Source of the DNA: a virus
Reading direction: 5' to 3' (one strand)
IMG/VR virus record: IMGVR_UViG_3300045922_000293
Coordinates: 49,161-113,160 of that record
DNA length: 64,000 nucleotides
Positions 1 through 64,000 of this stretch are shown piece after piece (the stretch's first letter is position 1; each line of letters opens with the position of its first letter). Under the pieces are notes generated by a model that did not search any database, had not been told where the DNA came from, and worked only from the letters and a program-made list of their open reading frames with translations. The position numbers were made by a program, and so were the translations under genes.

Positions 1-1215
1 GCTTTGGCAAATAATGAGGACGTCACGAGTAAGGAGTTTAGGCGTAATCGCAGGCTGTTCGAGGCGCGCTTTTGTGAGGAGATCGGCGGACGTTTTGTGT
101 CCGTGAAAAATGATCCTGTGACGCAGAATGATATGCGCACATGGGTACGTCAAAACATCTTCCATACAGATAAGGCACAGGTTGAGGAGTATGTGCTCCC
201 TGATGTTGTTAGAGGCAATACTTCGATTCACATGCACCCTGATGTGCAGATCGCGTATCGTGAGGTCACATCTAAGATCCGCCTTCATATGCAAGGCCTT
301 GTGGAGAAGTTTAGGGATCAGAAAAGTACCGTGAGATCCCGTGATAAGATCGTAACTTCTGCCCGCACGAAGTTGGGTCCTGAGTTCAAGAAACTCATGC
401 TTCTTGCGAATCTACCTGATAAAGTCATCCCTGGCGTTCCGAATCCAAAGATTCAACAGTCAATCCGAATCGTAGAAGAGCGGATTGAGAAGAGTGATCG
501 TGTGATCTTTTTCACCGATCTTCCTGAAATGGCGGAGGAGAATGCCAAGCGTCTTAGTATGGAGTACCCGGGTACGCTCCATGCGTGCTGTCTCTCAAGC
601 AAGATCTATCTCTATCGTAATGGTGAGATTGATCAGACGTTTAGGAAAAAAGCCTATAAGTCAAGCACCCGATCCTATGCGGCGGATGAATGGCAAATGT
701 ATGTGATGCATGAATACATCAAGCCTAACACGTTTGATGTGCTTACCGCTAGCCTTACGGCGTCTTATGCGAAGGGTCATAATTTACAGGAGTTCACCAC
801 GATCGTTCACCTTGATCGGGATTCTTGGAATGCTGAAATGATGCAACAGCGTGAGGCTCGTAGCTGGCGTCAGGGCCAAAAAACATCAGTGGACTGCATC
901 ACCCTTGATGTGGTATATAGTGAGACGGCGGATGATTATGATCGCACACTGGATGAGATCATGCGATTCAGTCAGGAGATGGAGGAGCAGTTGTTTAATG
1001 ATATTATCGTCGCAAGTCAGACCCAAGCGCTTGGTGAAGAGTATTTCACGATGGAGCAGGAGACGACTACGAAGTATCAGGCGCAGCGCAAGATCATGGA
1101 GATGTCACTTTCCCCGTATGCGACGAATCATGCTAGGGCCGTGGAGGATTCTAACAACGGGGCCATGGTAGAGGAGGAGGATTTCACGGATCTTAACTTT
1201 CCTTTATTTGCCTAA
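1..1215 (+). CDS. SNF2-type helicase, C-terminal part (5' end outside window)
   Basis: The reading frame is open from base 1, so the gene almost certainly starts upstream; a TTG at 4 is only the first possible start inside the window. About 404 residues are visible. They fit the second RecA-like lobe of an SF2/SNF2 DNA translocase: a motif V-like stretch (TASLTASYAKGHNLQ) followed by IVHLDRDSWN and then a motif VI-like QREARSWRQGQK, which resembles the Q-x-x-x-R-x-x-R-x-G-Q arginine-finger helix of SNF2 proteins. Lobe 1 (Walker A, DExH) would lie upstream and cannot be seen. A second, complete SNF2-like helicase sits at 53833. In phages such enzymes act in replication, recombination or genome remodelling; the precise role here is unknown. 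Confidence 0.72.
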   Translation, partial: ALANNEDVTSKEFRRNRRLFEARFCEEIGGRFVSVKNDPVTQNDMRTWVRQNIFHTDKAQVEEYVLPDVVRGNTSIHMHPDVQIAYREVTSKIRLHMQGLVEKFRDQKSTVRSRDKIVTSARTKLGPEFKKLMLLANLPDKVIPGVPNPKIQQSIRIVEERIEKSDRVIFFTDLPEMAEENAKRLSMEYPGTLHACCLSSKIYLYRNGEIDQTFRKKAYKSSTRSYAADEWQMYVMHEYIKPNTFDVLTASLTASYAKGHNLQEFTTIVHLDRDSWNAEMMQQREARSWRQGQKTSVDCITLDVVYSETADDYDRTLDEIMRFSQEMEEQLFNDIIVASQTQALGEEYFTMEQETTTKYQAQRKIMEMSLSPYATNHARAVEDSNNGAMVEEEDFTDLNFPLFA

Positions 1216-1260
1216 CGCAAAGATGGTGGGGTGAGCCCCATCTCACCCTTTGAACGGAGT

Positions 1261-1566
1261 ATGAAGACGATGCGTCGTAGAGCACAACAAACGGTTTTGA
1301 ATACGCCAGAAGACTGGCAAGTTTATATTAGTGGCTTGTCAGATGAGGATCTACAGGCTAAGGCACGCGGGGCGAATAGTCTTGAATTCGTCAAACAGCT
1401 TAAATCGGAGGCGATGACCCCCGATGTGATTACAGATATTCTCACGAGATTCGCGCTAGAGCTGCAATCTCGTGGTTTGCTTGTCCCTGAGCGAGGGGAT
1501 GGGAGCTACTTATCTTATGCCGCCCTCCTTCGGGATACCACGCCTGATGAGGATGTGGAGTTATAA
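1261..1566 (+). CDS. hypothetical protein (101 aa)
   Basis: Small soluble, mixed-charge protein rich in predicted helix (for example SDEDLQAKARGANSLEFVKQL), with no motif I recognise. Three starts compete: GTG 1231, ATG 1261 and ATG 1270. A GGAG at 1256-1259 is too close to 1261 but well spaced (10 nt) for 1270, so 1270 is a real alternative. It lies between the helicase fragment and another hypothetical gene with short gaps, which suggests the same transcription unit. Confidence 0.6.
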   Translation: MKTMRRRAQQTVLNTPEDWQVYISGLSDEDLQAKARGANSLEFVKQLKSEAMTPDVITDILTRFALELQSRGLLVPERGDGSYLSYAALLRDTTPDEDVEL

Positions 1567-1587
1567 TGGTCTAAAGTAGAGGCTTGC

Positions 1588-2196
1588 ATGAAAGCGTTAG
1601 TACAGCTCTATCATAGTGTGGCTTCGGATCCTCTGCATCGGAATGTGATTGAGACGTTGCATGACCTTTCTCTAGAGAAAGGCTGGCAAAATAAGCCCGT
1701 CCGTATGGTGGACCGTATCAATTTAGCTCAATCACAGATGCTTCAAGATATTGTAGAGGAGTTAGAGGAAGATTATGGGGTAGATGTAGATTCCTTGGGT
1801 CTTACCTCTATCTCTGTTCGTAGCTTGAAATCGATGGATGGTATTTCAGAAAAGATGCTCCGCGAGATCGCCAAGTTTGGGGATATGCATCTTATCCTCC
1901 GTGATGATCTTGTGCAAGCGATCTCTCAATTTTGTGAGGGTCAGGGTCTAGGTAAAGCAAAAGAGACGTCATACTCTTATTCTTCTGGATTATTGACTTT
2001 GAATGTTTTGAAGGTCCCTAAGAAGGTGGATGCAGAGTTTCAAAATCTTTTCATTCGTGCGTTGACGGAGTATTTAATCAAACATGTGCCTAGCGCAGCA
2101 AACATGTTGAAGTCTGGCACGTTGATCAAGGCTGCCATTGAGGACCAGGGGACGTTGAAGATCTCTTGGAGCCCTAAGAGCGTGGAGTTGGTGTAA
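1588..2196 (+). CDS. hypothetical protein (202 aa)
   Basis: No family recognised. The middle has an acidic helix (QDIVEELEEDYGVDVDSLGL). The C-terminal half is more beta-like (SGLLTLNVLKVPKKVDAEF, then GTLKISWSPKSVEL). The stop at 2196 is two bases from the ATG of the next gene, so it is probably co-transcribed with the virion protein at 2199. It could be a small virion or assembly protein, but nothing in the sequence decides this. Confidence 0.6.
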   Translation: MKALVQLYHSVASDPLHRNVIETLHDLSLEKGWQNKPVRMVDRINLAQSQMLQDIVEELEEDYGVDVDSLGLTSISVRSLKSMDGISEKMLREIAKFGDMHLILRDDLVQAISQFCEGQGLGKAKETSYSYSSGLLTLNVLKVPKKVDAEFQNLFIRALTEYLIKHVPSAANMLKSGTLIKAAIEDQGTLKISWSPKSVELV

Positions 2197-2198
2197 GG

Positions 2199-3563
2199 AT
2201 GTCTGGGTATCCTCCCTATAACAAGCGATACCCCCCTTTTGACGGGTATAAGGATCGCAAGACATCCCCGTTAGAATGGGAGGATACGCAGTACCCGTTG
2301 GCCCCGCTCAACGTGAACGTGCAATGGTCGTTTAACTCCACGCTCCCCGCGATGGATCTCTACTGGGACCCGCCGCAGTGGCTGATCTTCAATGGTGTGT
2401 TCCGCATCATGGGCGTGAATATCTACCGTGCTCTCGATTCGGAATATGGGCCTTACTTCAGATTAAATACGGCCCCGTTAGGTTCTACTTTTTACAGGGA
2501 TGAGACGATCAATCAGGACGTGGTAAATGAAGACGTAAGTTCTCAGTTTTTGGTCCGCCGTCCGGATCGATGTGTGTTCAAGGTTCAAAATTATCCCATT
2601 GTGAAAGCACACACCAACAATTTGTTAGCGGATCATCCCCTCGATGTCGCCGTGACCATAGATGGTGTCCCTGTACAGGTGGCTCGTGTCTGGGGTGAGA
2701 CGGGTGAGGTGGAGTTGAGGACGGACATTCTCTATGACAGCTCTTCCAATGAGCGTACTTATCCGATCTTGCCGCGTGAAGATTCAGTTGTAACATGCTC
2801 CTATGCCTATAATGTCAACTTTATAACAAATACACTGAACCAGCGTATCTTTTACCGAATGACAACGGTCGGTGTTGACGAGTTTACGGGGGAGATGCGG
2901 GAGACGCCCTTACATTTAAGTGAAGCCAAATACCATCATCAAATGGAAAATGTGGATTATATTTGGAAGGAGGCGATTCATCGCAATAAATGGATTTTGT
3001 ATCAGGGTGGCGAGCGTGTTAAGGTGTTCATCCGTAAATATGTTGGGCCTAAATGCTCTTGTTATGATCAGACAATAGGCCAGCCGCGTAATAATTGTCC
3101 CGTCTGCTTTGGTACGGGCGTTCGGGGTGGTTATGAAGGTCCCTTTGAGATCTTGATCGCGCCCCCCGAGGCGGAGAAGACGATCCGGCAGACGGAGATC
3201 GGATTGCGCCAGGAGCAACAGTATGAATCATGGACGGGTCCGTCCCCTTTATTGAATCAGCGTGATTTTTTGGTCAAGTTGAATGGGGACCGCTACTCCA
3301 TCGGCGCGACACGTCTTCCCACCAATCGCGGAAATGTCTTGCAGCAACATTTTCAAGTGGGCCTGATTGATAGCCGCGACATCAGACAACAAGTGCCTGT
3401 GACGGGAACCTTACCCTTGGCCTATCCTCAAACGCGCACAAGGGATCATGATGAGGATGAATTGAGCGCCGTCACCTACCCCCAGATGACAGATAAGTGT
3501 AATATTGAGGCTGAGCGTGAGCAGCGCGGTAGAACGCCGACATTTGAAAATATAGTCTATTAG
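2199..3563 (+). CDS. putative virion structural protein with a four-Cys zinc-binding loop
   Basis: A 454-residue protein with N-terminal aromatic/proline-rich strands (SGYPPYNKRYPPFDGYK) and a middle segment of the form VTIDGVPVQVARVWGETG, matching an Ig-like strand pattern that recurs in other virion proteins of this window. Near residues 287-315 it has a CSC...CPVCFGTGVRGGYEG loop: two Cys pairs followed by a Gly-rich turn, likely zinc binding. I recall such a loop from neck or baseplate proteins of tailed phages, but that is memory and not a match shown here. The neighbours at 3573 and 4126 look like further connector or tail-completion genes, so a role at the head-tail joint is inferred. 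Confidence 0.55.
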   Translation: MSGYPPYNKRYPPFDGYKDRKTSPLEWEDTQYPLAPLNVNVQWSFNSTLPAMDLYWDPPQWLIFNGVFRIMGVNIYRALDSEYGPYFRLNTAPLGSTFYRDETINQDVVNEDVSSQFLVRRPDRCVFKVQNYPIVKAHTNNLLADHPLDVAVTIDGVPVQVARVWGETGEVELRTDILYDSSSNERTYPILPREDSVVTCSYAYNVNFITNTLNQRIFYRMTTVGVDEFTGEMRETPLHLSEAKYHHQMENVDYIWKEAIHRNKWILYQGGERVKVFIRKYVGPKCSCYDQTIGQPRNNCPVCFGTGVRGGYEGPFEILIAPPEAEKTIRQTEIGLRQEQQYESWTGPSPLLNQRDFLVKLNGDRYSIGATRLPTNRGNVLQQHFQVGLIDSRDIRQQVPVTGTLPLAYPQTRTRDHDEDELSAVTYPQMTDKCNIEAEREQRGRTPTFENIVY

Positions 3564-3572
3564 GAGACCCAC

Positions 3573-4139
3573 TTGATTATTACCCCAACATCTCATGCTC
3601 ATCACGATTTGATCTCGATCTGTTTAAAACATTATCAAGGCATATGTTTTGCTCATGAGGGTATTCATCAAGACCGTGATGGTTTTCTAGAGGTGCATGT
3701 GCCTAGTTTTATCTTGACACATGACTTTTACAAGCAATTCTTTTCTCAGGTCTATAAAATAGCTTATAGGCATCGGAAAAGTCTTCTTAAAATTGCGGCG
3801 GTTGCGCATCCTGTAGATTCTGTGTCTATCGTACAGCCGTCTATAGATTTTGTGGACATGTTGAAAGTCACCGTAGATACCATGTATCAGGAATTTACTT
3901 TGAAATATGATGCGACGTGCCCCCATATAGTGACCGCGGTGTCGTCCCCTTCATCTTCCCATAAATTTTACCAAGCAATTCAAGCCCCCCAAATTCAGCA
4001 TGTATTTAGAAAAGCCAAGGCAAAACGGCTTCTTTTCCACCTTATAAAGGGGGATGAGACTCTCCCTCAAAAGACATCATGGTCTACACAACCCATTGTA
4101 TCATTTTTGAGGATTGAAGATCTTTATGAGGAAATATAA
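3573..4139 (+). CDS. hypothetical protein, possible neck/connector component (188 aa)
   Basis: The start is a TTG at 3573, chosen because a strong AGGAG lies 6 nt upstream at 3562-3566 and no ATG fits. The protein is mixed alpha/beta and rich in His and aromatic residues at the N-terminus (TSHAHHDLISICLKHY), with no motif I can name. Its 3' end overlaps the start of the basic protein at 4126, a sign of translational coupling. Position between the four-Cys virion protein and a highly basic small protein suggests a structural role; this is inference. Confidence 0.55.
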   Translation: MIITPTSHAHHDLISICLKHYQGICFAHEGIHQDRDGFLEVHVPSFILTHDFYKQFFSQVYKIAYRHRKSLLKIAAVAHPVDSVSIVQPSIDFVDMLKVTVDTMYQEFTLKYDATCPHIVTAVSSPSSSHKFYQAIQAPQIQHVFRKAKAKRLLFHLIKGDETLPQKTSWSTQPIVSFLRIEDLYEEI

Positions 4140-4617
4140 CAAAAATCAAAACAGAAAGAGGGGTTTAAGTAACCTTGAGAGTAAGATTCAAGTCAGTAAA
4201 AATAAGGCTTTTGAGACTCGTTTGAGAAAGCAATTGCTTCAAGTGTTTAGGTTAGCAATTTTCCAAAGTAGATTTAAGCGCACTCCTAGGCGTTTTCTCA
4301 GGGCTGCGAACATAGAATTCAAAGACAATACAATCTGTGCGTATATAGATGCTGAGGGCGTCACGGCGCAAGATCAAGGAGTGCGTCGCCACTACATGAC
4401 CTATCTTCGTGGAGCGGGCCCGGTGATGATCAAGCAGGGGGTGTTTAGGAAAGCTCCGGCTAAAAACAGCCTCATAGCGGACCAATGGCTTCATAAAGGC
4501 TACAAGGGTAAAAAATTCATGCAACGCGCGCGCGCGCGGATGTTAGAGGTCCTCAAGAAAGAGCTTGCACAACACACCAAAAAAATGCTATTTGGCCGTC
4601 TAAGGGGCCAGAAATAG
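4126..4617 (+). CDS. basic small protein, possible tail-completion protein (163 aa)
   Basis: Very Arg/Lys-rich, especially at the N-terminus (MRKYNKNQNRKRGLSNLESK) and C-terminus (ARARMLEVLKKELAQHTKKM). ATG 4126 is preferred over TTG 4114 because it has a GAAG at 4116-4119. The size, basic charge and place after a putative neck gene resemble HK97-gp10-like tail-completion proteins, but I see no diagnostic motif. The GCGCGCGCGCG run at 4527-4537 encodes Arg-Ala repeats and could be a slippage-prone site. Confidence 0.5.
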   Translation: MRKYNKNQNRKRGLSNLESKIQVSKNKAFETRLRKQLLQVFRLAIFQSRFKRTPRRFLRAANIEFKDNTICAYIDAEGVTAQDQGVRRHYMTYLRGAGPVMIKQGVFRKAPAKNSLIADQWLHKGYKGKKFMQRARARMLEVLKKELAQHTKKMLFGRLRGQK

Positions 4618-4698
4618 CAATGAAGATCACCTATGAAATTCAGGTTTTTTTTAATTCTGTTCTTAGTGGAGGGATGGATACAGCATAGGATCAACAGG

Positions 4699-5307
4699 AT
4701 GCAAGGATCTTTTAATGTTACGGTCTTGTGGCGGATTAAAAACAAAACGACTGCCACGTTGCACATGAAAGATTTAGGGGTGACATTAGAATCTGGGGGG
4801 GAATGTGAGATCGTTCAAGATCGCGCTTCATGGTCCCGTGATCTTCAAGACGCGTTGAGGACGGGTCGTGCAGAGCGCGTAGGGATCAGTCATCTTGAAG
4901 ACCCCTCTTCTATGCCGATTCCAACCCCCGCTCTAAAGCGCTCACCCCCTAAATCTTTGCAAAGTCCCCGTGAGATCTCCTTACCCCCCACCGTGGATCC
5001 GACAACGGAGATGGTTGCGGCGCTGAAGGTCAATAATGACCTTTTGACGAAGGTGGTAGACTTGTTATCCCGACCCCAAGCGGTGCCTACTCGTTTTGTG
5101 CCAGATAGTGCCCCAACGTATGCTCAAGATCGCATTCCTTGCCCTCGTGAGGAGGATCATGCGGTGTTTATCCCTAACTTTAAGATCGATGAGTCGAAGA
5201 TCAGCGTTGAGGGGGATATCGCTCGGGAAGAGAGCGCGAACGCGGAAGCATCCAAAGATGCCTCGGCGGCCTTGAAGCGGCTCAAGGCCAAAAATAAAAA
5301 GGCATAA
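4699..5307 (+). CDS. hypothetical protein with Pro-rich linker and charged tail (202 aa)
   Basis: ATG 4699 is preferred because AGGA at 4687-4690 lies 8 nt upstream and the protein then begins directly with a beta-like domain (MQGSFNVTVLWRIKNKTTA). An upstream ATG at 4633 would add a hydrophobic leader (MKFRFFLILFLVEG) that resembles a signal peptide but has no clear ribosome binding site. Residues ~75-105 are Pro/Ser-rich, then a helix (MVAALKVNNDLLTKVVDLL) and a Lys-rich end (LKRLKAKNKKA). It is the last gene before an intergenic region with a hairpin, so it probably closes an operon. Confidence 0.55.
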   Translation: MQGSFNVTVLWRIKNKTTATLHMKDLGVTLESGGECEIVQDRASWSRDLQDALRTGRAERVGISHLEDPSSMPIPTPALKRSPPKSLQSPREISLPPTVDPTTEMVAALKVNNDLLTKVVDLLSRPQAVPTRFVPDSAPTYAQDRIPCPREEDHAVFIPNFKIDESKISVEGDIAREESANAEASKDASAALKRLKAKNKKA

Positions 5308-5328
5308 GACTCTTTAGGGTATCCCCCG

Positions 5329-5347
5329 CCTACGCTGAAAGCGTAGG
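5329..5347 (+). terminator. stem-loop, possible terminator
   Basis: Perfect 7-bp stem CCTACGC / GCGTAGG with a 5-nt TGAAA loop, 21 bases after the stop of the preceding gene. It is followed by AAAATAGG rather than a T-run, so it may be a processing or stabilising hairpin instead of an intrinsic terminator. Confidence 0.45.
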
Positions 5348-5360
5348 AAAATAGGTTGTG

Positions 5361-5381
5361 TTGTGATGATGCTTGTTATAG
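5361..5381 (+). promoter_or_regulatory. 21-nt gapped repeat motif, copy 1
   Basis: Reads TTGT..TGA...TTG...TAG in fixed register. The same spacing occurs at 36389-36409 and 52302-52322, each in the control region of a rightward gene block. The spacing does not fit sigma70 -35/-10 boxes. It could be a phage-specific promoter or an RNA element; function is inferred from recurrence and position only. Confidence 0.5.
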
Positions 5382-5538
5382 AGTGTTGTCGTGAGGTTCG
5401 CGGGATAGCGATAGCGCAACCTCATACCAAGTCTCCTCCGCTGAGATGCGAAAGAGCGGATATAAACGTGAGGAAAAGGTGCAAACCCCACATGATTGTG
5501 ATATTTCTCCTGCCTCACCACGGTGGGGGGATTATGGA

Positions 5539-6621
5539 ATGGCGGTCAAGCGTAAGCGTGGCCGGCCTAGAAAACACCCACAACAAGAGGAAGGAAGTAG
5601 CATGAATAGTGATAGCATTGAGCTGGTCGAAAATGGCGTGGGTTTGGATATTGGCACAATGAATATTGTGTCTGCCCGCCAACAGGAGGATCGCGTTCTG
5701 TTCCGTAAACAGCGCGACGCATTCTTTGATTTGGATATCACCGCAAAGCCTATGCTGAGGTTGAATAGGGTTCCGTTCATTCAGCAAGATGATCGCTTGA
5801 TCATCCTTGGGGATTCGGCACTTGCCTTTGCCAATGTGTTCAATAGGGAATTGCGTCGCCCCTTATCACAGGGGCTCATCTCGAATACAGATCGTGAGGG
5901 GGCGGAGATTCTTCAAATTCTGATCCAAAACACGATCGGGAAGCCTCAGGGGGATCAAGAAACGTGTTGCTTTAGCGTCCCCGGCAATCCTGTGGATCTG
6001 CCGGGCCGTGATAATGTGTATCATCGCGGGGTGTTCTCCAACATCCTCAAGGGTCTTGGGTATAAACCTATTGCGTCGAATGAGGCCCTTGCGGTCATCT
6101 TCAGCGAGACCGCGCCTGAGATGTTCAGTGGCGTCGCGCTATCCTTCGGCGCTGGCATGGTCAACATCTCCTGCGCCTATCAGACTCAGGCGGTGCAAGC
6201 TCTTCAGTTTGCGGTTGCGCGGTCGGGTGATTATATTGATCAACAATCGGCACAATCCCTAGGCTTAACGGCGGCGAAAATGTGCAAGATCAAAGAGGAT
6301 GGCATTGATCTTCGTAGCCCTTCTACGCAAGAGGAGAGCGCGCTTGCGTTCTATTATCAAGAGGTGATTCGCTATGCCTTGGGTCACATCGTAGATCGCT
6401 ATAAAATGACGGCGGGTCAGAGCATCAGCTTCCCCGAAGCTGTTCCGATGATTCTAAGTGGCGGCACGACACTCGTGAAGGGATTTCACGAGTTGTTCAG
6501 TGCAGAGTTTGAGCGCTGCCGCAAGAAGTTTCCGATCCCAATCAGTGAGATTCGCATGGCGACAGACCCCCTCAATGCCGTCGCTAGTGGACTCTTGATT
6601 CAAGCGCAGCAGGAAGACTGA
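5539..6621 (+). CDS. actin-family ATPase-like filament protein with N-terminal AT-hook
   Basis: 360 aa from ATG 5539. Residues 4-14 are a classic AT-hook (KRKRGRPRKHP), a minor-groove DNA-binding motif. The actin/ParM/MreB fold follows: phosphate-1 loop GVGLDIGTMN (residues 33-42), a connect-1-like helix (GVFSNILKGLGYKPIASNEA), a phosphate-2 position ALSFGAGMVN, and an adenosine motif PMILSGGTTLVKGF near the end. The phosphate-2 loop normally starts with Asp but has Ser here, so ATP hydrolysis may be slow or lost. A second start at ATG 5602 has a strong AAGGAAG site and would give a 339-aa form without the AT-hook. Actin-like proteins move plasmids or build cell shape; here a filament that binds phage DNA directly is plausible. 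DnaK-like or FtsA-like relatives are less likely. Confidence 0.72.
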   Translation: MAVKRKRGRPRKHPQQEEGSSMNSDSIELVENGVGLDIGTMNIVSARQQEDRVLFRKQRDAFFDLDITAKPMLRLNRVPFIQQDDRLIILGDSALAFANVFNRELRRPLSQGLISNTDREGAEILQILIQNTIGKPQGDQETCCFSVPGNPVDLPGRDNVYHRGVFSNILKGLGYKPIASNEALAVIFSETAPEMFSGVALSFGAGMVNISCAYQTQAVQALQFAVARSGDYIDQQSAQSLGLTAAKMCKIKEDGIDLRSPSTQEESALAFYYQEVIRYALGHIVDRYKMTAGQSISFPEAVPMILSGGTTLVKGFHELFSAEFERCRKKFPIPISEIRMATDPLNAVASGLLIQAQQED

Positions 6622-6824
6622 TTAGATACTCAGGGGCAGGACCCTCCTTTCAATGGGGGATTCTAAAAAGAGGTCTGAAAATGCGTGAGAAGGATGGGGT
6701 TGACTCTCCTCTTAGAACGTCCTAAATGAGACTAAAATTGACCGTTAAAGCCCTCGTATGCTTCTCAAAGCTAAGAGGGTTTTAATGAGATCGTCCATGG
6801 TAAACATAGGTTCCATCTCGCGCC
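6622..6824. other. intergenic region with terminator
   Basis: About 200 bases. Holds a nested hairpin with a short T-run at 6751-6783 and, upstream of it, a possible weak promoter (TTGACT at 6700-6705, 17 bp, TAAATG) that I do not trust. No gene is seen in it. Confidence 0.4.
6751..6783 (+). terminator. nested hairpin with T-run
   Basis: Outer stem CCCTC (6751-6755) / GAGGG (6775-6779), inner stem GCTT/AAGC, then TTTT at 6780-6783. Shape fits an intrinsic terminator ending the actin-like gene transcript before the structural gene at 6825. Confidence 0.5.
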
Positions 6825-8627
6825 ATGAATTATCAATATCTCACGACATCCATCAAGCGGAGGATGCTTGAAGACCTGAAGCGGCACTTCAGCTACATCC
6901 CTCAGCACAAAGATATTGTTGAGCACATCCGCTACAAGTACGACTTCAAGGAGAGGCCCCAGAAAGGCATCTTCTTGATGAACGTATCTGCCACCCCCAT
7001 GAAGCTGTCTACAGATAACTACATGGCGGGATTGCATTCTTATGTGATGCTCGGAAAACTTGATCTTGGTACATCACGGCCAAGCGGAATGTTCGTGGAT
7101 TGGGTCAAGGAAGATACGGAATTAATTGAACGTAACAAAGGCATCCCGCCTGCTTTTGCAGGGCAGTACAATCTTGAAATTCAATCCCGCATCGATCCAT
7201 CTACGAAAGAAACGGAATGGGATCTGTATGTGGACCCCATTTACAAGGTGCTTCAGGAGCCTTTGCTCACATTCGTTACGGGCAATGAAACTTCTGCAAA
7301 TCTTCAAAACATCCCTGTCTACCCGAATAGCCCGCGCCTGTATCTCAATGGGCGTACACAACTCCTAAGCGGACCTGTGTTCAGTCTTCAAGCCAATCAA
7401 AGTCTCATCATTCATGATCCCCTCTTTGGTTTACCTCAAGGTCAGATCCGTGTGAGGGCGTTGTCCCCACAGATGGCCCCGTACACTATTGTGGCGGGCG
7501 TGAATGATGTGTTGGCTTTTGAAGTGAACGGCACCCCCGTCACGGTGCTTCTTCCCCCAGGCGTGTATACAGCACAGCAGATGAAACAGGAGATTGACGC
7601 TGCCGCTCATGCGGAGAGTCTGTTTGCACCCGAGTATATCACGAATGTGGTGGGGGATCAGCTTGAGATCACGGGAATCACGTCTGTATTTTTTGAGGAT
7701 CATATCTTTTCCCCCGCCTCCCCCACTCTCGGCTTCCCCTCCGCTAGCTTTATTCCCCCTATTGCGCAGGGGGTGCTTTTCAGGCCCCGTGTATTGGACC
7801 ATCAAAATGTCATGACCTTGATTCTGGACGGTATTGAGTATGCCATCATCTTTGAGCCCGGCATGTATAAAGATGCTGTGGAGATTCGGGATAGGATTCA
7901 AGATCAATTGCCCGTTGGGGTAACCTTAGTGTTACAAGATGGGGGGGAGTACACAGTGGATAACGTGACGGGTGCGGTGACGTTCCATGTGGCGTTTAGC
8001 CCCGGTGATCACGTGATTGCGGATTATTCTTATCACGGGCCCTCCCGCGGGCCTATAGCCGTAAAGAAGAATCAAGAGGTGCGCCATGCCGTGGAAGGCG
8101 CGATGATAGCCCTTGGCGAGTCCTTTGAAGATAAAGATAAGTGTTTCATCTTGATTTTACCCCATCGTGTTCATACCGCGGATTTGTATGGGGGTAAGAC
8201 TGAGATAAGTTTGGATTTTGATATTATCGCCCGTGATCCGATGGATCGTGAGAGCCTTGTTGACATTCTTACGATGTATTTTCATCATTATGAAAATGAG
8301 CGGTTTGCTGAGGAGGGCTTAGGTATTACAAGTGTGAGCGGGGGTGGTGAGAGTGAAGAGGTCTATGATGATGTGGGGGACGATTATTTCTACAAAAGTA
8401 GTGTGAGTGTGTCTCTCCAAAGTGATTGGGAGGTAGCAGTGCCGCGCCCCCTCACCATTGAAAAGATTTTGCCCGTGACGTATGAGCAGGAGGCTTTATT
8501 AGCTGCGCGGGAGCGTGACATTCTCCCTCATGATCAGGTTTTGCGCCCCGTAGTGTCCGTGACTCAAGAAGAGATAAAAGAGAAGGCACGGCGTGGTTTG
8601 ACACCCTTTAAAGAGAGAATCCACTGA
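6825..8627 (+). CDS. virion structural protein sharing modules with the sheath (600 aa)
   Basis: Residues ~1-180 look like a globular virion domain (IRYKYDFKERPQKGIFLMN, VDWVKEDTELIERNK). From ~220 it carries one copy of the module that is repeated in the sheath: PYTIVAGVNDVLAFEVNG..., ending SPTLGF. A second, partial copy may follow (TLILDGIEYAIIFEPGMYK). Residues ~365-405 show the second shared pattern (YTVDNVTGAVTFHVAFSPGD). The C-terminus is acidic then helical. A 28-base stretch (7519-7546) is identical to sheath positions 13759-13786. A short-spaced zinc-ribbon gene follows. Likely a baseplate, tail-tube-adaptor or tail-terminator component; which one cannot be told. Confidence 0.6.
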   Translation: MNYQYLTTSIKRRMLEDLKRHFSYIPQHKDIVEHIRYKYDFKERPQKGIFLMNVSATPMKLSTDNYMAGLHSYVMLGKLDLGTSRPSGMFVDWVKEDTELIERNKGIPPAFAGQYNLEIQSRIDPSTKETEWDLYVDPIYKVLQEPLLTFVTGNETSANLQNIPVYPNSPRLYLNGRTQLLSGPVFSLQANQSLIIHDPLFGLPQGQIRVRALSPQMAPYTIVAGVNDVLAFEVNGTPVTVLLPPGVYTAQQMKQEIDAAAHAESLFAPEYITNVVGDQLEITGITSVFFEDHIFSPASPTLGFPSASFIPPIAQGVLFRPRVLDHQNVMTLILDGIEYAIIFEPGMYKDAVEIRDRIQDQLPVGVTLVLQDGGEYTVDNVTGAVTFHVAFSPGDHVIADYSYHGPSRGPIAVKKNQEVRHAVEGAMIALGESFEDKDKCFILILPHRVHTADLYGGKTEISLDFDIIARDPMDRESLVDILTMYFHHYENERFAEEGLGITSVSGGGESEEVYDDVGDDYFYKSSVSVSLQSDWEVAVPRPLTIEKILPVTYEQEALLAARERDILPHDQVLRPVVSVTQEEIKEKARRGLTPFKERIH

Positions 8628-8629
8628 TT

Positions 8630-9076
8630 ATGCCTATTTTTAAGTTTGATTGCCCTGAATGTGGGTTGACGTTTGAAAAATTGGTTCAAAACCGCAACAT
8701 AAAAGAGATGGAGTGTATTCATTGTGCTTTCACTGCTCAAAAGCGCCTTAGCGCGTTCAATTCACAGTTTGCGGACGCTAAAAATGCATCACGCGGATTC
8801 TCAGGTGTTTATGATCTTGATGTCAATTTAGACAAAAATTTAGGGCGTGATGCACAAAACCGCTGGGAGATCATTAAGAATCGTGAGTCTCAAAAAGATC
8901 GTATGCATGCATCCGTTGCGCAGCAAACAGGGGTGAAAGACGCTAGGGTGGCGCTCAAGCGTGATCTTGATTTGAAGGAGCCCGTGTATGAACCCATGAC
9001 CCGTCAAGAGGTTCTGACGAACGTGAAGTTAAGGCGTGAGGCCCGGGCTTATGAAGCGGAAATGAAAAAGGGTTAG
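8630..9076 (+). CDS. FmdB-like zinc ribbon protein (148 aa)
   Basis: The N-terminus MPIFKFDCPECGLTFEKLV with a second pair ECIHC some 20 residues on is the pattern of the FmdB/CxxC_CxxC zinc-ribbon family. The remainder is charged and helical (NRWEIIKNRESQKDRMHA) without a known domain. ATG 8630 is two bases after the preceding stop, so the gene is in the same operon as the structural protein. Phage members of this family have no settled function; zinc-dependent assembly or RNA/DNA binding are possible. Confidence 0.62.
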   Translation: MPIFKFDCPECGLTFEKLVQNRNIKEMECIHCAFTAQKRLSAFNSQFADAKNASRGFSGVYDLDVNLDKNLGRDAQNRWEIIKNRESQKDRMHASVAQQTGVKDARVALKRDLDLKEPVYEPMTRQEVLTNVKLRREARAYEAEMKKG

Positions 9077-9133
9077 AGTTTTTATGTGAGGGGATGTGTG
9101 CTCCTACCTTTCACATCTATCTAAAAACAAGGT

Positions 9134-10078
9134 ATGTTTTATCCTATGTATCAAAAGCCTGTGAGCGTGCAGAAGAGCTTATCCGTTATATCTGTAGAGT
9201 CTACCGCGTTTGATGTGCTGGCTAGTGAGGGTCGTATTGCCTCGGAAAGATTAACCTCGCAGATGCTTTATCCTAATATGCCTCTCATCGTGATCTGTGA
9301 GGAGAACGGGCAGAAGCATTCTTTACTGGCCATTGCGCTGAAAGAAGAAGATAAGGAAAAGCGTACAATTACGGTACATAAGGTGTCACATGGCAAAGAC
9401 GGCGGGAGTGTTAACGGGATCAAACCCCGTAATAAAGAGCAGAGCTTGTTATTAGCTCTGCTCCAAATGATGCATGTGCGAGTGCTTGTCGTCACAGGTC
9501 CGGCGGGTACGGGTAAGAGCTTGTGTATTGCAGCGCATGCTTTTGAGGTGATCAGTAAGACCAAAGATATGAAGTTGGTCTTGACGAAGCCCTTAGAGAT
9601 CGTGACGGGGACGCGTTTTTGGGGTACCATGCCCGGAAATGCAGATGAGAAGTTTGAGCCTTTTCTTAAATCTTTTTCAGTTCTCTTTGAGTCCATCTCG
9701 CCAAGGGGTGCGAGTACCCGTGAATATGTGGATGGATTGTTAAAGAGCAAGCGCATCGAATTCTATCCCTTAGAAGTGATGCGCGGGGTGTCTCACCGAA
9801 ATAGTTATGTGTGGTATGATGAAGCGCAAAACATGGATTGTCATGAAATGCTTACATTAGGATCACGCATTGATGATGTGGGACAGAGCCGTCTTGTTTT
9901 ATCAGGTGATTTGTATCAACAGGATCGTCATATCGCCCGTCCTGAAACAGGCTTGCACCACCTTGTGACCTCAAAGCATTTCTTGGAGTCCCCTCACACG
10001 GCACACATGGATCTCAATAAGATTGAGCGGGGCGTCGTGTGTCAGCTATTCCATGATATCTTCAGTGGTCTCGCCTAG
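9134..10078 (+). CDS. phoH: PhoH-family ATPase
   Basis: 314 aa. After a divergent N-terminal ~100 residues comes a PhoH-type P-loop domain: GPAGTGKS at 122-129, then LTKPLEIVTG and a GTMPGNADEKFEPFL segment typical of PhoH, PLEVMRGVSHRNSYVWYDEAQNM (Walker B with DEAQN), and a sensor-like LSGDLYQQD. PhoH proteins are cytoplasmic RNA-linked ATPases, common as host-like genes in phages. The gene is followed by a terminator and a new promoter, so it ends its operon. Confidence 0.85.
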   Translation: MFYPMYQKPVSVQKSLSVISVESTAFDVLASEGRIASERLTSQMLYPNMPLIVICEENGQKHSLLAIALKEEDKEKRTITVHKVSHGKDGGSVNGIKPRNKEQSLLLALLQMMHVRVLVVTGPAGTGKSLCIAAHAFEVISKTKDMKLVLTKPLEIVTGTRFWGTMPGNADEKFEPFLKSFSVLFESISPRGASTREYVDGLLKSKRIEFYPLEVMRGVSHRNSYVWYDEAQNMDCHEMLTLGSRIDDVGQSRLVLSGDLYQQDRHIARPETGLHHLVTSKHFLESPHTAHMDLNKIERGVVCQLFHDIFSGLA

Positions 10079-10140
10079 ACATGATCCGATCTTAGATCGT
10101 CTTTCGCGAAATTCCTTTTAATACCCCACCGTGTTTAAAG

Positions 10141-10163
10141 CCTTCGTGTAAGAAGGTCTTTTT
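10141..10163 (+). terminator. intrinsic terminator after phoH-like gene
   Basis: Stem CCTTC / GAAGG with a 6-nt GTGTAA loop followed by TCTTTTT. This is the clearest intrinsic terminator in the window. Confidence 0.65.
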
Positions 10164-10178
10164 ATCAAGCCGCTATCT

Positions 10179-10208
10179 TTGCCATACGGCAAAGAATCCG
10201 GATATGAT
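10179..10208 (+). promoter_or_regulatory. sigma70-like promoter for the tail sheath gene
   Basis: -35 TTGCCA (10179-10184; 5 of 6 to consensus), 18-bp spacer, -10 TATGAT (10203-10208; 5 of 6). The 18-bp inverted repeat 10177-10194 covers the -35, so a repressor or activator could bind there. ATG 10248 lies 40 bases downstream with AAGGA at 10233-10237. Confidence 0.55.
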
Positions 10209-10247
10209 TTTAAAAGTGAATAGATAAAAGCGAAGGACTTGACGCCC

Positions 10248-13200
10248 ATGAGTATTTTCCCTACCTATGCTCCTCCCGGTGTATACACACAGACGCGCGC
10301 ACAGCAAGATGCGAGTGGCCCTCCCAATGGCCTCCGTCTCCCCGTGTTTATCGGTACGGGCAAAGAGACGTTGCGTCGCGTCAACCTAGAGCTGATTAGG
10401 GGTTCTTCTGTACAAGCGGATCAGCGCATTAATCGTGAGTCTGTCGCGGAGCGCGCTATTATAGCACAGACGGGCGAGACCACTTTCGTGCTAGGTGCGT
10501 TTGATGGTGTCACGAATCGTATTCAGGTTTTGAATTTTCCGATTACGAATGGGAGCGGCCAGGGCCTTCCGAGCAATAATGTGGCGGATGTGGTTGTGAC
10601 GGTGAACGGCATCCCCGTCCGTCCCGCCGGAATGCGCGGCGCGTTAGGTGTGATCACGCTTCAAATTCCCCCGTTGCCCGGTGATGATGTGCGCGTGACG
10701 TACTCGTTCAAGCGCACGGACACCCTCATCACAGATGATCTCAGTGCTCAGGTCACCACCCAACCCGCTCGATTGTTTGGTGCTTTGCCTGAACCTTATA
10801 CGATTGTATCAGGCGTCAATGACACCCTGATTTTGATCGTTGATGGTGTGACACATACCCGCACCTTACCTGCTGTGACGGGTATCACGGCTTCGGATCT
10901 TGCGGTACAAATCAATGGCTTGCTTATCCCCGGTTTGACGGTGTTTGCGGATACTGATAATAGGGGTCAGGGCCGTCTTGTGTTCGAGGCAGCGCAGGGG
11001 ATCCTTATCGGGGCGGGAACCGCAAACGGGGTGCTAGGATTCATCACGGGACAGCGTACAAGGCGCAATCAGGTATTCTTCACGAATCAGGGGCCGATTG
11101 TGGATGGTCGTAACGGCGGCATCACGACGACGGACCCAACAGATGTGAGCGTGCGCGTGGACAACGTGCCTGTCATTCCCCTTGCGGTGGATGGGACAAA
11201 CTACTCAGTCACGTTGCCCTTTGCACCAGCGCCGGGGGCTCGGGTTGAAATCACCTATTTCTTTAATGCTTGGCAAGACACGTTTGACTACCTTCCTGAT
11301 ACGGGAGTCACGAATGTGCTTCAGGTGGGAAACATCCCCGACAAGCGCGATTATCGTGAAGAGCTTGATTATGTGGTCCTAAATGATCGCATCCTATGGG
11401 GTGCCGCGACGAATATCATGTCGGGTGTGAACACGGGGGGCACGGATCCTTTCGGATCGGAGCAGATCTCAACGCTTCTGATCGATAACCGTATGTATCT
11501 AGAGCGCGCGACAAGATTTGTGGATCGTTCCGTAAGCCCCGCCCGCGAGTCGAATACGACGTTTATTCTTGAAAATATTCCCACGCTAGGTAATGGGCGG
11601 GATACGCCACTGAATCTTGACGTCTTTCATGCGGTCGCCAACGATCGTATTCAGGTGCCCTCAAATCGAACGGATTTGATTCAAGTCTTTACAGGCCCCA
11701 ACTTATCGAGTGCTCTGCTTGAAGGCCCGAGAAGCGTTGTGCGTGTTACGGCGACAAATCGTAGGGTGACATTAGCGGAGCCAATCCCACCTGATCATTT
11801 CATTTGGGTGTCTTATTACTATAATCGTCTGCGTGATGATCGTTATACGCTAGAGGTGCAGACGCAGACTTCGGGTCTTATTCCGGGCCAGTACACGGTC
11901 ACGTCACGACTCCAGGGTCAACGCTTGTATGATGTGCGTTTTGGTACGACAACTTCTAGCGTGCCGATTGCATGGCCCTCCGGTGTTGAGACGGATCCTG
12001 ACGGGTTCATTGTAGGAGGTCAGGGGCGTAATGAAACCGTGACGGTCACATTTACGCAGATTCCTGCCACCCCCGCAATTCTCACGAATACGTCAACGGG
12101 GCCTTATGACCTGTATGCGACTTTATCAGATCGGCTTTATATCAATGTATCAGGGACGCCGACTACAACGAATTTGAATCAGCCCGCTCCGGGCACCCTT
12201 GTGAGCGGCGCGCATCCTTCTGCAACATTGTTCACCTTTACCCCTTCAAATAACGTCTTCTCTTTTGAGCTGGATGGGGTGGTGTTCAATGCGAATATTC
12301 CCGCAGGTGTGTACACGGGTCCGCAGATTGTTGAGCGTATGAATCGCGCCGCGTTGCCCTTATCTACCGTGACGGCGGGCATTGCACAGCCTTATGATAT
12401 TATCTCACAGGTGCAAGGCACGAATGCCGCGCCGTTTGATATCTTCTCGCAGATCACGGGGTCACAAGTTGGGCCGTTCAATATCTTCGCAGCGGTGCAA
12501 GGTACGAACGCGGGGCCTTTTGATATCTTTGCAGAGATTCTTGGGACGAATGTGGGGCCTTTTGATACGTTCGCGACGCTGACCACGCCTAGCTCCGAGC
12601 CTTTTGATACCACACTCGGCAATCATGTTTTTGATCTTACGGTCAACGGTGTCCCTGTAAGCGTCAACCTCACGGTGGGCGCGGCAGAGACGGCGGCTAC
12701 CCTGATCGCGGATATTACCGCCGAGCTGACGCTTCAAGGCTTAAATGTCGGGCCTTTGACCTTCCCCACTACAAATGATGTGGAGGTCTTGAATCAGGCG
12801 GGTGCAATTGAAATACGCGCAACAGATTCAGTGGTCATCGGCGCAGGTACGGCGAACACACCTTTTGGTTTTGTAGGCGGCGAGACGAGTAACGCTGTGG
12901 TGAATTTTGACGTTGAAATTAACGGCACAGGTGTGAATGCGATTCTACAGGGAGCGGCGGCTGTGCCAACATCAGCGGTGATTACCGCGTTGAGCGCAGC
13001 GGCGACCGCAGCGGCATTCAATGTGGGCCCACTCAATGTATTGACAAATGATGTGGTGTTTGAAAACATTGCGGGGGCGGTGCGTATCCGATCAACCAAC
13101 ACCGTCGAGATCGGATTGCAGACGATCACTAACACCCTTCTCGGCTTTGCAGACGCAGATCTTGACCGAGCGGATAATGCACTTGAGTTCAATATTGATG

Positions 13201-16200
13201 TAAACGCCGCCCCCATCGCTGTCCCTGTAACATTGCGAGGTGGTATCGCGATCCCCACAAGCCGTATCGCGGAAGATGTCAATGATGCGATTGCGTTAGC
13301 GGGCCTGACTCAGGGACCATTGACGACACTCACGAATCAAGCCCATGCTCTTGTGGGCCCGGGGCAAACGCTACGCATTGAAGTGAAAGAGTCGATCACT
13401 GTGCTTGCGGAGACTGCAAACGGTGCGCTTGGTCTAGTGCCCGCTACGATCACCGCCCCGAATGTGTTTGACTTCACTGTCAATACCATTCCTGTCACAG
13501 CCTCTTTACTTGGGAATGCGGCGGGCCGTCATGTTCCCGCTGCAAATATTGCGACAGCACTGAACGCTGCCGCAGCTTTGGCGGGTGTGACCGTGGGCGT
13601 GCTTACGGTCCCCGGTAATGATTTTGATGCGGCGGTGTTAGCGGCTTCTATTCTACAGCTTCAGGCCACGCAGAATATCACGATCGGCGCGGGGACCGCT
13701 AACCCCGTATTAGGCTTTACCAATCTCGCTACAGCATCCTCCCCCAATACGTTTGACCTTGAAGTGAACGGCACCCCCGTCACGGTCTTGTTTAACGGGG
13801 GGAGGGGTATTGCTGCGTCACAGATTCAAACCGAGATCGAGGCTGCTTTGATCAGCTCTTTGATTGTGGTAGGGGACGTGAGTGTGAGTGGTAATGAGGC
13901 GGATGTGAGTGTTCAGAACGGGCGTGTCCGTATCAGGGCGAGGGACTCTGTTGAGGTGCTTGCAGGGAATGCCAACCCTGTGTTAGGATTTGCAGACAAC
14001 ACGGCGGTCACCACCTCAGATCAGCTCACCTTTATCATGAATGGTGTCCCCGTCAACGTCACATTAAATCGTCTTGCGAATCAAAGTGCCCTCTCTATTG
14101 CTGCCCAGATCAATGCTCAAGCGGTCGTGGCAGGTCTCAATGTGGGCCCAATCACGACACCGGGATTTGAGGCGCAGGCGGTGAGCGTCAACGGGCGTCT
14201 ACAGGTGCAAGCGTATCAGGATCTTGAGGTAGTTGCGGCGTCAGCGAACGGGATTTTTGGTCTTGTGCCTAGTGTGCTGCCCTCCAATGTGGAATTTGCA
14301 AAATATCGATCGGGCCTCAATACGGATCGATTCTTGATCCGATCCCGTGTACTCCCCACCAATCCCTCACAGGTAAGCCGTATCCGTATCCTGAGCGGAA
14401 CCGCAAATGCAACGCTTCTGTTTACCCCGTTTGCGGATGCCACGGGAACAGAGCGCGCGGTCAACAAGCCCGCTACGGTGATTGGTACGAATGTGACTCC
14501 TTTGCAAATTCAGAATCTTGCACTTCAAAATCCTGTCTTGCGTGTACGCTTGCAGGGGTCTGAATTTCAAGTCACGGGCTTTACGCTTGTCACGAACTTA
14601 GCGGATGTGGCCAACGTCATCAACACCGTGATCGCAGGGGCGGGCAGTGTGACAGTGGAGGGTCAGCGTTTGCGTGTGACCAGTGCGGTGGATACCCCCG
14701 ACAGCCTTGTGGAGATCGTGCCTGCTCCCGCCAATAGTTTCTTAGGATTTACGGGAACGGAGCGCGGGGTGTTGCGACGAGTCGCCGCATCAGAAGTGGC
14801 AGCGGTCCTCAATTGGCAGTCTTTAGACTGGCTCGCGCCCTCGGCTACAGACTTCAATGGTCAAGCCTTTGCGGATGTGTTGGGTGTTCAGGGTCAAGGG
14901 TCATTCTTGCGTATGACCACGTTTGAGGAAGGCGCGCTCCGCTCTCTTCTGATCGCGACGGGTGTACAGGATGCCACCAATGATACGGTGATTGGTCTAC
15001 AGCCTGGGGATAATGCTAGCGGTACAGATCCTATTGACGGGTTTCATGTCACGTCAAACATCCCGAATGGGTCAAGCGGTCATGGTACGGTGGGGCGAAC
15101 CTATACGGATGCCGTCACGGGGCTCAGGTTCACGGTCCTCGCTCCTACAGGTGGGGCTTATGTAGTAGGTGAGAGTTTTACTCTTGTTGTGTCGGACACA
15201 TTCTTGACGGGAGCAAGACCAACACAGGCGATGCCTGGCCTTGAGACGATTGTGACCACTACGGCTGGCGTAGGCGTTCTTGATACGGGTATTCTCGACT
15301 CTTATGATGGGGGTGGCTTTGAGCCCCGTGTCAATGATTTTTATTACATGTCTTATGACTATGTAAAGCCTGATTTCGACATACGCTTGTTCACTTCATT
15401 AGCGGATGTGATTGCGGAGTATGGGGATCTAGACGTAGATAATGCTTTGACTGTGGCGGCATTCTTGGCTTTCCAGAATGGTGCTAGCGTGATTGCATGC
15501 AAGCAGGTTGTGCGTCAGCCCGGACTTGATCAGGCATCCTCTACAGCTTATATTCAAGCGATTCAGGATCTGGAGAAACCTTTAGCGGGGGGCATTAACG
15601 CGGATGTGATTGTCCCTCTCACGTTTGATCTTAATGTGTTCAATGCCGCCGTGAGATCGGCGGAGGTACAATCCTCTATCCGCTATCGTCAAGAGCGTTC
15701 CTGCATCTTCGGTGTAGCCTCGGGTGTACGCCCGCAAGAGGCGCAGGCATTGGCGCGGGGGCTTCGCTCAGAGAGGGCGGTGATCGTGTACCCCGATTCA
15801 TTGATTATCTCCTTGCCGGATGCATTAGGCATATCACGTCAGTTTGTTGTGGATGGAGTGTTTGCTGCCGCTGCTTTCGCGGGTCTTAGTGTGTCACCTC
15901 AATTTGATATTGCGGAGCCAATGACCCGCAAGAGTATTGCAGGTTTTGATCGCTTGAATCGATCCCTTGATGAGATCGAGAAGAATAGTCTCGCTATTGA
16001 CGGTGTGACGGTTCTTGAAGATAATGGAGGATCGGTGCGTGTGCGACATAGCCGTACGACGGATCCTTCAAGTGTATTTACGTCAGAACCAAGCGTTGTA
16101 GCGATCAAAGACTTTGTTCAGATCCGAACCCGACGGGTATTGGATCGCTATATTGGTCAGAAGTTCTTGATCAGCCGTGCAGCGGATGTGGAAACCACCC

Positions 16201-16373
16201 TATCGGGCTTGCTCAATTCTCTTGTGGACTCTGAGATCATTAGGGGATTTGGTGGGGTGAGCGCCGTCCCCAGTCCGATTGATCCTACGGCGCTTGAAGT
16301 GGTAGCATTTTACAGCCCAGTCTTTCCTCTGAATTTCATCCGCCTCACATTTACCCTCCGATCCTCAACCTAA
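10248..16373 (+). CDS. giant contractile tail sheath protein with repeat-rich insertion (2041 aa)
   Basis: The sheath forms the contractile outer cylinder of the tail. ATG 10248 is chosen over TTG 10239 because AAGGA sits 10 nt upstream of it. The N-terminus (YAPPGVYTQT... LPVFIGTGKE) is the usual sheath start. The last ~350 residues match a sheath core: FYYMSYDYVKPDFDIRLF, ADVIAEYGDLD, AAFLAFQNGASVIACKQV, then a C-terminal domain ending NFIRLTFTLRSST. Known sheaths are usually ~400-700 aa, so ~1300 residues are extra. They hold one module copy (~183-270), a beta-rich region, a half module, five 14-aa repeats, then six tandem ~92-aa modules (12600-14290) and a diverged seventh. The extra part probably projects from the tail surface as adhesive or stabilising domains. 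The gene is expressed from its own promoter. Confidence 0.78.
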   Translation: MSIFPTYAPPGVYTQTRAQQDASGPPNGLRLPVFIGTGKETLRRVNLELIRGSSVQADQRINRESVAERAIIAQTGETTFVLGAFDGVTNRIQVLNFPITNGSGQGLPSNNVADVVVTVNGIPVRPAGMRGALGVITLQIPPLPGDDVRVTYSFKRTDTLITDDLSAQVTTQPARLFGALPEPYTIVSGVNDTLILIVDGVTHTRTLPAVTGITASDLAVQINGLLIPGLTVFADTDNRGQGRLVFEAAQGILIGAGTANGVLGFITGQRTRRNQVFFTNQGPIVDGRNGGITTTDPTDVSVRVDNVPVIPLAVDGTNYSVTLPFAPAPGARVEITYFFNAWQDTFDYLPDTGVTNVLQVGNIPDKRDYREELDYVVLNDRILWGAATNIMSGVNTGGTDPFGSEQISTLLIDNRMYLERATRFVDRSVSPARESNTTFILENIPTLGNGRDTPLNLDVFHAVANDRIQVPSNRTDLIQVFTGPNLSSALLEGPRSVVRVTATNRRVTLAEPIPPDHFIWVSYYYNRLRDDRYTLEVQTQTSGLIPGQYTVTSRLQGQRLYDVRFGTTTSSVPIAWPSGVETDPDGFIVGGQGRNETVTVTFTQIPATPAILTNTSTGPYDLYATLSDRLYINVSGTPTTTNLNQPAPGTLVSGAHPSATLFTFTPSNNVFSFELDGVVFNANIPAGVYTGPQIVERMNRAALPLSTVTAGIAQPYDIISQVQGTNAAPFDIFSQITGSQVGPFNIFAAVQGTNAGPFDIFAEILGTNVGPFDTFATLTTPSSEPFDTTLGNHVFDLTVNGVPVSVNLTVGAAETAATLIADITAELTLQGLNVGPLTFPTTNDVEVLNQAGAIEIRATDSVVIGAGTANTPFGFVGGETSNAVVNFDVEINGTGVNAILQGAAAVPTSAVITALSAAATAAAFNVGPLNVLTNDVVFENIAGAVRIRSTNTVEIGLQTITNTLLGFADADLDRADNALEFNIDVNAAPIAVPVTLRGGIAIPTSRIAEDVNDAIALAGLTQGPLTTLTNQAHALVGPGQTLRIEVKESITVLAETANGALGLVPATITAPNVFDFTVNTIPVTASLLGNAAGRHVPAANIATALNAAAALAGVTVGVLTVPGNDFDAAVLAASILQLQATQNITIGAGTANPVLGFTNLATASSPNTFDLEVNGTPVTVLFNGGRGIAASQIQTEIEAALISSLIVVGDVSVSGNEADVSVQNGRVRIRARDSVEVLAGNANPVLGFADNTAVTTSDQLTFIMNGVPVNVTLNRLANQSALSIAAQINAQAVVAGLNVGPITTPGFEAQAVSVNGRLQVQAYQDLEVVAASANGIFGLVPSVLPSNVEFAKYRSGLNTDRFLIRSRVLPTNPSQVSRIRILSGTANATLLFTPFADATGTERAVNKPATVIGTNVTPLQIQNLALQNPVLRVRLQGSEFQVTGFTLVTNLADVANVINTVIAGAGSVTVEGQRLRVTSAVDTPDSLVEIVPAPANSFLGFTGTERGVLRRVAASEVAAVLNWQSLDWLAPSATDFNGQAFADVLGVQGQGSFLRMTTFEEGALRSLLIATGVQDATNDTVIGLQPGDNASGTDPIDGFHVTSNIPNGSSGHGTVGRTYTDAVTGLRFTVLAPTGGAYVVGESFTLVVSDTFLTGARPTQAMPGLETIVTTTAGVGVLDTGILDSYDGGGFEPRVNDFYYMSYDYVKPDFDIRLFTSLADVIAEYGDLDVDNALTVAAFLAFQNGASVIACKQVVRQPGLDQASSTAYIQAIQDLEKPLAGGINADVIVPLTFDLNVFNAAVRSAEVQSSIRYRQERSCIFGVASGVRPQEAQALARGLRSERAVIVYPDSLIISLPDALGISRQFVVDGVFAAAAFAGLSVSPQFDIAEPMTRKSIAGFDRLNRSLDEIEKNSLAIDGVTVLEDNGGSVRVRHSRTTDPSSVFTSEPSVVAIKDFVQIRTRRVLDRYIGQKFLISRAADVETTLSGLLNSLVDSEIIRGFGGVSAVPSPIDPTALEVVAFYSPVFPLNFIRLTFTLRSST
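12390..12599 (+). repeat. five in-frame 42-bp (14-aa) tandem repeats in the sheath gene
   Basis: Five units of exactly 42 bp, each encoding the pattern P-[FY]-[DN]-x-[IF]-[SA]-x-[VIL]-x-G-[TS]-[NQ]-x-[AG], for example PFDIFAEILGTNVG. A sixth unit begins with PFDT at 12600 and runs into the first full module. The register is perfect, while codons differ between units, so the repeat is old or under diversifying change. Confidence 0.85.
12600..14290 (+). repeat. six tandem ~92-aa modules in the sheath gene
   Basis: Each module starts with a strand like FDLTVNGVPVSVNL, has a helix (IADITAELTLQGLNVGPL), then a strand pair (AIEIRATDSVVIGAGTAN) and ends LGF or LGL. Approximate boundaries: 12600, 12898, 13174, 13459, 13741, 14021. 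A diverged copy follows near 14500-14770. The same module occurs once at ~10795-11055, once in the gene at 6825 and once in the gene at 41835. Confidence 0.75.
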
Positions 16374-16743
16374 AGCCTATTTGAAAGCCCTCAAATCGAA
16401 CCTAGCTAGATCTTGGCTACATCCTAATTGTCCCCCACAAAAATCATACTTTAGACTTGAAAAGTATGTGTGAGCAGGGTATAACCTGCTCGGGTCACTT
16501 TGAACCCTGATGAGTTGTTTAAGAGAGCGTTAAGGGTGTATTCCCACAGCGGAGCCCAAACGTATGTATCTTCTTGGGGGAATTGTGGCCAGCGCCGCTC
16601 CATGGTTGATCTTGTAAGTGAGGTCCTTCAACCATCCTCATGCTCAAGGGTGTAGGCTTGAGATAGGCCGTGCTTGGGCTAGAAGTTGTCTCCGGAGGGT
16701 GTGTAGAAGTTAGGAAGACGATGAAACATAAGAAGGAATGAAG
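16374..16743. other. 370-base noncoding region before the chaperonin gene: promoter and four inverted repeats
   Basis: No convincing gene longer than a few codons. Inverted repeats: CATACTTT...AAAGTATG (16446-16469), GAGCAGG...CCTGCTC (16472-16491), ATGGTTGA...TCAACCAT (16602-16635) and CTCAAG...CTTGAG (16643-16662). The first two overlap a sigma70-like promoter. About 250 bases of transcribed leader would precede the chaperonin. A six-codon ORF (MKHKKE) at 16721-16741 with its own AGGA overlaps the leader end. Confidence 0.6.
16457..16485 (+). promoter_or_regulatory. sigma70-like promoter for the chaperonin gene
   Basis: -35 TTGAAA (16457-16462), 17-bp spacer, -10 TATAAC (16480-16485): each one mismatch from consensus, with ideal spacing. 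Perfect inverted repeats cover the -35 (16446-16469) and the -10 (16472-16491), which could be operators or, once transcribed, the second could be a 5' hairpin. Confidence 0.6.
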
Positions 16744-18384
16744 ATGTCTAAAAAAACGATTGTGTATGGTGATGAGGCTAGGGCGAAGTTAGCAGCAGGT
16801 GTAGATACGATCGCCCAAGCAGTCGGCGTGACATTAGGGCCGCGCGGGCGGCATGTCATGATCGATCGTTTGGGAAATCCGCAAATCACGAAGGACGGAG
16901 TGACTGTAGCTCGTGAGGTAGAGCTCGACACACCTATTAGCCGCCTTGGGGCCCAAATGGCGCGGAACGCTTCCACAGCAACTGTAGCACAGAGCGGGGA
17001 TGGCACGACGACAACGATGATCTTGACACAAGCTATGGTCAAGAATGCGAGGAAGCTCTTGACGGGCAATAGTAGCTTATCCCCTGTTCTGATGCAGAAG
17101 GGCATGATGCGCGCGTCAACCCTCGGGGCGGATTTTTTGAGAAGTATCTCAAGAAAGGTGGAGAGCCCCGAGGAGATCGCCAAGATTGCCTCATTGTCGA
17201 GTAATGGGGATCACCATCTAGGGGCATTGATCGCGCAAGCCTGTGAGACGGCGGGGGAGGAAGGCGTGATCATGGTGGAAGAAGGTAAGGGGATTCAGAC
17301 GGTTTTGGAGTTTGAGGAAGGTTATTGTCTTGATCGCGGCTATTTTGATGTGATTTTTTGTGGGGATCCGTCAAAAACAGAGATTGAACTCGAAGATGCG
17401 TTTATCTTGATTTGTAATAAGAAGCTGACAGATGTCCATGAGAGCAAGCACGTGTTGCAATGGGTGGTCAGCATGGATCGCCCGCTTATCGTGATCGCTC
17501 ATGACTTTGGGGGTGACTTTTTAAAGGCGATGTATCAAAACAGCATCGCCAAAAATATCAATGTGGTGCCTGTTGTCGCCCCCTTATTTGGGGATAAGCG
17601 TGACATTCTTCTTGAGGACCTCGCGGTATTGACAGGCGGGATGGTGATTGATGATATGGCGGGGATCACATTTAAAAGTGTGGAGCCGCAGGATATGATC
17701 GGGATTGCGCATCATGTACGCGTCACGAAGACGCGGACGATCTTGTTTGACTGTACTTCGGATGCAGTCCGCTTAGAACAGCGCATTCGCCATGCTCAAC
17801 ATTTTGCAAGAACAAGCCCCAGCGAGTATGATAAAGAATTTCATCAACGCCGCGGATCTTATCTCGGGGGAGGCATGGCGATCATCCGCGTAGGCGCTCA
17901 GACTGAAGCGGAGATGAAGGCATATAAGGCCCGTGTGGAAGACGCCCTGGCTGCAACGAAGGCTGTGATCAAGGATGGCTTTGTGTTAGGCGGTGGTATG
18001 GCCTATTTAAAGACCTCAGAGTATCTCAAGGGTGTGTATCCCCAGATGAGCTTTGCCACGGAGGATGAGGAGGTTGGCTATCATCTTGTATGTGACGCTC
18101 TTGAAGCACCTCTCGTGAAACTTTTGGAGAATGCGCAGCTCAAGCAGCCTCATCGGATCTTGTATGCCGCGCAAGATTTAGGGTTTGAGGATGGTGCGGT
18201 CTATGACGTAGCACGGGGGGAATGGGTGGATGGGTATAGGGGAGGCATCATTGATCCAACGCTCGTGGTCCTGTCATCCCTGCATAATTCTGTGAGCACG
18301 GCATCCACGCTGATGATGGTGGAGGCCGTGATAGGCATCTCCGATATGGGTGAGTTTTCACCTTTTGGCATTGACCTTGCTTGA
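16744..18384 (+). CDS. groL: GroEL-type (group I) chaperonin, phage-encoded
   Basis: 546 aa, close to the ~548 of bacterial GroEL. ATG 16744 is chosen over 16738 because AAGGA (16733-16737) is 6 nt away. ATP-site motifs are kept: VTLGPRGRHVMID, ITKDGVTVARE, GDGTTTTMILTQAM near residue ~86, and the C-terminal equatorial VEDALAATKAVIKDGF with LGGGMAYL. The apical domain is recognisable (VLEFEEGYCLDRGYF, ALFGDKR-like PLFGDKRDILLEDLAVLTGG). The C-terminus ends MGEFSPFGIDLA without the Gly-Gly-Met tail. It folds proteins in a ring chamber, presumably phage capsid or tail proteins. No GroES-like gene is adjacent or seen in this window, as also reported for the chaperonin of Pseudomonas phage EL. 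Confidence 0.93.
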   Translation: MSKKTIVYGDEARAKLAAGVDTIAQAVGVTLGPRGRHVMIDRLGNPQITKDGVTVAREVELDTPISRLGAQMARNASTATVAQSGDGTTTTMILTQAMVKNARKLLTGNSSLSPVLMQKGMMRASTLGADFLRSISRKVESPEEIAKIASLSSNGDHHLGALIAQACETAGEEGVIMVEEGKGIQTVLEFEEGYCLDRGYFDVIFCGDPSKTEIELEDAFILICNKKLTDVHESKHVLQWVVSMDRPLIVIAHDFGGDFLKAMYQNSIAKNINVVPVVAPLFGDKRDILLEDLAVLTGGMVIDDMAGITFKSVEPQDMIGIAHHVRVTKTRTILFDCTSDAVRLEQRIRHAQHFARTSPSEYDKEFHQRRGSYLGGGMAIIRVGAQTEAEMKAYKARVEDALAATKAVIKDGFVLGGGMAYLKTSEYLKGVYPQMSFATEDEEVGYHLVCDALEAPLVKLLENAQLKQPHRILYAAQDLGFEDGAVYDVARGEWVDGYRGGIIDPTLVVLSSLHNSVSTASTLMMVEAVIGISDMGEFSPFGIDLA

Positions 18385-18547
18385 GGTATGCCGTAAGAAT
18401 GATGGGTTGTGCAGCCCCTCAGAGGAGGAGGAGGACATACTTAATCGTATGGATAAAATTTGGAAAAAGCTCACACTAGAAGAGAAATCTATCACATTTA
18501 CATCGAAGCTTTAGATGCTTCGATCCCATAGAAAGAAGGCATTATAG
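18385..18547. other. intergenic region with hairpin
   Basis: Contains a purine run AGAGGAGGAGGAGGA (18421-18435), a hairpin at 18502-18524 and GAAGG at 18535-18539 that serves the next gene. A 21-codon frame (ATG 18449 to 18514) is possible but its spacing from the purine run is poor. Confidence 0.4.
18502..18524 (+). terminator. stem-loop between chaperonin and DHH genes
   Basis: Perfect 8-bp stem ATCGAAGC / GCTTCGAT with a 7-nt loop and no T-run. It may attenuate or stabilise rather than terminate, since it lies only 24 bases before the next ATG. Confidence 0.4.
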
Positions 18548-19687
18548 ATGAGCAAGAGATTGATTATCTCCCATGCTGGGTGTAATGATGGTACATGGGC
18601 CGCGCATGTATGTCTAGCAAAATATCCTGATGCGAAGGTGTATTTTGCATCTTACCATCAAGACCCCCCTGATGTGACGGGTCTTGATGTGATCATGGTG
18701 GATTTTTCATATAAGCGAGCCGTTCTTCTTGATATGAAGGAGAAGGCAAACAGCTTGATTGTGTTGGACCATCATCTATCCGCTCAGGAGGATTTAGAGG
18801 GTCTTGATTTTTGCATCTTTGATCAAGAACATAGCGGCGCGGTCATGGCATGGTTGTATTTGTTCCCAGATCGCCCCGTGCCCGATCTTTTAAAGCGTGT
18901 GGAGGATTATGATCTTTGGCGGTTTCATTTTGAGGATACCAAGCGTGTAGTGCAGGGTATGTATTTGTACGGCAAAGATGATGTACAGCGTGAATTAGAT
19001 ATTGATGCTTTGCTTCAAGGTGTTGGTGACGATCGCCTGACCTTTTATGCAGATGTGGGCTCAGTGCTTGTCAAGTCTTCCAATCATGCGGTGTCGCGAT
19101 TAAAGAGCAAGGCCCATGATCTGAAGATAGGGGGGCATTGGGTCAAGGCTGTCAACACAACAGAATACGTCTCAGAATTAGGGGCCGAATTAGCTGCAAA
19201 GTCGAAATTCGCTGTGATTTGGAGTCTATCAAAGGATTCACAGCACATTCAATTATCTTTCAGATCGGATCGTGATAATCCGGACCATATCAAAGTGAAA
19301 GATATTGCGACATCATTAGGCGGGGGTGGTCATGAATATGCTTCAGGTGCTAAGATGACATTGTCAGAATTCTTGCTGTGTTTGAATCCTTATAGGAATG
19401 CACGTTCAGAGGCTTATAGGGAGATCACGCCGGATGCCGTGCTTGATTTCCTCAAGCATCACGGATGGATTGAGGTAGCTTCAACGGATTATAAGAGGGG
19501 GGAGGTGTATCAGCCTTTGTATAGCGTGTGGGATCTGCCCAAGACTGAATTTCAAGTCTTGGTGCCGCATGATCCTGAAAGGTCTGAATATACGCAGCGT
19601 ATGGCTGAAGTGGTGACACATCTTGCACAGGCACACCGTCGAGAGCGTCATGATATGATGTTCATGTTGATTCGTGGGTATAAGTGA
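18548..19687 (+). CDS. DHH-family phosphoesterase (NrnA/NrnB-like)
   Basis: 379 aa. Motifs in order: ISHAGCNDGTWAAH (metal site I), IMVDFSYKR (site II), LIVLDHHLSAQ (the DHH motif), FDQEHSGAVMAW (site IV), and a C-terminal DHHA1 signature GGGGHEYASGAKM near residue ~260. The ~100 residues beyond the DHHA1 motif are extra. Family members hydrolyse short RNA oligonucleotides, cyclic dinucleotide products or cAMP/cGMP. In a phage it could degrade nanoRNA for nucleotide salvage or remove signalling nucleotides of host defence; the substrate cannot be told. GAAGG lies 8 nt before ATG. The stop overlaps the next gene's start (TGATG). Confidence 0.85.
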   Translation: MSKRLIISHAGCNDGTWAAHVCLAKYPDAKVYFASYHQDPPDVTGLDVIMVDFSYKRAVLLDMKEKANSLIVLDHHLSAQEDLEGLDFCIFDQEHSGAVMAWLYLFPDRPVPDLLKRVEDYDLWRFHFEDTKRVVQGMYLYGKDDVQRELDIDALLQGVGDDRLTFYADVGSVLVKSSNHAVSRLKSKAHDLKIGGHWVKAVNTTEYVSELGAELAAKSKFAVIWSLSKDSQHIQLSFRSDRDNPDHIKVKDIATSLGGGGHEYASGAKMTLSEFLLCLNPYRNARSEAYREITPDAVLDFLKHHGWIEVASTDYKRGEVYQPLYSVWDLPKTEFQVLVPHDPERSEYTQRMAEVVTHLAQAHRRERHDMMFMLIRGYK

Positions 19688-20082
19688 TGCCGATATCCAA
19701 TATGAAGAATAATCAGGCTTTGACTTTCAAATGGGTGGTGGCGCATCCTTATTCAAAAAATCAAGTGAAGAATGTGCTGGTATTAGATGCCTTTGGGTTT
19801 CAGCCTAGTCTTGAGAGCCTTGACGTGTTTGAGCGTGATGTGCGTGAGGGGGGCTGGAAGGCATTTCGCGTGATTGTAAAAAAGGGTCAGATCACGTTTG
19901 CCATGATCTGGGATACAAAGCAAAAAGAATCGTATCTTGATTACATTTATACATGCGGCGTCTGGTCGGGGCGCATCTTGTCCTATCTTGAAACACATGT
20001 GAGCATCTCTGATACGATTCATGATGAAGAGGATGAAGAGGATGAAGAGGATCATGGGGAGGATCAGGAGGATGAGGATTAA
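19687..20082 (+). CDS. hypothetical protein with acidic C-terminal tail (131 aa)
   Basis: ATG 19687 overlaps the stop of the DHH gene, so the two are translationally coupled. Residues 1-105 form a small alpha/beta domain (FKWVVAHPYSKNQVKNVLV, AFRVIVKKGQITFAMIW). The last ~20 residues are almost all Asp/Glu (HDEEDEEDEEDHGEDQEDED), encoded by a 9-bp GATGAAGAG repeat from ~20025. Acidic tails can mimic DNA or bind basic partners; the next gene encodes a strongly basic tail, so a pair is possible but unproven. Confidence 0.6.
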   Translation: MPISNMKNNQALTFKWVVAHPYSKNQVKNVLVLDAFGFQPSLESLDVFERDVREGGWKAFRVIVKKGQITFAMIWDTKQKESYLDYIYTCGVWSGRILSYLETHVSISDTIHDEEDEEDEEDHGEDQEDED

Positions 20083-20138
20083 GTGTTTTAATTTGAAGCA
20101 TCATAATAATCTGCCCTTTTTTGACAAGGTATTTTGTT

Positions 20139-20723
20139 ATGATACGACACCTCGCTTTAGAATGCTTGTTCAAGCTGGCCTCCTTTCAATATGATCAAGA
20201 GCCTAGTGATCCCGCCCAATATCAACGTTGGTATGATCAACAACATGAGCACAACGTTGTTGTGGACGATTCATCAGGTCATAGTGAAATCTTGTCCCCC
20301 CGTGAGCCTTATTATGTGCGGGTAGCAGCGGCGATCCATCCGGATCTATCCCTAACAATTCAGCTTATTTCTAACATCTCAAAGAGTCTTACGGAAGGGC
20401 TTGACACATGGGATGAAGAGCGTGTAGAATTGTATCTGGATATGATTGAAGACCTTGCGGATTTTGCCGAAGATGTCTTTGATCTGGAACCCCTTGAAGA
20501 GGATCTAAGAGAAGTCTACGCTGTTACAAAAAGGCGGCGACCTTCTAAATCCACGGATTACCGTAAGTATCGCCAATATTGGCGTAAGAATCGTCAAAAG
20601 TATCGCCAAAAGAAGCGCAAACAGCGCTTAGATTATCGTAAAAATAAGAATAAAATCAAGCGTCGCCGCAAACTTTTAAAGAACCGCCCGAAGGGTCGTG
20701 TGAGAAAGCCACAAGCATTTTAG
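20139..20723 (+). CDS. protein with acidic middle and extremely basic C-terminal tail (194 aa)
   Basis: ATG 20139 follows an AAGG about 9 nt upstream. Residues ~80-125 form an acidic helical region (TWDEERVELYLDMIEDLADF). The last ~60 residues are a Tyr/Gln/Arg/Lys repeat-like tail (YRKYRQYWRKNRQKYRQKKR...) ending KGRVRKPQAF, resembling a histone-like or nucleic-acid-binding tail. No known domain found. Next to the acidic-tailed protein at 19687 and upstream of an AAA+ ATPase with an acidic tail. A DNA or RNA compaction role is a guess. Confidence 0.6.
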   Translation: MIRHLALECLFKLASFQYDQEPSDPAQYQRWYDQQHEHNVVVDDSSGHSEILSPREPYYVRVAAAIHPDLSLTIQLISNISKSLTEGLDTWDEERVELYLDMIEDLADFAEDVFDLEPLEEDLREVYAVTKRRRPSKSTDYRKYRQYWRKNRQKYRQKKRKQRLDYRKNKNKIKRRRKLLKNRPKGRVRKPQAF

Positions 20724-20751
20724 TACCGGAATGCATGTAGGAGACTAGCTA

Positions 20752-22380
20752 ATGAGTGATGAGAAAAAGGTTCATTCCCCCTTCTTCGAGAACATAGGTC
20801 CAGATGCCCCACCTGATGCAAATGCTAAACACGGATGGATGGGTTTTTTTCGGAACAAACTCAAAGAAGCCTCAGACTTTTTGAATCGTGATGATGTAGA
20901 GACTGTGCGCGAGGTTGCTACGGATATCTTCGAGGTGGCGTCGAGTATTGACCCCAAAAAGCCTTTGACCTATGCATTAGGGGCTGTACAGCTTGTGAAC
21001 GTAGCCGCCTCCTACTTAGAAGATACGGGTGTTCAAACCCCATTTGATATTGAGTGGTATACCATAGTTAATCGAAGTCACCCACTTATCTCAGGGGATT
21101 TGGCGTTATTTTTCTTTGAGGATCTTGATTCCCTGGGCTTCAAAACCCTGATGCTCAGTCATTCTAAAAGTAAATCGAAGGCTGTTAAGGCCAAGGATGC
21201 TGACCAGTCAAAAAATAACAGTAATGTGTCTTATGCGATTTATTGCTATGAGTTTTCTCCCGATGTGAAGATTTATTTCAAGGGGAGTACAGCGTATAAG
21301 TCGATGCCGAAGACGGACGGTGCGCGCTTTGATTATACGATTTATATAGATAACGGGATACCCCCTGTGGGGTATGATTCTCGCGACCCTCTTCAAAAGA
21401 AGCGCTGGGATGAAGCAGCACAGCGTGTGTTTTCGGTCCTAGCAAAGAAGGTGTGGACACGTTATTCTAATCATATCGAGATTTGTTGGGATGATATGAA
21501 GGGGAGTGTCATTTTTAAGAACAGGGAGGAGCCCCCTTGGGGTTATAAAGGGGATCGCGGTACCAAGTTGATTGACCAATGGGGTAAGTTTCTTCAGGCG
21601 GGCATCCGCCGTGCTGTCGTCCTACATGGCCCTCCGGGTAATGGTAAGAGTACGTTAGCGCGCGAGGCCGCGAAGCGGTTAGGGCGTAAAACCTTGTACA
21701 TACCTTTAGACACGCTGGATAAATCCCCGAGCTGGTATCTTGAGAGTGTGTTAGGAATCTTATCCCCCGAAATCGTGATCGTAGATGATCTTGATCGACT
21801 TGGGACAGGGAAGCTCTCCAAGCTGCTCGCTCTTTTTGAGGAGAATGTAAGTCTCCTGTCAAAAGTACCCCTAGTCATCGCGACCACAAATGATATCACC
21901 CGTTTGCCCAGTGCTCTGCGGCGCCCTGGCCGCTTTGATGAGGTGTGGTCAGTCACAGCCCCCGATCATGAAATGTTAGGGGATCTGATCTATCACCTTG
22001 CACAAGAAGAAAAGTGCTCACTTGGCGAGGGAGCTTATGAGCGAATCTTTGAGATGGCATCCAATTTGAGTCTGAGTGGGGCTCATATTCGCGAGTTATT
22101 AAGACGCGTGAAGGTCTTGGGCATTACGGCCCTTGACATTTCATCTGAAGATCTGACTTTCTCGGGGGATTTTTTTCTTGATGATGAAGAGATCGGTTCG
22201 GAAGACGATTGTAATGACGACGAGGAGGAGTTGATGGAAGGGGACGATGATGAGGAGGAGTTGATGGAAGGGGACGATGATGAAAGTGATCCTACCTCTG
22301 ATCGCCATCTTTATGCTGCTGCGAGATCCCGCACAAGAGATCGTAAAGGTGCCTACAATCTAAAGCCAAGGGAATTTTAA
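20752..22380 (+). CDS. BCS1-like AAA+ ATPase with acidic repeat tail (542 aa)
   Basis: N-terminal ~280 residues have no known domain, though helix-rich with a beta segment (IYCYEFSPDVKIYFKGSTAY). The AAA+ module starts at Walker A GPPGNGKST (293-301), then Walker B EIVIVDDLDRL, sensor-1 LVIATTND and LRRPGRFDEVW, the arginine-finger/box VII pattern seen in BCS1, FtsH and proteasomal ATPases. The C-terminus has two copies of EEELMEGDDD from a 30-bp repeat (22222-22281), then a basic end. AAA+ rings of this class unfold or translocate proteins. Neighbours with long charged tails suggest a local protein-handling set; partner unknown. Confidence 0.8.
   Translation: MSDEKKVHSPFFENIGPDAPPDANAKHGWMGFFRNKLKEASDFLNRDDVETVREVATDIFEVASSIDPKKPLTYALGAVQLVNVAASYLEDTGVQTPFDIEWYTIVNRSHPLISGDLALFFFEDLDSLGFKTLMLSHSKSKSKAVKAKDADQSKNNSNVSYAIYCYEFSPDVKIYFKGSTAYKSMPKTDGARFDYTIYIDNGIPPVGYDSRDPLQKKRWDEAAQRVFSVLAKKVWTRYSNHIEICWDDMKGSVIFKNREEPPWGYKGDRGTKLIDQWGKFLQAGIRRAVVLHGPPGNGKSTLAREAAKRLGRKTLYIPLDTLDKSPSWYLESVLGILSPEIVIVDDLDRLGTGKLSKLLALFEENVSLLSKVPLVIATTNDITRLPSALRRPGRFDEVWSVTAPDHEMLGDLIYHLAQEEKCSLGEGAYERIFEMASNLSLSGAHIRELLRRVKVLGITALDISSEDLTFSGDFFLDDEEIGSEDDCNDDEEELMEGDDDEEELMEGDDDESDPTSDRHLYAAARSRTRDRKGAYNLKPREF
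22222..22281 (+). repeat. two perfect 30-bp tandem units in the AAA+ gene
   Basis: Units 22222-22251 and 22252-22281 are identical and encode EEELMEGDDD twice. Perfect identity at synonymous sites points to a recent duplication. Confidence 0.9.
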
Positions 22381-22381
22381 C

Positions 22382-22672
22382 ATGTCTTCTTGTTATTGGG
22401 CGAGCCAAGGTCAATGTCTCCTCACAAAGCTACCTTGTGAGAGTGTTTTGGAGATTTTACACACGGTTCCAAACGCACGTCATGATCTTTTGAATTGTGC
22501 TCTAAATTGTGCTCAAAACGTGAATCCATTGTATTTAGAGTATGTGAATCAGGTGGGTTTGATTCAAGATCCATCTGATCAGAGTGCTTTGTTCCAGAAG
22601 AAGATCGGCAATAAGTTTGTGGATAACCATAGAAACATGCCTGATATGCGACTGCCTAAGAAGAATTCTTAA
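22382..22672 (+). CDS. hypothetical Cys-rich small protein (96 aa)
   Basis: ATG one base after the AAA+ stop, so probably coupled to it. Five Cys in the first half (SSCYWASQGQCLLTKLPCES and LLNCALNCAQNVNP) could bind metal, but the spacing fits no family I know. The C-terminal end is basic. Confidence 0.5.
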   Translation: MSSCYWASQGQCLLTKLPCESVLEILHTVPNARHDLLNCALNCAQNVNPLYLEYVNQVGLIQDPSDQSALFQKKIGNKFVDNHRNMPDMRLPKKNS

Positions 22673-22690
22673 CCATATATGATCACGATA

Positions 22691-22714
22691 CCTTACCTAC
22701 ACGACGCCGTAAGG
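22691..22714 (+). promoter_or_regulatory. hairpin in a short leader before the coiled-coil gene
   Basis: CCTTAC / GTAAGG stem with a 12-nt loop, 14 bases before ATG 22728. A TATGAT at 22678-22683 could be a -10, but it has no -35 and no TG extension. Confidence 0.35.
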
Positions 22715-22727
22715 CAAATAAACCCCC

Positions 22728-22979
22728 ATGACATCAAAACGAGACAATGTGGTCTTAATTCAAGGTCTTTTGAGGCAAAATGAAATTCTGTCTCAAAGAC
22801 TGGATCAATTAGAATCTGAATTGTCTGAATTGAAAGAAATTCACTCTTTGACCAGTGATATGTTTGTGAATGTGATGTTGGATATGTTAAAAATAGCACA
22901 GCCTAAAAAGGCGTGGCTTGATCTCTACCTCAAATCCCGTGAGAATTTCTTGAATCAGGCTGGGGATGAGGATAAATAG
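22728..22979 (+). CDS. small coiled-coil protein (83 aa)
   Basis: Residues ~10-45 show a heptad-like pattern (LRQNEILSQRLDQLESELSE) typical of a short coiled coil, followed by an amphipathic helix (SDMFVNVMLDMLKIAQ). No catalytic motif. Function unknown. Confidence 0.55.
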   Translation: MTSKRDNVVLIQGLLRQNEILSQRLDQLESELSELKEIHSLTSDMFVNVMLDMLKIAQPKKAWLDLYLKSRENFLNQAGDEDK

Positions 22980-22998
22980 GATATAAACGCGATTCCGT

Positions 22999-23025
22999 CG
23001 CCTCATTTTCCAAAGAAATGGGGCG
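22999..23025 (+). terminator. stem-loop between small genes
   Basis: Ten-pair stem CGCCTCATTT / AAATGGGGCG (one T-G pair) with a 7-nt loop and no T-run. It is flanked by TATAAACG (22982) and TATAAAAA (23030). Could be a weak terminator or a processing site. Confidence 0.4.
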
Positions 23026-23052
23026 TGGGTATAAAAAGATGGAGACCCTAAG

Positions 23053-23427
23053 ATGCCATTTGATTACATTCCGTTATCCGATAATGAGATTGATGTGGTG
23101 CATAAGATGGTGGATGGGCAAGAGCTTTATGTTGAGGTCGTGGGCTGGGGCTACCATCCGAGCCCTAAGATCATTGCAGGTGATAAGCGTATTCAGGTTC
23201 GCTTTCCACTTGAATTCAACCGCCCGGATTTCAGTGTGCCCGTGCATTACTTTGATATCGCCTTAAAGTTGAGGAACGGGCGTGAGGTATACAAGGATCG
23301 TCTCCCCGTATCAGACCCGTATCAAGGTGGCCCCGTGATGATTACAGCGGGCGTGTTGCTAGATATGGTATGGGATATCAGCGTGGGTGCGATCTCACCT
23401 GATTTCTTGCGCTATATGGGTAAGTAA
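23053..23427 (+). CDS. hypothetical protein (124 aa)
   Basis: Beta-rich small protein (ELYVEVVGWGYHPSPKIIAG, RIQVRFPLEFNRPDF). No family recognised. The stop directly abuts the next ATG at 23428. The N-terminal ~15 residues resemble common phage small proteins, but I cannot name one. Confidence 0.6.
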   Translation: MPFDYIPLSDNEIDVVHKMVDGQELYVEVVGWGYHPSPKIIAGDKRIQVRFPLEFNRPDFSVPVHYFDIALKLRNGREVYKDRLPVSDPYQGGPVMITAGVLLDMVWDISVGAISPDFLRYMGK

Positions 23428-23637
23428 ATGGCAGGTTTTCTTCGACCACAGCGCCCCTTAGATAAAACGATCTACTGGCGCGAGCTTAAAGTCTATGCGC
23501 TTTCACGGTTGGATGAACACGCATGGCAATATGAATTCTTGACGCAGTGTCAAGATGATGAGGATGCGCTCCGGCGTTTATCTTGGATCACAAAAACAGA
23601 TATTGAAAGGGATACTGTACAACATGGCAAGCCGTAA
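23428..23637 (+). CDS. hypothetical small protein (69 aa)
   Basis: Starts immediately at the previous stop and overlaps the next gene by 14 bases. Charged and helical (YWRELKVYALSRLDEHAWQYEF). No motif recognised; kept because of the tight operon overlaps. Confidence 0.5.
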   Translation: MAGFLRPQRPLDKTIYWRELKVYALSRLDEHAWQYEFLTQCQDDEDALRRLSWITKTDIERDTVQHGKP

Positions 23638-23917
23638 GAAGACGAATGAGACGATGAATGATAGTGTACTCCAACATCATCCCGTGGCACGCACGGATAC
23701 AGATATTTATATTTTATATGTGGGCACCCCGTCCTCCCATCAAACACTCAAGGTCAGGGCGGATCAGATCGTGGGCTTTCTTGTGAAGGGTGACCACCCT
23801 GAGCGCGTGTACCTCAAGGGGGGGCATTCTATTGATCTCACGCCTTCTGTTCGCAATCACATTGACGCCGCCCAGCATAACTTTGAGGTGATGCAGAGAT
23901 GGGAATCGGGGGACTAA
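23624..23917 (+). CDS. hypothetical protein (97 aa)
   Basis: ATG 23624 gives a natural start (MASRKKTNETMND) and overlaps the upstream gene slightly; the longer upstream extension is read over that gene and is unlikely. The core is a small beta domain (TDIYILYVGTPSSHQTLKV). It converges with the minus-strand gene, overlapping its end by 4 bases. Confidence 0.5.
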   Translation: MASRKKTNETMNDSVLQHHPVARTDTDIYILYVGTPSSHQTLKVRADQIVGFLVKGDHPERVYLKGGHSIDLTPSVRNHIDAAQHNFEVMQRWESGD

Positions 23918-24240
23918 GGCTCGCCTAGAGGGGCATGAAATACCAGCGTTAACTTCACATCACGGTTATAATAACGCTGGTATTTTTGTGCTAATCCCTT
24001 AGCTTCAGGGTACCAAATATCTTGATACATGTCTTTGAAGCCTTCACATGGGGGCCAAAGATCGATGACAAAGCAGAGAGAAGCCCCCCCATCATTGCTG
24101 ACCTCACGTATGCGCGGCAACATGTCAAGAAAGACACAAAAGCTCAATGACGACAGATAGGAATCCATGACGCGATGCGCAGCCATCGGGCTAGGCACTT
24201 GGTCCAAATCTTCCGGCATTGTGGTTATTTCACCTAACAT
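23914..24240 (-). CDS. hypothetical protein (108 aa)
   Basis: First of a two-gene minus-strand island. ATG at 24240 is preferred because AAGGGGGG lies about 6 nt upstream; a GTG at 24279 is possible and would overlap the neighbour. Compact protein with many aromatic residues (FVIDLWPPCEGFKDMYQDIW). Function unknown. It is probably co-transcribed with the sigma-like gene upstream (24273-24758). Confidence 0.5.
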   Translation of the reverse strand: MLGEITTMPEDLDQVPSPMAAHRVMDSYLSSLSFCVFLDMLPRIREVSNDGGASLCFVIDLWPPCEGFKDMYQDIWYPEAKGLAQKYQRYYNRDVKLTLVFHAPLGEP

Positions 24241-24272
24241 AAGCATCCCCCCTTCTTTGATCTCTATCAATT

Positions 24273-24758
24273 TCAGCACACAGGATATCGGACCCGATCC
24301 GATGACAGGTCGGGGAAGTGTTTGACCACTTCATGTTTGCAGAAGTCTTTAAATTCCTTCCACATGCTGACATAAGGGCGTTGATATTTATCGCCGATCT
24401 CCCGCCACGTCATCTCTTGAATGACGAGATCCGTGAGAACGAATTCATAGCCTTGCTGTACACAAAAGTGGTAGACTCGCTGCGCATCCATAAACATTTC
24501 AGTTGATACATGATACGAGCCCAAATCTCCTCTCATCTTCACATGATGCTCTACATGTTTTTGATGCCTCCTCGCATGTGATCCACAACGGGTGGCGGTG
24601 AGCTTGATCGCGTTGCGGATATGATCGAGGCTCTCATAAGAGCTTTTCTTAGCGAGCAGTTTGCAAATGGCCTCCTGAATCCAGTCCCCCTCTAAATTTT
24701 TAGGGAAGGTGTCAAGCATGGAAGCCCATTGCTGATCTGTGAGATCAGTCATGTACAT
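24273..24758 (-). CDS. putative sigma-70/ECF-like or HTH protein (161 aa)
   Basis: Overall shape recalls a small ECF-type sigma factor. An N-terminal helix reads LEGDWIQEAICKLLAKKS, then IRNAIKLTATRCGSHARRHQKH resembles the region 2 helix with its basic end. A C-terminal VLTDLVIQEMTWREIGDKY continuing QRPYVSMWKEFKDF resembles the region 4 helix-turn-helix. No single motif is decisive; it may be another HTH regulator. It is transcribed leftwards, opposite to almost everything else, from the region upstream of the topoisomerase gene. If real, it could direct transcription from the non-sigma70 motifs described here. Confidence 0.42.
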   Translation of the reverse strand: MYMTDLTDQQWASMLDTFPKNLEGDWIQEAICKLLAKKSSYESLDHIRNAIKLTATRCGSHARRHQKHVEHHVKMRGDLGSYHVSTEMFMDAQRVYHFCVQQGYEFVLTDLVIQEMTWREIGDKYQRPYVSMWKEFKDFCKHEVVKHFPDLSSDRVRYPVC

Positions 24759-25101
24759 GTTGAATCCATATTGTTTAAAGGGTTCTTAGGGTGCGTACCC
24801 TGAGTGTTTTGGGCCAGATGAAGGCATGGGGATACGCGTGGATAGAAGAACACTAGGTGCGCGTAGCACACGTATAACGATAACGCCATACACTTCATCA
24901 CGCAATATTAAAAAACGTGTTAAGTACGTCTACAAAAATATTGACAGGGCCATCTTTAAGATAGCTTTCAATGAACATGTTGATATACAATGAGAAAATT
25001 TCAATTGCAAATCCATGAGCCTTGTTATAATTTCAAGGTCGTGTAGCGCCTATCGAAAGCCTGCGCTGTCACCTCTACGTCGCATCCATGGGGATCCCGT
25101 C
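24759..25101. other. divergent control region (sigma-like gene / topoisomerase gene)
   Basis: 343 bases with no gene. Contains a hairpin at 24785-24804 (CTTAGGGT / ACCCTGAG) followed by TGTTTT, an isolated TTGACA at 24941-24946, a small palindrome ATCTTTAAGAT (24952-24962), and an extended -10 promoter at 25023-25031. AT-rich between 24900 and 25030, unlike the flanking genes, as expected for a promoter region. Confidence 0.55.
25023..25031 (+). promoter_or_regulatory. extended -10 promoter for the topoisomerase B gene
   Basis: TGT followed by a perfect TATAAT (25026-25031). The best -35 is TTGCAA at 25005-25010 with a short 15-bp spacer, which matters less with an extended -10. Predicted transcript start is near 25038, so the CDS must begin downstream; this supports ATG 25102 over upstream TTG/ATG codons. 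Confidence 0.6.
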
Positions 25102-26988
25102 ATGACTCAACCCGCCGCCGCCTACACCTCGGATGATATCAAACACCTTAGTGAGCGCGAGGCTGTCCGCCTCCGCCCCCACATGTACATTGGTTCCACA
25201 GATAGACGTGGCCTGCATCATGTGGTCGCTGAGATTTTGGACAATGCTTGCGATGAGGCTTTGAACAAGCACGCGAATGTCATCACGGTCGATGTGTCCT
25301 CCGATGGTGGGTACGTATCGATAGAGGATAACGGTCGTGGCATCCCATCGGAGCCTAACAAGGAAGGGGTGAGGGGTGTGGAACTCGTGTTCACGAAACT
25401 TCACGCGGGAGGCAAATTCGGGGATTCAAGTGCTTACGGGTCTTCTGGGGGTCTTCACGGCGTCGGCGCTAGCCTAGCCAATTTCTTATCAACGCGTCTT
25501 GAGGTGGATATCTGGCGATCAGGAATGCACACAAGATTCATCACCGTGGATGGTGAGTTTGAATCCGTTGAGGATCACCCCAGTCAAGATAAGAAGCGCG
25601 GCACGAAAGTCACATTCTACCCACTTTTTTCAAGATTTGAATGTGATCGTCTTGAATATGAAGACATCAAGACCATGATCGAAAATAAGGCATATTTGTT
25701 ATCCGGCGTGAAATTCATCCTCATGCGTGGGGGATCTAATCCCCACGTGATTTATTTTGAAGACGGGATGCGCGCTCTCTATGATCTGTGTAAAGATGGC
25801 TTGGATCAGGTACATCAACCGGAGTTGATCCTTGATCAAGAATATGAGGGATTCCAGGTCAAAGCCCGTATAGGATGGGTGTACAGCCGTGAATATGATC
25901 GTAAGACGTTCGTGAACATGATCCCAACACAGGACGGTGGGACGCATGAGCAGGCGTGTTTGAGCGGTCTTTTAACCGCCTGTAGGGCGCTAGAGCAGGG
26001 GAAGAAGCCTGTGTTAAGTCTTGAGGATGTACGCGGGGGCCTTCGGCTTGTTCTCAGTCTGACCGCCCCGAAAATAGCTTTTGAAGGGAATCTCAAAGCC
26101 AAATTATACACACCCGAATATTTATCTCCGCTCACACGAGTGTTCCAGCGTCATGTTGAACAGTATTTTGTGGACTACCCACAACAGGCCAAGATCCTGC
26201 TTGAATTCATGCTTGAGACAAGGCGTCTGCGCCTCCATCAAAAGGCCCAGAAGGATACATCATCTAGGAAGTCCCCCGTTTTGAATCTCCCCGCCAAGCT
26301 GGCGGACTGTCTACATGCCGATCCTGTCAAGCGCGAGCTTATCTTAGTCGAAGGGGATAGCGCGGGGGGTAACGCAAAGCAGGGTAGGGATCGGCACACA
26401 CAGGCAATTTTACCCCTTCGCGGCAAGATTCTGAACACCGAGCGCATGAGTGCTGAGGATATTTTAAAAAATAAGGAAATTCAGGCTATTGTGGACTCTT
26501 TGGGGTGTGGAATAGGTAAGAACTATGTGTATGAGCATGTGCGCTATCACAAGATCATTCTCTTGATGGATGCGGATAGCGATGGGGGTCATATTTTGAG
26601 CTTGATCTTAACGTTTTTCTACCGCCATCTTCCCGATCTTATCAAGCGCGGCCACGTCTTCATCGCGCAGCCCCCGCTGTTTGCGGTATCCTATAAAAAT
26701 GAAAAATTTTGGGCGCTCACGATAGAAGATCGCGATCGTCTCTTGAAGACCTACCCCAAAGCGGAAGTGTCCCGCTTCAAAGGCTTGGGGGAGATGCGCG
26801 CCCAAGACCTCAAAGCAACGACACTTGATGCAGCTAGCCGTCAGATCATCCCCGTGGCGTGGCCAGCGAATACGGATGAGGTCAAAGAATGTGATGATAT
26901 TTTTGAGGCCCTGATGGGAAAGCACGCATCCTTGCGATCCGATGCAATTGCGGCCTATATGAAAGATCATGCTACGGAAGACATTTGA
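25102..26988 (+). CDS. type II DNA topoisomerase subunit B (GyrB/ParE-like)
   Basis: 628 aa from ATG 25102, the length of a compact GyrB/ParE without the long insertion of E. coli GyrB. GHKL ATPase motifs: AEILDNACDEALN, VSIEDNGRGIP, GGLHGVGASLANFLS, then RGTKVTFYP. Transducer and TOPRIM follow: LVEGDSAGGNAKQGRDR, AILPLRGKILNTE, and LLMDADSDGGHI (the metal-binding DxD), with PPLFAVSYKN near the end. It powers strand passage that removes supercoils or decatenates DNA. The A subunit is not in this window, so it must lie elsewhere or come from the host. The last 17 bases overlap the antisense exonuclease gene. Confidence 0.92.
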   Translation: MTQPAAAYTSDDIKHLSEREAVRLRPHMYIGSTDRRGLHHVVAEILDNACDEALNKHANVITVDVSSDGGYVSIEDNGRGIPSEPNKEGVRGVELVFTKLHAGGKFGDSSAYGSSGGLHGVGASLANFLSTRLEVDIWRSGMHTRFITVDGEFESVEDHPSQDKKRGTKVTFYPLFSRFECDRLEYEDIKTMIENKAYLLSGVKFILMRGGSNPHVIYFEDGMRALYDLCKDGLDQVHQPELILDQEYEGFQVKARIGWVYSREYDRKTFVNMIPTQDGGTHEQACLSGLLTACRALEQGKKPVLSLEDVRGGLRLVLSLTAPKIAFEGNLKAKLYTPEYLSPLTRVFQRHVEQYFVDYPQQAKILLEFMLETRRLRLHQKAQKDTSSRKSPVLNLPAKLADCLHADPVKRELILVEGDSAGGNAKQGRDRHTQAILPLRGKILNTERMSAEDILKNKEIQAIVDSLGCGIGKNYVYEHVRYHKIILLMDADSDGGHILSLILTFFYRHLPDLIKRGHVFIAQPPLFAVSYKNEKFWALTIEDRDRLLKTYPKAEVSRFKGLGEMRAQDLKATTLDAASRQIIPVAWPANTDEVKECDDIFEALMGKHASLRSDAIAAYMKDHATEDI

Positions 26989-27502
26989 AGCGTTGAATGA
27001 GTTCTTGCAAGACACGCATCGTCTCCGCTGCATCGGCCACAGCTCTGTGCCTGCCTTCAAGTGTAGGCACGCCTAATGCCGTCGCCACCGCCTGAAGGCT
27101 TTGTTTAGAAGGCTTATCAAAATCCACTATCATGGTATAGGCATTGTATAAGACCCGCATATCCTTCCATGTGTATTGTGATAAAACATGGGACTTCATA
27201 CGGAGGCGTCGTAAAGATTTACGAAGGACTTTATCGTCATTCCCCCAGAACCATAGGGATATGGGCTCTTTGAATTCACTTAGCCATGAAAAGAAATCCT
27301 CTAAGCCTTCTTGCTCAGAGGGGCAATGCTCAAGCATCTCATTGGTAATCCCCGTGAATTTAGTGATCATATGAGAAAGTTTTCGCGCTGGTTTGAGCAT
27401 GATGTGGTATTCAGTTTTTATGCACGCGTCTGTATAGGATACGACGCCTATCTCAATAATCTCCCCCGTATCAGCCATTTCAAGATCAAGCACAAGATTC
27501 AT
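26972..27502 (-). CDS. DEDDh 3'-5' exonuclease (DnaQ/RNase T-like)
   Basis: 176 aa. Exo I LVLDLEMADTGEIIEIGVV gives the D-x-E metal ligands; Exo II is a weaker ISLWFWGNDDKVLRKSL; Exo III HRAVADAAETMRVL has the His and Asp of the DEDDh type. Such stand-alone enzymes proofread or trim DNA or RNA ends. It is on the minus strand, overlapping the 3' end of the topoisomerase gene, with its start only 14 bases from the divergent lon start. Confidence 0.8.
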   Translation of the reverse strand: MNLVLDLEMADTGEIIEIGVVSYTDACIKTEYHIMLKPARKLSHMITKFTGITNEMLEHCPSEQEGLEDFFSWLSEFKEPISLWFWGNDDKVLRKSLRRLRMKSHVLSQYTWKDMRVLYNAYTMIVDFDKPSKQSLQAVATALGVPTLEGRHRAVADAAETMRVLQELIQRFKCLP

Positions 27503-27516
27503 AGGATTTCATCACG

Positions 27517-29865
27517 ATGTTACACACCGCCGCGACAGTCACGATCTCTACGATTATTCTACCAACCATCACGCTTCATCACGATCTGGTTCCAGGCGAA
27601 AAGCGATCCGATGCGCTTTTCTTAGAACACTGGACTAAAAAAACCCAATTTGACTCAGCAGAGGTGGATCACAGCTTCTTCGTCCTCCTCATGGAAGGAG
27701 TGAAGGGGGTAGGTCTCTATTCCAAGGCTTCTTCCATTAAAGAATTGTCAAAGGGGAAATACCGCATGACATTCACGGCGATGTCGCGCGTGAATCTTGT
27801 GGATGTGGATGTGGCAGGTGGTGTCTGTACTTTTGAACATACGGTATTTGAGGGGAAACTTCTTGAGAAGGATTACGGGAAACTGATTAAACATGCTGAA
27901 GCATTAAATTTTGTGCAAAATGGTGTGAAAGACATCCCCGGAATGAGTCTCAAGCATGATCTCCTTGTCTTGGGATACTTCTCTTATCGCCTAAGCTATC
28001 ACTCCGTGGCCATCTCGAAGTACAGCCACAAGATCATCAAAATGTCAGCCTCACAGGCCCGAGATATTCTTGAGGCGGGTAAGATTCATGTATGGATCAA
28101 GACCATCTTTGATCTTTTGTCTCAGAGCCTGTTGGCGGTTGAGGTTGAGGAAGAGACCGAGAAGGCCGTGACTGCTCAGACAAAAGAGATTCAAAAGAAT
28201 GCGATTATCCGTGAAAAGATCAAAGCTCTCCAGAAGCAGTTGTCCGATGAGGATGATTCAGATGGTATAGATTTCGAGTCACGTGTGATGGAAGCGGATC
28301 ATTTAACAAATGAAGCACGTACGGCGCTGATGAAGCACGTACGGCGCCTGAAAGCCATGCAGCAGACGTCATCTGAATATTCATCCCTGACGCAATATGT
28401 GGATACCTTGCTGTCCTTGCCTTGGAACCGTTCCAGTCAAGCAACGCCGTTGAGTATCGTGGATGCGAGATTGGCTTTGGAACAGCAGCATTATGGCATG
28501 GATCAAACCAAGAAGCGTATCCTTGAGTATCTCGCCGTATGCGCCTTAACGCCGCGGATGTCACCCCCGATCCTGTGTCTTGTAGGGCCCCCTGGTACGG
28601 GCAAGAGCACGATTGCACAGAGCATTGCCCAAGCATTAGGGCGTGTGTTTGAGCGTATTAGCTTAGGGGGCGCTCATGATGAGAATGAGATCAGGGGCCA
28701 CCGTCGCACTTATGTAGGTGCGATGCCGGGGCGTATTGTCAAGAGTTTGATCAAGGCTGGGGTGAATAACCCTGTATTGCTTCTCGATGAGATTGATAAA
28801 GTTGGCACGGGTAGGCATAGTGGTGGCGCTCAGGCCGCTTTACTTGAAGTGCTGGACCCATCGCAGTATCATACGTTCCATGACTATTATGTGGATATCC
28901 CCGTGAATCTCAGCACATCGGTCATGATCGCTACGGCGAATGATCTCAGTACGATCAGCCCCCCACTACGGGATCGTATGGAAATCATTGAGGTGCCGAG
29001 CTACACTTCTGTTGAAAAACTAGAGATCGTGAAGAGGCACTTGTATCCTCAATCTCTTGATCGTCACGGTTTAACCCCTGCTGATATTGAGATCGATGCC
29101 GATAGGATCTGGCCTCAAGTGATCAGTGATTACACAGCGGAGGCGGGTGTGCGGTCTTTATCCAAGAAGATCGACGCAGTGGTACGTCACAGCGCTCTGT
29201 TCAAGCTGGAGCATAAGAAGCCTTTTGAGGTGAGTTTGGCTTCCCTTGATGATGTGTTAGGTTTACCGATCTCAAGCCATGATCGTATTAAATCCTCACC
29301 ATCCATTGGCCTTGTGACGGGCTTGGCTTGGACGCCTGTGGGTGGGGATATTTTATTTATTGAGGCCGCCCGTGTTCAAGGGGGCCCGCCGGGCGAGATC
29401 AAGATCACGGGGTCTCTTGGTGATGTGATGCGTGAATCTGTGCAGGCGGCTTGGACGTATCTACGTACTTTGCCTGATTTGATCATCCCGCCTGATATCT
29501 CCATCCATGTCCACGTGCCCGCAGGGGCGACACCTAAAGACGGTCCCTCGGCTGGAATTGCCTTGATGGCAGCCCTTTTGTCGGTCATCACGGGGCATCT
29601 TATCCCTGCGGATCTTGCTATGACGGGGGAGATCACGATCAGGGGTGATGTGCTGGCTGTAGGCGGGATTCGTGAGAAATTGATTGCGGCGCACCGTAGT
29701 GGGGTGCGCACAGTGATTATGCCTACCACATGTAAGCCCCACATGCGGGAAGTTCCCCGCATCGTCCAAGATGATCTGACCGTGCATTACGTGTCTCATG
29801 CCTCCGATGTGATCACCTTGCTGGGGTTAGTGATCCCCTTACGTCAGAGCATCACCACCCCGTGA
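27517..29865 (+). CDS. lon: ATP-dependent Lon protease
   Basis: 782 aa, full bacterial Lon length. N-terminal substrate domain starts TIILPTITLHHDLVPGEKRS. A helical linker is followed by CLVGPPGTGKSTIAQ (Walker A from ~357), RISLGGAHDENEIRGHRRTY (Lon signature), NPVLLLDEIDKVG (Walker B) and the peptidase domain with KDGPSAGIALMAAL (catalytic Ser ~678) and GGIREKLIAAHRSG (catalytic Lys ~721), almost the same numbering as E. coli Lon. It degrades misfolded or regulatory proteins; a phage copy could remove host regulators or defence proteins. AGGA at 27501-27504 overlaps the antisense gene's start codon. Complete, with no missing key residue. Confidence 0.95.
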   Translation: MLHTAATVTISTIILPTITLHHDLVPGEKRSDALFLEHWTKKTQFDSAEVDHSFFVLLMEGVKGVGLYSKASSIKELSKGKYRMTFTAMSRVNLVDVDVAGGVCTFEHTVFEGKLLEKDYGKLIKHAEALNFVQNGVKDIPGMSLKHDLLVLGYFSYRLSYHSVAISKYSHKIIKMSASQARDILEAGKIHVWIKTIFDLLSQSLLAVEVEEETEKAVTAQTKEIQKNAIIREKIKALQKQLSDEDDSDGIDFESRVMEADHLTNEARTALMKHVRRLKAMQQTSSEYSSLTQYVDTLLSLPWNRSSQATPLSIVDARLALEQQHYGMDQTKKRILEYLAVCALTPRMSPPILCLVGPPGTGKSTIAQSIAQALGRVFERISLGGAHDENEIRGHRRTYVGAMPGRIVKSLIKAGVNNPVLLLDEIDKVGTGRHSGGAQAALLEVLDPSQYHTFHDYYVDIPVNLSTSVMIATANDLSTISPPLRDRMEIIEVPSYTSVEKLEIVKRHLYPQSLDRHGLTPADIEIDADRIWPQVISDYTAEAGVRSLSKKIDAVVRHSALFKLEHKKPFEVSLASLDDVLGLPISSHDRIKSSPSIGLVTGLAWTPVGGDILFIEAARVQGGPPGEIKITGSLGDVMRESVQAAWTYLRTLPDLIIPPDISIHVHVPAGATPKDGPSAGIALMAALLSVITGHLIPADLAMTGEITIRGDVLAVGGIREKLIAAHRSGVRTVIMPTTCKPHMREVPRIVQDDLTVHYVSHASDVITLLGLVIPLRQSITTP
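28310..28347 (+). repeat. 18-bp direct repeat, period 20 bp, read in two frames inside lon
   Basis: ATGAAGCACGTACGGCGC occurs at 28310-28327 and 28330-28347. Because 20 is not a multiple of 3, the first copy is read (N)EARTA and the second MKHVRR. It lies in the helical linker before the ATPase domain. Confidence 0.85.
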
Positions 29866-29950
29866 GGATCCATAGCACGAATGCGGGTGTCAAGTCGGCC
29901 ATTGATGTACCAAGATGTTAGGTTGTGTTCTTGTGTGTGGGGTATAAACA

Positions 29951-30457
29951 CTAAAACGCTGATAAGAGCCAAGCAATATGCCGTGACATCTGCGCCCAAC
30001 CTAATACAATGGATTTTTGAGTCACCACATTATCAAGGAATCGTGTCACAACAATCTTGTCACTGATCTCACAGAGAATCTTGCGCTCCCCTTGGACAAA
30101 GGTCAGTGATATGCCATCGAGGAGCTGAAGCGTCGGCCCCACGGCGATATGAGCGCGCGATGCTAGACTTAAAAATAACATTGTATTGTGGTATAACGTG
30201 GTTTTGGTCTGTTTGAGAGCAGCTTGAAAGAACAAAAAATCTTCTTGAAGATGTTTCTGGTCTACTTCCTCCAAAATGATCTCTTCGATCGATGAGACGG
30301 GCCGGTTATTGCGCAATAACGTCTCACCTTCTTTATGAGTTTTGGCGAGATTCAAAGGTCTGTACAGATCCTCGAACGCCTCACTATCCTCCTCCTCATT
30401 GACAGGGGGTTTGATCTTGCTGCTTGACCAATGGAATCTCTTCGATTTGTTTTCCAT
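29951..30457 (-). CDS. hypothetical protein (168 aa)
   Basis: ATG at 30457 is chosen because AAGGGGG lies a few bases upstream. Starts MENKSKRFHWSSSKIKPP, then an acidic region (NEEEDSEAFEDLYRPLNL). The C-terminal half is hydrophobic and beta-like (FLSLASRAHIAVGPTLQLL, ISLTFVQGERKILCE). Could resemble a small regulatory protein, but no family is recognised. Convergent with lon; 85 bases lie between the two ends. Confidence 0.55.
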   Translation of the reverse strand: MENKSKRFHWSSSKIKPPVNEEEDSEAFEDLYRPLNLAKTHKEGETLLRNNRPVSSIEEIILEEVDQKHLQEDFLFFQAALKQTKTTLYHNTMLFLSLASRAHIAVGPTLQLLDGISLTFVQGERKILCEISDKIVVTRFLDNVVTQKSIVLGWAQMSRHIAWLLSAF

Positions 30458-30617
30458 GATTACCCCCTTCTGTCCCTGAACTAGAGACACTAAACTCCAA
30501 GTTAAAAAAAGCTCGTGTGACCACGATGCAACGTCCATCCGCGGAGTGCTGTAAAGACACCGCCTTGTCATTCGATGCCCTAAGATGGTAGATGTTCCCT
30601 TGTTTATTCCGATACAT
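30396..30617 (-). CDS. hypothetical small protein (73 aa)
   Basis: A frame from ATG 30617 (MYRNKQGNIYHLRASNDKA... CIVVTRAFFNLEFSVSS) that overlaps the start of the 29951-30457 gene by 62 bases. Composition is protein-like in the first 50 residues. The ribosome binding site is weak, and the overlap is longer than usual, so the 3' end may be chance. Confidence 0.4.
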   Translation of the reverse strand: MYRNKQGNIYHLRASNDKAVSLQHSADGRCIVVTRAFFNLEFSVSSSGTEGGNHGKQIEEIPLVKQQDQTPCQ

Positions 30618-30746
30618 TTTTGACACGTTTTTGCTCCCGCAGCAATATACTATCCCCGCAAAGCGCATAGGTATTAATAAATGCCATTCTTGTGAGGGCA
30701 CCCCCTTGGGTGTGGAATGTGTAGAAAGGTATAGACGGGTATCCTA

Positions 30747-31109
30747 ATGGCCGCAGATGATATGACAACAAGACTGCTGTTGCAAACCCTAGAGGCGTTT
30801 GAGCCCATCAGGGAAGATGTGACAGAGCTTAGAAGGGATATTGCAGATTTAAGGGTAAGACACGCGAATGTGAGCGTGATCGATGCTAGACTTAAGCACA
30901 TTGGTACGACCATTGAAGGCTTGAATGATAAGATCAAGGTCTTGGGTCAAACCGTAGATGAAAAACATAAGGCGCTTGATGCTAGACTTGATACGATTGA
31001 GAAGACCCATGCCCGCTGGCTAGGGGCGCTTGGCGTGGTGGCCGTGATCTTAGGTCTGATCTCAGGGCATCTTGTCAAATGGTTAGGTGCTTTGATGGTT
31101 GCCCCATAA
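30747..31109 (+). CDS. coiled-coil protein with C-terminal membrane segment, XhlA/holin-like (120 aa)
   Basis: Residues ~15-85 are a long coiled coil (DVTELRRDIADLRVRHANV, DEKHKALDARLDTIEKTHAR). Residues ~95-117 are a single hydrophobic span (LGVVAVILGLISGHLV, then WLGALMV). This layout resembles XhlA-type hemolysin/holin-associated proteins and also phage membrane anchors. No lysis enzyme is recognised nearby, so the lysis role is tentative. Confidence 0.55.
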   Translation: MAADDMTTRLLLQTLEAFEPIREDVTELRRDIADLRVRHANVSVIDARLKHIGTTIEGLNDKIKVLGQTVDEKHKALDARLDTIEKTHARWLGALGVVAVILGLISGHLVKWLGALMVAP

Positions 31110-31122
31110 TGAGCCTATTTCT

Positions 31123-31755
31123 ATGCGATATGAACATGAATTAAGTGCCCTGTTGACAGCTTATCTCACCTCAATGGGGTATTGTGTTCATGGTGAGGTA
31201 AGTGTGTTTCATCGCACTTTGACATTTGATCATGTGGCGCATCTTGGTCCGTGTGATTGCCCCGAGTATGTGCTCACATTTCAATTGAAGCTAGGATTTA
31301 CGCAAGACCTTATACGTCAAATGATGCGTGATGATCTTGGTCATTATGGTGATGCGCATTATATGGTGACGCCTAAGAAGCGCGGCTATACACGCGATCT
31401 TTATGCTGCGAAACTTGATCATTCGTGGTATATTAAGCCTGGCTGGATCGTGATCGGTGAGGAAGCGGATCTGATCGTAGATGCCACTGTGATGAATCCT
31501 CACTATGCTCTAAGAAATAAGTACAGGCTGCTTCTCACGGAGGCGAATAGGGGCATGATTGGGGGTGTCAAGGGCGAGGTGTATGACACTCACTGGAAGC
31601 TAGCCTGTAGATATCATCGGGAGTGCTCACAGCATAATCCGCTTTATTTGCAGAATACACAATCCATGAAGCAAGTGATAGCAAATGCGCCTTCCGCATT
31701 GAAGTGTTATAAGAATTTGGCAGCTACACTAAAAAAGGTAGCAAAATGCAAGTAA
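31123..31755 (+). CDS. hypothetical protein (210 aa)
   Basis: ATG 31123 is used; upstream codons overlap the previous stop. N-terminal helix (YEHELSALLTAYLTSMGYCV) followed by beta strands (SVFHRTLTFDHVAHLGPCDC, EYVLTFQLKLG) has the outline of a nuclease-like fold, but the (D/E)-x-K signature is replaced by QLK and I do not call it. C-terminal part is basic (LKCYKNLAATLKKVAKCK). Overlaps the next gene by 10 bases. Confidence 0.5.
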   Translation: MRYEHELSALLTAYLTSMGYCVHGEVSVFHRTLTFDHVAHLGPCDCPEYVLTFQLKLGFTQDLIRQMMRDDLGHYGDAHYMVTPKKRGYTRDLYAAKLDHSWYIKPGWIVIGEEADLIVDATVMNPHYALRNKYRLLLTEANRGMIGGVKGEVYDTHWKLACRYHRECSQHNPLYLQNTQSMKQVIANAPSALKCYKNLAATLKKVAKCK

Positions 31756-32072
31756 ATGTAGAAAGAATCGTACAAGCTTATTTGAAGAAAGCGAAGGCGC
31801 ATTGTTTGCGATTGCGCCCTACACCACATTCGGGCGAGGTCAGAGTTTATTTTGATTATGAGGAGGGTCAGCCTACATGTCAGATAGTAGGTATTCAGGG
31901 GAATGATCAAAAGGCGTTTCCGCGTGAGGGGGAGTCCTTTGACGCGATCAAGCGTTGGGTCCACATGAATCCAAAAGCACAGGTATATCATGCCTCATTA
32001 GGATGGCTATCTCGTCCCGATATGAATGCATGGCAGCATCTTAGGGCTTATTTTTCAGGATCAGAAGAATGA
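31746..32072 (+). CDS. hypothetical protein (108 aa)
   Basis: Overlaps the genes on both sides (10 bases and an ATGA), a typical coupled phage gene. Small alpha/beta protein (VRVYFDYEEGQPTCQIVGI, then AWQHLRAYFSGSEE). Function unknown. Confidence 0.55.
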   Translation: MQVNVERIVQAYLKKAKAHCLRLRPTPHSGEVRVYFDYEEGQPTCQIVGIQGNDQKAFPREGESFDAIKRWVHMNPKAQVYHASLGWLSRPDMNAWQHLRAYFSGSEE

Positions 32073-32641
32073 GACGTGATACAATCACTAAAACGGCTCG
32101 CGTGAATGACACAACGGCCCGCGTTTATATTACCTTATATGATGATCATCAAGATCCCGCCCTAGACATCTCTGAGCATGACGTCTTTGCCCGGGTATCT
32201 AAGAATGGTGATCCTCAAACTTTTGAGACCTTCACGGCATTGACATGGGCGGAATTAGACCCACTTGATATACCGGGCGTCTATGTGATCACGCTCCCCG
32301 CCCCATGGTTAGATACAGTGGGGACGGTGTTCATTCGTGTAGACCCCGTCGCCGCCCCGCCCCAAACGGTTCAAGGTGTGGATTTGATTGTCGAGGTGCA
32401 TCCACTTGACTTGACGGATCTGGATCTCCAGATGAAGCGTGTCTTGGGATTATGTCAGGAGAATTATAGGGTCACGGGGCAGACATATAATCCTCGCGGT
32501 GATTTAATCAGCGCCATCTTGAGTATTTATGAAAATGCGGCGGATACCACGGCGGATATGAACCCGATTGCAACGTATCGTGTCTCGGCTAGTTATGACG
32601 GGACGGGGCGCTTGATTGAGTATGTTGTGACGCGGGATTGA
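32069..32641 (+). CDS. putative baseplate/fibre-associated structural protein (190 aa)
   Basis: Beta-rich domain with the run NDTTARVYITLYDDHQDPAL, VFARVSKNGDPQTFE and GVYVITLPAPWLDTVGTVFI, a layout reminiscent of the N-terminal domain of baseplate upper proteins (BppU-like), which model a field of paired strands with W/D/G turns. The C-terminal part ends ATYRVSASYDGTGRLIEY. ATGA overlap with the gene before and one base before the next large structural gene. The similarity is from memory of the pattern and is moderate. Confidence 0.5.
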   Translation: MRRDTITKTARVNDTTARVYITLYDDHQDPALDISEHDVFARVSKNGDPQTFETFTALTWAELDPLDIPGVYVITLPAPWLDTVGTVFIRVDPVAAPPQTVQGVDLIVEVHPLDLTDLDLQMKRVLGLCQENYRVTGQTYNPRGDLISAILSIYENAADTTADMNPIATYRVSASYDGTGRLIEYVVTRD

Positions 32642-32642
32642 G

Positions 32643-35600
32643 ATGATTCAAAAAGAGCGATTTGAGAAGAGCAAGCTGTTCCGGGGGGAATACGGGGCCT
32701 ATGTGATGACACGCTTCCCCGGTGAGATTCTTCTCAACGGGGTCGATCCCATAGCTCTTGTATTTACGGATAAAGCCCCGCTCACGCACCCACGCGCTGG
32801 CCTGCTAGCCGTAGCGTCTGATGTGATCGTGACCATAGATGGCAATCCCTCCTTGATCTTTGATATCGATCCATTGTTGGGCATCATTTATGTACGCGGT
32901 CATATCTTCGCGGGATCAAGCGTACAAGTTGAATATACGACGACACCTCATATCATTACACCTATCACGGGGATGAATGATCCGAATTATCTTCTGAATC
33001 AATTTAAAAATGATTATGCACATCCATTTACCTATTCAAGTGTCTTAGCCCCTTTTACCCCCCCTCCACAAGCCCTCACACGCGGGCATCGTTATAGGGC
33101 TTTTGAACGGGCTTATTCTTCTTTTACAAATGATCCTACATCTATGGTGTTGAATGAAGACAACAACAAGGCATTTGTCAATGAGGCCCTTGCGAACTTC
33201 ACTCCTCAAGAGATAGGATTTGAATCCGCATCTCAATCCCCACCGCGGGACTTTGAGCATATTGGACCCTCATTAGGGGTGTTCTTACCTCAGGGGGGAT
33301 ATCGTCTTGAGGACCTTCAAAGGTCAGATGACCTTATAGGCGCTGATCCTAACTTCTTTAGGAAGGCTGTGGATCTTCCCGACCAATACAGGGCTTTGGT
33401 CAATGCACGCCTCCGTGTGGATAGCTATACGGCGGAGAATGATTGGACGGGTGCAGCTTTTGGATATGCGGATGGCGGCAGGCTTTATTTTGTAGCTTTT
33501 CTTGATATTTCAGGATTCCGTACTGTGGCGCTTTTACGTTATGCGGGTGATGAATCACGTGCCACAAGTTATAGGGGTATGTCCGCCGTGGTAGAAGATC
33601 GCGGATTAGGGGCTAATCTTCTCGTGTGGCATGGCCCGCCGCCTTTTTTAGAAGGTACAAGACTTCTCTTTGATCATACCATGATTCGAGCGGCTGATGT
33701 GATTATTCAAGATCCTTTACAGCCTTCACAGTTTCTTATTGAGTTAAGTGGCCCACTACCGATGGCCGCATCTTATGATGTCATGATTGAGCAAGATTAT
33801 AGTAAAGATCAAACTTATAGGCTTACACTAGATCAGAATAGGATCGCCCTGTTTAGGTCCGCTTTTCCTTCCCCGTTGATGACTTTGGATCGTGATGAGG
33901 CCGCCGTAGCCCCACAAGTTTACGGCGCACTTGTTCGCCCGCAGGAAGTTTTCTGGGGTGCGTTATCGCGACGTGCAAGCACTGTGATCACGGTTTCTTT
34001 TTTGCGGTATAATTATATCCCTCTTATCACGCAGGACATATCCTTCAGGGAGCAGGTGCGCTATAACGCAGATGTGTTACCTGATCTTGCGGGATTTACC
34101 CCCGCCGTGCGTCATGGCGCGCCTTCATTGATAGGGCATACACTTCATCTACAGACCACGGGTCGTATAGATTCTCAAGGTATTGTGTATGATCGTGATG
34201 AGCCTTTTTTATCAGATCAGACCGCGATTCAGGTGATCTTCAGGGCGCGGGTGCAAAGCATGATCGTAGGGCAGCCCTTTACCCTTGTCTGTGCGGATGG
34301 CGTAAGAGAATTGACCCTCACAATCCTGAACAGTTATGCACAAGATGCGGTGATCAAAGCCGAAGAGACCTTATTGACATCGGGCCTTGAATTTCTACCC
34401 CCGAATCACATTGTGAATGCAGAGGCACTTTTTGAATCCGCTCAACATTTTGCACATGTGCTTTCAGGGGTAACATTTCCTGAAAATGAGGCATGGCAAT
34501 CTAATTTCACCGATCCTTTTCAATTTGAAGATCGAGCTATTCTATTTGATCATAATGGCCTTCAAACGAATCAAATATCGAAATCTGCAAACATTGCATC
34601 AAATCATTGGGTATGTGTTCACAGGATCAGTGTTGTTGAAGGCTACGAGGTCAATTCGTCCAATGCATTCGCTATTCCTGTTTATTGGGGTCTTGAAGAT
34701 GGCACGATTTCAGCGTTTTTGACCTTTACTGACAATGGTACAAAATATGTGGCCGTATGTGATCACAATGGTCAAGTGGTGATCACGACGGGGATGGGAC
34801 GCTTGCAATTTGCGTTCGATTGGCAGACGGATACGTTTTATACCGTAAGGCTCTTGAGAAATGCGGGATTTTTGACCCTGAGCATTGATGGTGCGGTCCT
34901 AGCTGTGATCCCGATCACCGATCTTGCTGCTTCCCCTGGCTCTACCGTGATGACACGCTTGGTCTTGTTACAAGGGCATCGTGTTCTCGTCAAGACGGAA
35001 GGCTTCTTCGCACATAGTACAGATATGAGTGTCACCGATCGCCGTGTAGGTATTTATAGGGGTGGGCATAGACTTTTAGCATCTTCTTACACAACTGCAT
35101 CTGTATCCCCGTCATGGTTTGGTAATTTTGTTGAGTTGAAGGTCTTCCGCGATCCAAAGCAGGATATTGTTCAGGTATTCGCGGATGATGTCTTAATTCT
35201 TGATATGCCTTACACCATGCTTCCGGAACAGACATCTTTAGATCAATTGAGTGTTTCAAATAGGTCTTTTGTGTCTTTTGGGTCGTTTGACGGCAGGTCT
35301 CTTGCAAATGTGAGTTTAGATTATCTTAGGTATGACATCCGATCAAGTTTCACACGAAACCGCACATTACCTCGATCGGCGCTCAATACAGCTCATGTGA
35401 TCACATCCCCTGAACCTTTACAAGATACAGAGGCATCACAGGCGGTCATTGTATCTGATACGAAGTTTCGTGTCAGGATTTCGCAAATCGATCGCAATCC
35501 CATCATCATTATCAGTGTCACATCCCTAGACGGCGGAGTGATGTACCCCTTTGCATGGTCTCTGGGGAATCGTCATATCATGATTTTAGGTGCGGGTTTG

Positions 35601-36302
35601 CCTTCAGATCGGACCCCCGTGATAGTGACATTCTTGGAAGGCCCCGTATGGACAGAAGCCTACCTGAGATCACGACCTGCGAACACACGGCTATTAGGAG
35701 ATACGCCTATTGTCCCACTATCCCAGCAGGCATTGCTTGTACGTAGTACGGAACCTTCCGAGCCCCTTGAGGCCAGCCCCACTACAGACATCACGGATCT
35801 GCTCTTCAACCAATCGCGGGTTTTGACGGATGGTGTCCATACAATCACGTTCAGTATTGTGTCCCCCGGCAATTATCACAGACCTTATTACACGGGTCTT
35901 GAGGTGTATACGGATAGCTGCGGATCAGATGATGTGCCCCTAAGCCCCGCATGTGATCACTTTACACAGATTTCTTTAGATACCCCGTATGAAGACACTT
36001 ATAGGATCCCTCTACAAGGGGATCCTACATTACCTTTCCCTTTCCTTTTGACATCTTCGCTATTAACAGATCAGGGTTTTGTGCTGATGCCGTATGCGCC
36101 TTACCCCATAAGTCTGACCCTAGCGTGGGGTTTGGATGATGCGACGTTACCCCTAGACGATAGATGGTCGGGTGCGTTGGAAGACTTCGCGGGGTCATCC
36201 TTACTGACCTTTGTGGGGTCTACTCTGACCACATCGGGTGCGGGGACGACCGTCTTCACCCTGACCACACCTCCTCTATCTGTGGTGACGCCGCTGTCCT
36301 GA
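32643..36302 (+). CDS. large virion protein, baseplate or tail-fibre type, with LamG-like regions (1219 aa)
   Basis: N-terminal ~100 residues include VTIDGNPSLIFDIDPLLGI... VQVEYTT, a copy of the Ig-like strand pattern shared by other virion proteins here. The middle and C-terminal thirds contain two concanavalin/LamG-like stretches: FYTVRLLRNAGFLTLSIDG and WFGNFVELKVFRDPKQDIV, typical of sugar- or surface-binding jelly-roll domains. No enzyme motif seen. Long beta-rich protein upstream of the fibre genes. Likely host-surface binding or a baseplate wedge/arm component. Confidence 0.6.
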   Translation: MIQKERFEKSKLFRGEYGAYVMTRFPGEILLNGVDPIALVFTDKAPLTHPRAGLLAVASDVIVTIDGNPSLIFDIDPLLGIIYVRGHIFAGSSVQVEYTTTPHIITPITGMNDPNYLLNQFKNDYAHPFTYSSVLAPFTPPPQALTRGHRYRAFERAYSSFTNDPTSMVLNEDNNKAFVNEALANFTPQEIGFESASQSPPRDFEHIGPSLGVFLPQGGYRLEDLQRSDDLIGADPNFFRKAVDLPDQYRALVNARLRVDSYTAENDWTGAAFGYADGGRLYFVAFLDISGFRTVALLRYAGDESRATSYRGMSAVVEDRGLGANLLVWHGPPPFLEGTRLLFDHTMIRAADVIIQDPLQPSQFLIELSGPLPMAASYDVMIEQDYSKDQTYRLTLDQNRIALFRSAFPSPLMTLDRDEAAVAPQVYGALVRPQEVFWGALSRRASTVITVSFLRYNYIPLITQDISFREQVRYNADVLPDLAGFTPAVRHGAPSLIGHTLHLQTTGRIDSQGIVYDRDEPFLSDQTAIQVIFRARVQSMIVGQPFTLVCADGVRELTLTILNSYAQDAVIKAEETLLTSGLEFLPPNHIVNAEALFESAQHFAHVLSGVTFPENEAWQSNFTDPFQFEDRAILFDHNGLQTNQISKSANIASNHWVCVHRISVVEGYEVNSSNAFAIPVYWGLEDGTISAFLTFTDNGTKYVAVCDHNGQVVITTGMGRLQFAFDWQTDTFYTVRLLRNAGFLTLSIDGAVLAVIPITDLAASPGSTVMTRLVLLQGHRVLVKTEGFFAHSTDMSVTDRRVGIYRGGHRLLASSYTTASVSPSWFGNFVELKVFRDPKQDIVQVFADDVLILDMPYTMLPEQTSLDQLSVSNRSFVSFGSFDGRSLANVSLDYLRYDIRSSFTRNRTLPRSALNTAHVITSPEPLQDTEASQAVIVSDTKFRVRISQIDRNPIIIISVTSLDGGVMYPFAWSLGNRHIMILGAGLPSDRTPVIVTFLEGPVWTEAYLRSRPANTRLLGDTPIVPLSQQALLVRSTEPSEPLEASPTTDITDLLFNQSRVLTDGVHTITFSIVSPGNYHRPYYTGLEVYTDSCGSDDVPLSPACDHFTQISLDTPYEDTYRIPLQGDPTLPFPFLLTSSLLTDQGFVLMPYAPYPISLTLAWGLDDATLPLDDRWSGALEDFAGSSLLTFVGSTLTTSGAGTTVFTLTTPPLSVVTPLS

Positions 36303-36388
36303 TTCGCGAACCTGTAGCGATCGTTGAAGTGCTGAGGGGGTTCGCGGAAACGGAACCATTGGGGCTCTTTAGGGGATTTTATGTTGTG

Positions 36389-36409
36389 TTGTCGTGAGTG
36401 TTGTAGTAG
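36389..36409 (+). promoter_or_regulatory. 21-nt gapped repeat motif, copy 2
   Basis: TTGT..TGA...TTG...TAG in the same register as 5361-5381 and 52302-52322. Here the motif lies 242 bases before the next start codon at 36651. Confidence 0.5.
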
Positions 36410-36474
36410 GGTGGTTAGCGGTCGGACCTTAGTCCTACCACATACCAAGTGCCCCCTAAGAGGATGAGGGCATC

Positions 36475-36492
36475 CTCCACCTTAAGGTGGAG
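36475..36492 (+). other. perfect 18-bp palindrome
   Basis: CTCCACCTTAAGGTGGAG; as RNA a 7-bp stem with TTAA loop. Its 5' arm overlaps the 3' arm of another hairpin (36460-36477), so only one of the two can form fully. As DNA it could also be a dimeric protein-binding site. Confidence 0.6.
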
Positions 36493-36593
36493 AATCGGAA
36501 AGACACATCGCTGCTCACGGGTCTGATCTCCTCCTTATGATGGAGGATCGGATAGAAATGATCGGCGCGGACATGAAAAAATGTCTTAATATC

Positions 36594-36638
36594 TTGATCC
36601 TACATAGGCCCCCTTTTGGAGAGCCTATGTAGGATCAA
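36594..36638 (+). terminator. 16-bp perfect hairpin before the 36651 gene
   Basis: Arms 36594-36609 and 36623-36638, each beginning or ending with GATCCTACATAGGC or its complement, 13-nt loop, no T-run. It ends 12 bases before ATG 36651. Might be a processing or stability element at an mRNA 5' end rather than a terminator. Confidence 0.55.
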
Positions 36639-36650
36639 AAGAAATAGAGA

Positions 36651-37313
36651 ATGGATATGCCCAAGAATATCTTAACGTCTAAGCTCTGCGCTTATGTGGC
36701 GTCGGCACGCAGCGCAATGGGCCTCACTCATTATGACGATGTACCTACCCCCCGTATGCGAGGCGATATTTTTTTCCGCATGATTGATACATCTACTGGT
36801 GAGGTGTTGTGTGATCACGCGATTCGTAACATCATCACGCGCGACATGTCCATTCTTGTGGCTCGATTGCTCAGATCAAATGGAGAGCCTTCACGTGGGT
36901 TGTCTATGCTCGCTGTGGGTACGGGCGATATAGGTTGGAACCCTATGGCCCCTCCCGTAGAGACAAACACGCAGAGATCTCTCTACAATGAGATCGCGCG
37001 TAAGCCCTTTGCGATGACAACTTTTGTGGATGCAGGGGGGAATCCGACGCTTATTCCCACAAATGTGATTGATCTGACTACCACATTCTCCGAAGCGGAG
37101 GCTGTTGGGCCGCTTGTTGAGATGGGATTGTTGGGCGGGGATGCGGACCCGATGAATATTGCATTGACAAATCCAATCCTTCCTCCTAACGGACCTTATG
37201 ATCCGGCTGAGAATGTGGTGGGTAAGGATATGTTGTGTAATTATAAAACATTTCCTGTGATTAACAAGCCCGCCACGGCTACATTGACAATTACTTGGCG
37301 CATTACGACTTAA
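36651..37313 (+). CDS. virion structural protein of fibre/tail-accessory type (220 aa)
   Basis: Contains LAVGTGDIGWNPMAPP, then LYNEIARKPFA and a VIDLTTTFSEAEAVGPLVEMG stretch. This order (AVGTG, N-E-I-x-R-K, F-x-x-x-E-A-x-G) is common in phage tail-fibre-associated structural proteins. ATG 36657 is an alternative start. It is the first gene after the hairpin array and 12 bases before the large fibre gene at 37326, so it starts a fibre operon. Confidence 0.6.
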   Translation: MDMPKNILTSKLCAYVASARSAMGLTHYDDVPTPRMRGDIFFRMIDTSTGEVLCDHAIRNIITRDMSILVARLLRSNGEPSRGLSMLAVGTGDIGWNPMAPPVETNTQRSLYNEIARKPFAMTTFVDAGGNPTLIPTNVIDLTTTFSEAEAVGPLVEMGLLGGDADPMNIALTNPILPPNGPYDPAENVVGKDMLCNYKTFPVINKPATATLTITWRITT

Positions 37314-37325
37314 TGGATTAAGCAC

Positions 37326-39869
37326 ATGGCTGATTACGGACCTCATATTAGCGCCTATCTTGATCCAACAGGGCGTAACTTTGATCTGATCGTGTACCAG
37401 CAAGTCCGCCCGTTGGCGGAATCCGAGCTGAACACGTCTCAAGACGCTTATCAAGATAAATTGCGCAAGATCTTGACGGTGTCTACGCCATCAGGTTTTT
37501 TGACGGGTGACTTTCTTCAACCTGAAGTGTTGGATTATGTGTTTGACCTGACTCCAAACACATTCAGGCTAGTCAACCGCCCTATTGTACATGTCAACGG
37601 GTGGGTGATGCCGATTGAATTTACAGGCACCTCAACATCGGGGGAGAATGTCATTACCTTACCCGCACCCCCGGCGGGGGCTACGGATGTGGGTGCGGAT
37701 TTTGTGTTTCTTGAGGTCTGGCGAGCTTTGGTGAGTCCTACACCAAGCATGATCAATAAGCCTAATGCAAATGAAATCTATCCGAATGGTAATATTCTAG
37801 CGGATGCGGGGACGTATCTACCTGACGATTTAATCAATCCCGTCTTGGCGCTGGAATCTACACGGCGAGTACAGATACAATATCGTATTCGATCCGTGCG
37901 CCTGTCAACGCGACAAGAGAGAATTGGGTACCCCGATTCTAATGTCACTTCACAAGGCCCGCAGGCTGCCCCCGGTGTAGACGCTTATGCCCCCGTAGCT
38001 ACGGATAGTGGTCTTTGGGTCAGTGGTTCAGGTGTAGCGGGGGATTTAGGTACGGTGGACGGGGTGATTTATAGCATCCCAATCGCGATCGTGTTCAGGC
38101 GCAACACGAGCCCATGGGATTATTTGTCAAACGGGAATGGAGGTAGCCTGATCCTGAGTGGTGTGTCAGACAGGCCCGATGGGTATTATGCGGATCAGGT
38201 TGTCTTAGAAGACGTGCTTGATTTACGTCATGCTGTCAGCTTTACGGGCGTATCTCACGAACATGTTTTGAATCATAGCGCCGCTTTGCTCATGGATCAA
38301 AACCTTCGGCAATGGGTGACGGACAGCAATCAGACGGGATGGTATTCGGCGGGCGATCATGTAGGCAATCGTTATTATAAAGGTGATGATCTTGTGCCAT
38401 CCACGCCTGTCACGGACCCACCTAGCGGAAATACGTTCGGATCTGTTGACGGGCTCAGGGAGCGTTATACGGATCGACCCCATATCCAGACACACACAAG
38501 ACGCTTTGGAGCCCCTGTAGGAGGGTGGACTGTGGGGGATGTGATCACATTTGATCTCTTGGCCCTAAGTCCTTTAGGCGCCCCGCTAGCGGATGAGCAG
38601 CCGACAGGGACGGTGATCAGGGATGTCACTAGATTGACGCTTAATGATAGCGCGGCGGGGGTGGGAAGCCCACCGTTCCCTCCTCAAGTCATCTTAGGTT
38701 TGCAGACACAGACGGTCACGATTACTATGGGCACAAGCCCCGTTCCGAATAGTCTTGAAGATCTATGGATTGATTTTGAGCTTGAATACCCTTCGGGGTC
38801 AGGTCTTACAAGTCATGTCACCCAAGAGATGACAAATTTTGATATTCTTGTTCATGCTCCTTCTAATTTAAGCACAGCGATTGGTGTAGCCCTCACGGAT
38901 GATGCTGCGGGCCGAGCACTTGTGCGCAATTATCTCTTTACTGAATATGAGGCCGCGCATCGCGAAGTGGTGTTGTATCATACAACCGATAGCGCCGTGA
39001 CAGATCAGATCCGCGCTACAGATGCCTTGACCCTCCGTTTATCTGAGCCTGTGCATCAAGGGTTAGCTGGTGTGGTCAGTGTGGTGGATAGTTTATTGAC
39101 GCCTCATCTTGTTGCGGGTGTAGATATTCAATCACGCACGATCTTTCTCGACCCGCTTGATCCCCTCCCCTCCCCTGATGATTTAGTGACGGTGACCTAT
39201 TTTCCGCAACGCGCACTCCCCATCACCTCAACGCCTGTGACGTTGTATTATAGGACGGCTGCATTGCAGGCGATTCCAGCGGAATATCTACCTGTCACGC
39301 TGATTGTGAATCCTGTTGCTGTGAGTAAGCAGCTTTATGTCGCGACAGCAAGCTCAGGTTCCGCACTCACGCCTTACCCCTATGAGAGCCCCTCCAATCA
39401 GCTCCCAAATCATGCCCAAGCTTCCTCATGGATCGGTGAGGAGGTGTTGAGATCCCCCGCCCCAATTTCAATCGATGATTTTAGTGTGGATTCCGGTTTC
39501 TTGGAATTGCCCGCCTTGGTGCCTTTTGCACAGGGTGTGTCATGGATTTTTGACAACCCTGTGAATATTACCATTGAGGATCAAGAATTCGTGGACCATT
39601 ATAGGACAGCCCCTTTGTTGAGTTATAAGCCCAGCGCGATCGCACAAGGCTTGAGCGCACATACCCCACACAAGGTATTCGCTTTTGTCCTTGCACACCT
39701 GTTGCAAGATACGCTATTCGCCCGGCGTGGTGAGCTTATCATGCTCGGGATAGCACAGGTGCATCAAGGAAATAAAGAAAATCGCTTGGCCTTATCTGAC
39801 AATACGGCTGATGGCGCTGCCGCTGTATCGATTTACCGTGTGAAGGGTGCTTGGAGGACGAATGCCTAG
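37326..39869 (+). CDS. large tail-fibre/baseplate protein, paralogue of the 46828 gene (847 aa)
   Basis: N-terminal ~310 residues match the protein at 46828 closely in order: QVRPLAESELNTSQ, STPSGFLTGDF, HVNGWVMPIEFTG, FVFLEVWRALVSPT, RRVQIQYRIRSVRL, IPIAIVFRRNTSPWDY, YYADQVVLEDVLDLRHAV. This resembles a phage structural family I associate with DUF4815-like baseplate-proximal fibre proteins; not certain. The C-terminal ~350 residues are different between the paralogues and beta-rich. Its stop overlaps the next gene's start. Likely a fibre or its baseplate connector. Confidence 0.65.
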   Translation: MADYGPHISAYLDPTGRNFDLIVYQQVRPLAESELNTSQDAYQDKLRKILTVSTPSGFLTGDFLQPEVLDYVFDLTPNTFRLVNRPIVHVNGWVMPIEFTGTSTSGENVITLPAPPAGATDVGADFVFLEVWRALVSPTPSMINKPNANEIYPNGNILADAGTYLPDDLINPVLALESTRRVQIQYRIRSVRLSTRQERIGYPDSNVTSQGPQAAPGVDAYAPVATDSGLWVSGSGVAGDLGTVDGVIYSIPIAIVFRRNTSPWDYLSNGNGGSLILSGVSDRPDGYYADQVVLEDVLDLRHAVSFTGVSHEHVLNHSAALLMDQNLRQWVTDSNQTGWYSAGDHVGNRYYKGDDLVPSTPVTDPPSGNTFGSVDGLRERYTDRPHIQTHTRRFGAPVGGWTVGDVITFDLLALSPLGAPLADEQPTGTVIRDVTRLTLNDSAAGVGSPPFPPQVILGLQTQTVTITMGTSPVPNSLEDLWIDFELEYPSGSGLTSHVTQEMTNFDILVHAPSNLSTAIGVALTDDAAGRALVRNYLFTEYEAAHREVVLYHTTDSAVTDQIRATDALTLRLSEPVHQGLAGVVSVVDSLLTPHLVAGVDIQSRTIFLDPLDPLPSPDDLVTVTYFPQRALPITSTPVTLYYRTAALQAIPAEYLPVTLIVNPVAVSKQLYVATASSGSALTPYPYESPSNQLPNHAQASSWIGEEVLRSPAPISIDDFSVDSGFLELPALVPFAQGVSWIFDNPVNITIEDQEFVDHYRTAPLLSYKPSAIAQGLSAHTPHKVFAFVLAHLLQDTLFARRGELIMLGIAQVHQGNKENRLALSDNTADGAAAVSIYRVKGAWRTNA

Positions 39870-41838
39870 AATGAAGAATCCGAATGATCTGCTTGTAGGA
39901 TCGGGACAGGCGGCTCAGGGGAGTGTCTCGACGAGTGCGTTGGTTACGGTTGATTTCGCGGCTCGTCCCCCTGTGAGCGTCAATGCGGATGCTATTCCTG
40001 TTGACACACCTTTGGCCATTTCGGGTAGTAATGTTCAATTACATGTTGATGGGGTCAGCGGATTAGCCCCGCGCCCGCTCCCGTTGACTTTGGGGCAAGT
40101 GTATCAAGTGGATCCTGAAGTGGGGTTTGTTCCCACCCCCTCACTCGGATCTCCCGCGGGGTCAAATATCTTGTGCCTAGTGTTTCCTAGTGCATCGTTT
40201 CAATACCTCAATGTAGGCTTTCCCGCCGATCGGGGCGTGCTCGCGGTGGAGTTTGACCCAACGTTAACGGGCCTGAATTATCAGGCCGTGAGCGCCCTGG
40301 ACATGACCAAAGTGTTTGTAGAGGGGTCACCGGATGATGACGTGACAGCACCTTCACGGCGTGTGGGGCAGCTCGATTATATCGCGGGGTCAGACCCCGC
40401 TGCAAGCGTCGGGGTATTACCTCAAAACGTCACTTTACGTGATCGTTTACCTCGTCTTGATGATTATACACGCTCAAATTTTCCGTTTCTCAATCCGGTG
40501 GGGGATGACCCCGTTTACCCCGCGTTTCATGAAGATTTCACAGGTCAATATCTCTCTAAATTTGAGATTACGGTCAATCTTTCCGTGGGTCAAAATGGAT
40601 TGATGCGTTTTGTGCATTATAAATCCCGTGTAGATTTTCAAGCGGGTCAAGCGGGGGATCCATTCGCATCGTGGTCAATTGTTGACACGACATTCGCTCC
40701 CTTAAATATTAGTATTTTCTTTGATAATAGTGTCATCCCTGTAGGGATTACTTCCTACACTTTGGACGCGAATAATCTTGTGGACTCGAATGAGATTGGG
40801 CCCTCAAGGCGATTTTTGAGTGGCGTTTTGTACTACTCCCCCGTAGATACGTTCACGCTCACATGGGGCGCGACAGGGATGTATGCGAATAGTTATGCAC
40901 TTGAAGGTGCAGCCCTCCCGCGTGGTCCCCTTGATACAGCGGATGAGTCCTTATTTGGTTTTAGCTCTTATAGCCCCCCTGTACCCAACATTGCGGACGT
41001 ATCCACATTCAATGACCCTTTATTTACCTTCGCGGTGGGGGGTGTTCGTGCTGCAAGACCTCTGCTAAGGGTGTTTAAACCTAATGGTTCCCAGAACACA
41101 CAACCCTACCCCGCCCTTCATCCTACTCTTTTGGTGCATGAGGCTAACTTTTTGACGATCCATGCTCAAGAAGAGAATTTTAGACACGAACGATCACGAT
41201 ACCCCTTTACAGGTAACGCCATCCTTGCTTATGATCCTTCAGGGACAACGAGTACGTGGGATGCTACGGCGTCTATTGTGGGCTCACAAGAGCTTCAGGT
41301 GCGGGGTGTGGATGTGGTGACACGTCCGTATTTAGGCTTAGGTGGTGGTGAGCTAGTCTTCCCCGTGACGGATTATAGCACGGGGCATGTGCCCCAAACA
41401 TTTGACGGTGTGACGCCACAGCGGGATTATAGTGTGGTGCCTGGCTTCCCTTTCTTGGTGTTTGTGCGTGCTTTCGATGTGGGAGGGCCCCGCCGCGAAG
41501 GGCGTATTCAAATCGACGGGACTTTTGATACGGGTCTTCATGCGACCCTTGCTGCCATGCTTCTTGAGCCCAACACCTCTGGGGTCGATATTGAGCTAGC
41601 GGCCACAGGCGCCCAAGGAGTCTTTTTCAGCTCTGTGTTAAGACCCGTGGGGCAGGGTGGAATCCTTACAGGAGTTGAAATAGTCAGTGAGACGAGTGTC
41701 ATCTTGGACTATCTGTTACCTCATACGCCTAATTTTCAGTTTAATGCTTGGCCCGTTACGTGTCAGGTAAAGATTCAGACGGGGTCACAAGCATCTCTAG
41801 CGCCTTTTGGACTTCAACGAATTCGGATTGTAGTATGA
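39862..41838 (+). CDS. tail-fibre-like structural protein (658 aa)
   Basis: ATG 39862 with GGAGG 4 nt upstream; it overlaps the stop of the previous gene. Begins MPRMKNPNDLLVGSGQAAQG. Beta-rich throughout, with Gly/Pro/Asn-rich strands (VPTPSLGSPAGSNILCLV, GVRAARPLLRVFKPNGSQN). The last ~150 residues (VVTRPYLGLGGGELVFP, FLVFVRAFDVGGPRREGRIQ) look weakly like the corresponding end of the 46828 protein. No enzyme motif. Coupled by an ATGA to the beta-helix gene. Confidence 0.6.
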   Translation: MPRMKNPNDLLVGSGQAAQGSVSTSALVTVDFAARPPVSVNADAIPVDTPLAISGSNVQLHVDGVSGLAPRPLPLTLGQVYQVDPEVGFVPTPSLGSPAGSNILCLVFPSASFQYLNVGFPADRGVLAVEFDPTLTGLNYQAVSALDMTKVFVEGSPDDDVTAPSRRVGQLDYIAGSDPAASVGVLPQNVTLRDRLPRLDDYTRSNFPFLNPVGDDPVYPAFHEDFTGQYLSKFEITVNLSVGQNGLMRFVHYKSRVDFQAGQAGDPFASWSIVDTTFAPLNISIFFDNSVIPVGITSYTLDANNLVDSNEIGPSRRFLSGVLYYSPVDTFTLTWGATGMYANSYALEGAALPRGPLDTADESLFGFSSYSPPVPNIADVSTFNDPLFTFAVGGVRAARPLLRVFKPNGSQNTQPYPALHPTLLVHEANFLTIHAQEENFRHERSRYPFTGNAILAYDPSGTTSTWDATASIVGSQELQVRGVDVVTRPYLGLGGGELVFPVTDYSTGHVPQTFDGVTPQRDYSVVPGFPFLVFVRAFDVGGPRREGRIQIDGTFDTGLHATLAAMLLEPNTSGVDIELAATGAQGVFFSSVLRPVGQGGILTGVEIVSETSVILDYLLPHTPNFQFNAWPVTCQVKIQTGSQASLAPFGLQRIRIVV

Positions 41839-44800
41839 CAAAAAATAAGCAGGGTGTGTTGAATACGGGTGCCAATCGTGCGCAAGAAGCGGAAGCCTTC
41901 GCTTCAAGGGTTCAGGCTATTCCAAGCCGTCGTCCGTTGGCCTTGATCACGGACCCCACACGTTTTGTAGGGGATCTCAGCCGACAGACGCTCTTCAATG
42001 CCACGGTTCCAAACTCACACCCTACGCGTAACAGGCGTTTGACTGAGACGTTACAGGTGTACGGCGTCACGGTTTGGGCGGAGGGCACAGAGGGGGAAGT
42101 GGTCAATGTCAATGAATTTGACACAGGGGGTATTGATGTCACAGGTTTCCCCTCCCATCTCCGGCTGGTGCTTCTCCGCGGAGCTATCAAGCTAGGGTCC
42201 TATCGTATCACCTCCATGACGGGCACCTCAATCTTCACGGAAGAGGAGATGGATTTTGCCGTCACTGTGTGGCAGCTTGTGGAAGAAACACCGATGCAAG
42301 CCCTGCCCGTCCCTTCAGATCAGGCTATGCCCGGCACGGAAGTGACCTATTTGATTGTGAAGCCCCCGCGCTGGCCGCTCTTACGCAACAATCAATTCAC
42401 CTTAGCCCAATCCCCCGCGCTTTCAGGCGGGATCACAATGGATGCGATCACGGGGCGCTTGACCTTAAATGGCTCACACAATCAACCGAGTCAAATTTAT
42501 CAGGTGGATGATGTGGTCAATGTGAGCCTCAATATCAATCTTAAAGGTATTATGGCTAGGGTTCAAGATGTGGTGTTTACCCCCGGCCTTCCCAATACAG
42601 AAGTGTTGACCTTAGAGCCTCTATTTAATGAGGCCGTCCCCATCTACACCTCGCCTTCAAATGCGGCTTATAAAGTTGCACAGGTTCGGGACGTCTTGGC
42701 GAATCCTTATGCCCCTGTGAATGGGGTCAATATTTGGAATAATAAAGACGTGCTTGAATCCATGCGTTTGTACCCCTTAGTGGCCCCCGTTAATGGTGAT
42801 CCGTCACGCATTCCTTTTGGCGTACATTCGTTGTTTTCAAACAACGCTGCACCTTATGTACCCCCCACGGCGGCGGGTTTTCGAGTCGTGCTTTATCCTG
42901 CTACAGTGGCGGGTACCGCCGATCTGACGCGCCCGATTACGGATTTCAATGATATCATCATTGATCCTATGGTTACAGAGCCCCAGAGTGTAGAGATAGA
43001 TTATGCACAGGGGGCGATTCTTCTATCTCATGCAATCCCCGCAGCGGGAGGGGATCTCAACCCTAATGGTTATGTGTCTCCTAGCGGCACTCGGCATCTG
43101 TTCGTGGCTTGTGCAGCATATAATTCAAGCTACGCACCCGAGACCGTTGAGGGTTTGCGCACCAGTGCTGAACGTAGCTTGACCTATGAGATCGGGCCTC
43201 TTAATCGTGATTTGATTAATCTTGCGAGAGGTTGGACATTTCGTGATCAAAGTTTTGATCCTTATCATGAGCAGCAGGGGCAATCACAGAGGCCGACGAA
43301 GCCCGCTGTGATGATTGCAGCAGGATCGGGGGGGTCAGCGAGTGTTGTAGTGGAGGGGAACCCCCAGATCTTTTTTCAGACAAAGAGCACGCGTACCCCC
43401 AGCACAGCCATCGGGGCGCTGGGTTACGGTCCCGTGCTCAACCTGACGGACACACAGCAACAGATATCCATTCTTCCCTCTGCTCAGGGCGGGGGGCTGG
43501 TGGATTTAAGCGCAGGGTCAGAGACTGCGATCACGTCAGAGGGGCATAGTTATATCACCTTTTCAGAGGGGTGGAAAGATCTTGTCATCAACGCGAATGT
43601 GACCATTACAGCGGGCGTGAATGACCAGATTCGTTGGCATATGAATGATGTCGCAATGGTGCTCACGTTGAGCCCGGGTTTCAAGACTGCGGCTGCGTTA
43701 CAAACTGAGTTGGCATCCTTGATTGTGGCGGCTGGAGTGTCAGCGGGCGTACCACAAATTGTCGTACCGACTAGCCCAAACCAAAATATCAATTTACAGC
43801 CAACACCGGATAAAACAGGGCTCCGGGTCAGTGTGCGCGATTATTTTGTGACGGGGACGGGGTCTTCTCACGCAACTTTAGGGATTCCGAATCATGTGCG
43901 CGTCTTGCCTGTGGGTCTGTTTCAGAAGATTGTTGCGGGCTCAGACCAAACAAGTCCTATGGCATGGGATTATCAGCATAGGGAAAACAAGCGGTCTGCA
44001 CAGTGGCGCGGTGAGGACGTGAAGATCCTTGGGGGTTCTTCTTTACGGGCCGTTGGGGAAGCTTTTGAAGTTGGGCATACAAATTATGTAGTACGTGCGG
44101 ATGATACCCCTATCACATTTAATGCGAATGATGTAAAGATCCCGCCCATGGATCTTTTTGTCACACGCAATGAGGATAATCAGACAGGAGTGCGTTTAGT
44201 TCAGGTTCCTGATACAACTGTGAGTATATCGGGGCCTTCCGCCGTATACCTCATCTATTGGGATGAGATTTTAGAATCTCTTGAATTTGTGGACTATGCC
44301 CTTGTTCTTGATAAGACACTCCGCACCCCCCCTTATCGCGGGGTAGGGGTAGCTTTGGTGTCTTACAATTTCATTACGAATATTAATTTTGTGATAGACA
44401 TACGCCCTTTTCTCACCAATCAAAAGCAAAATGATACCATCACGGTGGGGACAGGGGGTATGTTCCGAACGTTACAGGGTGCAATGGCTTGGATTGAAGC
44501 ACATCCTCAGGGGTCAAGACATGTTAAGTTGATTTCAGATGTGGAGCATGTAGGTCCGACAGCTATACCCATTCCTTCAAATGTCACCCTAGATGGTCAG
44601 GGATACACTGTCACTGTGTCCGGATATGATACCGTGTTCGGTGACTTGTTCCATCTTGACCATGATAGCACATTTTCAGCCGAAAGCTATGTGAAAATGT
44701 GTCATTTCAAGGTGGTCTTTGCGGCCCCCCAAGTACAATTTTCAACATTTTTCATTAATAAGCCAGGAGCCCAACTTGAGCCGTCAACCCTTGTCTTAGA

Positions 44801-46199
44801 GGATATTCTTATTGTGGGGCATCCCCTCAGGTCCTTCGGCTTTTTAGTGGGGTCTGATTCCGCAAGTGATTTGAAGATTCATGCCACCCGTTTCGTGACG
44901 CAAGGGCTGCGCTTTGCTCTTGGATTTATAGGCAAAGAAGTTCATTTAAACCATTGTAAATTTCTAGACCTTGCTCCTATTGCAGACGGACGATTAATTG
45001 ATGTCAGGGATGGTTCAAAAATATCAATTCACAACACATTGGCCCTATTAAATGCGTCATTAGGGGGTCAAAGCATCTCAATTTTATCTAGTGCTACATC
45101 ATCTACGACAACAAATGATGTGGACATTGAGATTTGTCATTCACGCTTCTCTGTAGGGGATATTGACGCGATACGCTTAACCATGATATCCCCAACGGTC
45201 CCCTCACGTTTATCCATCCGGCACACTGAAATTCTTGTGGATGAAGCTTCCAACCACTTCATAGCCGATGGAAGTGGTATTGGGGATGCCTTGCGCGCGA
45301 TTGATATTGATCTTGATCATTGTGATTTGTTACGCACAAAACGTGCTTACCCTCCTTCTGCGGGGATTCAAACGGGGTCTTTATTCACGACAACGATCCC
45401 CGTCAAGTTATCATTAGATACATGTAGGTTAGATCATGTTTATATTAGCGGGTCAAGCAATTCGGGGCACACCTTTTTGATACAAAATTGTAGCACGGTA
45501 TTCAACGAGGGATCTGCGGTTGAAATACTAGGCACAGGTGGCGGTAAGGTGATTTTGAAAGATAATCGTTGGGATAATGGGTATTTTGGTTTTTCAGAAT
45601 GCGATGTCACGATTGAGGGGGGTGTATACAGGTCTTTCGGGTTCATTCAGTCGCCCACATCGGTGGGTTCAGGGTTTTTTGCTTTCTTTAGATGTACCGT
45701 CAATGCGGGGTCGGGTCTTCAGATCGTGAAGACCTCCCCCGATAATATTTCTTGTATGAGCTTCTTTCAAACCTGCTCTTTGCAAGCGGATCAAGTGTCT
45801 ATTCGACATGGGGGGGCGCTTGACCAATCTCTCTTAGGTATAGTTGCGGAGTCGAATGCAATATTTGATCGTTTTCAGGTAAATAATCTCAAGTCGATTT
45901 TCACGGGGCCGCCCCCCACGAACCCTGTCAATGCGAGTGCGATTGTGTTCCTCCCCCGTGTAGCCCTCGCTCGTGCATCCTGTGTGATGACGAATTTTAT
46001 CGTAGAAAATTATCCTACTTTAACTGTAGCCCCTGACCCTGATATCAGATCCAATGCTGTACGGGTGAGTTCAAATTGGGAGATTGTGAACATTACTTCG
46101 GGTTTGGTCTTGACAAATACCACCATTCCTGTAAAGTTTAATTTTGCTGCGACGGTCAACATCTTCGTGGATGCGACGGTTAGGTTCATCACTCTTTGA
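41835..46199 (+). CDS. giant tail spike/fibre with right-handed beta-helix domain (1454 aa)
   Basis: ATG 41835 overlaps the previous stop (ATGA). N-terminal ~570 residues are beta-rich and likely attach to the baseplate. Residues ~575-695 carry one copy of the sheath module (TITAGVNDQIRWHMNDVAM ... SSHATLGIP). Residues ~870-1440 begin GTGGMFRTLQGAMAWIEAHP and IPSNVTLDGQGYTVTVSG, the hallmark opening of pectin-lyase-like beta-helices, followed by many short strand repeats with N/C/F stacks. Such domains bind or cleave surface polysaccharides. No catalytic residues could be assigned by eye. Confidence 0.68.
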   Translation: MTKNKQGVLNTGANRAQEAEAFASRVQAIPSRRPLALITDPTRFVGDLSRQTLFNATVPNSHPTRNRRLTETLQVYGVTVWAEGTEGEVVNVNEFDTGGIDVTGFPSHLRLVLLRGAIKLGSYRITSMTGTSIFTEEEMDFAVTVWQLVEETPMQALPVPSDQAMPGTEVTYLIVKPPRWPLLRNNQFTLAQSPALSGGITMDAITGRLTLNGSHNQPSQIYQVDDVVNVSLNINLKGIMARVQDVVFTPGLPNTEVLTLEPLFNEAVPIYTSPSNAAYKVAQVRDVLANPYAPVNGVNIWNNKDVLESMRLYPLVAPVNGDPSRIPFGVHSLFSNNAAPYVPPTAAGFRVVLYPATVAGTADLTRPITDFNDIIIDPMVTEPQSVEIDYAQGAILLSHAIPAAGGDLNPNGYVSPSGTRHLFVACAAYNSSYAPETVEGLRTSAERSLTYEIGPLNRDLINLARGWTFRDQSFDPYHEQQGQSQRPTKPAVMIAAGSGGSASVVVEGNPQIFFQTKSTRTPSTAIGALGYGPVLNLTDTQQQISILPSAQGGGLVDLSAGSETAITSEGHSYITFSEGWKDLVINANVTITAGVNDQIRWHMNDVAMVLTLSPGFKTAAALQTELASLIVAAGVSAGVPQIVVPTSPNQNINLQPTPDKTGLRVSVRDYFVTGTGSSHATLGIPNHVRVLPVGLFQKIVAGSDQTSPMAWDYQHRENKRSAQWRGEDVKILGGSSLRAVGEAFEVGHTNYVVRADDTPITFNANDVKIPPMDLFVTRNEDNQTGVRLVQVPDTTVSISGPSAVYLIYWDEILESLEFVDYALVLDKTLRTPPYRGVGVALVSYNFITNINFVIDIRPFLTNQKQNDTITVGTGGMFRTLQGAMAWIEAHPQGSRHVKLISDVEHVGPTAIPIPSNVTLDGQGYTVTVSGYDTVFGDLFHLDHDSTFSAESYVKMCHFKVVFAAPQVQFSTFFINKPGAQLEPSTLVLEDILIVGHPLRSFGFLVGSDSASDLKIHATRFVTQGLRFALGFIGKEVHLNHCKFLDLAPIADGRLIDVRDGSKISIHNTLALLNASLGGQSISILSSATSSTTTNDVDIEICHSRFSVGDIDAIRLTMISPTVPSRLSIRHTEILVDEASNHFIADGSGIGDALRAIDIDLDHCDLLRTKRAYPPSAGIQTGSLFTTTIPVKLSLDTCRLDHVYISGSSNSGHTFLIQNCSTVFNEGSAVEILGTGGGKVILKDNRWDNGYFGFSECDVTIEGGVYRSFGFIQSPTSVGSGFFAFFRCTVNAGSGLQIVKTSPDNISCMSFFQTCSLQADQVSIRHGGALDQSLLGIVAESNAIFDRFQVNNLKSIFTGPPPTNPVNASAIVFLPRVALARASCVMTNFIVENYPTLTVAPDPDIRSNAVRVSSNWEIVNITSGLVLTNTTIPVKFNFAATVNIFVDATVRFITL

Positions 46200-46206
46200 G
46201 GTATCT

Positions 46207-46815
46207 ATGTATTATCTTGTTGAGAACAAGACTCAAACTATTACGGCATCTCTCTTGCCTCATTTAAATGGTGTGCCCGTCGAGGGTCAACGGGTTGTGA
46301 CGATAGATGATCGGGCACCTATTGATGAAGAGAGCCCACCACCTCTTACGTTGAATGGCTTATTGTCTCAGAAATTTGCGGGCCTTCTTGCGTTGAATCC
46401 TCAATATAATCACATTACGTATGACGACTTTGCATCTCAAGCAGTGTGGGACCCCGCCGCGCCTTCAACCATGGCGGCGATTGGGGTGGGCCTTGTGTGG
46501 CTCCCCCCCTTTGCGGGGTTATTACAAACGATCACGATAGCCGCCGCTGTGCCATTTGATCGTGGTGTCTTGACTTGGAACGCGGCGAGGTTTACAAGGG
46601 AATATGAGGATGCCGTCCGTTTGCATCTTTTCTATGAGCCTGTATCCTCCGATACCTTGACCGCCTTTATCTCCAATGATGGGGGGGGTTCTTTTACCCC
46701 CGTTATCAATGGGTTGGAGTTTGTGTTGCCCTCCTTCGGGGATCAAATAGTGGTCAGATTTGAGAATACGAGTACGCAACGCGTGTATATTGAGCCCTTT
46801 GGCGTACTTTATTAA
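46207..46815 (+). CDS. hypothetical structural protein (202 aa)
   Basis: ATG 46207 with GAGG at 46197-46200, shortly after the beta-helix stop. Begins MYYLVENKTQTITASLLPHLNG. Two beta-rich halves, with a hydrophobic turn (LLQTITIAAAVPFDRGVLTW) and a C-terminal strand pair (DQIVVRFENTSTQRVYIEPF) like a small jelly-roll. Between two very large fibre genes; may be a chaperone or a short fibre subunit. Not recognised. Confidence 0.55.
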   Translation: MYYLVENKTQTITASLLPHLNGVPVEGQRVVTIDDRAPIDEESPPPLTLNGLLSQKFAGLLALNPQYNHITYDDFASQAVWDPAAPSTMAAIGVGLVWLPPFAGLLQTITIAAAVPFDRGVLTWNAARFTREYEDAVRLHLFYEPVSSDTLTAFISNDGGGSFTPVINGLEFVLPSFGDQIVVRFENTSTQRVYIEPFGVLY

Positions 46816-46827
46816 CATAGGTAGATC

Positions 46828-49800
46828 ATGTCACAATTCTTCGGATCGGGTGTTAGCCGCACTCTTCAGGCGAGGGGCCGTCAGTTTTCTTCTGTTGTGT
46901 GGCAAGAGAAGCGCCCCCCGATGGATGATGAGTTTAATCTTGTGTCACAATCACAAGAAGAATTGCGCCGTCTTTTGTTGCTGGCCAATACGCCCTCGGG
47001 CTTTGTGACGACGTCGCATGCCCCCAAATTAGATTATAGCTTTGACCGCCAAGCCACGAACATGTTTTGGCTAGGCAATCATCCTAGTGATATTGCTTAT
47101 GCTCTTGTAAACGGCTGGATTATACCCATTACCGGAACTCTTTGGTCAGAAGATGCTAGGGCGGCGATTAAGTTACCGCCGCCGTCAGCCCCCCCTCAAG
47201 AGGCGGATGTGAATTTCGTGTTCCTTGAGGTGTGGCAATCTCTGATCGCACCCACAGGCGTGGCGAATAAACCCGCCGTGGATTCTTTATGGCCCTTTGG
47301 TAATGTTGAATTCGGCGGAACGATTCTACCCCATGAATTGATCCATCCCAAGATCGGTTTAGAGACATCTAAACGTGTGCAGATCCAATACCGCATCCGT
47401 GTGATTCCGAGGGTGAATCCCGCTTTGAGCCCTTACGGCTTTAATCCTAGCATTAGGCCGCAAGGGCCACTCCCCTCCCCCACAACGGCAGCAACACCGT
47501 TGTATCAATATCAAAACATGCGTGACGAGATGGGGGATGCGGGCCTGTGGCGCGCGGGGGATGGTAACGGTCAGACAGGCTTGCTTCAGACAGTAGACGG
47601 GTATGTCTATGCGGTGCCGATTGCACTTGTATTCAGGCGGAATTCAGGCACATGGGGACTTACCCAAGGGATGCACGATTTGGCTTTCAATCGCAATCCA
47701 TCCATGGTGAACCGCTTAGATGCTAGGGTGTTACCTCATGTCACATTAATGGCACCTTTGACCCCAGATGCGTTGGTTGCTACCGTGAATCTAGCCCGTC
47801 AGGACACCCCATTTCCCGCTATGGGGTCCATCAAGATCGGGGAGGAGGTCATCACGTATTCGGATTGGACTGGTACAACATTGACGTTTAGTGAGCGGGG
47901 AGCACGTGGAACGCATCCGAGCGCACATCAGGAAGATGCTTTGGTGCAAGCACCTACCTCCAACCCGCTGGGTTTGTACGCCGATCAAATTATTGAAGAA
48001 GATGTTTATGATCTGAGACCCGCGGTGCAGTTAAGGGGGCATGATCATCACGGCCTTCTTGAGGCCACATTAGACAGGCTTCTCAACGGTCAGCTTACAA
48101 GTGCATGGAAGCGAAGCGAAGCCAACATGAAGGGCACCAGGCACTTTCAAGTGGATGTTTTGACTCAAGGCGCCGTCCCCCCTAATGGTACTCTTGAGGG
48201 GGATGCACCGGATGGTTTCAGGCGCGTGTTCAGTGATGCCGTGGTGCCTCAGTCCAAAAATCTGATCGTGTTCGGGGAATCCGATGCCACAGCAGCGATT
48301 GATTGGTCGTTGAACCCGATTGGGACTGTGCAACGCACGGTGGCGAATCAATGGAATACAGGGGATATTTTAAGAATACCGCTTGACCAATACCGTAATA
48401 CGTTCAAGACAGGCGCCAATCAAAAGGTTCGTTTTGTGCATCCGCTAGAGTATTTTCAAGGATCTGATCATGACCCCGTGAAGGTGTGGTTCGGGTCAAC
48501 GGATGAGGCATCCTCAAGCCCTACGGAAGATGATTATCTGAGCTATAGCCCTCTAGGTGCTTTGGTGAATTTCGGGCGCCCGTTCACGGTGCTAGGGGAA
48601 AAGCCTGTTGGGCTGCCCGTCCCCGTAGAAGGATCGGGACCTATTCAGTTCATTTCGACAAACGTTGCTGTGATTACAGGTGTGGATTTTTCACTCTTGT
48701 TTCAAGGTCAAACTGTAGCTAATTTCCTTGCTTCAACAGAAGCATGCTTGATCGCGGGGGATAATAACCCCAATCCACTGAATCCTATCAATCATGGTGC
48801 ATGGCGTATTGTGGGATCTGATGGTGGTACGGGTCTTTTGCTTGAGCGGCTTGACGCCTCTTCCCCCGCTTTTGACCCTGTGACGAATGTGAGAGATTGG
48901 GCGATCCGTTATGAGTCTTGTACGGAGGCGGATACAGAGGTGTATATTGTCTTGACGGGTCAGCCACTCGCGCCTTTCTCCTTGAGCCCGACGCTATCTA
49001 TCTCTTATACGCTTCTTTATCATGCCTCGCGAGGGTTAGCCCGATGCCCCGAAAACGGACTCTTTGTACGTGTGGACACCCCTAATCCGGGCGTGACAAA
49101 TTATGTGCGTGAATTGAATTTCCCTGATGAGCAGAGCGCCACTGCGGCGACCGTGAGGGATTTCCCGTGCTATCCTTTAGCGCAGATCGCACAATTCACG
49201 CTTGAAGACTTAAACCTTAGCCCCCGCATCACACCCACATTAAATGTGGCGGTTGCGCCCAAGGTTTGGGGAGAGGCTTATACAGATAGGGCGTCTAAAA
49301 CACTTGTGTTTCAGCCTGTGCGTAGGGTTCAGGCGAGGCTCCTCCCGCGTGCCTTACCTAACACACTCCCCGCTATTGCAATCCCGAATTTTTTGACAAC
49401 AGCGGGATCCCCCTCTTATGCAATCCCCTATGATATCTTGCCCCCCAAAGGTATGCAACAAGTGCCTTTTGTGTCTACGCGCTCGAATGGTAGTCTTGAT
49501 GTGCCTTTCGGTGTGAATTTCTTATTTCTCTTGAGCGGGGGTCAGAATCCGGCGGCTCAAAACCCTAATCCTAGACTGATGCTTCAGCGCGTGCTGTTAT
49601 CCTATAACCCCGCATCTGGTGTGCCTTTTGGCAATTATGTGCCTCTTAGCACCTATGGGGGTAATGCATTGACAACAGAGGCGTTATCGATCCGTCGCTA
49701 TAACCAAAACGGTGTTCAGGGGTTTGAGCTGCCCTCACATCTGGGTATAGCACGTCTTTTTGGTATCTATCGCGCCCCCGACTTCTATACAAACGGGGGA

Positions 49801-51237
49801 TTAGGCGCCTTTGCCGCTCCCGTTTTCCGTAATGATGCGGGGTCTACGATCGAGAACCTTATCCGGACGGATCGGGGCGTATTACACATTACGGATCAAG
49901 GCACGTTTGTGATCCCTGATGAGATGTTGGATGCAAGTCGCTTGGATGCGGCCACGCCCGTCCCCATCATTTTTGAGGTTGCATTATTCGCATTCGATAC
50001 ATGGCCAAATCGGCGTGATGGTTTCATGCGCGTTTTGACCACAAATGCTGCGGGTGAACCTCCTGGTGTAACTCTGAGTCTTCTGTTGAATGGTCCTGCC
50101 ACACAGGTCGATACCATTTTCATGGTGAGCACGCGTCGCCCTTATCAAGGTTCGTTCACGGGTACCATGCCCGTGTCTACGACAAATTCATCTAATCTAG
50201 ACCCCGTAGATTATATCCCGAAGCGGGCCACTGAAACGCCTCCCCAGATTATGGCGCTCCGTGAGAGTCTTGACCCCTTGACAGCAAAGCAACTCAACCC
50301 CGCTAGCCTTCAGATATTGGCTTATAAGGTCTTCGTGACGACGCAAGGTACGGGGCGCGTGAGTGGCCCCTTTGTGCCCGGATCATATACAGATGTGGGC
50401 CATATGGGATTAGCGGGCTACCCGTTCAGCACGATTACGGATCCAACTTTAAGAGTACGATCAAGGGCGTTGTCTTTCCCTAACACGGGCACACCCGATG
50501 GTTACGCACACACGGAACGCCTCCCGCTAGGCATTCTAGCTCAGGATGCTTATTTCTTAGGTGAGGGTTTAGGTCCGAAAGACTCAAGTTTTTGGCTAGA
50601 GACGTATATATCGGGGCCGTCACGGTCAGCCCTTCAGGCTAGAAATAACCGCATCTTGACCACGCAACCTTGCGGGTCGGGGATTATTGTAGTGAGTGAC
50701 GGTACGTCATTAGGGTCTTCTACCCAGATTGGCTATAACGCGTCCTTTGGCCTGTACCGTACTTATCGTGGGGGTACGCTTACGGACCGTGAAGGTCAGC
50801 CGTGCGCATGGCAAGGGCCCGTTGTCTATAAAGATCTCACCATCTTGCCTACCCCGTTGCGCGTACAAGACCGTCAAATTCATGGGGGCGCGTTATTCTG
50901 TGTGGCATTCTTGGTCCGGACGACTCGTGAGGTAGCCACGGATCTTGATATTGTGACAAATTACGGGGACGAGCTGCAAGTTGTGGTCGTGACTGGTTTA
51001 CAGTTGGGGCGTGATCTTGACGTGAGTACTCTAGGTTTGAACCGTGAGCCGATGGAATTGTTAGCTGATCTTCATGTGACGGGTATCGGTGAAGGCTATT
51101 GCGCGGTGGATAGATACCGCTGTGAGGGCAGACCTATGGAGCGCGGAGCGGTGGATTTGAAGACACGTGACGTAGCGAGGACAAGTGATGGCGGAAACAC
51201 TCCACAAGTACCAGATCCCTGTTTATGTGCGCCTTAA
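46828..51237 (+). CDS. very large tail-fibre/baseplate protein, paralogue of the 37326 gene (1469 aa)
   Basis: Residues ~1-400 match the 37326 protein (SGFVTTSHAPKLDYSFDRQ, LVNGWIIPITGTLW, FVFLEVWQSLIAPTG, KRVQIQYRIRVIP, VPIALVFRRNSGTWG, LYADQIIEEDVYDLRPAV). A ~70-residue insertion splits this region: AMGSIKIGEEVITYSDWTG ... FSERGARGTHPSAHQED, a module with the G-x-I-x-I-G-x-E and R-G-x-x-G-T-x-x-x-x-H pattern frequent in phage fibres. The rest is beta-rich with no known enzyme motif. Its last ~50 bases overlap the next small gene. Confidence 0.65.
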   Translation: MSQFFGSGVSRTLQARGRQFSSVVWQEKRPPMDDEFNLVSQSQEELRRLLLLANTPSGFVTTSHAPKLDYSFDRQATNMFWLGNHPSDIAYALVNGWIIPITGTLWSEDARAAIKLPPPSAPPQEADVNFVFLEVWQSLIAPTGVANKPAVDSLWPFGNVEFGGTILPHELIHPKIGLETSKRVQIQYRIRVIPRVNPALSPYGFNPSIRPQGPLPSPTTAATPLYQYQNMRDEMGDAGLWRAGDGNGQTGLLQTVDGYVYAVPIALVFRRNSGTWGLTQGMHDLAFNRNPSMVNRLDARVLPHVTLMAPLTPDALVATVNLARQDTPFPAMGSIKIGEEVITYSDWTGTTLTFSERGARGTHPSAHQEDALVQAPTSNPLGLYADQIIEEDVYDLRPAVQLRGHDHHGLLEATLDRLLNGQLTSAWKRSEANMKGTRHFQVDVLTQGAVPPNGTLEGDAPDGFRRVFSDAVVPQSKNLIVFGESDATAAIDWSLNPIGTVQRTVANQWNTGDILRIPLDQYRNTFKTGANQKVRFVHPLEYFQGSDHDPVKVWFGSTDEASSSPTEDDYLSYSPLGALVNFGRPFTVLGEKPVGLPVPVEGSGPIQFISTNVAVITGVDFSLLFQGQTVANFLASTEACLIAGDNNPNPLNPINHGAWRIVGSDGGTGLLLERLDASSPAFDPVTNVRDWAIRYESCTEADTEVYIVLTGQPLAPFSLSPTLSISYTLLYHASRGLARCPENGLFVRVDTPNPGVTNYVRELNFPDEQSATAATVRDFPCYPLAQIAQFTLEDLNLSPRITPTLNVAVAPKVWGEAYTDRASKTLVFQPVRRVQARLLPRALPNTLPAIAIPNFLTTAGSPSYAIPYDILPPKGMQQVPFVSTRSNGSLDVPFGVNFLFLLSGGQNPAAQNPNPRLMLQRVLLSYNPASGVPFGNYVPLSTYGGNALTTEALSIRRYNQNGVQGFELPSHLGIARLFGIYRAPDFYTNGGLGAFAAPVFRNDAGSTIENLIRTDRGVLHITDQGTFVIPDEMLDASRLDAATPVPIIFEVALFAFDTWPNRRDGFMRVLTTNAAGEPPGVTLSLLLNGPATQVDTIFMVSTRRPYQGSFTGTMPVSTTNSSNLDPVDYIPKRATETPPQIMALRESLDPLTAKQLNPASLQILAYKVFVTTQGTGRVSGPFVPGSYTDVGHMGLAGYPFSTITDPTLRVRSRALSFPNTGTPDGYAHTERLPLGILAQDAYFLGEGLGPKDSSFWLETYISGPSRSALQARNNRILTTQPCGSGIIVVSDGTSLGSSTQIGYNASFGLYRTYRGGTLTDREGQPCAWQGPVVYKDLTILPTPLRVQDRQIHGGALFCVAFLVRTTREVATDLDIVTNYGDELQVVVVTGLQLGRDLDVSTLGLNREPMELLADLHVTGIGEGYCAVDRYRCEGRPMERGAVDLKTRDVARTSDGGNTPQVPDPCLCAP

Positions 51238-51376
51238 AGGTTTAAAGGCTTATAAAGCGCGTTTAACACATCAGCTTGAGATGTGTGCTTTTGATGCGAT
51301 TCAAAAAGCATTTTTAAACAATCTTCTAATAAAATGCGTAATAGAGATCAGGGAGCTTGAGCAAAGCCAAACCTAA
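51188..51376 (+). CDS. hypothetical small protein (62 aa)
   Basis: ATG 51188 (a GTG sits just before) with GAGGA ~6 nt upstream. It overlaps the fibre gene by 50 bases. Helical and basic (YVRLKGLKAYKARLTHQLEM, NNLLIKCVIEIREL). Accepted because of its site and even composition. Confidence 0.5.
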   Translation: MAETLHKYQIPVYVRLKGLKAYKARLTHQLEMCAFDAIQKAFLNNLLIKCVIEIRELEQSQT

Positions 51377-51415
51377 TCTTTGTGAGTGATGTGTGTACGT
51401 AGTGGGGAGGTTATC

Positions 51416-51967
51416 ATGTGGGAAGTGATAAAAAACAAAATGCTCTCGATTAAGTGGGGCAACGTCATCTTAGAAGATGATGCCCTCTCTTTCGGTCGAA
51501 TCGCCGGTTGGATCACCCTCATGATGTTGATGCGTGTGTGGCATGCTGGTGGTGATCCCCCTTTGAGCTTAGTCGAGACGTTTTGGGCTCTTCTGATCTA
51601 TAACGCGGGTAAGAAGATGACATCCCCCATGGCGTCTTTCTTGACATCCAGGTCGTTGTCGAATCGTGTCATTCCCCCTTCGTCACAATCCCGTGTCATC
51701 GCAACGGAAGCCAAGAAGCCTAAAAAGAAGCATCTTGAGGTTGAGGATGATATGATTGTGGAGGAGGGGGATCTGGATCTTGATGACGTGAAGACGCCGC
51801 ATCCCGGATCGTTAGATCGCTTGCCCATTCCGCCCGTGTTCCATCATTCCCGTGAAGAGATGAGGGCGGGTGTGGTGCCCTCCCGCTCGGTTATCCACCC
51901 CTCGCCAACCTCAAGGCGCGTAGAGATCAAAACAACGGAGATCGATGATCCGTTCTCCCCTGATTAG
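51416..51967 (+). CDS. membrane protein with long charged cytoplasmic tail, possible holin (183 aa)
   Basis: ATG 51416 has GGGAGG 6 nt upstream; the longer upstream frame has no site. Residues ~32-50 (FGRIAGWITLMMLMRVW) and ~60-75 (VETFWALLIYNAGKK) are two hydrophobic spans, as in class II holins. The tail of ~100 residues is unusual for a holin: acidic centre (EVEDDMIVEEGDLDLDD), then Ser/Arg-rich. It could equally be a membrane anchor. Lysis role unproven. Confidence 0.55.
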   Translation: MWEVIKNKMLSIKWGNVILEDDALSFGRIAGWITLMMLMRVWHAGGDPPLSLVETFWALLIYNAGKKMTSPMASFLTSRSLSNRVIPPSSQSRVIATEAKKPKKKHLEVEDDMIVEEGDLDLDDVKTPHPGSLDRLPIPPVFHHSREEMRAGVVPSRSVIHPSPTSRRVEIKTTEIDDPFSPD

Positions 51968-51978
51968 AGAGTTTTTTC

Positions 51979-52254
51979 ATGGATGTAAGGAAATTGACGT
52001 CTAAAGCTTCAAAAATGTTTCTGGATCTTCAAAAAGAGCATGAGATCTCGGAAGCGTCCATGCTGTTAGCGGGTTATGTAGGGGGCCGTGTTGCACGGGA
52101 GGGGGGGTCAGAGAAAGACCTGACATCATGGCTTCAGGCTAACTATGGTACGGTTTTTGTTAAACTTTCCCCTTCTTTTGACTGTGGGCATAATCTAAGA
52201 GATCTGTTGAAATTTGCACTGAAAACCTTTTTAAAGGTAAAGTCAAGTCTGTGA
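51979..52254 (+). CDS. hypothetical protein (91 aa)
   Basis: Small helical protein (LTSKASKMFLDLQKEHEISE, SMLLAGYVGGRVAREGG). Eleven bases after the membrane protein. The strong hairpin at 52256 starts directly after its stop, so it closes this operon. Confidence 0.55.
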   Translation: MDVRKLTSKASKMFLDLQKEHEISEASMLLAGYVGGRVAREGGSEKDLTSWLQANYGTVFVKLSPSFDCGHNLRDLLKFALKTFLKVKSSL

Positions 52255-52255
52255 G

Positions 52256-52297
52256 ACACCAAGACCTAGATATCATCGAGTCTCTAGGTCTTGGTGT
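52256..52297 (+). terminator. 15-bp perfect hairpin after an operon
   Basis: Arms ACACCAAGACCTAGA (52256-52270) and TCTAGGTCTTGGTGT (52283-52297), 12-nt loop. No T-run follows. It starts two bases after the upstream stop and 5 bases before the 21-nt motif. Confidence 0.6.
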
Positions 52298-52301
52298 TGC
52301 A

Positions 52302-52322
52302 TTGTGATGAATCTTGATGTAG
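52302..52322 (+). promoter_or_regulatory. 21-nt gapped repeat motif, copy 3
   Basis: TTGTGATGA, then CTTG at +11 and TAG at +18, identical in those blocks and spacing to copy 1 (5361-5381). Lies 53 bases before ATG 52375. Confidence 0.5.
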
Positions 52323-52374
52323 TTAGTGGGGTTCGCGGGGCCCTCGCTTCTTGGCCCACACGGGGATAGCACAT

Positions 52375-53460
52375 ATGGACATTTTGCGTTCTGCTTTAGA
52401 TCACGTCCTTAGTTTTTTAAGACTGATGTGGGTGTACATGATCCGATACCCCTTGGTGATCGTGGTCATGATGTGTGTATGTGTAGGGATGATTTTATAT
52501 ATGATTCTATCGCCTCAACATGCCGCAAGACTCAATGTGGGGGGTATCTTAGGGTGGCTGCTTGGCCGTAACAACCCTGTAGATATTCCTTCAGAAAAAG
52601 TGCGTGTACAGAAACGTGAAACCCCTATTGACATGCCGGACGATCACGGGTATGTGGAACGTGATCAGGATGCTCGGATTATCTATAATCAAGGGCTCTT
52701 GAGAGATAAATCCACGGTGAAGATCGTCCATTCAGATGGTTCCAATCGTGTGGTTGCTTTGCCGGAAGGTGTCATTGACACGGATGTGTCACGAGTCATT
52801 CTTTTTGATGCGGATAGAGCCGAGATCATTGTGCGTAAAAGACCTGATGCGACTGTCACACAAGACCTCCTAGGATTTTTCATTGTCTTCATGTCATTCG
52901 TTTTGTCTATAACAGCCCATGCTCAAGGGGCATGTCCCGAGGGGTATCGTTGTCTACCTCATGCGGAGGCGGCGAAGGTCCGCAAGGTCTTAGAGACCTA
53001 TCAGTGTATGGAGGAGGCGGCGAATACGAATCGAATCAGTATGTCATTAGATCCTTATACGATCATTCTTACACAAGAGGGGGCGATCTTAACAGATGAG
53101 AGGCTGAAAGGCCATCTTGTGTGGTGTGACTGGCACATTGAGTGGTCGGCAAAGCCTCGTTTCAGAATAGCCAAAGCCCCTGATAAAGTGACCCCCGATT
53201 ATGGAGCCCGTGTAAGGTTCCGGTTAGGTGTGGGTTATCTGTTCCATCATCCTCATGGGGGTCCTGACACAAGTGTATTAGTTGAGCCATTTTACTATAA
53301 AGCCTTTCATCCTGTGGTTTTAGCCGGATGGAAGTCGATGGGATTAGGTATAGCATTTGATATAACAAATACCGTAGATCTTTATGGCGCTGTAGCGTTC
53401 CCTTGGGGGGCTATAGGGGATGTAGCGCCGTTGATAGGTATAAGTGTAGCACTTCACTGA
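52375..53460 (+). CDS. two-span membrane protein with internal signal-like segment and beta-barrel-like end (361 aa)
   Basis: ATG 52375 is preferred over TTG 52351. Residues ~22-42 (YPLVIVVMMCVCVGMILY) are one membrane span. After a soluble region (VKIVHSDGSNRVVALPEG) a second span at ~165-182 reads LLGFFIVFMSFVLSITAHAQG, which looks like an internal signal peptide with an AxA-like cleavage site, followed by ACPEGYRC. The last ~85 residues are alternating hydrophobic strands (ARVRFRLGVGYLFHH, MGLGIAFDITNTVDLYG) like an outer-membrane beta-barrel. This is an odd build for a phage protein; it might be an envelope-spanning or lysis factor. Not recognised. Confidence 0.55.
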   Translation: MDILRSALDHVLSFLRLMWVYMIRYPLVIVVMMCVCVGMILYMILSPQHAARLNVGGILGWLLGRNNPVDIPSEKVRVQKRETPIDMPDDHGYVERDQDARIIYNQGLLRDKSTVKIVHSDGSNRVVALPEGVIDTDVSRVILFDADRAEIIVRKRPDATVTQDLLGFFIVFMSFVLSITAHAQGACPEGYRCLPHAEAAKVRKVLETYQCMEEAANTNRISMSLDPYTIILTQEGAILTDERLKGHLVWCDWHIEWSAKPRFRIAKAPDKVTPDYGARVRFRLGVGYLFHHPHGGPDTSVLVEPFYYKAFHPVVLAGWKSMGLGIAFDITNTVDLYGAVAFPWGAIGDVAPLIGISVALH

Positions 53461-53471
53461 TTGAGGTAAAG

Positions 53472-53717
53472 ATGAGCGATAATTTTACACGTGATGAAAA
53501 TGCGGCCTATGATGAGATGATCCACTGGGCAAAGCATACGATGATGCCAAACATGTTCAGGGAGACCCATGCAAAGCTGCTTGAGGTAAGTAAAAAGCAC
53601 GGGGTAGAACCTTGGGGGGTATTGGCTAGAATGCACAAATACCCCTTCTCAGAGGTGTACCCTTGGCTGCCTACGTTCCTGTATCATGTGTTGCACATAC
53701 GATCAAACAGGCTCTAA
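53472..53717 (+). CDS. hypothetical protein (81 aa)
   Basis: ATG 53472 with GAGG ~6 nt upstream; the longer upstream frame overlaps the previous gene and has no site. Helical, His/Met/Trp-rich (MIHWAKHTMMPNMFRETH). Last gene before the replication module; function unknown. Confidence 0.5.
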   Translation: MSDNFTRDENAAYDEMIHWAKHTMMPNMFRETHAKLLEVSKKHGVEPWGVLARMHKYPFSEVYPWLPTFLYHVLHIRSNRL

Positions 53718-53774
53718 GAGTCGAAAAGCATGGGGGTGTGGGGATATAAAGGATGATCATCGTTCGCACTTCTC

Positions 53775-53783
53775 TGCTATGAT
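53775..53783 (+). promoter_or_regulatory. extended -10 promoter with 5' hairpin, replication module
   Basis: TGC followed by TATGAT (53778-53783). An ATCCCCCC/GGGGGGAT hairpin (53782-53802) begins at the -10, so the transcript would start inside or just before it. GAGGAGG follows at 53803-53809 and AGGA at 53823-53826 serves ATG 53833. A TATAAA at 53745-53750 lies upstream. No good -35. Confidence 0.45.
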
Positions 53784-53832
53784 CCCCCCATAGCGGGGGG
53801 ATGAGGAGGATGGTATCAACACAGGAAATAAT

Positions 53833-55533
53833 ATGTCTGATCCCATTTATACAGAACACCCCCTAGTTGAATCACACCTATTAGATAAACAACAAAAGAT
53901 CAGGGGCAATGATACCTTAACTTTACGTCCCTCAAAATTTCTAGCGGATTTCATCCCTACCTCTCATGGCCTCGTCCCCCTCAAACTGAGGCCCTATCAG
54001 ATTCAAATGGTGTTTCATCTCTTGATGATGAACCGTTTTGTGATTGGCGATCCTACGGGCACGGGCAAGACGTTAGAGGCATTGGCGGCTTTTACATATA
54101 TTTGGGAAAAGGAAACGGATCTCAGACTGATTATTGTCACCACAAAGAGTTCGTTCAGGCAGTGGGCGGGTGAGATCAAGAAGTTCTGTAAAAACGTTGA
54201 TTATGCGTTAGTGGAGGGGAATCCTCAGCAACGTCTAGAGATTTATGATGCGTATTTCAACTCCCCGTGGGAAGAAGAACATCCCCGTGTTTTGATTACC
54301 ACTTACGCGCGCGCACGACTCGATAAGATCGAATTATATCAACATCTTAAAGGCATTAAATATGCGATTCTGCTCGATGAGGTTTCGGCGGTGAAGAGCC
54401 CCCAATCTCAGGTCCATGCAGCGATGAAAGAATTAGGTCAAAATGCTTGGCGTATGTATGGCATGACGGCCACGATGATCAAGAATCGATTGGATGAGGG
54501 CTACGGGATCTTCAAAGTCATTTATCCTCAGCTTTTCACAAGCCATGCAAAGTTCTTACAAGAATATTGTGTGACCCGCATGCAAAAGGTTGGGAGGCGG
54601 CAGGTTCCCGTGCTTGTTGGACACACAGCGGAGCATATCCATAAATTCAGGCAGCAGATATTCCCCTTTTATCTAGGGAGAGCGAAGCATGACATTGCAA
54701 AGGATCTGCCCTATTTGACTACAAAAGAGATTGAAGTGGAGATGAATTCCGAGCAGGGCAAACTTTATGACGATGCCCTACTGGGGATGCTACAGCTTAC
54801 GGATACGGAAGGGAATCCAAAAGACGTTGAGATGACAAAGCTCACACAGCTTATCTATACACAACAGATCGTCAATCATCCCGCACTGCTGGGTCATGAA
54901 TGTGCGCGTAGTGAAAAACATGACGCGTTGATGGAGTTGCTGGAGGAGGAGTTGCAGGATGAGAAGGTGATCGTCTTCACCAGGTTTAAGAAGATGGTGA
55001 ACGTGTTACAGGCTAGCTTAGAATCAAAAGGCTGGTCTTTGGGGTATACAAAGGCCGGTAAAAAGTGTACATCTAAGACAGCTCAGGGGCCTTACTTTGT
55101 AAGGGTGACGGGTGATGAGGATTCAGAAGAGCGAGAGGCCGCGCAGCGCGCCTTCACGGAGACCAGCGGGACAAAGATCATCTTCTTGACGATGGCGGGC
55201 TCCGAGAGCCTTAATTTACAGGCGGCGGGGACGATGATTTTCTATGATCTCCCGTGGTCAGCGGGGGATTATATCCAGCTAGTGGGCCGCATGGTCCGTA
55301 TCGGAAGCCCACAGACACGCGTTGTTGCGATCCATATGCTGGCACGTTGTTCTCAAACGCTTCACAAGAGCATTGATCATCACGTATCCAAGACACTAAA
55401 AAAGAAGATGGATTTGATTGAAAAAACTCTAGGAGGTCAGTTGCAGGGTGATATCGAAGTCAGTTCAAGAAATCAAGATGCGCTTGATATTTTTGAGACG
55501 ATGCTGCAAGACGCCAAGGAGAAGAAAAAATGA
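53833..55533 (+). CDS. SNF2-family DNA helicase/translocase (566 aa)
   Basis: Complete two-lobe SF2 enzyme. Q-motif-like LRPYQIQMVFHLL, Walker A GDPTGTGKTLEAL (near residue 75), motif Ia LIIVTTKSSFRQW, motif II LLDEVSAVKS, motif III GMTATMIKN, then lobe 2: FTRFKKMVNVL, LTMAGSESLNLQ (motif V) and QLVGRMVRIGS (motif VI). The close pattern is SNF2/RapA-like proteins of phages. It heads the replication module and is coupled by ATGA to the next gene. Likely remodels protein-DNA complexes or forks. Confidence 0.85.
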   Translation: MSDPIYTEHPLVESHLLDKQQKIRGNDTLTLRPSKFLADFIPTSHGLVPLKLRPYQIQMVFHLLMMNRFVIGDPTGTGKTLEALAAFTYIWEKETDLRLIIVTTKSSFRQWAGEIKKFCKNVDYALVEGNPQQRLEIYDAYFNSPWEEEHPRVLITTYARARLDKIELYQHLKGIKYAILLDEVSAVKSPQSQVHAAMKELGQNAWRMYGMTATMIKNRLDEGYGIFKVIYPQLFTSHAKFLQEYCVTRMQKVGRRQVPVLVGHTAEHIHKFRQQIFPFYLGRAKHDIAKDLPYLTTKEIEVEMNSEQGKLYDDALLGMLQLTDTEGNPKDVEMTKLTQLIYTQQIVNHPALLGHECARSEKHDALMELLEEELQDEKVIVFTRFKKMVNVLQASLESKGWSLGYTKAGKKCTSKTAQGPYFVRVTGDEDSEEREAAQRAFTETSGTKIIFLTMAGSESLNLQAAGTMIFYDLPWSAGDYIQLVGRMVRIGSPQTRVVAIHMLARCSQTLHKSIDHHVSKTLKKKMDLIEKTLGGQLQGDIEVSSRNQDALDIFETMLQDAKEKKK

Positions 55534-56294
55534 CAGATCATGTGTGCCCTTATTGTCACGGGGATAAGGTGATCCGATCGATCGAGAAGAATGTCTATGG
55601 AATCGAGATGACGTATATGAAGCCTTGTGTCTGTGCCTTGATAGATCAGTTCAGGTCACGGGTTGGCCCTGATATTTTTAATGCAGCGACCTTGAAGGCA
55701 ACCCCCTTCAAGGATTGGACCAAGACCAATCTCTACATTGAAGGGGCGCGATTTGACATGCTTCCGCATCTCAAGAACGCATTGTGGTATGCAGGCACAG
55801 AGTTCTTTTTTAGACAGATCACAGATAATCAGCTCCTTGATGCATGGCTGAGTAAAGAGAAGTCCCATGCGGAAACTTTTAAGGGGTTCACTTCTTTGCG
55901 TGATGCCGTAGAAGACCCTGAATTGTTGCTTCTTCAGATCGGCATCTTGTCTTATGCGAATCGAGCGATGCCGGGCATTTTTCTCGAAACACTCAAGATG
56001 CGGGACCATCATAATCGAGCTACATGGATCTTGACGCCTAGGCATATGCCCTTTCAAGAGGGTCATTTATGTTATAGTGTAGAAGGCGAGCAGTACATGA
56101 AGCATATGGGGTATATGGGCTTAAAAGTAGTGGGCGATAATCTTTATAAGATCGGGGATATGCATGGACATCAGGCACCTTCTTCCCAAACCCCCCCGAA
56201 ACTTCAGGGGGTGGCAAAAGCTTCCCCTCTTCAAGAAATGAAAAAAGACCCTACAAATGCATCAAAATCCATTTTAAATAACTATACGTTCTAA
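55530..56294 (+). CDS. zinc-finger protein, possible degenerate helicase loader (254 aa)
   Basis: N-terminus MTDHVCPYCHGDKV with a second CVC about 25 residues on suggests a zinc site like that of DnaC/DnaI-type loaders. Residues ~115-180 vaguely follow the second half of a AAA+ loader (EDPELLLLQIGILSYANRA, then ATWILTPRHMPF in place of the usual S-N sensor), but there is no Walker A. The place between two helicases, just before the DnaB-like gene, supports a loader or adaptor. Still a hypothesis. The C-terminal 45 residues are a flexible Pro/Ser/Lys tail. Confidence 0.5.
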   Translation: MTDHVCPYCHGDKVIRSIEKNVYGIEMTYMKPCVCALIDQFRSRVGPDIFNAATLKATPFKDWTKTNLYIEGARFDMLPHLKNALWYAGTEFFFRQITDNQLLDAWLSKEKSHAETFKGFTSLRDAVEDPELLLLQIGILSYANRAMPGIFLETLKMRDHHNRATWILTPRHMPFQEGHLCYSVEGEQYMKHMGYMGLKVVGDNLYKIGDMHGHQAPSSQTPPKLQGVAKASPLQEMKKDPTNASKSILNNYTF

Positions 56295-56308
56295 GAGGGT
56301 GGTGAATC

Positions 56309-57823
56309 ATGGCTACAATCGAAGACACCTTGATCCGATCCTTGATCCGTGATGGCGATCCCCAAGACATGACACAGAATGTCCATCTCTGCCAGAATTA
56401 TGCTGTGATGGATCGCACCCGTCTCGCCTTTGAGGGGGATCATGCTGAAATATGGGCCTTTCTCCAAGATTTCTACACCGAGTATAAGGAAGTTGTGCAT
56501 GTGAACATTGCCATGCAAGTCTTCTCAAAGCACGCCAAGAGCACGATTGCGGATTATCTGGAATCGATCCGTGTGGTCAAGCCTTTATACCGATCGGAAT
56601 TTGAGCACCTTGCAAAAGAGGTGATGAACCATCAGAAGACCCGTGAATGCTCACAGCTCTTGAAGACCGCAGCTCAGATTTTGACCACAGGCATGATGAT
56701 CAAGCCGGATAAGGGGGGTCGCGATGGGAAAAAGGAAGTGTTCTATAAGGGGTATACGGATGCGATGCGCTATATTATGGAGCGCGCAGACTACTTCCTA
56801 AGCAGTCCTGACGGTCAGAAAAACAGTGGTGATTTGAATGAAGACGGCGAGGAGCTAGAAGCCGATCTTGATCATGTTCTAGAACATCCCGGTGATTCAT
56901 GGGGGCAGGCGACAGGTATGGACCCGATAGATAGTGTGTGCCGTGGTCTCAAGAAGGGTGAGCTTTGGATTCATGCTGGCAGTGTGGGGGAGTTGAAGAC
57001 GGGTTTTGCAATGAATTGGGCCTATAAGCAAGCCTTTCTCTTCGGGCATAATGTTTACTACTGGTCATTAGAGATGCCTTATAGCCAGATAAGACGCATG
57101 TTCGCGGTGATGCACAGCGCCCATCCTAAATTCCGTAAGGCTGGCTATCCGCTTTTGAATTATGCTGAGATACGTGATGGTGTGACGAAGACCGGGAAGT
57201 TGTTGAGTGAAGATACAATTGAATATTACAGGTTTTTGTTGCGGGATCTTGATAGTGAAGAGTACGGTCGCCTCCATATTGAGGTTCCCGTGGACAAGAT
57301 CACGATGCCTGAGATCAAGCACCGCATGGAGGTATATCATCAACAGTATCCTATACAGATGGCGGTCATTGATCACCTAGGCTTGGTGACCCCCGCGCGT
57401 CAGACCTCAAATTATTATTCGGATCTCAACACGGTGATGCGCGCTGCGAAGATGTTATCGATGCATTTCAACGGTGGCGAACAGATCCCCGTTCTTGGCC
57501 TCCTCCAGATCAATCGCCAGGGCAAGGCAGAGGCGGATAAGAATAACGGCCGCTATAAGACGCAGGCACTAGCGGATGCGAATGAGGCAGAGCGCAGCGC
57601 AGACGTGATCTCTTACAGCTATCTCAATGATGAGCTGCGCAACGCGGCTCAGGTTCTGATCGGGTGCCTGAAGAATCGTGAGAATCCTCATTTTAACCCC
57701 TTTATGGCATCCGTGGATTGGGGGCCGCGCTATATAGGCCATTCGTTTGATCAGGGTCACATCATGCCCGATATCAGTGTGCTCGATGGTACCCAAAGTG
57801 ATCTTATGATAGGTCTGGGCTAA
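56309..57823 (+). CDS. dnaB: DnaB-like replicative helicase with altered P-loop (504 aa)
   Basis: N-terminal helical domain (~1-150), linker, then a RecA-fold: LWIHAGSVGELKTGFAMNWA, where the P-loop (224-231, GSVGELKT) has Leu where DnaB has the Gly before Lys. Next VYYWSLEMPYSQIRRM (DnaB motif around S-L-E-M), Walker B IQMAVIDHLGLVTP, VMRAAKMLSMHFN, PVLGLLQINRQG and a C-terminal GCLKNRENPHFNPFM that matches the arginine-finger region. It unwinds the fork ahead of the polymerase. Neighbours are a putative loader and primase zinc domain. Family call is firm; activity of the variant P-loop is not. Confidence 0.82.
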   Translation: MATIEDTLIRSLIRDGDPQDMTQNVHLCQNYAVMDRTRLAFEGDHAEIWAFLQDFYTEYKEVVHVNIAMQVFSKHAKSTIADYLESIRVVKPLYRSEFEHLAKEVMNHQKTRECSQLLKTAAQILTTGMMIKPDKGGRDGKKEVFYKGYTDAMRYIMERADYFLSSPDGQKNSGDLNEDGEELEADLDHVLEHPGDSWGQATGMDPIDSVCRGLKKGELWIHAGSVGELKTGFAMNWAYKQAFLFGHNVYYWSLEMPYSQIRRMFAVMHSAHPKFRKAGYPLLNYAEIRDGVTKTGKLLSEDTIEYYRFLLRDLDSEEYGRLHIEVPVDKITMPEIKHRMEVYHQQYPIQMAVIDHLGLVTPARQTSNYYSDLNTVMRAAKMLSMHFNGGEQIPVLGLLQINRQGKAEADKNNGRYKTQALADANEAERSADVISYSYLNDELRNAAQVLIGCLKNRENPHFNPFMASVDWGPRYIGHSFDQGHIMPDISVLDGTQSDLMIGLG

Positions 57824-58401
57824 TGTCACATTACTGGAGAAGAAGAGCGGATCATGTGAAAGGACATGTGACGATCTTTGATATTCTGAGCCACTTCGGC
57901 ATCCCGCTTCAGACCCGCAGTCACGGGGAGGTGACCCATCCCTGCCCGCTTCACGGGGATGGTCGTGATGGGAAAGCGAGCGCCAAAGCCTATGCCGATA
58001 GCCAAAAGAGTTTTTGTTGGGCTTGTGGTAAGGCAAGAGACATCATAGCGTTCACTGCGGATCATGAAAATCTCAGTTTTTCGGAGGCGGTGAAGTATGT
58101 AGAACGAGTCTTCCATGTCACCCCCTTGCATGGTTATGATCCTCAAGAGATGGCGGAAGATGGTAGTGATACGGTTTTGATGTCAGAGCTGAAGGCGATT
58201 TTAGACCCGAAAAAGTTAGAATCGAAAGATCATTTTGTGCAATTGGACAAGGTTCTACTTAGGTCTAACATGAAATTGGAATTAAAAATGAAATGTTATG
58301 CGTTACGTGACATATTAGAACATGACCACCATAAAGGGGTAGATGTCACGTCAAAGATAGTATCTTTGATTGAAAAGGTCAAAAGTTTTGAAGAAGTTTA
58401 A
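57823..58401 (+). CDS. CHC2 zinc-finger primase domain protein, no TOPRIM (192 aa)
   Basis: Residues ~15-95 match the zinc-binding domain of DnaG primases: VTIFDILSHFGIPLQTRSHG, PCPLHGDGRDGKASAKAY, SFCWACGKARDIIAFTADHE and FSEAVKYVERVF. Zinc ligands would be Cys-x2-His and Cys-x2-Cys. The remaining ~95 residues have no TOPRIM or helicase-binding domain. It overlaps the helicase stop (TAATG). The catalytic part may be another gene outside the window, or the protein may regulate priming. Confidence 0.8.
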   Translation: MSHYWRRRADHVKGHVTIFDILSHFGIPLQTRSHGEVTHPCPLHGDGRDGKASAKAYADSQKSFCWACGKARDIIAFTADHENLSFSEAVKYVERVFHVTPLHGYDPQEMAEDGSDTVLMSELKAILDPKKLESKDHFVQLDKVLLRSNMKLELKMKCYALRDILEHDHHKGVDVTSKIVSLIEKVKSFEEV

Positions 58402-58861
58402 GATTCAGGACAAGTCAGGATGCTACACGAATGTTGCGGTGATCCGTAGAGGATTAGACGGATTATTAGAATACCCTTATGATGCATTAGAATCCGACCC
58501 GCGTTATGAGGGTTTTTTTGCTGCGGCGACGCATTTAGACCCACGTAATGAAGCCCATCACAGGGCTTGGGAGGATGCGCTCCACGGCTTTGGCCACCCT
58601 TTATATCAGCTACTTAAAACCCCGCCCGCTTACCTGCATAGCTATGTTCAAGACCCCTTCACATGTAGACACCATGAAACATGTACCGAATATCAAAAAT
58701 CTTCATGTGTTTACTTTTCAAGGAAGGCCCCCTTGTGTTATGATCCCCCCCGCGGGGGTGAGGAGGTGGCTGTAGCACTCCTAGCGATCCGTGATGCTTG
58801 GCTAACCCACCATTATATGATTATCGTGCCTGATAGTATGACGGCGCTACGAACACAATAA
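58388..58861 (+). CDS. Cys-rich protein between primase and polymerase (157 aa)
   Basis: TTG 58388 is used, with AAAAGG ~10 nt upstream; TTG 58370 is possible. Overlaps the primase gene. Residues ~100-125 have FTCRHHETCTEYQKSSCVYF then APLCYDPP: four Cys in a run like an iron-sulfur or zinc site. The rest is short helices (DPRNEAHHRAWEDALHGF). No enzyme motif. A replication role is suggested only by its location. A promoter-like element is embedded at 58736-58758. Confidence 0.5.
   Translation: MKKFKIQDKSGCYTNVAVIRRGLDGLLEYPYDALESDPRYEGFFAAATHLDPRNEAHHRAWEDALHGFGHPLYQLLKTPPAYLHSYVQDPFTCRHHETCTEYQKSSCVYFSRKAPLCYDPPRGGEEVAVALLAIRDAWLTHHYMIIVPDSMTALRTQ
58736..58758 (+). promoter_or_regulatory. 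promoter-like element inside CDS, copy of the 53775 element
   Basis: TGT + TATGAT (58739-58744), then CCCCC(CC)GCGGGGG, then TGAGGAGG, the same order as at 53775-53809. It may start a transcript for the polymerase gene 110 bases downstream. Coding constraint could also explain it. Confidence 0.35.
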
Positions 58862-58867
58862 GGTAGG

Positions 58868-61800
58868 ATGGATACCGTGAGCCTCTTCGGAGATGACTTC
58901 GCCTATGAGAGCAAACAAGCCTTCAAAGCCGCCAACATGCCGGGGGAGCTTCCCCCGTATGAATGGATGCAGGCGCACGAATTTATCGGGGTGAAGACCT
59001 TAGAGGAGTTGGCAGAGCTTGTTGAGGAATGCAAAACGAAGCCTTATGTGGCCATAGATCTTGAGACGACGGGCCTTGATAACCGCCGCGATAGCTTAGG
59101 GCATACAAAAGATCGCATTGTAGGTATTTGTATGAGTCCCGATGGCAAAAGGGGCTATTATGTCCCGGTAAGACACGCTGATCCATCATGGAATCTCCCC
59201 CCCTCTAAGGTCTTCCCCCTGATTAGGGATCTTTGTGAAGCAACGGTGATTATTGTCCATAATGCCATCTTTGATCTTGATATGCTAGCGGGTGAGGATA
59301 TCATCGTAGAGAGCCCCCACAAGTTTGAAGACACCTTAATTTTATCCTACCTCAGGGATTGTGCATCAAAACGCCACGGTTTGAAATATCTCAGCTCTAC
59401 ATTGCTCGGAAAGACAGACCCTGAGACGGGACGTCCTACGGGCCATAAAATGTTCGAGATTCATGAGCTATTTCCGAAAGGCTTTAAACATGACATCACC
59501 TTTCAAGACTTGGACCCCTATCACATCAATACACTACGCTACGCGTGCGCGGATGTCGTGAACACCTACTTGCTCTATTTACATATGCAACAGGTAGGTC
59601 AGGAACAAAGCGCAATCTATATGATAGAGAAGTCTACTGTAGCAGCCTTGATGTGGATGGATCTCAACACATGCAAGATCAATTTATCTACATGTGAGAG
59701 AATTCTTCATGAGATTCAAATCTTATTTGAAGCAGCAATTGAAGATATTTATGAGAGTTTGGAAGAGTCTTTTGAAAAGGTCGTGGACGTATTCCATGAT
59801 CATATTCGTCAAGTGCATGAGAAGAAGCCTTATAAGATTCATGAGATTTTAAGTCTAGGTTTACGCGATCAGATCAAGGCTATGTATGCGATTACGAGTC
59901 CCATGCAATTGGGTGAGGTGTTCGCTTTTTTGTCGAAGCACCAAAAACATACGGGATTCGATGTCGCACTAGAATATACGGGGGATGAGAATTCTGAACG
60001 GAGGCAGGTAGGTACAAGCGAAGAAGTAATCAATCGGATGATTGCGGCAGCGGGGCACAGGTTTCACTTTTTGAATCGCATCGGCACCTACCGCACCCTT
60101 CAGAAGATTGAAGGCACTTATGTGAGGCCGATCTATGAGGCCGCTAAAAAGAATCAAGGCTTCGTTCGTTTTTCGTTCAACCCGTATTTTACAGATACGG
60201 GACGCTTTTCTGCATCAAAAGGTGATCCCAATTTAGGCTACAGCGGGATCAATATTCAAAGTACACCCGCGTGTTATAATACCGCCAAGATCCTAGGGCG
60301 TCCTATTCATGAGCGGCCTCAGGGTACGGGTATCGGTGCACTGCACCAAAGCTACCTTGATGCGAAAACCAAGGGTGGTTTTATCCGCCTCGTGCATGAC
60401 GGTCATTTTATAAGGGATAACGTGACGGGGGGAGAGTTTTGTATACGCTCCGAATGTGATGAAACTTGCCTCTTCGCTGCTTCCTGCAAGCACGGGAGAA
60501 CGATCAAACAGCGTATGGTGAGTTTGGAGTCGAGCGCGCGGCTGTGTCTTGAAGCAAGGGATGAGGACCATATTCTTGTGGCTGTGGATCAAAGCGGCGT
60601 GGAGCTTCGTGTCGCCGCAAACGCTTCACGGGAGCGTAAATGGATCGATGAATTTTTCCGTTGTGCTTCATGTGGCCATCAGTTTGAGCAAGAGCGCTCT
60701 AAGGGGATCGCGCCCCCTAAGCTGTGTCCCCTCTGTGAGAGTGATAAGATCGGGGATCTGCATACTCTGACGTGCAAGATCGTTCATGGCGAAGCCATCA
60801 CGGAAGACCCAAAATTTAAAGAATTTAGACAGGCGGCAAAATGTGTTGTGGGGAGCACACGCATTCTTAGCAGTCAAGGTCTTGTCACAATAGAGAGCCT
60901 TAAGCCTTGTGATCGTACAAAGCCAGATACGTTTTATCCCGTGACGGGCCTTCACGTTTGGTCAGAGGCAGGCGTCCAAGAAGTCTCTCATTTTTATGAC
61001 GGCGGTGTACAGCCTACATTGAGGATCAAGACTGCTTTGGGCATGACCTTAGAGGGTACAGCTTCACATCGTATCCGTGTCTACGATCAAGAGTTGGGTT
61101 ATGTATGGCGGAATTTAGGAAGCCTCAAGGTGGGGGATCTTGCGGTTCTTGATCGGGGATCGGATGCCTTTCATGTTGAGATTTTACCTCATTGGGAATC
61201 TTCTCATGACGTGCGGCCTGAAGACGTGAAGTTTTTGAGCCAACGTCGCGCCATTTTTGATCCTATTCTTTTCATTGAGGATGGGGGGCCTCAACAGGTG
61301 TGGGATCTTACAGTGCCGGAATCTGAGAGTTTTTGGGGCAATGGCTTCATCAACCATAATTCTGCGAACTTCGCAATCCTCTATGGGGGGGGCCCAAATG
61401 CGGTCGCTGCCGCGACGGGGCTATCTGTGGAAGGGTCAGCGGCGTTCAGAGATAAATTTCTTTCGGGCCTTCCTACGCTCAAGCGTTGGTTTGACACCAC
61501 GATATCACAGGCTCGAAAACAAGGCTACGTCCAAACACTCTTAGGGCGCCGCATTCTGCTCCCTGATATTAATCATGAAAATAGTGGACGCCGGACAAAA
61601 GCCGAGCGTAATGCGATCAACAGTATTATTCAGGGCACGGCCACGGGGGATCTCATCCGTTATGCGAAAGCACGGATTTACCGTGAGCTGGGTAAGATTC
61701 CTGATGGCCGTAAGCATTGCAAGCTCATCATTACGGTGCATGATGAGCTTGTATTCGATATCAAGAAAGACAAGCTCCCGATCCTCATCCCTGTCATCTT

Positions 61801-62335
61801 GAGTTGTATGACCCAATTGGGCACTGCATTGAAATGGCCCGTCCCCCTCGCATGTGATGTCGAGTTAGGCGATACATGGGACGTGACCTATAACTGGAAT
61901 AGCTTTACAAACCCTAGCCCTAAAACGGGTCTATGTGCGGATCCCGTCCCTAAAACGCTGTTCAATCACATCCCGCATCATCCCGGAATGTGGATTGAAG
62001 ATGAGGCTACGGGGGATCAGATGATCTTGGTAGGGCGAGCGCCTGTAGGTGCTGAAGAAAATGAGCCGGTTTTGGACAGGGATGAACCCTCAAACGATCC
62101 CGTCCATAAAGATTGTTTTGAGATATTTTTAGAGGGTGCTCAAAACATTCAGGCGTTGAAGGATACGATTCAAAGTATTGAGTCTTTTATCTTAGATTAC
62201 CAAGAGGAAAGTGAATCTTATCTCCACATATCGGTGAAAAATGACGAAAAAATCGTATATGTCACAAAACCTTTAAATATAGATCATTTCATGTTGATTC
62301 TTCATTATGTGTCTTCAATAGGCGGTATACAATGA
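58868..62335 (+). CDS. polA: family A DNA polymerase (Pol I-like) with mini-intein (1155 aa precursor, 982 aa mature)
   Basis: 3'-5' exonuclease: YVAIDLETTGLDN (D64, E66), IVHNAIFDLDML (D136), YACADVVNTY (D229). Polymerase: motif A VAVDQSGVELRVAAN (D574), motif B FRQAAK then SANFAILYGGG split by the intein, motif C ITVHDELVFDI (D959). No 5'-3' exonuclease domain. Between motifs A and B are a zinc-ribbon-like pair (CASCGHQF... LCPLCESD) and, before motif A, CIRSECDETCLFAASC. The C-terminal ~135 residues (after LGDTWDVTYN) are extra. It is the phage replicase. Interruption at residue 659 restores an unbroken O-helix only after splicing. Coupled by ATGA to the next gene. Confidence 0.93.
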   Translation: MDTVSLFGDDFAYESKQAFKAANMPGELPPYEWMQAHEFIGVKTLEELAELVEECKTKPYVAIDLETTGLDNRRDSLGHTKDRIVGICMSPDGKRGYYVPVRHADPSWNLPPSKVFPLIRDLCEATVIIVHNAIFDLDMLAGEDIIVESPHKFEDTLILSYLRDCASKRHGLKYLSSTLLGKTDPETGRPTGHKMFEIHELFPKGFKHDITFQDLDPYHINTLRYACADVVNTYLLYLHMQQVGQEQSAIYMIEKSTVAALMWMDLNTCKINLSTCERILHEIQILFEAAIEDIYESLEESFEKVVDVFHDHIRQVHEKKPYKIHEILSLGLRDQIKAMYAITSPMQLGEVFAFLSKHQKHTGFDVALEYTGDENSERRQVGTSEEVINRMIAAAGHRFHFLNRIGTYRTLQKIEGTYVRPIYEAAKKNQGFVRFSFNPYFTDTGRFSASKGDPNLGYSGINIQSTPACYNTAKILGRPIHERPQGTGIGALHQSYLDAKTKGGFIRLVHDGHFIRDNVTGGEFCIRSECDETCLFAASCKHGRTIKQRMVSLESSARLCLEARDEDHILVAVDQSGVELRVAANASRERKWIDEFFRCASCGHQFEQERSKGIAPPKLCPLCESDKIGDLHTLTCKIVHGEAITEDPKFKEFRQAAKCVVGSTRILSSQGLVTIESLKPCDRTKPDTFYPVTGLHVWSEAGVQEVSHFYDGGVQPTLRIKTALGMTLEGTASHRIRVYDQELGYVWRNLGSLKVGDLAVLDRGSDAFHVEILPHWESSHDVRPEDVKFLSQRRAIFDPILFIEDGGPQQVWDLTVPESESFWGNGFINHNSANFAILYGGGPNAVAAATGLSVEGSAAFRDKFLSGLPTLKRWFDTTISQARKQGYVQTLLGRRILLPDINHENSGRRTKAERNAINSIIQGTATGDLIRYAKARIYRELGKIPDGRKHCKLIITVHDELVFDIKKDKLPILIPVILSCMTQLGTALKWPVPLACDVELGDTWDVTYNWNSFTNPSPKTGLCADPVPKTLFNHIPHHPGMWIEDEATGDQMILVGRAPVGAEENEPVLDRDEPSNDPVHKDCFEIFLEGAQNIQALKDTIQSIESFILDYQEESESYLHISVKNDEKIVYVTKPLNIDHFMLILHYVSSIGGIQ
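60842..61360 (+). other. mini-intein in the DNA polymerase (173 aa)
   Basis: Starts CVVGSTRILSSQGLVTIESL (block A, Cys1), has GTASHRIRV (block B, T-x-x-H), LKVGDLAVL, and ends VWDLTVPESESFWGNGFINHN, with block F and the terminal His-Asn followed by Ser+1. The frame is continuous with both exteins. At 173 residues there is no room for a LAGLIDADG homing endonuclease. It sits after the motif B lysine and before SANF. Confidence 0.9.
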
Positions 62336-62985
62336 AAAAGATGAAAGAGGACTTTACAGAGGATTGCATGTCGGGAATGCCCCCGAATTTGCAAAAAGAG
62401 ATAGGTGTTCAGGGATTGAGGGAGGGTTTTTGTGTCACATGCATGAATATGGCATGCGTCCGCGCGCAAGGATTCTCATCTAAATGGGAGGCTAGGATGG
62501 AGCGCCAAGAGGAGGCGCTCCATCGCCCTGTGTTCGGAGACATCCATGATCCCAATTATAAAGAGATCCATGAGCAAGCGTTCATTAGCCTGTATGACGC
62601 CTCAGCCAAGCGTGATCTGTGGTCACCTGTCCTCACGCTCCCCGCAAAAGAGGATGAAGTCCTTCAAGAGGAAGGTGTGGATGAGCCCGATTATACCCCA
62701 CAGTCTAAAGAAGCCCCTGTAGAAGATCACGATAAGAAACGTGAAGCCTTGGCGAGGCTGAAAGCCGCAGGCCCCGTGCTAGAGCGCAAGACATTGCCTA
62801 ACCCGATCAATACCCACGTCCCCCCAGGGGGCATTTTACTAAGCCCTCCGGATCAAAATCCAAGCCTTCCCTCCCGAGAAATACGTTTGAATCAAGAAGT
62901 TGATACATGGGCTCCTAAAACCCCTGTAGGGCGGGGGGGTAAAAAGAAAAATGTGATCAAACTAAGCGGCGGGGGTCATACCTAA
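62332..62985 (+). CDS. hypothetical Cys-containing protein (217 aa)
   Basis: ATGA-coupled to the polymerase. N-terminal part has GFCVTCMNMACVRA, three Cys that may bind metal. Middle is helical and acidic (KEDEVLQEEGVDEPDYTPQS), then a Pro-rich disordered region and a basic end (RGGKKKNVIKLSGGG). May be a polymerase accessory protein, inferred from coupling. No family recognised. Confidence 0.5.
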   Translation: MKKMKEDFTEDCMSGMPPNLQKEIGVQGLREGFCVTCMNMACVRAQGFSSKWEARMERQEEALHRPVFGDIHDPNYKEIHEQAFISLYDASAKRDLWSPVLTLPAKEDEVLQEEGVDEPDYTPQSKEAPVEDHDKKREALARLKAAGPVLERKTLPNPINTHVPPGGILLSPPDQNPSLPSREIRLNQEVDTWAPKTPVGRGGKKKNVIKLSGGGHT

Positions 62986-63131
62986 CTCCGAGCATGTCGG
63001 TCGAAATGAAGGGCATTCCCTGTGTGGAAGAGAAGAAGTCCATGGTGAGAACAAGACTCTCAACTTTCACCACAGACCCTATTGTTCTGGGGGAGTAGAT
63101 TGGTTCAGTTGCTGAAATATTATCGGTCAAT
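62986..63131. other. noncoding stretch after the replication module
   Basis: No convincing gene. A 34-codon frame (ATG 62994 to 63098) has no ribosome binding site. Directly downstream, inside the minus-strand frame, CGCCTA/TAGGCG is a short inverted repeat. If the minus-strand frame at 63132 is not real, the whole 62986-63387 (~400 bases) is noncoding and would merit a search for a structured RNA or origin. Confidence 0.4.
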
Positions 63132-63365
63132 TTAGAACAGAGTCAGATCGTCGCCTATCTGTTTAGGCGGGGGATCGAAAATAGGTGAGCAATCGTGGCG
63201 AAACACATTCATCGGGTCCTCAAACACTCCGCTGTGAAGGGCCGCTTGATTTAATCCGCCACCCTCGCGTGAGTTGCTACCTTGATGCAAGGTGTTGAGT
63301 TTGGACAAATGCATCACTAAGATGATGAAAAAGTTGCGCAAAACGCCGCGTGAGTCTTGAGCCAC
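63132..63365 (-). CDS. possible small minus-strand gene (77 aa)
   Basis: GTG start at 63365 with AAAAGG about 8 nt upstream on the minus strand. Even composition (LNTLHQGSNSREGGGLNQAA, DPMNVFRHDCSPIFDPPPKQ) without the biased look of a chance frame. It fills most of an otherwise empty region between two rightward genes. No family recognised. Confidence 0.4.
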   Translation of the reverse strand: MAQDSRGVLRNFFIILVMHLSKLNTLHQGSNSREGGGLNQAALHSGVFEDPMNVFRHDCSPIFDPPPKQIGDDLTLF

Positions 63366-63387
63366 GCGAGAGACCTTTTGGATGTAG

Positions 63388-63810
63388 ATGTCATGGATAG
63401 ATCACAAGATGCGGGGGGCGAGGCGACTTCTACACGCAAAGCATCCTGCACCGGGGGCAAAGTTTAGGCTCATATGCCTTGCTCTGGCCGGCCGTCGGCA
63501 TGTGTCTTACGGCTTTAACTCGATCAAGACCCATACACGATCCCAGCGTGTGATTGAGTCTCACCATATAGTGAGCCGCTACGCGAAGGGGGAGAGCCCT
63601 TATTTGTGCCCCCATATCCATGCCGAGTGGGCGGCCTTGAATAAGGCTCGTGGCGTCGTGGACACCGTTGTGATCTATAGAGAGCGGAAGGACGGGTCCG
63701 CTGCGATGGCGCGCCCGTGTAATGTTTGTATGGCGCTTTTAAAGGCCCGCGGCGTCAGGCTTGTGATCTATACCGGCAAGGATGGGCTGCCCCTCATGGA
63801 AAAAATTTAA
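63388..63810 (+). CDS. cytidine/deoxycytidylate deaminase-like protein (140 aa)
   Basis: Zinc deaminase signature: CPHIHAEWAALNKARG (H-A-E) and RPCNVCMALLKARGVRL (P-C-x2-C), about 40 residues apart, followed by VIYTGKDG. The N-terminal part (FRLICLALAGRRHVSYGFN) fits the first strands of the fold. Such phage enzymes convert dCMP to dUMP for nucleotide supply; some edit RNA/DNA bases. Substrate not determined. ATG 63388 with GGAT ~5 nt upstream. Confidence 0.78.
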   Translation: MSWIDHKMRGARRLLHAKHPAPGAKFRLICLALAGRRHVSYGFNSIKTHTRSQRVIESHHIVSRYAKGESPYLCPHIHAEWAALNKARGVVDTVVIYRERKDGSAAMARPCNVCMALLKARGVRLVIYTGKDGLPLMEKI

Positions 63811-63910
63811 AAATTATTTTAGAAAATTCTAATGCCGCTGCGTATAAGTTGGTGTGAGCGGCGCACGGTGCATCGCCTCACAGAAACACCCAAAGAAGAG
63901 AGAGTGAAAG

Positions 63911-64000
63911 ATGAAGAAGACGGACGGACTTTATCGTGTTCAGATTGATCCCGAGAACAACGGGGACCTTTTTTGGGCGGGAGTTTTCCCCCCCGAGTTA
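63911..64000 (+). CDS. partial gene at right edge
   Basis: ATG 63911 preceded by a purine-rich GAAGAGAGAGTGAAAG. Open to the end of the window (30 codons: MKKTDGLYRVQIDPENNGDL then FWAGVFPPEL). Too short to identify. The 100 bases before it hold a GCCGCT/AGCGGC inverted repeat (63834-63862). Confidence 0.5.
   Translation, partial: MKKTDGLYRVQIDPENNGDLFWAGVFPPEL

Follow-up and report, generated by a model that had tools for sequence, protein, structure and literature searches.

A group I chaperonin gene behind the giant tail sheath of a huge myophage, with no GroES beside it

With what partner does a phage GroEL work when no GroES gene stands beside its own, and does the long gap in front of the gene control its expression? 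Both questions are raised by a groEL gene in a 64,000-nucleotide stretch of viral DNA, here called the window, which is the final 64 kb of a linear 113,160-bp IMG/VR virus record without end repeats. The 485-kb huge phage LR745208.1 and two further relatives, G006 (127.7 kb) and G050 (437.5 kb), are collinear with the record, and the IMG/VR contigs that carry relatives of our two baits, the tail sheath (326 stretches matched) and a Volactin-family protein (486 stretches), reach up to 619 kb. The record thus covers only part of the genome of a huge myophage, so that a GroES missing from the record is not thereby shown to be missing from the phage. The Volactin-family protein (Pfam PF25216, E 2e-67; window 5446-6621) seems to mark a large clade of huge phages. 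Searches for tRNA and tmRNA genes returned none.

The gene follows a tail-sheath gene of exceptional size (Table 1), in which the sheath domain is confined to residues 1690-2040, that is, the last 350 of 2044, with a very long N-terminal part before it; the sheath is kept and widespread in relatives, where its length is 1411-1665 aa. Further neighbours encode PhoH (window 9134-10078), a DHH phosphoesterase (18548-19687), a GyrB-like topoisomerase II (25015-26988) and Lon protease (27517-29865). The family A DNA polymerase of the window (58868-62335) contains an internal, sub-threshold match to an intein splicing domain (PF14890) and a zinc-ribbon match.

Table 1. Features of the groEL locus, in window coordinates.
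Feature	Position	Strand	Remarks
Giant tail-sheath gene, 2044 aa	10239..16373	+	phrog_2839 tail sheath, E 2e-36; directly upstream of the leader
Non-coding sheath-groEL gap (leader), 370 nt	16374..16743	+	second longest gap in the record
Perfect hairpin, 8-bp stem	16445..16468		overlaps the -35-like TTGAAA
Promoter-like TTGAAA-N17-TATAAC	16457..16485	+	10/12 of consensus; unproven candidate
Perfect hairpin, 7-bp stem, GTATAA loop	16472..16491		overlaps the -10-like TATAAC; unique in the window
Inverted repeat, 8-bp arms, 18-nt loop	16602..16635		local fold z about 0
Six-codon ORF MKHKKE	16721..16741	+	overlaps the groEL Shine-Dalgarno
Shine-Dalgarno AAGGA	16733..16737	+	6 nt before ATG 16744
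Group I chaperonin GroEL/Cpn60, 546 aa	16744..18384	+	assigned by family, catalytic residues and fold; ORF also opens at 16738
Perfect 8-bp hairpin	18502..18524		117 nt past the groEL stop

The preliminary description of this DNA, made from its letters alone, had recognized a complete phage GroEL, and this is borne out by the intact reading frame and by matches to Pfam PF00118 (E 9e-55; 186.7 bits against a curated cut-off of 34.3), to the PHROG groEL family (E 6.5e-118) and to GroELs in the PDB (E 1e-107). As to its further remark that complete group I chaperonins are rare in phages, 271 phage-collection records match this family, a few of them being bacterial contigs. Such contigs (CAKLQH020000021.1, AGRM01000005.1 and probably MT835992.1) inflate counts of "phage GroELs". 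Of the two possible translation starts, ATG 16744 is most likely the one used, since the N-terminus aligns with GroELs from MSKKTI onwards and AAGGA is well spaced before it. All nucleotide-site and catalytic residues are retained (T30-P33, D52, D87-T91, D398 and D495), and by its sequence the protein looks like an ATPase-competent group I chaperonin. Its AlphaFold model (pLDDT 87) predicts a GroEL fold without a built-in apical lid, and its best matches are, over the full length, GroES-bound GroEL subunits (TM 0.87, 3.0-3.3 Å).

Single-protein pattern scans for relatives of GroEL and Lon gave none, and alignment-based scans succeeded. In seven relatives of the window phage (G006, G034, G035, G036, G037, G038 and G050) groEL lies shortly downstream of the same sheath, and in a tree of 64 GroELs, obtained by a short search and rooted only at the midpoint, the window protein clusters with these seven sheath-linked proteins (SH-aLRT 98). 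The next larger supported set (26 rows, SH-aLRT 97) comprises every sampled GroEL of the clade and no others. As the branch of the window protein is long (1.74), its exact place inside the group is unsure; the protein is a member of an old phage-borne lineage and not a recent host capture. A bacterial groEL, taken from a host or brought in by a mis-assembled contig, might be suspected because the protein is of the group I family and bacterial contigs do occur in phage collections, but both flanks are collinear with G006, G050 and LR745208.1 and the tree places the protein among phage GroELs. We consider this origin refuted by synteny and phylogeny, its remaining probability being close to nil.

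The second point of the preliminary description, that no GroES lies beside groEL, also stands: no Cpn10 was found adjoining the gene or anywhere in the 113-kb record with Pfam or with a 13-sequence profile, none in six-frame translations of the record with the custom profile and filters off, and none by PHROGs among 30 small ORFs. The custom profile recovers the GroES of G006 at E 2e-14 even with G006 left out of it. This GroES has 120 aa, carries the mobile loop TASGLVLS and is encoded 45 kb downstream of groEL; that of G050 has ~127 aa and the mobile loop TASGLVV, is encoded 58 kb downstream, and shares its flanking genes with the former. The separation of groEL from GroES is thus real, yet less strange than it first seemed, since two close relatives carry GroES at such a distance. 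From Lon to the next shared block, G050 has ~85 kb that include GroES, and the window record has ~2 kb (29865-32069). In itself, this is a sizeable block by which two collinear huge phages differ. With the GroES block missing at the matching place, the GroES of the window phage would either sit elsewhere in the unsequenced part or have been lost. A location just past the end of the record, an idea taken from G006 synteny, was rejected, the comparison with G050 having shown that the window record lacks the entire 85-kb block.

The earlier suggestion of an absent, distant or host co-chaperonin is therefore upheld as to physical separation, and the missing block leaves all three possible; as to absence, a fragment does not allow the conclusion. 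That description had also named a GroES gene elsewhere in the genome, in a regulated pair with groEL, as evidence that would speak against it, and what G006 and G050 hold comes close to this, but not as an adjacent regulated pair. Among 33 long records of the clade, Cpn60 occurs in 19 and Cpn10 in three, or in 20 and four when G050 is added; the GroES-bearing ones are G006, G050, G012 and G028, and the other 16 of the 20 GroEL-bearing records have no detectable GroES. Nine of these 16 are longer than 240 kb, with none of the long records certified complete and with one of the nine, G007, being very probably LR745208.1 again.

These counts, together with the missing block and the lack of GroES in the record, would be expected if GroES had been lost and the protein acted as a putative single or open ring that needs only ATP to hold substrates and let them go, like the chaperonins of phages EL, OBP and AR9. 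The latter are described as needing no co-chaperonin, with no interaction between the EL protein and E. coli GroES (PMC7185714, PMC9598537), and in a comparative study the jumbo phages with HSP60 and those with HSP10 formed different sets (PMC7824862). The protein itself offers some signs in the same direction: its GroES/substrate groove carries the substitutions Y203I, L234K, V263Y, V264Q and R268A, none of the ring-ring interface positions 452, 461, 463 and 464 is kept and there is no GGM tail, although other phages vary there as well. GroES-bearing phages, however, share groove residues with it (K234 in YC; Q264 in G006, G050, G012 and G028), and since Q264 is common to GroES-bearing relatives, a lid is compatible with the altered apical face; we have rejected these changes as proof of GroES independence. 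Neither does the protein show an affinity to the EL/OBP/AR9 type, being 23% identical to an EL-type protein and 20% to that of PBS1, while its identity to bacterial and sheath-linked GroELs is 35-42% (35% to bacterial GroEL). Given also that the record is a fragment and that close relatives retain GroES, we hold work by ATP alone to be rather unlikely.

The leader was proposed to be structured and to regulate groEL tightly. A specific regulator of this kind, with operators on the promoter, a structured RNA and a leader peptide, finds some encouragement in the length of the gap and in the two tandem hairpins, which, as had been described, are perfect inverted repeats at the -35- and -10-like elements. 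In shuffles, two such hairpins turn up in a leader of 370 nt in 0.6% of cases, and the fold at 16440-16510 is above chance (z = -4.0). The proposed near-consensus promoter survives only as a candidate, for while 10 of 12 positions match, TATAAC is without the final T, the site was not listed by the promoter scanner and matches of this quality are not enriched on the + strand of the record (20, against 15.3 ± 4.9 in shuffles). Likewise, the structure of the leader beats chance at the tandem hairpins, but the rest (16492-16760) folds no better than shuffles (z = +1.0), and the six-codon ORF is present, but no more often than chance would have it, mini-ORFs that end at a start being found at 19 of the 101 genes of the record and at 11% of random places.

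Further evidence counts against regulation by the leader. No similarity was found between it and the relatives or other compared sequences, the Rfam scan of the window gave no credible match, and a search for the CIRCE operator upstream of groEL gave no match, even when as many as 3 mismatches were allowed. Perfect hairpins are moreover a genome-wide class, with 13 in the gaps of the record against 1.9 to 4 expected, most of them at most 160 nt after a gene end and only one of the 13 followed by a T run (record 23567-23590). Since they lie mostly just after gene ends, the tandem pair in the leader may be part of the sheath transcript's 3' end. With a leader that is not conserved and mostly unstructured beyond chance, tight regulation by it seems to us quite improbable. 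That the leader is a remnant of the small genes found between sheath and groEL in relatives was also considered and rejected, with no tblastx support. Elsewhere, the window holds a second tandem pair of perfect gap hairpins (36460-36492) and the record one gap hairpin with a 19-bp stem (GAGAATAAGGTCTATATGG..., record position 40511-40554). In relatives, a terminator-like hairpin precedes groEL in G038 and promoter-like sites are seen in G006 and G036/G037, a pattern that fits groEL as a unit of its own.

The reading that we favour, with a probability of roughly 0.6, is that of a dedicated phage folding machine that uses a separately encoded or a host GroES. A huge-myophage groEL, inherited in an old phage-borne lineage and placed after the giant tail sheath, would be transcribed as a separate unit; its product would form ATP-driven heptameric rings, with large proteins of the virion or of replication as possible substrates for folding, and the cycle of the rings would be completed by a non-adjacent GroES-type lid, either a phage GroES from the unsequenced part or that of the host. 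The kept ATP-site and catalytic residues and the match of the predicted model to GroES-bound subunits point this way, as do the tree grouping and, in G006 and G050, the shared sheath-groEL order with a genuine GroES in the shared neighbourhood; by analogy, so do the remote GroES genes of five Vibrio phages and the use of a single bacterial GroES by Myxococcus xanthus GroEL2 (see below). Against the use of a lid count the lack of GroES in the record and in 16 of 20 relatives of up to 619 kb, the missing block, the changes of L234 to K and V264 to Q in the groove and the long branch (1.74), which might be expected upon loss of a partner.

Phage chaperonins with and without GroES were already known, mostly as isolated examples, and the strongest new point here is the comparative setting, in which closely related huge phages differ in this respect. 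With this clade one can ask whether phage GroELs become lid-independent, borrow the lid of the host or have a distant, hidden GroES, and which proteins of the virion, possibly the giant tail sheath among them, depend on GroEL. More broadly, the old, vertically kept chaperonin of this clade may repeatedly have shed GroES, such that most members, the window phage included, are lid-free or borrow host GroES; we regard this as a tentative possibility, at somewhat less than even odds. If it is true, the cost and the structural basis of lid loss could be tested directly on close pairs of which one has GroES and the other does not.

Among known systems, G006 and G050 resemble the window phage in the gene order after the sheath, in GroEL sequence (~41% identity) and in clade, and differ in having GroES 45-58 kb downstream; the window record lacks the GroES block and has the 370-nt leader. 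Other phages with a group I-like GroEL encode Cpn10 adjacent or nearly so to groEL (immuto, elemo, DAC23 and Calle_1) or 8-75 kb from it (Vibrio phages 1.244.A, K382, VAP7, YC and phiTY18); the five Vibrio phages are alike in their phage group I GroEL with a far-off GroES, and unlike in that their GroELs belong to a different clade and their genomes hold the GroES. In five phages with a more divergent GroEL (phi14:2, JM-2012, Mx1, an EL-type phage and PBS1), no Cpn10 is detectable. EL gp146, OBP gp246 and AR9 gp228 are likewise phage chaperonins without an adjacent GroES, but far more divergent (~23% identity for an EL-type protein). With the bacterial GroEL/GroES system of the E. coli type the window protein shares domain order, catalytic residues and fold (34.7% identity to Salmonella GroEL), and departs from it in the lack of an adjacent groES, of a GGM tail and of CIRCE, and in its altered apical groove and ring interface. 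In bacteria, stand-alone groEL genes occur in 770 of 4,861 genomes, and the stand-alone GroEL2 of M. xanthus needs that bacterium's single GroES (PMC5406781); its gene is like that of the window in having no neighbouring groES, and unlike it in being cellular.
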